This document shows, in pieces, positions 1 through 25,524 of a DNA stretch of 25,524 nucleotides. The notes below the pieces were generated by a model that worked only from the letters and a program-made list of their open reading frames with translations, made no database searches and had not been told where the DNA came from. Where the stretch lies: the NCBI GenBank assembly GCA_003133185.1, contig PKWF01000275.1:1-25524 (forward strand), in the 5' to 3' direction. This stretch comes from Vulcanimicrobiota bacterium. Lineage in GTDB: Bacteria; Vulcanimicrobiota; Vulcanimicrobiia; Vulcanimicrobiales; Vulcanimicrobiaceae. The position numbers and the translations under genes are program-made. Numbering within the stretch: the stretch's first letter is position 1; each line of letters begins with the position of its first letter.

Positions 1-1290
1 GGCGTCAAATGGAGCGATGGATGGCCGGTCACTTCCGCGGACGTCCTTTTTACGTTGAAAGCAATCCTCGATCCGCGCAATCCCGTGCGTTCGCACGAAG
101 GCTACGACCTGATCGATCGGGCCTTCGCGCCGGGACCCGGCATCGTTATCCTTCACCTGCGGCAGCCGTGGGCGCCCGCCGCAACGACGTACTTTTCGTA
201 CGGCCTCTCGCCGCAGTTCGTTCTGCCGGCGCACGTGTTGCGAGCACAGTCACCGTTGGAGCGGGCCACTTTTAATGCAGAACCCGGCGTTGGCGACGGT
301 CCGTATCGTTTTGTGTCGTGGAGACGCGGCGAAGGGCTGCGATATGTCGCCAATTCGCGCTACTGGCGCGGCAAGCCCGCGGTCGCAACGCTGGCGATTC
401 GAACGATTCCCGACCCTTCGACCAATCTGCTTTTGCTGCAATCGGGCGAACTGGATTGGAATCTGCTCGCTCCCGCTCAGTTGGCCGTCGTGCGTGGCGA
501 TTCAAACTTACGTTTCGTTACCGTGCCGACCGCCGTCGTGGCCGGACTGGCGCTGAATACCGAGCACGTGCCGCTCGATAATCCCGTCGTGCGCCGCGCG
601 CTTGCAATGTCGATCGATCGCGGGGAAATCTCGAAGAAGATCACGCTGGGGATCTATCCGGTGACCGACATGATCCAGCCGCGGTTTTCGTGGGCCTTCG
701 ATCCAACGGTGCGCGAGCCCGGCTTCGATGCGGCGCGCGCCGATCGCCTCTTCGATGAGGCGGGTTGGCGGCGTGGCTCCGATGGAATGCGGCGCCGTGA
801 CGGAACCGTGTTACGGCTCGTCTACGTGCAGTTTCCCGAGTCGACGACCGGCGTGCGCGTCGCGACAGCGGTTCAGTCTGCGCTGCGCGAGCGCGGCATC
901 GACGTCGCGGTGAAGTCGGTTAGCAACGCCCAGCTCTTTCTGCCGCGAACCGGCGTCCTCGCAACGGGCAATTTCGACCTCGCCTACGTGCCATGGACGA
1001 TGGGCGCCGATCCTGACGACTCTTCGGTTCTGCGCTGCCGTGCGACGTCGAACTACATGCGGTGGTGCGACGCCAGAGTCGACCGCCTCGAAGACGAAGC
1101 GCTCTCGCAGACCGATCTTTCCCGGCGCAAACGCCTCTATCGCGAGATCGCGACGATCGTCGCGGAGCAAGTTCCGATCGTCTACCTATTCAACGCCGAT
1201 TACGTGTACGCGTATCGTAAGCGTCTGCGCGGATTTTCTCCCAACGCCTTCCTACCGACGTGGAACGCATACGACTGGCGCTTGAAGTGA
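1..1290 (+). CDS. Peptide-type ABC transporter substrate-binding protein, family 5 (5'-truncated by window)
   Basis: The reading frame is open from base 1, so the N-terminus and signal peptide lie outside the window; about 429 residues are visible. It would be the extracytoplasmic solute receptor of an oligopeptide/dipeptide/nickel-type ABC importer (SBP_bac_5, the OppA/DppA family). Near the left edge the frame reads WSDGWPVTSADVLFTL, the family motif G-x-P-[LV]-[TS]-A-x-DV. The middle holds the typical stretch NPVVRRALAMSIDR (positions about 580-625). The C-terminus has the usual DPDDSS segment followed by VPIVYLFNADYVYAYRKRLRGF, here broken by no stop, and ends with WNAYDWRLK. The substrate cannot be told from sequence. 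No permease or ATPase gene follows: the next gene is convergent, so any transporter partners must lie upstream. The family call is firm and the ligand is unknown. Confidence 0.9.
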   Translation, partial: GVKWSDGWPVTSADVLFTLKAILDPRNPVRSHEGYDLIDRAFAPGPGIVILHLRQPWAPAATTYFSYGLSPQFVLPAHVLRAQSPLERATFNAEPGVGDGPYRFVSWRRGEGLRYVANSRYWRGKPAVATLAIRTIPDPSTNLLLLQSGELDWNLLAPAQLAVVRGDSNLRFVTVPTAVVAGLALNTEHVPLDNPVVRRALAMSIDRGEISKKITLGIYPVTDMIQPRFSWAFDPTVREPGFDAARADRLFDEAGWRRGSDGMRRRDGTVLRLVYVQFPESTTGVRVATAVQSALRERGIDVAVKSVSNAQLFLPRTGVLATGNFDLAYVPWTMGADPDDSSVLRCRATSNYMRWCDARVDRLEDEALSQTDLSRRKRLYREIATIVAEQVPIVYLFNADYVYAYRKRLRGFSPNAFLPTWNAYDWRLK

Positions 1291-1320
1291 ACGAAGCCTT
1301 TCGCCGAGCCTCGATAGCGT

Positions 1321-2745
1321 TCACGCCGGTTCTTGTGGAGAGCCGCTCTTTGAGCCAACGCGCTGAGGCGGTCCGACCTTTCGCAAAAGGTCGCGAAAGC
1401 GTTGACTGCCGGAGATCGGCTCGAACCAACGCGCGCTCTTGAGGAGCGGCAGCGTGGCTTCACGATCTTCGTAAGCCCTTTCGAGGTAGGCCATCGCTTC
1501 CTCCACGCGCCCCAAACCGGTTGCGACGATCGCCAGGTTCCACCAGACGACATAATCAGTTTGCGCCATCGAGCACAATCTGGTAAAGATGCTTTCCGCC
1601 CGCGCCGTATCGCCAAGGTCGGCATAGGCGCGCCCAAGCATCGGTAAACGGAAGCTGGGATCCTCGGAACGTTCCTGCGGAAGAAGCTCGAGATCGCTAA
1701 TGGCCTTTTCCGGCTGACCCTGGAGGAGGTAGGCCTGCGCGCGATAGCGCCGGGCGACGTAGAAGCCTCGATCCGTTTTCAAGAGGCTCGACATTATCTC
1801 GATCGCATTGGTGTAGTAGCGGGAGTGAACGAGCACGCGAGCGAGCAGCAACTGCAGGTGAAGCGACGACGGTTCCATAACGAGCGCAAACTGCGCTTGC
1901 TCGAGCGCGTCCGCATAGCGCCCGGTACAGACGTGCAGCCAGGCGGCATTGCTTCGAACGAATGCCGAGCTGGGATTGAGCCGAATCGCGAGATCGATCT
2001 CGTCCTGGGCGCCCTTCCAATCCCAATCACAGAAGCAGCGAATTCCCGAGCGGACGGCGTGCGCGCCGGCGGATGCGGAATCGATTGCGAGGGCTCGAGC
2101 GATCACTTTCTTGGCTGTAGGAAACGCAACGCTCGCAGGAACGTGCCAATAGACGGCAAGCAACGCGTGTGCGCGAGCCAGGGCGATCAGCGCGGGTAAG
2201 TAGTTCGGACTCGCACGCAGCGCGGCTTCGAAGAACTCGATCGCGCGCCATATCGCCGGAGCGGTGCGCTGTTCGATGAAAAAGCTGCCTTGGCAGTAGT
2301 TTCCAAACGCGTCGACGTCGCCGGGCGCCAGGACGTCGCTTACTCCCAGCGGCTCGAAGGTCAGCGATTCGTTGGCCCTGGGAACCGCTTCGGTGACGGG
2401 CGGCGCGAGCCGATAACCGCTCCGGGGGACGGAGAGCACGTAGGAATGATCGCGCGCTCGTTCACCGAGGAGGCGACGAAGCATGTACACGTGCTGCGCC
2501 AAGTTCCCATCGGTGACCGCCTCGTGCGGCCAGAGGCTTTCGGCCAGGGCCTCTTTCGTAACGACCGCACCGTTGGCGGCGATGAGTTCGGTGAGAAGCA
2601 GCGCAAGCCGTTCGGGGATCGGAGCTGCCGCGTCACTCTTAAAGAGGATCCGCCGCGATAGATCAAAGCGGAACTCCCCAAAGCAGTAAATGCGTGAGGA
2701 TCCTCGGAAGGATCGCGAGTCCACGGGAAGGGCGCTCGTGCTCAC
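1321..2745 (-). CDS. Winged-helix DNA-binding regulator with C-terminal TPR repeats (paralogue A)
   Basis: The protein has 474 residues. The N-terminus (about residues 19-112) is an OmpR/ToxR-type winged helix (Trans_reg_C): CFGEFRFDLSRRILF, the conserved SLWP, the recognition-helix region NLAQHVYMLRRLLGE and the wing SVPRSGYRL. The remainder is alpha-helical with TPR-like units (ALARAHALLA, LHVCTGRYADALEQA, AIVATGLGRVEEAMAYLERA). No receiver domain or membrane segment is visible. This order resembles HilA-type soluble regulators rather than CadC/ToxR. The start is GTG, only 3 nt after the stop of the small membrane protein gene at 2749-3078, so it should be the third gene of the PadR operon. 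It shares long blocks with the protein at 17285-18625, including the identical string LLPQERSEDPSFRLP. Its targets and signal are unknown; the domain call is firm. Confidence 0.88.
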   Translation of the reverse strand: MSTSALPVDSRSFRGSSRIYCFGEFRFDLSRRILFKSDAAAPIPERLALLLTELIAANGAVVTKEALAESLWPHEAVTDGNLAQHVYMLRRLLGERARDHSYVLSVPRSGYRLAPPVTEAVPRANESLTFEPLGVSDVLAPGDVDAFGNYCQGSFFIEQRTAPAIWRAIEFFEAALRASPNYLPALIALARAHALLAVYWHVPASVAFPTAKKVIARALAIDSASAGAHAVRSGIRCFCDWDWKGAQDEIDLAIRLNPSSAFVRSNAAWLHVCTGRYADALEQAQFALVMEPSSLHLQLLLARVLVHSRYYTNAIEIMSSLLKTDRGFYVARRYRAQAYLLQGQPEKAISDLELLPQERSEDPSFRLPMLGRAYADLGDTARAESIFTRLCSMAQTDYVVWWNLAIVATGLGRVEEAMAYLERAYEDREATLPLLKSARWFEPISGSQRFRDLLRKVGPPQRVGSKSGSPQEPA

Positions 2746-2748
2746 GAG

Positions 2749-3078
2749 CTACCCGAGCGCACACGGAATTTTTGCCCCGCGCCACTGGCGTACCGGCATC
2801 AGGCAGACCACGAGCGGAGCGCGACGCCCAGAGAGCGCAAGATTCACGTTGGGACGCTGCCTGGGAATCGCACAAAGCACCGCCAGCACAATAGCCGATA
2901 TTGCCACAGCAACGACGAGCGTGCGGCGCCGGGAAGCGACGATGCTTCCCGCGACGTCGCTCACGGTGAGCGCCGAGACGGGGATATCGGCGAGCAGGGC
3001 TTCGAACTCCACGCCGTAGCGCATTTTCCAATCCGGCGAATGCATCGAGGTGAGGAACCGCGCAAGTGGGGGCCGCAT
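2749..3078 (-). CDS. Small single-pass membrane protein of a PadR operon
   Basis: This 109-residue protein has one hydrophobic segment at about residues 53-71 (LVVAVAISAIVLAVLCAI), preceded by RRR. Its N-terminal part carries W-x-x-RYG-x-EFEALL-x-D-x-P and later SDVAGSIVASR. This pattern is common in small membrane proteins encoded directly behind PadR regulators. Its ATG overlaps the TGA of the padR-like gene by one base (TGATG), which indicates translational coupling. The winged-helix/TPR gene follows after 3 nt. By the positive-inside rule the N-terminus is probably cytoplasmic. No function is known. The family resemblance is from memory of operon context, and the protein could equally be called hypothetical. 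Confidence 0.65.
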   Translation of the reverse strand: MRPPLARFLTSMHSPDWKMRYGVEFEALLADIPVSALTVSDVAGSIVASRRRTLVVAVAISAIVLAVLCAIPRQRPNVNLALSGRRAPLVVCLMPVRQWRGAKIPCALG

Positions 3079-3362
3079 CAGGTGGCGAGGGCTTGGAGCG
3101 TGAGTTGGTAACGACGCAAGTCGCTCATCCGCTCTTGAAAAGCGCGGCGGCCGGCGGCCGTTATGCGGTAGGGGCGCCGCCCGCGCTCTTGGAGCGCGAG
3201 CCCGGTGATAAAGCCCAGCTTTTCAAGCCGCGAAATCGCGCCGTAGAGCGTGCCGGGGCCGAGCCGTTTGCCGCTGTTCGCTTCAACATCTTGAATGATC
3301 GCATAGCCGTGCTTTACGCCCGAATACAGGGAAGCCAAAATCAGCAAGGTCGGCTCGTTCAT
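3078..3362 (-). CDS. PadR-family transcriptional regulator
   Basis: The protein has 94 residues and is a minimal PadR winged helix with only a short C-terminal helix. Diagnostic features are LLILASLYSGVKHGYAI near the N-terminus, GPGTLYGAISRLEKLGFI as the recognition helix and turn, and the wing RGRRPYRITAAGRRAF. Proteins of this family are cytoplasmic, usually dimeric repressors, often of envelope or transport genes and of themselves. It is the first gene of a three-gene minus-strand operon. A strong promoter with an overlapping perfect palindrome lies 31 nt upstream of its ATG, so autorepression is a reasonable inference. The ligand or inducer is unknown. No strong Shine-Dalgarno is seen before the ATG. 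Confidence 0.93.
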   Translation of the reverse strand: MNEPTLLILASLYSGVKHGYAIIQDVEANSGKRLGPGTLYGAISRLEKLGFITGLALQERGRRPYRITAAGRRAFQERMSDLRRYQLTLQALAT

Positions 3363-3393
3363 GGTCGGAGTCTCGGCAAGCCAGGACAGCTCT

Positions 3394-3442
3394 TATTACG
3401 TGTCACGTAATATATCATAGCTCGTAGTGTGAGCGCAGTCAA
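3394..3442 (-). promoter_or_regulatory. Promoter and 19-bp palindromic operator of the PadR operon
   Basis: Read on the minus strand, TTGACT (3442-3437) and TATGAT (3419-3414) are separated by exactly 17 nt, a good sigma-70-type promoter. Immediately downstream, at 3394-3412, lies TATTACGTGTCACGTAATA (plus strand), a perfect inverted repeat with 9-bp arms around one central base. It covers the predicted transcription start. Spacing, symmetry and position next to a padR gene fit an autoregulatory operator. The bases are seen directly; binding by this PadR protein is inferred. Confidence 0.75.
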
Positions 3443-3532
3443 GGCTCATCACGAACTATCAAATGCCGAGTTCGCGGCGGCAACTTGAGGTTTCCTGAGG
3501 ACCCGCGAAGCGGTTGATGCTACGCTCTAGCG

Positions 3533-4261
3533 ATGCAGCGTGCCGATTTCCTCAACGGTATCTATGCGGTTGCCTCTGCGGTCCCCCTTGCTGGGCAGGT
3601 TCCGCCGCCGAAAGAGGTAGCGGGTGTCTTGGCTCCCGATTCACCGCTCACCAAAGAGGCAGCGTCGATCGCGCTTTCTTGCGAGCCGCCCGAAATCTTC
3701 AGCCACTCATTGAGAAGTTTTTATTTCGCCGAGCTGATCGGGAAGGCAAAGGGCATCTCGCACGACGTGGAAGCGGTCTACGTTGCCTCGATGCTTCACG
3801 ACACCGGTCTGACGGCGCCCCACATGAGCGCCACGGAACGCTTCCAAGTGGATGGCGCAAACGTTTCCCGCGAGTTGCTCGAGCGGTACGGTATCGAAGC
3901 TGCCCGAGCGGACCTGGTTTGGGACGCGATAAGCCTCCACGACCAGAACGGCATTGCACGTTGGAAGCATCCCGAAGTGATGCTGGTCAGCGCCGGAGTA
4001 AGCGCCGATTTCGGAGGTTATCTCGAGATTCTGAAAAGAGCCGAGGTGATCGCGGTTCTTGAAGCCGCGCCTCGCAGCAACTTTATTCCGGTGTTTCTCA
4101 ACGCGATCGCGACGGCCGCAAAGAGAAAGCCGCTCGCCACTGGGCTTACCTATATCGCCGATGTTGCATACCATTTGGTGCCGGGTTTTCACCTTGGGAA
4201 CTTCTACGATGACGTGAAGGACAACCCGTTTGCCGACTACGGGACGGCGGGCGCGGCGTAG
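3533..4261 (+). CDS. HD-domain phosphohydrolase-like protein
   Basis: The protein has 242 residues with an HD-superfamily metal-binding core: H58 in FSHSLRSFYFAEL, the doublet H89-D90 in MLHDTGLT, H136 in AISLHDQNG and a plausible final Asp at D159. The layout is like the small HD proteins related to cyanamide hydratase or general HD phosphohydrolases, which bind one or two metals; the substrate cannot be inferred. The N-terminus (RADFLNGIYAVASAVPLAG) is mildly hydrophobic but I do not see a convincing signal peptide. The ATG has no clear Shine-Dalgarno. The stop is 5 nt before the propeller gene at 4267, so the two are probably co-transcribed. The gene diverges from the PadR operon. The fold call is firm and the reaction unknown. 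Confidence 0.82.
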   Translation: MQRADFLNGIYAVASAVPLAGQVPPPKEVAGVLAPDSPLTKEAASIALSCEPPEIFSHSLRSFYFAELIGKAKGISHDVEAVYVASMLHDTGLTAPHMSATERFQVDGANVSRELLERYGIEAARADLVWDAISLHDQNGIARWKHPEVMLVSAGVSADFGGYLEILKRAEVIAVLEAAPRSNFIPVFLNAIATAAKRKPLATGLTYIADVAYHLVPGFHLGNFYDDVKDNPFADYGTAGAA

Positions 4262-4266
4262 CAACA

Positions 4267-5175
4267 ATGATCGCGAGAACGGCATGGCTGCTCGCCTTAC
4301 TTTTGCTCGCCGAATGGCCTGGGCAGTCGGCGGCGCAATCGGGGACGGCTAAAAAGAACGATCGTTGGCCCGCGTTTTCGCCCGACAGTCGAGCGATCGC
4401 CTTCGAGCGATCTCAGGGAAAGAGCCTGGACATTTACGTTATCGGTGTCGACGGAACGGGCTTGCGACGTTTGACGCGCGAAGCGCCCGGCGTGCTCGCC
4501 ATGAGTCCGGCGTGGTTTCCCGATGGCCGGCACATCCTTTACACTACGACCGTTCCGGCGTCGGATTATCCGAGCGGTTCCTTTTTCACGATCCCGAGCG
4601 GCGGAGGCGAAGCGCGCGCGTTGGGTCCCGCCGGCGCGAGGGCTCACAGCATCAGTCCCGACGGGACGTCCATTCTATTTCTGACGAAGAGCTGGGCGAT
4701 CGCTCGGTTTGATATCGCTACTGCGTCGGTTACGGTGTTGGATATTCCTGGCAGCGGCACATGGGATACCGAGGGGGCGTGGTCGCACGACGGCGCAGAA
4801 ATTGCTTTCGGCTGCAACTTTTCGCCCAACGACCGCGTTAGCCGATCGGACATCTGCGTGATGCGGGCAGATGGCTCGAATCGACATATCGTCGCACGTC
4901 GTGCCGACGCGGGCGAGTGGCCGGCGTGGTCGCCGGACGGTACCCGGCTCGCGTTTCAGGCCGACAGCGAAGGCTTTTCGCAAGGTTCTATCGTCGTCGC
5001 CGACCTTGCGGACGGTACCGCTAACGACATCAGCCGAGCAACGGGCTACGCGCTAAACGAAACCCCGGCGTGGTCGCCCGACGGACGATGGATCGCATTT
5101 CAGGTGAAAGCTCGGGACGGTTATCGCATTGGCGTGATGCACCCGAACGGCTCCGGATTCCGGCTGCTTACCTAG
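4267..5175 (+). CDS. Exported TolB-like beta-propeller (PD40 repeat) protein
   Basis: The protein has 302 residues. Residues 1-24 form a Sec signal peptide (hydrophobic LLALLLLA, cleavage likely after SAAQ or just before). The rest is a series of WD40-like PD40 units marked by SPD(G/S)-x-x-(I/L)-(A/L)-F: FSPDSRAIAF, FPDGRHILY, SPDGTSILF, SHDGAEIAF, SPDGTRLAF and SPDGRWIAF. Six repeats fit one six-bladed propeller as in the C-terminal half of TolB, but the TolB N-terminal domain is missing, so it is not TolB itself. It is probably periplasmic or surface exposed and may bind a protein or ligand. It lies 5 nt downstream of the HD-protein gene and ends 15 nt before a convergent gene. Confidence 0.87.
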   Translation: MIARTAWLLALLLLAEWPGQSAAQSGTAKKNDRWPAFSPDSRAIAFERSQGKSLDIYVIGVDGTGLRRLTREAPGVLAMSPAWFPDGRHILYTTTVPASDYPSGSFFTIPSGGGEARALGPAGARAHSISPDGTSILFLTKSWAIARFDIATASVTVLDIPGSGTWDTEGAWSHDGAEIAFGCNFSPNDRVSRSDICVMRADGSNRHIVARRADAGEWPAWSPDGTRLAFQADSEGFSQGSIVVADLADGTANDISRATGYALNETPAWSPDGRWIAFQVKARDGYRIGVMHPNGSGFRLLT

Positions 5176-5190
5176 CGCTAGCGCGCGACT

Positions 5191-5742
5191 TCAGGGAATA
5201 CTAGAAGGACAAGAGCGTCTCGGGCGCTGCATCTGTTCGCCGCCGCAGTTGCGGCAGATGCCGCCGGATGCGCGGCTGCACGCGGCGCAAAACGTGCACT
5301 CGTACGAGCAAATGTACGCCTCGTCGAACGCTGCGAGCGGGCGCGCGCAGCGTTCGCAGGAGCCTTTCATCGCAAGGCCTAGTTTGCTTTCGATAGGAAC
5401 CGCGAATCGGTAGCCTTTGCCCGGAAGCGTAACGATGTAGGTGTGGTCGCCGGCGTTTTCGCCCAGGAACCCGCGCAGCATGAACACGTGCTGCGTTAGA
5501 TTGGCATCGGTCACCGGAGCGTCGGGCCACAGCCGGTCGAAGAAGACCCGTTTTTCGACAAGGCGGCAGTTCGCCTCGAGCAAAAGCACGAGAATCTGAA
5601 AGAGCTTCTCCGGTAACGGTTTGATCTCTGACCCGGAGAGTAAACGCCGGTGAGCGACGTCGAGCAGGTAGCGCCCGAAGCGATATGTCAAGGCTATATT
5701 GCTCTCAGAAGAGTTCGGCCCCGGCGGCTCCATCATCTGCAT
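5191..5742 (-). CDS. Winged-helix regulator fused to a DUF1272 zinc ribbon
   Basis: The protein has 183 residues. Residues about 20-115 are an OmpR/ToxR-type winged helix: RFGRYLLDVAHRRLL, the DRLWPDAPVTDANL segment, QHVFMLRGFLGE and the wing TLPGKGYRFAVP. Residues about 126-176 match the small cysteine-rich family DUF1272: C129-x2-C132, ICSYECTFCAAC (C145, C149, C152, C155), C163-x2-C166 with NCGGE, then a QRPRR tail. Eight cysteines are enough for two zinc sites. DUF1272 normally occurs as a stand-alone protein of roughly 60-80 residues; here it replaces the TPR region seen in the other three winged-helix proteins of the window. The start is uncertain between ATG at 5742 and ATG at 5736 or 5733. 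It converges with the propeller gene. It may be a metal- or redox-sensing regulator (inference). Confidence 0.85.
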   Translation of the reverse strand: MQMMEPPGPNSSESNIALTYRFGRYLLDVAHRRLLSGSEIKPLPEKLFQILVLLLEANCRLVEKRVFFDRLWPDAPVTDANLTQHVFMLRGFLGENAGDHTYIVTLPGKGYRFAVPIESKLGLAMKGSCERCARPLAAFDEAYICSYECTFCAACSRASGGICRNCGGEQMQRPRRSCPSSIP

Positions 5743-5790
5743 CGCCGTTACTTCGAAGAGATCTTGCCTGGTGTCCTCGTCGACGCGAAA

Positions 5791-5819
5791 GATATCAAGT
5801 TTTTCTCAAGTGACGTCAC
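5791..5819 (-). promoter_or_regulatory. Possible promoter with GTGACGTCAC palindrome upstream of the winged-helix/DUF1272 gene
   Basis: GTGACGTCAC at 5810-5819 is a perfect 10-bp palindrome. Read on the minus strand, its GTGACG half can serve as a -35 (4 of 6 matches) with GATATC (5796-5791) as a weak -10 after 17 nt, about 49 nt upstream of the start codon. The palindrome would overlap the -35, a natural place for an operator. The promoter match is modest. Confidence 0.4.
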
Positions 5820-5831
5820 GGCCGAGCGTGC

Positions 5832-5864
5832 AAAGGAGCGGGCCCGAAGGTCCGCTCCTTTTTT
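5832..5864 (-). terminator. Hairpin terminator behind the TonB-dependent receptor gene
   Basis: Arms at 5832-5844 and 5849-5861 pair over 13 positions with one G-T wobble. The four-base loop reads TTCG on the minus strand closed by C-G, the extra-stable UUCG tetraloop, which favours a role for the minus-strand receptor mRNA ending 28 nt earlier. A six-T run is present only in the plus-strand reading; the minus-strand reading has an upstream A run and only TTT after the stem, so it may work in both directions. Confidence 0.75.
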
Positions 5865-5892
5865 GCTACTCCGGAGCGCGCGCGAGGCTTTG

Positions 5893-8800
5893 TTAGATTT
5901 TGACCTGCGCGTTGAAGTAGAGGTTGATCGGAGGAGCTGCCGCGCCGATCGCACCGTTGTTGAGGCCGGAGGGTAGGTAGCTCTGTGTCCAAGGCGTGGA
6001 AGCCTTGTTGGCTGCGCGGTCACCGATGCCGGTGCCGTTGTAGAAGTTCGACGGATAGAGCGTGCTGTTAAGCGCGCCGCCCGCCGGCAGATATCCGCAG
6101 GCCACATTGCTGGGAGGATTCGCGGCCGTCCACGGCTCGGCCGTGCCTCCGAAGCACGTGTGGAAGAGATTCGCACCCAAGAGCGACAGCCGAATCGATG
6201 GGCTTACGTCGTAAGCAATCTGGAGATTACCTATGACGGAGCTGGGTTGTTCGATGTTGTCGAATGCGAACGAGCCCGTCTGCGGATTGGGGATGTAGAG
6301 GAAGCCAAACTGACCGAACCCAGCTGCAGTCGTGGTGAGGTAGTTGCACTGCAGGGGATTGGTTTTCGGCGAGACCTTCGTGATGCCGGTTGCCGCCGAG
6401 TTCATCGTGCACGAACGCGGATCGAGCCCGTTGACGTCGAGCGGAGTGCCGTAGAATCCACCGGTTTGGAATGAGAAGCTGGGAGTGATCGTCAGCTTGT
6501 CATGACGATAGTTGAGTATGAGCGAAGTGACGTACGGCGAGATGTAACTCCCGAGCACGCCGCTCAGGCTGGGTGCGATGGCGGTCGTGTATGGATTGTA
6601 CCAGCCGCCGGTATTGAGCAGTCCTTGCGGAGACTGATTGTAATACGGGTTCAGAATGGTGTCTTGAGTTTTCAGGTTTTTCGCGCTACAGGGGACGCCG
6701 TTTAGGCCTTGATAGCACGGACTGCCGCCACCGGCCTTGGTCAGCTGATTGTAGGCGGCGATCACCTGGTTCAGCACGGTCACCGCGTTTGGAACGACGC
6801 CGCCCGTACTGAGCGGTACGTTTTGGAACTGCACCTTCGAGTTCGTGTAGGTGAAGGCCAACTGCCCGGAGAGACCGTTGCGGGTGAAATCACCCTTGTT
6901 GAACTGAAACTCGGCGCCCTCGTTACGATTGACGCCGACCGGCACCTGCGTTACGAAGCCCGCGCCGATGAAGGTCTGCTGTTGCCAGCCGTTGACCCAC
7001 GTATAGAAGGGTGTCAGTTTGAAACTCATGTCGGTTCCGCGGAGGTGCTGTTCGAGCGAAAGGTCGTACTGATCCGACGAGATTCCGGGAATCGGGTGGA
7101 AGGGTGAGTAGAAGCCGAGGTTCATCGTGCTGGCCCAGACTGAGCGCTCGTCTCCGGTGCTGCTCAGGTACTGAACCGACGCTGAAATTGGCGGTTGCGT
7201 GAAGCGACCGGCCGAAGCACGGATGACCGTGTCCTGTGAAGCCGTGTAGGTTGCCGAGAATCGCGGTTCCCAGTAGTCGAGTGAGTACGACGCCGGCGAG
7301 CTGGCGGTGAAGTTCGGCGCCACAACGCCGTTCTGGGTGGTGCCATTAGGATGGACCCAGCCAGTCTTTGGTCCAGTCTTATTGAGAATCGCGGCGGCCG
7401 CATCGCAGTTCCCGTCGACATATTGCGCTGCTGCCGGTGGGAGCGCCCCGGGCGGCAACGGCTGCGTCAGCACTTGATTGGTCGATGCAAGCACGCACGT
7501 GTAGTTGGCAGTTTGATTCGCGTAGAAATCGGTTGCGGCCGTGGCCGAATCGGGTAGATCGTAGGTGAAGTTGTCGTAACGCAGCGCGGCGTTGATCAAG
7601 AAGCGATCGTTGGGACGGAATTGGTCGCTCAACGAGAAGTTGGTAAACCGCGGCTTCACCGCGTTGTATGAGCCGGTAGCGTTTCCAGTCCAGAGACTGT
7701 CCCAGGCCGCGCTCGCGGGCCCACCAAAGCCCGTTGGACCGCTCCCCGCGGTGCTCAACCAGCCACAGGGTGCTGGATTACTCGTCGTGTCGCAGCCGCT
7801 GCCAAAGACGCCACTGGGGTTCACGGTCGTCTTGAGCGCCACGTCGTAATAGCTGCTCGACAAGCAGGCTTCTGTCTTGCCGCTATGGGCGTCGTAGCAC
7901 TTGCCGGCTCCCAAGTTCGCATAGCCGATCGGGGAGCAGACGTTAACCCCATATCCGCCGGCCGGGTTACAGCCCGAGTACGCGGAGAGGTTGTTGAAGC
8001 GAATGACGCCGGCGGACGTGTAGTTTCCATCCAGACTGACGAGATTTTGGTCGTTCAATTGGTCCTGAAAATCGAGCGCCCCGCCCGACGTATGCGTTTC
8101 GAGTTGATACTGCGCCGCGATTGCCGACGGTATGTACTCTTGCGTAGCTCCGAAGGCCGTCGAGTTTTCAAGCCAATCGGAGTAGAACGTATAGCCATAA
8201 GCTCGGAGATATGCCGATTGACTCAGCGCGTAGGTGTATTGGAGTTTCGTGACGCCCGTGTCGTTTTGGTTCACGTTTTGAGATTGATCGTTGACCGGGA
8301 TCGGTGCGTCGAACGCGTGGGCCGGAGTGTTGGGAGCCGCGTACACTCCCGGAGACTTGATCGACGTGGCGCTTCTGGCGATCGGCGTGCCGAACGGCAC
8401 GTTGTAGGCGACGTTGTCGGCGTACGCCAGATAACTGGGAGCGCAGCCGATGAATGCTCCGGATGCCTGGTTGCAAAGATAGGGCCCGCCAAAGAACGGT
8501 GACGCCGTCTCGAGTGCTGCAATCTGAGAGCAGTTCGGATAGCAGGGCGGGAGGCCGCCGTAGCCCGGCGAGTTTCCGCAGCGATTGACATTTAGGCCCG
8601 GCGCGATCGCTCCCACGCTGCACGCCGGCGTTTGCGCCGTCGTGCCAAAGAGCGAGTAGATGAACTGATTGTTGCCCGGCCCGTAGTCGTTCGGGCTTTG
8701 ATAGAAGTAGTTATCAAGGGCGGATGCGCTCCAGAGCACCTGTACGTCGTCGCGCAGTCCGTTCGCTTTTGGAATCCCCATATGCAGATTTATGACGTCT

Positions 8801-9957
8801 TCACGATCCGCAATCTGCGACGGATTGGCCGAGAGGCCGTTGTAGTATTGCCAGCAGCCTTGTTCGGGGAACGTGAACTTGGCCCCAACCAAAGGACAGA
8901 TTGGCTTTACGCCCTGGCAGGTACCGAAAACGCAGGTTGGACTGGTACCTAAGATCTGGTTACTCCCTTCACCGTAGCCCAGGAAAGCGCCGAGCGTGTT
9001 GCCGGAGAAAACGCCGCCCGGCGTCATATAGCCGGCGCCGTTCTGGTTGTCGAGAACTCGATAGTCCTGGTTATATCCTAGGAGGGCGACGTAATAGCTG
9101 AAGTTACGGTCGGGGGTTGCGCCTCCGATTTCAACCGAGGCTTGGTGGTAGTACTGTGGGGTTGCGATGCCCAGGTTGGCCGTGGCGAAGCCCGGGAACG
9201 TACCGGTCTTGATGACCTGGTTGATGAAGCCGGCCGTACCGGCCGACGCAACCGACGCCGGACCGCCGCCCGTGTAGACCTGCAGTTCCGAGAGACCGAG
9301 GCTTGACTCGGTCGACGAGTTGTAGTTATCGAAGGCGCGGTTGACCGGAATTCCGTCGTATTCGAAACCGGTGTAGTAGGAGTTTTGACCGCGAACGTAC
9401 GCGGCGTTGAAATCCCAGCCCATGCCGCCTTGCGACGTCTGAACGCCGGGGACCGAGGCCATTGCGGAGTATGCGTTGTTGAGATTGCCCCCGCCACCGA
9501 GCGCTGCGGCCGCGGCGGCCTGTGCGGAGTTGACGCTATAGAGATCGGACCCGACGCCGGATTTCACGAGCGACGAGCCGGCTTGCGAGGTCACGTGCGC
9601 GATCGTTCGGAGCGTCTTGGTCATACGATAGGTGATCTGCTGCGTCTGATCGGCAAAGACCACGACGCCGGCGTCGGAGTAAGACTGATACCCGTCCTTA
9701 CTAATGCTGACGGTGTACGTGTCGGGTGCGAGCGAGAGAATCGTAAAATGACCTCCCGCGTCGGTGGTCGCGGTCCGACTCCCCGAGGGCGCGACCGCCT
9801 GCACTTGCACGCCGGCAAGCGGTGCACCATTGGAATCAGTGATCGTGCCGTCGATGTTACCCGTGACACCAGCCAGTGCCCATGTTTCCTGGCCGACGAT
9901 CAACAGAAGCAACGTCGTCAGCGCAACCAGTGAACGCGGTAACGAAGTTCGTTTCAT
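5893..9957 (-). CDS. TonB-dependent outer-membrane receptor with N-terminal carboxypeptidase-regulatory domain
   Basis: The protein has 1354 residues. Residues 1-30 are a signal peptide (KRTSLPRSLVALTTLLLLIVG). Residues about 33-110 are a CarboxypepD_reg-like Ig fold (GNIDGTITDSNGAPLAGVQV, DAGGHFTILSLAPDTYTVSI). A plug region follows at about 120-255 (SMASVPGVQTSQGGMGWDF, FEYDGIPVNRAFDN, SAGTAGFINQVIKTG). The remainder is a long beta-barrel with aromatic-rich strands and very long loops, ending YFNAQVKI. It should import a large substrate across the outer membrane using TonB energy; no tonB/exbBD is in the window and the substrate is unknown. There are 24 cysteines, all in the barrel/loop part. 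A strong AAAGGAG lies 9 nt before the ATG. It is divergent from the HTH/repeat regulator at 10282. Confidence 0.92.
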   Translation of the reverse strand: MKRTSLPRSLVALTTLLLLIVGQETWALAGVTGNIDGTITDSNGAPLAGVQVQAVAPSGSRTATTDAGGHFTILSLAPDTYTVSISKDGYQSYSDAGVVVFADQTQQITYRMTKTLRTIAHVTSQAGSSLVKSGVGSDLYSVNSAQAAAAAALGGGGNLNNAYSAMASVPGVQTSQGGMGWDFNAAYVRGQNSYYTGFEYDGIPVNRAFDNYNSSTESSLGLSELQVYTGGGPASVASAGTAGFINQVIKTGTFPGFATANLGIATPQYYHQASVEIGGATPDRNFSYYVALLGYNQDYRVLDNQNGAGYMTPGGVFSGNTLGAFLGYGEGSNQILGTSPTCVFGTCQGVKPICPLVGAKFTFPEQGCWQYYNGLSANPSQIADREDVINLHMGIPKANGLRDDVQVLWSASALDNYFYQSPNDYGPGNNQFIYSLFGTTAQTPACSVGAIAPGLNVNRCGNSPGYGGLPPCYPNCSQIAALETASPFFGGPYLCNQASGAFIGCAPSYLAYADNVAYNVPFGTPIARSATSIKSPGVYAAPNTPAHAFDAPIPVNDQSQNVNQNDTGVTKLQYTYALSQSAYLRAYGYTFYSDWLENSTAFGATQEYIPSAIAAQYQLETHTSGGALDFQDQLNDQNLVSLDGNYTSAGVIRFNNLSAYSGCNPAGGYGVNVCSPIGYANLGAGKCYDAHSGKTEACLSSSYYDVALKTTVNPSGVFGSGCDTTSNPAPCGWLSTAGSGPTGFGGPASAAWDSLWTGNATGSYNAVKPRFTNFSLSDQFRPNDRFLINAALRYDNFTYDLPDSATAATDFYANQTANYTCVLASTNQVLTQPLPPGALPPAAAQYVDGNCDAAAAILNKTGPKTGWVHPNGTTQNGVVAPNFTASSPASYSLDYWEPRFSATYTASQDTVIRASAGRFTQPPISASVQYLSSTGDERSVWASTMNLGFYSPFHPIPGISSDQYDLSLEQHLRGTDMSFKLTPFYTWVNGWQQQTFIGAGFVTQVPVGVNRNEGAEFQFNKGDFTRNGLSGQLAFTYTNSKVQFQNVPLSTGGVVPNAVTVLNQVIAAYNQLTKAGGGSPCYQGLNGVPCSAKNLKTQDTILNPYYNQSPQGLLNTGGWYNPYTTAIAPSLSGVLGSYISPYVTSLILNYRHDKLTITPSFSFQTGGFYGTPLDVNGLDPRSCTMNSAATGITKVSPKTNPLQCNYLTTTAAGFGQFGFLYIPNPQTGSFAFDNIEQPSSVIGNLQIAYDVSPSIRLSLLGANLFHTCFGGTAEPWTAANPPSNVACGYLPAGGALNSTLYPSNFYNGTGIGDRAANKASTPWTQSYLPSGLNNGAIGAAAPPINLYFNAQVKI

Positions 9958-10281
9958 GCGAATGGCTCCTTTAAAGCAGCGTCAGTGCTACCGAAGCACT
10001 TGCGTTAATGCGCAACGGTGTGCGCATCGAGGAACCATTTTGTTGGTGCTTGCCTCTTCCTATAAACCTGAGCAAAGTGTCGCGTTGGTGGTCACTTTTA
10101 ATCGAAGCCGGCGGTAAGCCGCATATCAAAGGATATCAAAAGCAACGGTATCGCGCGCACGTCGAGATTGATGATTATGTGATGACTGCGTTCGCTAATG
10201 CCTCTATACTTGCAGCCTGTGGTCATAGCTGCACCTTCGTTATGGTATTCGGGCAGCCGCGGCGAGTCGCAACAGCTCGGA
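9958..10281. promoter_or_regulatory. Divergent control region between the TonB receptor and the HTH/repeat regulator
   Basis: This is a gene-free stretch of about 324 bases. Near the receptor start, on the minus strand, two adjacent small hairpins can form in the leader: TTGCG/CGCAA (10015-10000) and GTGCT/AGCAC (9999-9985). At 10123-10140 an 8-bp direct repeat ATATCAAA occurs twice with a 10-bp period, one helical turn, which suits a protein binding site. On the plus strand TATAAA (10061-10066) preceded by TTGTTG at 15 nt, or TATACT at 10205-10210, are the best -10 candidates for the regulator. All are weak individually. The region is likely to hold both promoters because the genes diverge. 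Confidence 0.5.
9966..9972 (-). promoter_or_regulatory. Ribosome binding site of the TonB-dependent receptor gene
   Basis: The minus strand reads AAAGGAG, 8 nt before the ATG at 9957. It is one of the strongest Shine-Dalgarno matches in the window and fixes the start of the receptor. Confidence 0.85.
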
Positions 10282-12060
10282 ATGGAAGCCGAAGTTCGCC
10301 GCTTGTTGCGGCGGGCGTACGATCCATTTCGACTAGGGGCGTTCCCGCTGGCTCAAGCGTTGTGTGAGGTAACGGGCATCGCCAACCCGGAAGCGGCGTT
10401 GCGGCACGTCATCGACAAAGCGTTCCAAGAAGATTGGCAAGAGGAGCGGCTGCGGCATCTGCTGTTGCCGCCCGATAAGGGCAGCGACGGAACGAGGCGC
10501 GAAGCCGCTCAACGATTGCAGATTTCGACGCGGCACATTCAGCGCCGGCGTGCCAAAGCCGTCTCGATCCTGGCCCTTCACATTCGGAAGCTCGTCGGAG
10601 CACCACCGTCAACTGCGGCAGGGGATCGCGAGCGAGATCCCGACCCGCTGGAAACGATTGCGGAGATCGTCTCCGACATCGAGCCCGATACCGCGGCGAA
10701 TATCTTTCGCCTCGGAAATCCGCAATCGGCGGCGCGAGCCAACCTGATTGCGATGCGCGCGTGCGTTGACGCGGGCGCCGAGGTCGCGACGGCCGGCGCG
10801 CAATCCGAGCCATCCAACTTCTCGCCGCTCGTCGCGATCCTGCGTGCTCAGTCGAAGGAGCTCGGCGGGAAGCCGGACGAGGCCGCGCGCGAGCTTTTGC
10901 CGTTGTTCACTCGAGCCGCGCGCGACCGCGCGACCGACCCCGAAGCGCGGTTTGAACTGGAGTGGCTTGAGTTTCTACGGGCCCGTCAACGCGGCAGCGC
11001 GCCGCAGATGCAACGCGTCGCAACGAACTTGGAACGAGTCGCAGACGGTCATTCCGCGTGGCTCGGGCGCGCGCTTCGGGCTGCGGCGGAGGCGCGGATT
11101 CGATGCGGCCGGCTGCAAGACGCGGCCGCCCTTCTGAAAGAGGCGGACCGCTACGCCGTGCGCAGTTTTGCGGTTCGGCAACTGGCTTCGAGCAGCGTCC
11201 TGAAAGCGGAGATTGCTTTCCAGTCGGGCGACGCGATCGCGGCAGAGCGGCTGGCCACCGGCGCCTACATGATTCTTCGGGGACGGCATCGCGATGCATA
11301 TCGGTGTCAGACGATCGTAGCGCGTGCTCGGTTACGGCTCGGTAAACCCTGGACGTGCCCCGAAGACGCCGGAAACCTTTCAACCGCGACGTGGGATGGC
11401 GTGGCCGTCCAGATCGAGTGTGCGCGCCATCTCGCCAATCGCGGCCGTGGCGAACGCGCTCGGAAGCAGTCAACTGCCGCCTACGAGGCGGCGTTGACGC
11501 TAAAGTACGGTGGGCTCGCTGCGCGGGCCGCAGCGGCAGTCGGCGCCACCTTTGGAAAAGGCACGCCGCAGCGGCGCGATTGGTACCTGCGCGCACTCGC
11601 TGCGCTGCTCGCTACCCGCGACCGCTCCATCGCGTGCGATCTTTTCGTGCGCGAGAAGGGACGAGGAGATATGGGACCCTTCGAAGCCTTCGATACGGGC
11701 GTTTCGGAGATGCTGTATGCTGGACTGCAGAGCGCGATCCCGCACTTGCGCAGAGAGTCGCAAGCGCAAAGTAGGGCGGCGCGCGCCTTTCTGAAGCACT
11801 TGGGCACGTACGTTTTGGGATTTACGTCGCTCACGCGGGAGTTAGATGAAGCCATCGCAACCGTCGCGAGCTCTGGTTCGTTCGCTCAATACATGCTGCA
11901 CTTCCTCGACGACGCAACCGATGTTCTCGAGGTGGCCTTCGCAGCGACTGTCGCCGCCGCCCAGCGGCCAGAAAGCGATCGCCGGCTCACCGCCGCTCTT
12001 CGCGCCTTCGCGCAAGCCGTGCGGCCGCGGGAAGACATCAGAGCATTTCTCGTTGGGTGA
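10282..12060 (+). CDS. HTH regulator with long alpha-helical repeat region
   Basis: About 592 residues from ATG 10282. The N-terminal 105 residues form a helical domain that ends in a helix-turn-helix resembling sigma-70 region 4 or a Mor-like fold (RREAAQRLQISTRHIQRRRA, about residues 73-92). The remaining 480 residues are alanine/arginine-rich helices that look like degenerate TPR units (LRAAAEARIRCGRLQDAAAL, VLKAEIAFQSGDAIAAERLA). No membrane segment is seen. In-frame starts at 10198 (ATG) and 10219 (GTG) would add up to 28 residues that do not look like a domain; none has a clear Shine-Dalgarno, so the start is uncertain. It diverges from the TonB receptor and heads the protease cluster, so it may control either (inference). 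No named family is recognised. Confidence 0.75.
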   Translation: MEAEVRRLLRRAYDPFRLGAFPLAQALCEVTGIANPEAALRHVIDKAFQEDWQEERLRHLLLPPDKGSDGTRREAAQRLQISTRHIQRRRAKAVSILALHIRKLVGAPPSTAAGDRERDPDPLETIAEIVSDIEPDTAANIFRLGNPQSAARANLIAMRACVDAGAEVATAGAQSEPSNFSPLVAILRAQSKELGGKPDEAARELLPLFTRAARDRATDPEARFELEWLEFLRARQRGSAPQMQRVATNLERVADGHSAWLGRALRAAAEARIRCGRLQDAAALLKEADRYAVRSFAVRQLASSSVLKAEIAFQSGDAIAAERLATGAYMILRGRHRDAYRCQTIVARARLRLGKPWTCPEDAGNLSTATWDGVAVQIECARHLANRGRGERARKQSTAAYEAALTLKYGGLAARAAAAVGATFGKGTPQRRDWYLRALAALLATRDRSIACDLFVREKGRGDMGPFEAFDTGVSEMLYAGLQSAIPHLRRESQAQSRAARAFLKHLGTYVLGFTSLTRELDEAIATVASSGSFAQYMLHFLDDATDVLEVAFAATVAAAQRPESDRRLTAALRAFAQAVRPREDIRAFLVG

Positions 12061-12090
12061 AACGGCAGTCGCCTTCGGGGTCGTGCGGGC

Positions 12091-12963
12091 TTGATAGCGC
12101 CGCTTTCGACGGTCCCGTTCACGTACTTCGATAACCGCATGATGATTGAATGCAAGATCGATGGCAGGGGACCGTTTCACATGATCGTCGACACGGGGGA
12201 TCCCGTGATGACGATAACGCCCGAGACGGCTCGCCGGCTCGGGTTGAGCGTAAAGAACGCGGGGACGGTTACTGGCGGCGGCAACAATGCGGTCGAAAGC
12301 GGCGACGCCAGGCTTGCAACACTCGAAATCGGTTCGCTATCCCTTTCGAACGTGGACTCGGGCGTGATCGATCTGAACCAGATACGTACCAAGTTCCATT
12401 TCCCGTATTTGGACGGCATCATCGGTTATGAAATACTGAAGCGCTACGCGACCTTTGTGAACGTCGATGCCGCGACCCTCTCCTTCGATGCGACGATGCC
12501 CGCGGTGCCGGCGAATGCCAGCACGACGGCTTTCACCGGCGCGCTCCCGGAAATTCCGATGAAAATTGCCGGAATACCGACGACCGTTCTGGTGGATACC
12601 GGCGACCGGTCGTCGCTGACGCTGTTTACTCCATTTGCCAAACGGTATTTGTTTTACGACCGGTATCGGTCGCGGCAGAACATCGTTACGGGCTACGGAC
12701 TGGGCGGCCCAATCTACGCGGATGTCTTCACGCTGCCAAGGCTCGACGTTTTTGGATTTCACGTGGCCGGTGTCGTGACGCGCGCGTCGCGCCAGACTCG
12801 CGGCGTGTTTGCGACGACCGGTGACGGCGGCAGTATCGGAACCGGGATGCTCAAGCGGTTCAACGTCGTTTACGACTATCCCGATCACACGATTGTCGCG
12901 TGGCCGAGCAAGTACTTTAACGCTCCAGACGCCTTCGTCCCGCCTGGGACTGCGATGCGCTGA
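12091..12963 (+). CDS. Retropepsin-like aspartyl protease family protein with two DTG motifs
   Basis: The protein has 290 residues from a TTG start. Two lobes each contain a catalytic-type motif: MIVDTGDPV (D34-T-G36) and VLVDTGDRSS (D169-T-G171). Each is followed by flap- and hydrophobic-Gly-like elements, such as DGIIGYEIL near residue 108. Such bacterial proteins resemble pepsin/retropepsin folds (gag-asp_proteas, aspartyl protease family). Both motifs read DTGD rather than the usual DTG(A/S), so activity is not certain. The only start before the first conserved strand (STVPFTYFDNRMMIE) is TTG; ATG 12139 would remove that strand. No signal peptide is visible, unlike most relatives. The frame is continuous with the preceding gene across its TGA stop at 12058-12060. 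The stop overlaps the ATG of the S41 peptidase gene (TGATG). Confidence 0.82.
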   Translation: MIAPLSTVPFTYFDNRMMIECKIDGRGPFHMIVDTGDPVMTITPETARRLGLSVKNAGTVTGGGNNAVESGDARLATLEIGSLSLSNVDSGVIDLNQIRTKFHFPYLDGIIGYEILKRYATFVNVDAATLSFDATMPAVPANASTTAFTGALPEIPMKIAGIPTTVLVDTGDRSSLTLFTPFAKRYLFYDRYRSRQNIVTGYGLGGPIYADVFTLPRLDVFGFHVAGVVTRASRQTRGVFATTGDGGSIGTGMLKRFNVVYDYPDHTIVAWPSKYFNAPDAFVPPGTAMR

Positions 12964-14318
12964 TGCGCGAGCCAGGCCTACGCGTTTTCGTTCCGCTGCT
13001 TGCCGTCGCGGCCGCGCTTTTCGCGTGGCCGGTCGCCGGTGGAGCGCACAGTTCCCAGCGATCTTCAGGCGATTCCGAACTGATCGGCGAGGTCTACCAA
13101 CTGCTACAGACGACGTTCTACCGGCCAATCAGCGGGCGAGCGATTCGCGCAGGCGCCGATGCGGCAATCTTGGAGTACGCTCGTAAACGCGGCGCCCGTG
13201 CCCCTCGGATCGCTGCCGCAGATGGTCGCGGCGCGGGAACGGCGTCGCTTATCTCGGCCGACGCAGCGCGAGCGAGTAAAACGTATCGGCTCGCCCTGCA
13301 AGCGACATTTTACGCCGCGGCTGCGGGAATGGCCGCCGGCACCCGCGACCGCTGGACCGAGTTCTTTACTCCGCAAGAGTGGGCCTCATTCGATGCGCCG
13401 CTCGATCCCAAAGCGATATTCGGCATCGGCGTCTTGCTGGACATCGATCCGGTCACGCACTTCGCACGCTCGTTTTACGTGATTCCGGGCGGTCCGGCTG
13501 ACAACGCCGGAATTTCCAGCGGCGATCTGATCACCGCCGTCGATGGCAAGTCGACACGTGGAATGATTCAGCCTCAGGTGTCGAAGCTCTTACGCGGGGC
13601 GCCAGATACGAACGTACGAGTGGCGACGAAAGCAGACGACGGTGGGGAGCGCGAGGTTTCGCTGACTCGAAGCGGCGTCCGTCCTCCCACCGTCATCGTC
13701 AAGTTGCTGCCCAATAAGGTTGGCTATATCTTAGTCGGCATCTTTGCCGAGCCGACGGCCGGCGAGTTTACCGAAGCACTGCGCCGTCTGAAACGGGAGG
13801 GGGCGCGCGCTCTAATCGTGGACCTGCGCGACGACGGCGGGGGCTACATCTCGGCAGCGATCGCAATCGCGTCGCACTTTTTCAGCTCCGCGCCGATCGT
13901 GACAACGTTGGACCGTGATGGGGCCGCGATCACTCAAAGCTCGAATGACGAAGAGCCGCAGATCACGACTCCCGTGGCCGTGCTCGTCAACGGCTTCACG
14001 GCATCGGCATCCGAGATTCTTGCCGGCGCCCTCCAGGATAACCACGCGGCGATTTTGATCGGGACGCGCACATTCGGAAAGGGAGTGGAGCAAACCATCA
14101 CGCGGCTCCGCAATGGTGCCGCGATCAAGATCACGACGGCACGCTACCTAACGCCGGCCAATCGCGACTTGAACGGAACGGGTCTCGAGCCGGACGTGCC
14201 CGTTGCGCTCAATAAGGGAGCCATGGTCGGCGATCCCGGCAGCGACGCTCAGTTGCAATCCGCGTTAGCGTACTTGGAGCGTCAGGTCGCGTTAAGGGAT
14301 CGTGCAACATCCGACTGA
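12963..14318 (+). CDS. S41-family C-terminal processing peptidase (CtpA/Prc-like) with PDZ domain
   Basis: The protein has 451 residues. A signal peptide is likely at 1-28 (LRVFVPLLAVAAALFAWPVAG). A helical region follows. A PDZ domain lies at about 150-235 (GIGVLLDIDP, VIPGGPADNAGISSGDLITAVDG). The peptidase core lies at about 250-410. The serine-lysine dyad is visible: S348 in NGFTASASEILAGALQD and K373 in FGKGVEQ, 25 residues apart as in E. coli Prc. The usual first serine of the SASAS run is threonine. Substrates would be periplasmic or envelope proteins, with cleavage near C-termini. Its ATG overlaps the stop of the aspartyl protease gene by one base, so the two are coupled. A small exported protein gene overlaps or follows directly. 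Confidence 0.93.
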   Translation: MREPGLRVFVPLLAVAAALFAWPVAGGAHSSQRSSGDSELIGEVYQLLQTTFYRPISGRAIRAGADAAILEYARKRGARAPRIAAADGRGAGTASLISADAARASKTYRLALQATFYAAAAGMAAGTRDRWTEFFTPQEWASFDAPLDPKAIFGIGVLLDIDPVTHFARSFYVIPGGPADNAGISSGDLITAVDGKSTRGMIQPQVSKLLRGAPDTNVRVATKADDGGEREVSLTRSGVRPPTVIVKLLPNKVGYILVGIFAEPTAGEFTEALRRLKREGARALIVDLRDDGGGYISAAIAIASHFFSSAPIVTTLDRDGAAITQSSNDEEPQITTPVAVLVNGFTASASEILAGALQDNHAAILIGTRTFGKGVEQTITRLRNGAAIKITTARYLTPANRDLNGTGLEPDVPVALNKGAMVGDPGSDAQLQSALAYLERQVALRDRATSD

Positions 14319-14323
14319 TCTGG

Positions 14324-14854
14324 TTGTCAGCGCCGGCGATCGCGGTTGCATTGAGTTTCGCGCCGACTGGTACGCGGTCTCAACAAGCTGACGCTACCAC
14401 CGACTCGGCGTATATCGCGAAGGTAATGGCGGGCGCGCCGTCCGCCGTCGTGCGAGGCGCGAAGATCGTGACCACGGACGGGAAGCGCACGCTTCAGCAA
14501 GGCACGAACGGTTTCACCTGCGGACTCAGCGCCAAGGGGCCGGTATGTGCGGATAGAAACGCTCTGCTCTGGATGCGTGCGGTAGCGACGCATGGTGCGC
14601 CGCCCAGTGTGGTTGGCTTTGCGTATATGTTAGGCGGCGATTCCGGAAGCAGCAACACGGACCCGTATGCTGCCGATCCGACGGCTATGAACCACTGGAT
14701 GAAGACCGGGCCGAACGTGATGATCTTCGGGCCCACCATTAAAACCATGGGGTATCCGATGAGTCCCGACGCCGACCCGAGCAAGCCGTACGTGGTGTGG
14801 GAGAGTACGCCATACGCGCATCTCATGGTCCCGGTAACGCTGCAGCCGCGGTAG
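14324..14854 (+). CDS. Small exported protein of unknown function
   Basis: About 176 residues from TTG 14324. It begins with a hydrophobic export signal (PAIAVALSFAPTG). The mature part has a recognisable but unnamed pattern shared by exported hypothetical proteins: NGFTCGL, PVCADRNALLWM, VGFAYMLGGDSGSSNTDPYA, HWMKTGPNVMIFGP and a C-terminal PYAHLMVPV. Two cysteines (in FTCGL and PVCAD) could form a disulfide. The start is unclear: TTG 14324 gives a signal peptide without a basic N-region, whereas CTG 14315 would form a CTGA overlap with the upstream stop; both lack a well-placed Shine-Dalgarno. The in-frame sequence upstream (RVKGSCNIRLIW) carries basic residues. It is probably the last gene of the protease operon; the next gene is convergent 10 nt on. 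Confidence 0.75.
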   Translation: MSAPAIAVALSFAPTGTRSQQADATTDSAYIAKVMAGAPSAVVRGAKIVTTDGKRTLQQGTNGFTCGLSAKGPVCADRNALLWMRAVATHGAPPSVVGFAYMLGGDSGSSNTDPYAADPTAMNHWMKTGPNVMIFGPTIKTMGYPMSPDADPSKPYVVWESTPYAHLMVPVTLQPR

Positions 14855-14864
14855 CCTGCGATCG

Positions 14865-15827
14865 CTAGTGCGTGGTGGGCGGTGCTCCGGCAAAACCGGC
14901 GACCGTGGCGCGAGCCTCGGCGGAGTCCGCGAGCCAATCGTTGACGGCGCAAATTGTTTCTTCAACCGGCCGCGGTGCGTAGCCTGAGGCCAACGCTTTG
15001 CGCTTGTCCGCCGAAAATAACCCTGCGTACTTCTCGTCGTCCAGCCACAGGGGGATATCGGTCCAAGGCTCGACCCCGCGTTCGAGCAGCGTAGCCGGCG
15101 CGACCCAGAGCGGTGCCGACGATTCGACGCCTCGCTCTCGAGCCGCAGCGCAACAGGATGCTACCAAGCCGCTCATCGTCAGATGCTTTTTCGGGCCGAC
15201 GACGTTGAACGTCCCCGCAACGCGCTCGCTCAACACACGCTCGGCAAACACTGCGGCATCACGAGCGTCGACGAATGCTATTGGTTGATCGCGCGGCTCG
15301 GGCACCACGAAGGGTTGGCCGCGCATCGCCCGATCGCACCAATAACTGAACCGCCCGGTCCAATCGTAGGGCCCGGCGACGATGCCGAGCCGCAAGATCG
15401 TACATCGGTCGCCATATTTTTCGCGCACGAGCGCCTCGCACTGCGCCTTCTCTCCGCCGTACTTTGCCGCCGCGTCGTCGTCGGCCCATTGGGTAATCAC
15501 CGGAGCGGCTTCCGTCACGCCGGGCTGAGACAGATCCGCATACACGCTCAACGACGACACGAGGACGTACCAGCGGGAGCTCAGCTTCAGTGAGGAGTGC
15601 ACCTGTGCCGCGTGGTACGCGTTGACATCGACGATTGCGTCCCAGGTGCGATACGCTGCTGTGTCCAGCGACTCGTCGCGATCGCCCAAGCAGTCTTGCA
15701 CCCCGTCCGGCAGAACGGCTGCCGTTCGTCCTCGATGGAAGCGCGTCACAAGATGCCCGGTCTGCGCCAGACGCTCGACGATGTGACGACCAACAAAGCG
15801 CGTCCCGCCAAGCACTAAGACGTTCAT
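14865..15827 (-). CDS. NAD(P)-binding epimerase/dehydratase-like protein (SDR superfamily)
   Basis: The protein has 320 residues from ATG 15827, chosen because MNVLVLGGTRFVG begins directly with the first Rossmann strand; the open frame extends 14 codons further with no coding character. The GGTRFVG motif (residues 7-13) is the variant nucleotide-binding loop of atypical/extended SDRs. Y123 and K127 (KYGGEK) form the YxxxK pair, and VSSLSVYAD supplies the usual serine strand. Such proteins epimerise, dehydrate or reduce sugar-nucleotide-like substrates, or act as NAD-linked reductases; the substrate is not inferable. The gene diverges from the serine hydrolase and converges with the exported protein. 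No strong Shine-Dalgarno is present. Confidence 0.87.
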   Translation of the reverse strand: MNVLVLGGTRFVGRHIVERLAQTGHLVTRFHRGRTAAVLPDGVQDCLGDRDESLDTAAYRTWDAIVDVNAYHAAQVHSSLKLSSRWYVLVSSLSVYADLSQPGVTEAAPVITQWADDDAAAKYGGEKAQCEALVREKYGDRCTILRLGIVAGPYDWTGRFSYWCDRAMRGQPFVVPEPRDQPIAFVDARDAAVFAERVLSERVAGTFNVVGPKKHLTMSGLVASCCAAARERGVESSAPLWVAPATLLERGVEPWTDIPLWLDDEKYAGLFSADKRKALASGYAPRPVEETICAVNDWLADSAEARATVAGFAGAPPTTH

Positions 15828-16006
15828 CGATTGACGCATTCGAGCAAATTGGGCGCCGCGAGACGGCATCCTGTTCTTGCACGTCTTTGCACCGTATTAT
15901 TTTAGAATTGTTTAGCTTTGAAAGAAGATTTTGTGCGCTTGCAGGTGCTTTTTGCAGTGGCGCTAAGTTTCGCGCGAAACCGATTCCAGCGCACGGGGAG
16001 AGCATA
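15828..16006. promoter_or_regulatory. Divergent promoter region with a 14-bp palindrome
   Basis: The spacer between the epimerase-like and serine hydrolase genes contains an AT-rich island (15893-15915) suitable for promoters in both directions. On the minus strand TTCAAA (15922-15917) and TAATAC (15899-15894) are 17 nt apart, a weak pair. At 15967-15980 GTTTCGCGCGAAAC is a perfect 14-bp palindrome, about 27 nt before the hydrolase start. GGGGAG at 15995-16000 is the hydrolase Shine-Dalgarno. Confidence 0.45.
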
Positions 16007-17203
16007 GTGAAACGATTTGGTTTTCGTAGTGTTGCAATCGCCGTTGGACTTGCGGCGAGCGCCGTTGCCTGCAGCCAGCGCGAAGGTTCGAACCTGCCGG
16101 CGCTTACGTCGCTTTCAGGGGAGTCGCGTAACGAGACCGTTCAAGCGAAGGCAATCGAGATTCGCGGAATCGGTAAGAATACGCGGCTGGATGGTTTCGT
16201 CACCGCCTTCATGGCGCAAAATGACGTGCCAAATGCGGAACTAGCCGTGGCCGAGGCGGGCAAGATCACATTTTCACACGCCTACACCAATCCCGCGATC
16301 GCAACATCGACGACCGAGCGATCCACGATTATCCGTTTGGCAAGTCTCTCGAAAGCCTGGACGAGCGCAGCGCTGTACAATCTTATTTCGGCGCACAAGA
16401 TCGAGCCGAACTGGAAGGTCTTTCACTATCTCGGTATCACAAAACCGCTTCCCGCGGGGGCTCACGTCGACCCGCGTGTCTACAACATAACGATCGAAGA
16501 CATGATTCTGCACGAGTCGGGGTGGGATGACAGCGTGTCGCACTTCGATCCTACGTTTCGGATGCGCCAGATCGCGCTCGCGCTTGGCCTGAATCACGCG
16601 ATCGACCAGACACAAGAAGTGCGCTATCAACTCCACGAACCGTTGCAGGAAAAGCCCGGCACAACGTATGCGTACTGTAACTTCTGCTATACGGTGCTGG
16701 GGATGATCGTGGCGAAGGCATCGGGCATGAGCTACCAAGCATACATGACCGAGGTCCTCGGCGCCGCGCTTGGCGAGAACAACGTGCTGATCTCACCCAC
16801 GGTCGGCCGTCGCCTGCCAAACGAAGTGGCGAAGTACTATAATCCGTACTTCGGCCGTTCCGCGCTGTACATCGCGTCGAAGCGCAGATATCCGTGGCCG
16901 TACTCAGGCGACAGCTTGCTCAATGAAATCGCGCAAGGCGCTGGAGGCTTGGCTACCAATGCCGACTCGATGCTTTTATTAATGAATCACTACATAATTT
17001 GGGGCGTTGGCACCCCTCCGCCGCTCGGTCAGTACGCCGCCAGAGAGGGCGAAATGCCGGGTGCCAATACCTATGCAGAGCAGCTATCGAACGGCATAAA
17101 CTTTGCGTTTCTCGTGAACACAAACGCATACGCCTACGGAACGAACCCATACGCGTTCACAAGTCTGCAGCGCAGTATCGAGGTAACACTGCTGTACTCC
17201 TAG
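16007..17203 (+). CDS. Serine hydrolase of the class C beta-lactamase/DD-peptidase family
   Basis: The protein has 398 residues from GTG 16007, chosen because GGGGAG lies 6 nt upstream and the protein then starts with a proper signal peptide (KRFGFRSVAIAVGLAASAVA), possibly a lipoprotein signal with C22. The catalytic motifs of the S12 family are present: S113-L-S-K116 in LASLSKAW and Y223-C-N225 in YAYCNFCY. A later QGAGGLATNADSM segment is typical of the family before the third motif, which I cannot place with certainty. It probably acts in the periplasm on a peptide, ester or beta-lactam-like substrate; most such proteins are esterases or D-amino peptidases rather than resistance enzymes. 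A longer in-frame reading back to 15635 is rejected. Confidence 0.9.
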   Translation: MKRFGFRSVAIAVGLAASAVACSQREGSNLPALTSLSGESRNETVQAKAIEIRGIGKNTRLDGFVTAFMAQNDVPNAELAVAEAGKITFSHAYTNPAIATSTTERSTIIRLASLSKAWTSAALYNLISAHKIEPNWKVFHYLGITKPLPAGAHVDPRVYNITIEDMILHESGWDDSVSHFDPTFRMRQIALALGLNHAIDQTQEVRYQLHEPLQEKPGTTYAYCNFCYTVLGMIVAKASGMSYQAYMTEVLGAALGENNVLISPTVGRRLPNEVAKYYNPYFGRSALYIASKRRYPWPYSGDSLLNEIAQGAGGLATNADSMLLLMNHYIIWGVGTPPPLGQYAAREGEMPGANTYAEQLSNGINFAFLVNTNAYAYGTNPYAFTSLQRSIEVTLLYS

Positions 17204-17207
17204 GCCC

Positions 17208-17237
17208 CGGCGGCGTCGCCGCGTTTTATATTTGTTT
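17208..17237 (+). terminator. Short GC hairpin with T-rich tail after the serine hydrolase gene
   Basis: CGGCG (17208-17212) pairs with CGCCG (17217-17221) around GCGT, followed by CGTTTTATATTTGTTT. The stem is only 5 bp, so termination strength is doubtful, but it sits 4 nt after the stop codon. Confidence 0.4.
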
Positions 17238-17284
17238 AAGACTTCCGTGATGGGGCGTGATACGCTCGCGGCAGGTTTTGAAAA

Positions 17285-18625
17285 ATGCTTGATTTGAAGG
17301 CGGCAACAGGCGGGTTCGGGAGATATTTCTTCGGAGAGTTCCGCCTGGATCCAGGTCGGCGGCTGCTGTTTAGGCAGTCGCAAGTGATACGAATCCCTGA
17401 GCGGATTCTTCAACTGCTGCTGATTCTTTTGGAAGCAAACGGCGGCGTCGTACAACGCGAGACGATCGCTTCGCGAGTTTGGCCCGACGCGGCCGTCGGT
17501 GACGGAAACATCGCTCAGCATATCTATATGCTGCGGAATATATTGGGGGAAGACGCCCGCGCGCTCGTCACGACCGTGAGCGGGCGGGGGTATCGCCTGA
17601 CCGTTCCCGTGACCTTCGAGGCGCCCAGTGGCGATTTGCGCGACGCGGCGAGCGACACGTTATGCAGCAGCGAACTGGAGCCGTTTCGGGACTACTGCCA
17701 TGGCAGCTATTTGCTCGAGCGATGCTCTGCGCCGGCGCTGACGGGGGCGGTAAGCGCCTTTAAGTCGGCGCTCGAGTGCAATGAAAACTACGTGCCGGCG
17801 CTCGTCGGCCTTGCCAGGGCCCACATGCTCCTCGCCGAGTACTGCCACGTTCCCGCTGCAAACGCTTTTGCCAAGGCGAAGGAGGCATTAAAGCAGGCCC
17901 TGACCCTCGACCCGTCGTCCGGGCCGGCGCGCGCGGCGCTCTCTGCCCTGTTGGTTCTCGCCGACTGGAACTGGAAAGGCGCGAAGTCCGAACTAGATAT
18001 TGCGTTGGCCCTCAGTCCGAACTCCTCGGTCGTACGGAATAGCGCAGTCCATTATCACGTCTGCACAGGCGAGTACGAGCGAGCACTCTTCGAGGCGCAA
18101 CATGCCTTGATGATGGAGCCGTCGTCGCTATCGCGTCAGCTGCTGCTTGGGACGGCCTTAATTCATGCGGGGCAGTATCGGAAGGGGATCACTTGCATAT
18201 CGAAACTGATCGAGAGCGACGAAAGCTTCTATGTTGCAAGGCGCTGGCGCGCGCTGGCATTTCTTCTCGACGGACAACCGGAGCAGGCTTTTACCGACCT
18301 GTTGTTGCTGCCGCAGGAGCGCTCGGAAGATCCGAGCTTTCGTCTTCCGCTGCTGGCCCGAGCGTACGCGGATTCGGGAGAGCGCGGTCGCGCCGAGCAG
18401 ATCTACGCGCAGCTGCAAGCGATGGCGGTCACGGACTACGTCGTGTCGTGGAATCTCGCAATCGTGGCGGCTGCGCTCGGCCGAGATGACGAGACGCTGG
18501 CTCACCTCGAGCGCGCGCTTGCGGCGCGCGAGCCAACATTGCCGTTCCTCAAGAGCCTTCCATGGTTCGCTTCGATCGCCGGGCGGCCGAGGTTCAAAGA
18601 GATCTGCCGCATCGTCGGACCGTAA
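17285..18625 (+). CDS. Winged-helix DNA-binding regulator with C-terminal TPR repeats (paralogue B)
   Basis: The protein has 446 residues. The winged helix is at about residues 11-105 (FFGEFRLDPGRRLLF, SRVWPDAAVGDGNIAQHIYM, wing SGRGYRLTVPV). It is followed by TPR-like helices (ALVGLARAHMLLAEYCHV, YHVCTGEYERALFEAQHAL, NLAIVAAALGRDDETLAHLE). It aligns along its whole length with the protein at 1321-2745: the shared string LLPQERSEDPSFRLP, WNWKGA versus WDWKGA, and HVCTG and MEPSSL in the same places. By eye, about half of the aligned residues match. There is no receiver domain or membrane segment. The start ATG is weakly supported by an AGG. It lies alone between the serine hydrolase and a convergent propeller gene, so its target may be elsewhere. 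Confidence 0.88.
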   Translation: MLDLKAATGGFGRYFFGEFRLDPGRRLLFRQSQVIRIPERILQLLLILLEANGGVVQRETIASRVWPDAAVGDGNIAQHIYMLRNILGEDARALVTTVSGRGYRLTVPVTFEAPSGDLRDAASDTLCSSELEPFRDYCHGSYLLERCSAPALTGAVSAFKSALECNENYVPALVGLARAHMLLAEYCHVPAANAFAKAKEALKQALTLDPSSGPARAALSALLVLADWNWKGAKSELDIALALSPNSSVVRNSAVHYHVCTGEYERALFEAQHALMMEPSSLSRQLLLGTALIHAGQYRKGITCISKLIESDESFYVARRWRALAFLLDGQPEQAFTDLLLLPQERSEDPSFRLPLLARAYADSGERGRAEQIYAQLQAMAVTDYVVSWNLAIVAAALGRDDETLAHLERALAAREPTLPFLKSLPWFASIAGRPRFKEICRIVGP

Positions 18626-18634
18626 TCGTCGCCG

Positions 18635-19948
18635 TTACCGGATTGCGTAGAGGGTTCCGTCGCCGCTGCCGATGTACAGCGTCCCGTCGGCGATCGCCGG
18701 CGCGCCGACGATGGAGCCGAGCTCAAAGATGCGGTCGAGTCCGACGATGATACCGTTGAGCGTTCCATTGGGGTAGAAACCGTTCAAGTCGAGAGCCCCG
18801 CGCGCATCGAGATGCGTGCGGCGATTCTTGCGCGCTCCGTCGGTCTCAAACGTCGCGAGGGTCTTCCCGGTGCGCGCATCGACCCCGTACAGCAAGCCGT
18901 CGAAGACGCCATAATAGGCGACCCCGCCGGCGATTGACGGCGACGAGTATGCGAATGTGCCATACTTGGAGCGAAAGCGTTCGCGGCCGGTCTTGGCGTC
19001 GAGCGCAAAAAAGATGTGCTCGTCGGAAGTGGTGAAGTACACCGCGCCATCATAGAGTGCCGGCGACCCGATCACCCAGCTCCCGTGCTCGTCGTGCTTC
19101 CAGAGAAGGGCGCCGTCGCGCGCGTCGAGTGCATAGAGGTGGCTATCGCGACACCCGAAGTAGACGATACCGTCGGCAACCGCCGAGGAACTCACGATTC
19201 CGATTTGATTATGGATGACCCGATCGTCACCGGTGAGAAACTTCCATCGGAGCGCGCCCGTTGCAGCGTCGAGCGCGTAGAAATAGCGATCGAAGCTCCC
19301 AATGTAGACGACGCCTCCGGCGATAGCCGGCGAAGCGTGTACGACGTCGCCGGTCGTGAACTTCCAGCGCAGCGCTCCGGTCGTGGCGTCGATCGCGTAC
19401 ACGTTGTGGTCGCCACTGCCAATATAGAGCGTTCCATTATCGATCGCGGGCGAGGAGATGAACAGATCGAACGGGTCCGGCATCATCTCGTTCTTGGGGA
19501 TGATTCCGTGAATCCCGGGCGCGGTAAAGCGACGTTCGCCTCCAGTTTCGAATCGCCACCTGAGTTTGCCGCTCAACGCATCGAGCGCGTAGACGAAGCC
19601 GTCGAGACTCGCGGCGTAGAGCGTCGCATTCCACACCGCGGGCGACGAAGTCACCGGGCCCTTCGTATGAAAATGCCAGACCAGGCTGCCGTCGTCGCTT
19701 CGAACGGCAGAGATGTTTCCATCGCTACCTCCGACGAAGACCATCCCGTCAGCCACCGCGGGCGACGAAATGAAGCTGCCGTTTACGTGATAGCGCCAGC
19801 GGACGGAGTGCAACGTCGGCGCGGCCGATTGGAAGACGCCGAGGTGCGCGGCGTCGCTGCGAAACATCGCCGCGCTGGGTTGCGCGGCAGTAGCCGAACT
19901 TAGGAAGAACGGAGCGGCGCAAACGGCGATGAGCCGAGCCAGCTTCAT
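18635..19948 (-). CDS. Exported PQQ-type beta-propeller repeat protein
   Basis: The protein has 437 residues from ATG 19948, set by a clear signal peptide (KLARLIAVCAAPFFLSSATA) and an ATGA overlap with the upstream regulator. The mature protein consists of eight similar units with the pattern SSPA(V/I)-x-x-G-x-(V/L)-Y-x-G-S-x-D-x-x-(V/L)-YA-(V/L)-D-A-x-(T/S)-G-x-x-x-W, for example YALDAATGALRWKF and YAIDATTGALRWKF. This is the PQQ_2/PQQ_3 fold shared by quinoprotein dehydrogenases and by BamB-like scaffold proteins. I see no dehydrogenase catalytic Asp/Glu context or adjacent cysteine pair, so a non-enzymatic binding or scaffold role is as likely as a redox one. It is the second gene of a coupled pair with a winged-helix/TPR regulator. 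Confidence 0.88.
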   Translation of the reverse strand: MKLARLIAVCAAPFFLSSATAAQPSAAMFRSDAAHLGVFQSAAPTLHSVRWRYHVNGSFISSPAVADGMVFVGGSDGNISAVRSDDGSLVWHFHTKGPVTSSPAVWNATLYAASLDGFVYALDALSGKLRWRFETGGERRFTAPGIHGIIPKNEMMPDPFDLFISSPAIDNGTLYIGSGDHNVYAIDATTGALRWKFTTGDVVHASPAIAGGVVYIGSFDRYFYALDAATGALRWKFLTGDDRVIHNQIGIVSSSAVADGIVYFGCRDSHLYALDARDGALLWKHDEHGSWVIGSPALYDGAVYFTTSDEHIFFALDAKTGRERFRSKYGTFAYSSPSIAGGVAYYGVFDGLLYGVDARTGKTLATFETDGARKNRRTHLDARGALDLNGFYPNGTLNGIIVGLDRIFELGSIVGAPAIADGTLYIGSGDGTLYAIR

Positions 19949-21285
19949 GACGGTGACCCGGGCCGGCCGTACAGCCGCGCCGGATCCAGGTCGAGTTCCT
20001 TCACCAGAGGTTCTACGCGAAGGTGCGTGTACCAGCACTCTCGATTATCACCGCAAACTTCGATGTACCGCAGGGCGGCTTCACCGTTCTTGCGGCCGAT
20101 CTCCGCGAGAGCGAAGCACGTGGCAGGCACGAACTGCGATTCGGCAAGGCGCGCCAAGCGCTCCAGCGTGCTTTGCGCGGTTTTCGTATCGCCCATCCGA
20201 AAGCGCGTGTAGAGGGCGTACCCCTCGGCAAAATAGCGGGCGTTCATCTGGCGATCGACCAGCGGATCGTACGCAGAAAGTCGGACTCCATCAAAGTGTT
20301 CCAGAGCTCGATCGGGTTCCCCAAGCAGCAACAAGGCGAGGCCCAAAAAAGTCCGGGCAAACCAATAGTCGGGCCATCGTTTGCACGTAGCCTCGAGTTG
20401 CGCCGCGGCGGCAGCATAATCCCCGGAAAACAACGTCGTGATTCCACGGCAGGCTTGAATAATATTCATGTTTGAAACATGGGAAGGTAAGGACTCGGTG
20501 AATGCCAGCGATTCGCTAAAGCGGTTCGAGAGTGCGAGGATCCAGCCGTACATGAACGCTGCGATGCGATCGGTTGCGTCGAGTTCGAGCGCGCGCCGAG
20601 CAATTGCAAGAGCACCGGCGAAATCCCAACAATAGTCGATCTGTACCTTGCACGACGCCATGAGCGCGTCCACGCAGTTGGGATCGGCCGCTAGGGCGTT
20701 TTCGGACTGACTCTTCGCAAGCTCGAGCTGATTCCTCGGGCGGTCGTACTGAAAGTCGGCCACGAGGACCCGAGTCAACGCCGCGCCGGCGAGCGCTTTA
20801 GCGCTGGTTGGGTCGATGGCCAGCGCGCGATCGTACAGATTGAGCGATGCGACCAAGGCGGCCGGGCTCGCGGAGTTCCGAAACTCCGCGCCGGCGACGC
20901 AGTACTCGTTCACAACACTGTTTATGAACGGTGACGGGCGTTCCGTAACGTCAGCGGTGAAGCGATAACCGTGTCCGTAATCGGTGGCGATGTATCGTTG
21001 CGTTCGGTTCTCTCCCAGGGCGTGCCGTAGCATCAACACATGCTGCCGCAGCGTGGCGTCGGTTAGATCCTTCTTATCGTCCCACACCGTCGACATGATC
21101 TCGTCGACGCTCAGCGTTACTCCCGCGTTGCTCACGAGAGCGCACAGCAGGTCGAGCGCCTTTCCCGTAACGTGAACCGGGACACCCTGACGGAACAGGC
21201 GACGGAGAGACAAGTCGAGAGCAAAAGGCCCGAAGTAGAAGACCCTGCGGGCGTTTGGGCTCTCCTCGGATAGGCGAGTCGCCAC
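19945..21285 (-). CDS. Winged-helix DNA-binding regulator with C-terminal TPR repeats (paralogue C)
   Basis: The protein has 446 residues from GTG 21285, with GGAG a few bases upstream. The winged helix lies at about 15-112 (YFGPFALDLSLRRLFRQ, STVWDDKKDLTDATLRQHVL, wing TDYGHGYRFTADV). A TPR-like region follows (LYDRALAIDPTSAKALAGAA, SENALAADPNCVDALMA, LALLLLGEPDRALEHFDGV). It is more distant from paralogues A and B than they are from each other and lacks their LLPQERSEDPSF block. Its stop overlaps the start of the PQQ-type propeller gene (ATGA), so regulator and exported propeller are made together. No receiver or membrane segment is seen. Target and signal are unknown. Confidence 0.87.
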   Translation of the reverse strand: MATRLSEESPNARRVFYFGPFALDLSLRRLFRQGVPVHVTGKALDLLCALVSNAGVTLSVDEIMSTVWDDKKDLTDATLRQHVLMLRHALGENRTQRYIATDYGHGYRFTADVTERPSPFINSVVNEYCVAGAEFRNSASPAALVASLNLYDRALAIDPTSAKALAGAALTRVLVADFQYDRPRNQLELAKSQSENALAADPNCVDALMASCKVQIDYCWDFAGALAIARRALELDATDRIAAFMYGWILALSNRFSESLAFTESLPSHVSNMNIIQACRGITTLFSGDYAAAAAQLEATCKRWPDYWFARTFLGLALLLLGEPDRALEHFDGVRLSAYDPLVDRQMNARYFAEGYALYTRFRMGDTKTAQSTLERLARLAESQFVPATCFALAEIGRKNGEAALRYIEVCGDNRECWYTHLRVEPLVKELDLDPARLYGRPGSPS

Positions 21286-21543
21286 GCTTTTTCTCCGCTC
21301 GGTGTAGATGCTGGCTGCCGATGATTATAACGAATGTTAAAAGAAATCCTTTCGATGGCGAGAGAAGTCGCGCTAGACGGCGCGCATCGCGGTATGGACG
21401 CCGTCGCGATATTCGCGAAGCGAAAAGAGTCGGCAAATACCCTGCGAGTGTTTCGCGGCCACCTTTGCCGTATAAAAGATTATAGAAACGGTGGAGAGAG
21501 TTTTTGCGCTATTTTTTGATGTTTCTTGATTGGGCGCGCGACT
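21286..21543. promoter_or_regulatory. Spacer between the regulator/propeller pair and the pnt operon, with a TATAAT box
   Basis: On the minus strand a perfect TATAAT lies at 21329-21324, about 38 nt before the GTG of the winged-helix regulator, though no good -35 is found at 15-19 nt. A second TATAAT on the same strand is at 21484-21479. I see no terminator for pntB and no convincing gene in this stretch. Confidence 0.45.
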
Positions 21544-22935
21544 TTATAGCGCCTTGACCGCCGCCGTCAATGCATCGACTGAGGCCTTGGCGTCGCCGAA
21601 GAGCATCGAGGTGTTGGGAAGCTCGTAGAGCGGGTTCTCGATTCCGGCGAAGCCGGAACGCATGGAGCGCTTGAGCACGACGACGTTATTGGCCTTATCG
21701 ACGTCGAGAATCGGCATGCCGTAGATCGGAGAGCTCGTGACGGATCGCGCCGCGGGATTGGTTACGTCGTTGGCGCCGATGACCAGTGCGACGTCGGCGG
21801 TGGGAAACTCCGAGTTGACGTCTTCCATATCGAGCAGCTGATTGTACGGCACGTTGGCCTCTGCCAACAGGACGTTCATATGTCCCGGCATCCGCCCCGC
21901 GACCGGATGAATCGCGTAGAGAACCTTGACGCCGCGTTTCTCGAGCTGATCGGCAAGCGCTTTGACACTGTGCTGCGCTTGTGCGACCGCCATCCCGTAT
22001 CCCGGCACGAAGATTACTTTGGAAGCGTAGGCGAGCATGACCGCGACATCGTCGGCGCTCGTCGCTCGGATTTGCTGCGGGCCGCCGCTGCCGGCGGCGG
22101 GCTCCGTCCCCCCGGCCGAGCCGAACGCACCGAAAAGCACGTTGGTCAGGGGCCGGTTCATCGCGCGGCTCATCGCGACCGTCAAGATCGTGCCGCTCGC
22201 GCCGACGAGCGCGCCGCAAATGATCAGGAGCGTCGAATTGATTTCGAAACCTGTGATCGCGACGGCGACGCCGGTGAAGGAGTTGAGCAGCGAGATGACC
22301 ACCGGCATATCGGCGCCGCCGATCGGCAAGGTGAAGAGCACGCCGAGCACCAGGGCTGCGAGCAGAAGCATCGGATAGGCCCACTCGGGCAGCGTTCCTA
22401 GCGTTGCCACGAACCAGGCTCCCAGGCATAGGATCGCGAGCAGGACGATGCTGTTCACGACTTGCTGCCCTGGATAGGTGATGGGACGGCCCGTCATGAC
22501 TTCCTGCAGCTTGAGAAACGCGATAATCGAACCGGCGAAGCTGATCGCGCCGATGATTGCGGAGAGCACGAGCGACACGGCAACGATCGCATCCAAGTTT
22601 GCGACCGGAGCCGCGGTAAAGTATTTCACCGTCGAAATTAGCGCCGCGGCGCCGCCGCCGGCGCCGTTGTAGAGCGCGACCATCTGCGGCATCGCGGTCA
22701 TTCTTACTTTGATCGCGGCGTAAATTCCGACCAATCCGCCGATCGCAATGCCGACGGCCACCGAGGGCCAGCCGGCGCCTCCGGTTTGAATGATAATGCC
22801 GACGAGCGCGATCGCCATTCCGCCCATCGCGAGCCGATTGCCGCGCCGCGCCGTTGCCGGTGAGTTTAGTTCGTGTAGACCGTAGATGAAGAGCGCGATG
22901 GCAACGAGATCGGCGTAGTCGACGGCAACGTTCAT
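21544..22935 (-). CDS. pntB: NAD(P) transhydrogenase beta subunit
   Basis: The protein has 463 residues, the family's normal length. The N-terminal half contains eight or nine membrane helices (domain II part), for example IALVGIIIQTGGAGWPSVAV and VVNSIVLLAILCLGAWFVA. The C-terminal third is the NADP(H)-binding domain III, with GYGMAVAQAQHSVKALAD, HPVAGRMPGHMNVLLAEA, YNQLLDMEDVN, VIGANDVTNPAARS, GMPILDVDKANNVVVLKRSM and GFAGIENPLY. With PntA1 and PntA2 it forms the inner-membrane proton-translocating transhydrogenase that uses the proton gradient to reduce NADP+ with NADH. Its ATG overlaps the pntA2 stop (ATGA), with GGGTGAC just upstream. Confidence 0.97.
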   Translation of the reverse strand: MNVAVDYADLVAIALFIYGLHELNSPATARRGNRLAMGGMAIALVGIIIQTGGAGWPSVAVGIAIGGLVGIYAAIKVRMTAMPQMVALYNGAGGGAAALISTVKYFTAAPVANLDAIVAVSLVLSAIIGAISFAGSIIAFLKLQEVMTGRPITYPGQQVVNSIVLLAILCLGAWFVATLGTLPEWAYPMLLLAALVLGVLFTLPIGGADMPVVISLLNSFTGVAVAITGFEINSTLLIICGALVGASGTILTVAMSRAMNRPLTNVLFGAFGSAGGTEPAAGSGGPQQIRATSADDVAVMLAYASKVIFVPGYGMAVAQAQHSVKALADQLEKRGVKVLYAIHPVAGRMPGHMNVLLAEANVPYNQLLDMEDVNSEFPTADVALVIGANDVTNPAARSVTSSPIYGMPILDVDKANNVVVLKRSMRSGFAGIENPLYELPNTSMLFGDAKASVDALTAAVKAL

Positions 22936-23243
22936 TTACCGTCACCCTTGCGCCGGAACATTTGCAGCATTCGCTCGGTTACCGCGAAGCCGCCGAAGAC
23001 GTTGATCGCTCCGAGTGTTACCGCCGCAACCGAAAGCGTCGTGAGCAGTGGACCGTGCGTTACGCCGGCCAGCGCGGCAACGATCACGATCGCTCCGGCG
23101 AGTACGATTCCGTGGATCGCGTTGGTGGCCGACATCAAAGGCGTGTGCAGCGTCGTCGGCACCTTGGAGATCACTTCGAATCCCACGAAGACCGCGAGCA
23201 GAAGCACGGTAAGAGGGCCGACGAGACTAGCGAGTTCGTTCAG
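22932..23243 (-). CDS. pntAB: NAD(P) transhydrogenase alpha subunit, membrane part (PntA2)
   Basis: The protein has 103 residues if started at CTG 23243. It has three hydrophobic segments and the family signature SKVPTTLHTPLMSATNAIHG, then GAINVFGGFAVTERMLQMF. It is the membrane domain of the split alpha subunit and helps form the proton channel with PntB. A GTG at 23207 would drop 12 residues, including part of the first helix. CTG is preferred for three reasons: AGGAGG (23255-23250) lies exactly 6 nt before it, it overlaps the pntA1 stop as CTGA, and the resulting N-terminus NELASLVGPLTVLLLAVF starts where relatives do. Use of CTG as a start is rare, so this needs protein-level proof. It is in an operon with pntA1 and pntB. 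Confidence 0.9.
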   Translation of the reverse strand: MNELASLVGPLTVLLLAVFVGFEVISKVPTTLHTPLMSATNAIHGIVLAGAIVIVAALAGVTHGPLLTTLSVAAVTLGAINVFGGFAVTERMLQMFRRKGDGK

Positions 23244-24358
23244 GATTGGCCTCCTAGCAAGACGCTGCCGTCGCGCGCGATGACCGCGCCTTTGGCAACG
23301 TCATCGTTCATGTCGATCTCCAAGGCGCCGTCTTTGATCCACGGCGAGAGGAGGGCGTAGACGTTGCGCGAGTAGAGCCGGCTCGCGTCGGCCGGCATCG
23401 TGCTCGGCAAGTTCGTCGTACCGACGATCGTGACGCCGTTGGGCGTCGTCACGATTTGATCGGCGACGGTCAGTTCGCAGTTGCCGCCGGCCTCGGCGGC
23501 AATATCGACGATGACGCTTCCCGGTTTCATCGCGGCGACCGCCGCCGACGTGATAAGAACCGGCGCTTTGCGGCCCGGCACGAGCGCCGTCGTTATGACG
23601 ACGTCGTTGGCGCCGATCTGCTCGGCCATCCATTGGCGCTGGCGCTCCTGTTCTTGCGCGGAGAGCTCCTTGGCGTAACCACCGGCGGTCTGCGCGTCGA
23701 CCCCGAGATCGAACTCGAGAAAGTGTGCGCCGAGCGACATCACTTGTTCCTTGACGACGGCGCGCACGTCGTAGCCGCTCACAACTGCGCCAAGACGGCG
23801 CGCGGTCGCGATTGCTTGAAGTCCGGCGACGCCGGCCCCTAGCACCAGCACTGTTGCCGGCCGAATCGTTCCGGCGGCCGTCGTGAGCATCGGAAAGAAC
23901 TTCGGCAGCGTCGTGGCGGCGAGCAGCACGGCCTTATAACCGGCGATGTTGCTTTGGGAGGAGAGGGCGTCCATCGATTGCGCGCGCGTGATGCGCGGAA
24001 TCATCTCCATTGCCAGAGCGGTGAGTTTCGCGGCCGCGAGGCGCTGCGTAAACGCCGGATCGCCGAGCGGATTGAGAAAGCCCACGACGACGCTTCCTGC
24101 GCGCAGGTTCGCGAGCGCGTCGTCGCTCGGGCGGCCGATCGTAACCAGGACGTCCGCCGCTGCGGCCAAAGACCGCTCATCCTCCGCCAGGCTTGCTCCG
24201 GCCGCGACGTAGAGTTCGTCCGGAAATGCGGCGGCATCGCCGGCTCCGCGCTGCACGCTAACGCCCACACCCGATTTAGCGAATCGCGAGACCGTTTCGG
24301 GTACGAGCGCCACCCTACGCTCCTTTACCGCAGCCTGGCGAGGAACGGCAATAATCAT
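23240..24358 (-). CDS. pntAA: NAD(P) transhydrogenase alpha subunit, soluble NAD-binding part (PntA1)
   Basis: The protein has 372 residues from ATG 24358, where MIIAVPRQAAVKERRVALVP matches the family N-terminus; GAGAGGA lies shortly upstream. It carries the alanine dehydrogenase/PNT N-terminal and NAD-binding domains. Signatures are EMIPRITRAQSMDALSSQ, the Rossmann loop VLGAGVAGLQAIATARRLGA, the arginine-containing loop in LVPGRKAPVLI, and SVIVDIAAEAGGNCE. It is domain I, which binds NAD(H) on the cytoplasmic face and docks with PntA2/PntB. The alpha subunit is split into two genes, as in Rhodospirillum rubrum, rather than fused as in E. coli. The stop overlaps the proposed CTG start of pntA2. 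The hydrolase gene lies 57 nt upstream on the same strand. Confidence 0.97.
   Translation of the reverse strand: MIIAVPRQAAVKERRVALVPETVSRFAKSGVGVSVQRGAGDAAAFPDELYVAAGASLAEDERSLAAAADVLVTIGRPSDDALANLRAGSVVVGFLNPLGDPAFTQRLAAAKLTALAMEMIPRITRAQSMDALSSQSNIAGYKAVLLAATTLPKFFPMLTTAAGTIRPATVLVLGAGVAGLQAIATARRLGAVVSGYDVRAVVKEQVMSLGAHFLEFDLGVDAQTAGGYAKELSAQEQERQRQWMAEQIGANDVVITTALVPGRKAPVLITSAAVAAMKPGSVIVDIAAEAGGNCELTVADQIVTTPNGVTIVGTTNLPSTMPADASRLYSRNVYALLSPWIKDGALEIDMNDDVAKGAVIARDGSVLLGGQS
23250..23255 (-). promoter_or_regulatory. Strong Shine-Dalgarno that sets a CTG start for pntA2
   Basis: The minus strand reads AGGAGG within the last codons of pntA1, 6 nt before CTG 23243. From the GTG at 23207 it is more than 40 nt away, too far to act there. 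Confidence 0.75.
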
Positions 24359-24415
24359 TGGTCGGGTCCTCTCATACGGCCCCAACGCGACGGCGCCCTT
24401 CGCACGACGGCGCGA

Positions 24416-25264
24416 TTATGCGATGGTCACCGTGTTTTTGAGATGTCCGATCTTCTCGATCCAGACGTCGAGGAAGTCGCCGTTAGCTAGAAATTCGGGC
24501 GGATTTCGCGCGAAGCCCACTCCCTGCGGCGTACCCGTCGCAAGGACATCTCCGGGGAGCAGCGTCATTCCCTTCGAAAGTTCGGCGATCAGCTGCGCGA
24601 CCGGGAAGATCATCTCGCCCGTACTGCTGTTCTGCTTTTCCACGCCGTTGCGATGAAAGGCTATCGCGAGCGCTTGAGGGTCGCCCACTTCGTCGGGAGT
24701 GACGATCCATGGCCCGATCGGACAAGTCGAATCCAGACTCTTGCCCTTGAACCATTGGCCGTGCTCGCGTTGCAGGTCGCGGGCGGTAACGTCGTTGAGC
24801 GCGGTATACCCGAATACGACGTGGAGCGCCTCGGCCTCCGGAACGTCTTTACACTCGGCTCCGATGATAACGGCAAGCTCGGCTTCGAAATCGTACTCTT
24901 GCGAAACGCGTCCCTCCAACCGCAACTCGGCTCCGGGGGCCACGATGGCCGTGGGAGCCTTGGTGAAGAACGTCGGAACGCTGGGCAGCTTCAACTCGCG
25001 TCCGGCGGCTCGCGCGCCTTCTTTTGCGTGCTCGAGATAGTTGCGTCCAACGCAAAAAACGTTGCGGGACGGGCGAACCGGCGCATCCAGCGTAACGCTT
25101 CGCAGCTCAACGAGCTCGTCGGCGGTGTGCCAGGCCACGCGCTCGTGCGGTGCGAGCTCCAGGTAATCGCGAAGCGTCGGTGTGGCGATCGCTCGGATCA
25201 GGTCGCCCTCGAGAACGCCCGGACGAAACCGGCCGTCGCCCGACCGGTACGTCAGAAACTTCAA
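24416..25264 (-). CDS. Fumarylacetoacetate hydrolase (FAH) family protein
   Basis: The protein has 282 residues from TTG 25264. The FAH fold is clear: NVFCVGRNYLEHAKE, PTFFTKAPTAIVAPG, the metal ligands E127 and E129 in YDFEAELAVIIG and D158 in NDVTARDLQ, then WFKGKSLDSTCPIGPWIV and LLPGDVLATGTPQGVG. Relatives bind Mg2+ or Ca2+ and hydrolyse or decarboxylate acylpyruvate-type compounds (fumarylpyruvate, oxaloacetate, hydroxyhepta-dienedioate); which one is not inferable. The TTG overlaps the upstream gene's stop (TTGA), and the protein then begins KFLTYRSGDGRFRPGVLEG, the family's usual N-terminus. A longer reading to 25444 would add 60 arginine/proline-rich residues that are merely the upstream gene in another frame. 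No Shine-Dalgarno is seen, so translation likely depends on coupling. Confidence 0.9.
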   Translation of the reverse strand: MKFLTYRSGDGRFRPGVLEGDLIRAIATPTLRDYLELAPHERVAWHTADELVELRSVTLDAPVRPSRNVFCVGRNYLEHAKEGARAAGRELKLPSVPTFFTKAPTAIVAPGAELRLEGRVSQEYDFEAELAVIIGAECKDVPEAEALHVVFGYTALNDVTARDLQREHGQWFKGKSLDSTCPIGPWIVTPDEVGDPQALAIAFHRNGVEKQNSSTGEMIFPVAQLIAELSKGMTLLPGDVLATGTPQGVGFARNPPEFLANGDFLDVWIEKIGHLKNTVTIA

Positions 25265-25524
25265 GCCGGTGGCAGCGTGATTTGCGGGCTGGGCGGGCTC
25301 GGCTTGGGGCTCGGCGTAGCGCCGCGTATCTGGTTCAGAGAGGGCAGCTTCGCGTTCTGCTCTTCCTCTCGTTGGCGATCTTCGGCCGCTGTTTTTCTGG
25401 CTTGCTCGATCATGACGTTGGCAGCGCCTTCTTCGTCGCCCCAATTACCGCCGGCCGAGACCAGAGCGATGCTCCGCGTGACTCCGTGCGTCTTTGGATC
25501 GTAGTCGTACGAAACGCGGTAGAG
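25261..25524 (-). CDS. C-terminal part of an unrecognised protein (truncated by window)
   Basis: The frame is open from the right edge to a TGA at 25263-25261, giving 87 residues with no start in the window. It begins LYRVSYDYDPKTHGVTRSI, continues with GGNWGDEEGAANVMIEQARK and a charged helix (TAAEDRQREEEQNAKLPSL), and ends with a proline/serine-rich tail (TPSPKPSPPSPQITLPPA). The stop overlaps the TTG start of the hydrolase gene, and this frame, not the overlapping long one, shows coding-like composition. No family is recognised. The Pro-rich end suggests an exposed, flexible tail. Confidence 0.65.
   Translation of the reverse strand, partial: LYRVSYDYDPKTHGVTRSIALVSAGGNWGDEEGAANVMIEQARKTAAEDRQREEEQNAKLPSLNQIRGATPSPKPSPPSPQITLPPA

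Follow-up and report, generated by a model that had tools for sequence, protein, structure and literature searches.

The locus described here raises the question of what DUF1272, a small cysteine-rich domain, does when it is carried in one chain with a DNA-binding-type domain. The window, i.e., the whole stretch of DNA analysed, comprises 25,524 nucleotides of contig PKWF01000275.1 from a Vulcanimicrobiota bacterium, and the following features of it are referred to below.

5191..5742, minus strand (read from 5742 to 5191): fusion gene of 183 codons, winged helix plus DUF1272, identified from its open reading frame (ORF), both Pfam domains and homologues
5389..5688, minus strand: OmpR/ToxR-type winged helix, residues 19–118
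5359..5388, minus strand: joint, residues 119–128, from the alignment of 83 fusions
5215..5376, minus strand: DUF1272, residues 123–176, with eight cysteines and an R-P-R-R end, from Pfam and alignment
5893..9957, minus strand: TonB-dependent receptor gene (carboxypeptidase-regulatory domain, plug and barrel), from Pfam and ORF
10198..12060, plus strand: divergent gene whose N-terminus (29–133) belongs to the HTH2 family, with no Pfam match
1321..2745, minus strand: winged-helix-TPR paralogue, from Pfam and tree
17285..18625, plus strand: winged-helix-TPR paralogue, from Pfam and tree
19945..21285, minus strand: winged-helix-TPR paralogue, from Pfam and tree

Both halves of the fusion protein score above their Pfam cut-offs, with Trans_reg_C (PF00486) at residues 43–113 (E 1.8e-11; 44.4 bits against 26.2) and DUF1272 (PF06906) at residues 123–176 (E 5.6e-18; 65.2 bits against 25.3). 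The first-pass annotation had described a single uninterrupted 183-codon gene joining a winged helix to a complete DUF1272 at residues 126–176, and the profile search bears this out; its coordinates were correct, and the strand, which it did not state, is minus. The eight cysteines (C129, C132, C145, C149, C152, C155, C163 and C166) lie where it had placed them, seven being invariant in the alignment of fusions and C132 being Cys in 82 of 83. The E, N-C-x-G and R-P residues that the family keeps are likewise present, and the protein of the window carries R164 and Q170 where most DUF1272 domains have P and L.

Profile score and fold both assign the N-terminal half, which begins at about residue 19 in the predicted model, to the OmpR-type winged helices. 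OmpR/PhoB response regulators possess an N-terminal receiver; in the fusion it is absent, Pfam at E ≤ 0.1 returning Trans_reg_C and DUF1272 only. Among regulators of this type that lack a receiver (PF00486), the winged helix of ToxR and CadC is followed by a membrane segment and a periplasmic portion, that of HilA by a TPR-like portion. In the fusion, by contrast, DUF1272 follows the winged helix directly, and the predicted model, in which no helix exceeds 14 residues, shows no ToxR/CadC-type membrane helix with a periplasmic part.

The architecture recurs well beyond the window. Among 85 database protein matches at E ≤ 1e-3, which were gathered by shared short words and thus favour conserved motifs, 83 contain both Pfam domains; the exceptions are P0084, a winged helix without DUF1272, and P0085, which has no Pfam domain and is seemingly another reading frame. 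Alignment A1 was built without P0083–P0085, and the 83-row alignment consists of the window protein and P0001–P0082. Among 149 genomes of the phylum, a DUF1272 match was found in 41, and seven (G000, G020, G043, G051, G059, G070 and G110), from two families of one class, carry the fusion in a single frame across both halves. The fusion ORFs of the family members G110 and G043 are those of named Eremiobacterota records (L034 = L039 and L014 = L040), and this kinship identifies the phylum as Candidatus Eremiobacterota. In G059 and G020 the match contains one stop, which is explained by its extending past the natural stop, since in both genomes the RPRR tail closes the ORF.

With our own profiles, a winged helix was also found in 87 of 155 fetched DUF1272 proteins (157 fetched in all, a later search included), and all 29 matches to the DUF1272 part used alone as bait were winged-helix fusions; since this bait region missed other fusion types, the search is no census. 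In the scan of contigs, a single-sequence query gave no match and the alignment A1 query gave 575, of which the best 80 were considered; among the 79 named-record loci with DUF1272 so obtained, a winged helix lies in frame in two, both Eremiobacterota. DUF1272 had been characterized as normally free-standing, a description that stands in that most copies are free, as these 79 loci indicate, and that is incomplete in that the domain is also fused to several other partners.

Could the fusion gene be an artefact of sequencing, frameshifting or binning? The genome is 68% complete and 2.9% contaminated in 307 contigs, and DUF1272 occurs in 12 of 18 genomes of the genus, none in frame with a winged helix outside the window's genome, so that no other member searched has an intact fusion. 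Against an artefact stand the identical joint in 83 of 85 matches and in seven genomes, and the gene at 23240–24385, whose 96% and 95% identity to congeners G003 and G016, respectively, assigns the contig to the genus. Congener G013 retains part of the winged-helix half of the fusion in broken form (residues 4–67, 61% identity; L168, 6119–6310), from which the fusion gene likely predates the species and was lost in places. Homologues, congener identity and remnant together rule out a frameshift or contamination, and we attach a vanishingly small probability to an artefact of any of these kinds.

Comparison with congeners also delimits the surroundings of the gene. In G003 and G016, DNA matching window positions 1–1298 and 21532/21544–25524 lies only 1.2 and 2.3 kb apart, so the window holds about 20 kb of extra DNA. 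This stretch (1299–21531), absent at that place in both congeners, comprises the four winged-helix genes, the receptor gene and peptidase genes; no tRNA marks it, and no long repeat was found at its ends. In a third congener, G014, the contig ends at this place.

The junction between the two domains is closely conserved. E118 and C129 are separated by 10 residues in all of the 83 fusions except one, which has 11; within this stretch all 83 have G122, L123 and M125, and 82 have K120. From this near-constant length, the linker may be a rigid mount. Free DUF1272 proteins (PF06906), which have no DNA-binding domain and a slightly negative net charge on average, share the eight cysteines and the other kept residues with the fusion: in 75 free domains from other loci, each cysteine is kept in 74 or 75, and E130, E148, N165, G168, R173 and P174 are kept alike in fusions and free domains. 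The shared non-cysteine residues suggest a single unchanged binding or functional face, which the fixed mount would present. An internal start at M125, releasing a free DUF1272, is not favoured; many free proteins start with M-A-L-E-M, the second Met falling in its place, and M125 therefore reads as a residue of the domain.

The cysteines are spaced C-x2-C-x12-C-x3-C-x2-C-x2-C-x7-C-x2-C, an arrangement of eight putative ligands that fits the RING pattern. Similar spacing and weak fold matches tentatively link DUF1272 with the RING/ZZ cross-brace zinc domains: 45 among the 50 Foldseek matches listed, all of them weak, are RING or ZZ proteins, an assignment made partly by title. A RING-like fold is thereby suggested for the modeled domain, and zinc binding by this half is predicted from its cysteines. 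The first-pass annotation had called the domain a zinc ribbon; its identity as a cysteine-rich, predicted zinc domain stands, and for the ribbon class weak sequence matches, mostly to zinc ribbons, are set against the weak RING/ZZ fold matches. A search for an E2 enzyme (UQ_con) gave no match in all seven fusion genomes, and the control genomes likewise gave 0 of 14.

DUF1272 has been joined to other partners as well, among them DNA-binding-type domains. Two Pfam-confirmed proteins (P0133 and P0139) carry DUF1272 C-terminal to LytTR, and a search with an HTH2-DUF1272 protein, which gave 80 matches, led to 20 HTH2 fusions (P0086–P0105), again with DUF1272 C-terminal and with a longer stretch between the domains in P0105. 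HTH2 is a predicted second helix-turn-helix family without a Pfam match, for which DNA binding is our reading. As in the fusion of the window, DUF1272 thus follows a DNA-binding-type domain in both cases; the N-terminal domain is unrelated to the winged helix. Three HTH2-DUF1272 genes of one genus (L124, 5696–6328; L125, 5975–6550; L126, 2628–3206) lie after a same-strand membrane-protein gene, assigned to BrkB by Pfam in L125 and alike by eye in L124 and L126.

Enzyme fusions have the reverse order. In 27 proteins (within P0111–P0155), DUF1272 lies at the extreme N-terminus with at least 100 residues after it, mostly before small enzymes, and 25 of them have a Pfam partner (SnoaL, OsmC, ArsC, GFA, GNAT, ABM, glyoxalase or cupin); a recognized DNA-binding-type partner, in contrast, precedes DUF1272. 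Fifteen proteins have DUF1272 after at least 50 residues that contain neither winged helix nor HTH2: the two LytTR proteins, one Lrp, two LepA ends, one with a PF02621 match, one from a Thermoplasmatota archaeon and eight others. The Lrp protein (P0134) was dropped as a likely frameshifted join, since the stretch between its domains is unlike Lrp and Lrp matches in part only. The LepA cases, P0147 and P0156, look like joins of neighbouring genes (P0156 by Pfam labels only). From the N-terminal enzyme fusions and the C-terminal cases without a recognized DNA-binding domain, it follows that DUF1272 is not limited to regulators. A DUF1272-only tree of 105 rows and 55 columns was poorly resolved, and a common clade of winged-helix-fused and HTH2-fused domains was not rejected (p-AU 0.434); the data therefore establish separate joints, not separate acquisition of DUF1272.

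The relatives of the winged helix indicate what DUF1272 may have replaced. As had been claimed from the letters alone, the window's three remaining winged-helix proteins bear TPR repeats according to Pfam, which returns many TPR matches for them and none for the fusion protein. A winged-helix tree of 62 rows (35 fused and 27 not, drawn from the loci and every third database protein, with no root inferred) required two changes of the fused label, compared with a mean of 20.3 after shuffling. One branch (98/80) unites all 35 fused rows with 11 that lack DUF1272, including the three TPR paralogues, and a single origin of the winged-helix fusions is compatible with this tree. In these paralogues, which fall in the same winged-helix group, TPR repeats stand in place of DUF1272, and the proposal that the effector half has been exchanged is upheld to this extent: DUF1272 sits where close relatives have TPR repeats. 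When 17 rows lacking DUF1272 were compared, the probable recognition helix showed greater similarity than the remainder of the domain in 16. The fusion and the TPR paralogues may accordingly be imagined to share operators; recognition helices are often the best-kept part of winged helices anyway.

A candidate target lies next to the gene. The TonB-dependent receptor gene is located 150 bp upstream on the same strand, and a receptor gene directly adjoins the fusion in three of the seven genomes, a fourth having one within 8 kb. In G059 (L121), receptor, fusion and winged-helix-TPR genes follow in this order, with a 4-bp overlap between fusion and winged-helix-TPR genes. The fusion gene of G051 (L122) faces the end of a convergent receptor gene, identified by its resemblance to the receptor of the window; Pfam gave no match on this piece of 162 residues. 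About 2 kb separate receptor and fusion gene in G070 (L119), and no receptor was found near the fusion in L120, L123 and L142, the contig of the last ending 0.5 kb after the gene. A Plug domain lies within 8 kb of three of the seven fusions (0.59 expected), compared with seven of 31 winged-helix genes of one-component size (2.8 expected), seven of 48 of response-regulator size (4.1) and one of seven small ones (0.69). The link to receptors is modest and does not set the fusion apart. A comparison of the regions upstream of four receptor genes gave no common operator (mean column identity 47%), and a scan of 5000–6100 for promoters and terminators returned none of either. The gap between receptor and fusion genes contains a GC-rich hairpin (5835–5858) of seven pairs, found by eye, with a T run on the plus-strand side; its loop of 10 exceeds the limit of 8 in the terminator scan, from which it is missing.

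Like the window, G000:C170 (L135) and G110:C98 (L145) pair a receptor gene with a divergent HTH2 gene, a winged-helix gene adjoining HTH2 in L135 and L145; loci L143, L145 and L146 were chosen because both gene types sat on one contig. The HTH2-type proteins concerned (window, 10198–12060; L135, 7498–8991; L145, 3942–5750) are unannotated and bear no Pfam name. Since the gene at 10198–12060 begins with an HTH2 region, both kinds of DUF1272 partner stand side by side in the window.

Free DUF1272 genes offered no single conserved neighbour. From heuristic ORFs, with one per locus hand-picked and mostly the nearest (68 of 141 upstream, 72 of 147 downstream), the commonest upstream neighbour was an acyl-CoA dehydrogenase (5 of 68, four being 77–89% identical to the fifth) and the commonest downstream neighbour a short-chain dehydrogenase (4 of 72). 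In the genus of the window, a free DUF1272 lies in a phenylacetate-type cluster with PaaA/PaaC, PaaX and an aldehyde dehydrogenase (L133, 7769–13130), and a parallel locus (L134, 9317–11289) contains an enoyl-CoA hydratase. G056 (L131) has a free DUF1272 gene and a free winged-helix gene that overlap by 16 bp.

On this evidence, we put at close to an even chance the reading that the fusion protein is a one-chain regulator whose DUF1272 half is a predicted zinc-binding docking or effector module, probably acting on the receptor gene. Its winged helix would bind operators in the vicinity of the receptor gene or of the fusion gene itself, perhaps like those of the TPR paralogues; DUF1272, standing in for the TPR half and held near the wing that contacts DNA, would show one face to RNA polymerase, a TPR paralogue or another protein, docking to a partner that free DUF1272 proteins also bind, and the neighbouring receptor gene would thereby come under control. 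We infer DNA binding, partner docking and receptor control from the presence of both domains, the kept joint and residues, the LytTR and HTH2 fusions, the grouping with winged-helix-TPR proteins, the gene overlaps and the receptor neighbours. A competing view is that the DUF1272 half senses oxidant or zinc directly as a redox or metal switch, in which zinc loss or cysteine oxidation would alter DNA binding. Eight cysteines beside a winged helix invite it, as do the thiol- or electrophile-related Pfam labels of some N-terminal partners (OsmC, ArsC, GFA and glyoxalase) and, by entry title, the presence of the OmpR-type redox sensor RitR among the winged-helix fold matches. GNAT, SnoaL, cupin and ABM partners, however, lie off this theme, and free domains keep the cysteines just as strictly, together with many other residues, which disfavours a switch and renders it unlikely. 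The kept residues are better read as a putative structural zinc site plus a binding face than as a cysteine-only switch. Of the metal-, redox- or protein-sensing input first envisaged, protein docking fits best, and metal or redox sensing is no more than possible.

DUF1272 might instead contact nucleic acid itself, with the basic R-P-R-R tail and the zinc fold lengthening the DNA footprint of the winged helix, a role we consider rather improbable. A passive role, in which DUF1272 is a stabilizing cap or a leftover of gene fusion while the winged helix perhaps competes with the TPR paralogues, draws on the frequency of fusions with neighbouring genes, the 27 N-terminal cases and the apparently simple joins P0147 and P0156 included; a joint present in 83 of 85 matches down to about 50% identity, with domain residues and linker fully kept, speaks against it and makes it quite improbable. 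Extending the docking module to the whole family, DUF1272 would be a RING-like domain through which bacterial proteins dock to the transcription machinery, carried C-terminally on OmpR winged helices, LytTR and HTH2, with free DUF1272 proteins acting as soluble adaptors for the same partner; this generalization is a doubtful one.

DUF1272 is present in many phyla, and the family also occurs in Caulobacter vibrioides. The literature searched, which lacked most subscription papers, yielded no function for it and no mention of PF06906 or of the corresponding COG3813, and nothing by title on the winged helix-DUF1272 architecture; its coverage did not extend to a 2011 survey of RING and treble-clef domains in prokaryotes, which may treat DUF1272. 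Databases already list the fusions under automatic names ('DUF1272 domain-containing protein' and 'DNA-binding winged helix-turn-helix protein'). DUF1272 is named in a gene list in one paper (PMC9653667). The expectation that the fusion would give a first functional lead for DUF1272 is supported. The fixed joint and the kept non-cysteine residues point to residues worth changing, E148, N165 and R173 probably lying on the surface and C129 and C149 probably holding zinc, and the fusion offers a ready-made means of identifying what free DUF1272 binds. Given its fusions to winged helix, LytTR and HTH2, DUF1272 may serve in docking or as an effector, on regulators bound to DNA as well.
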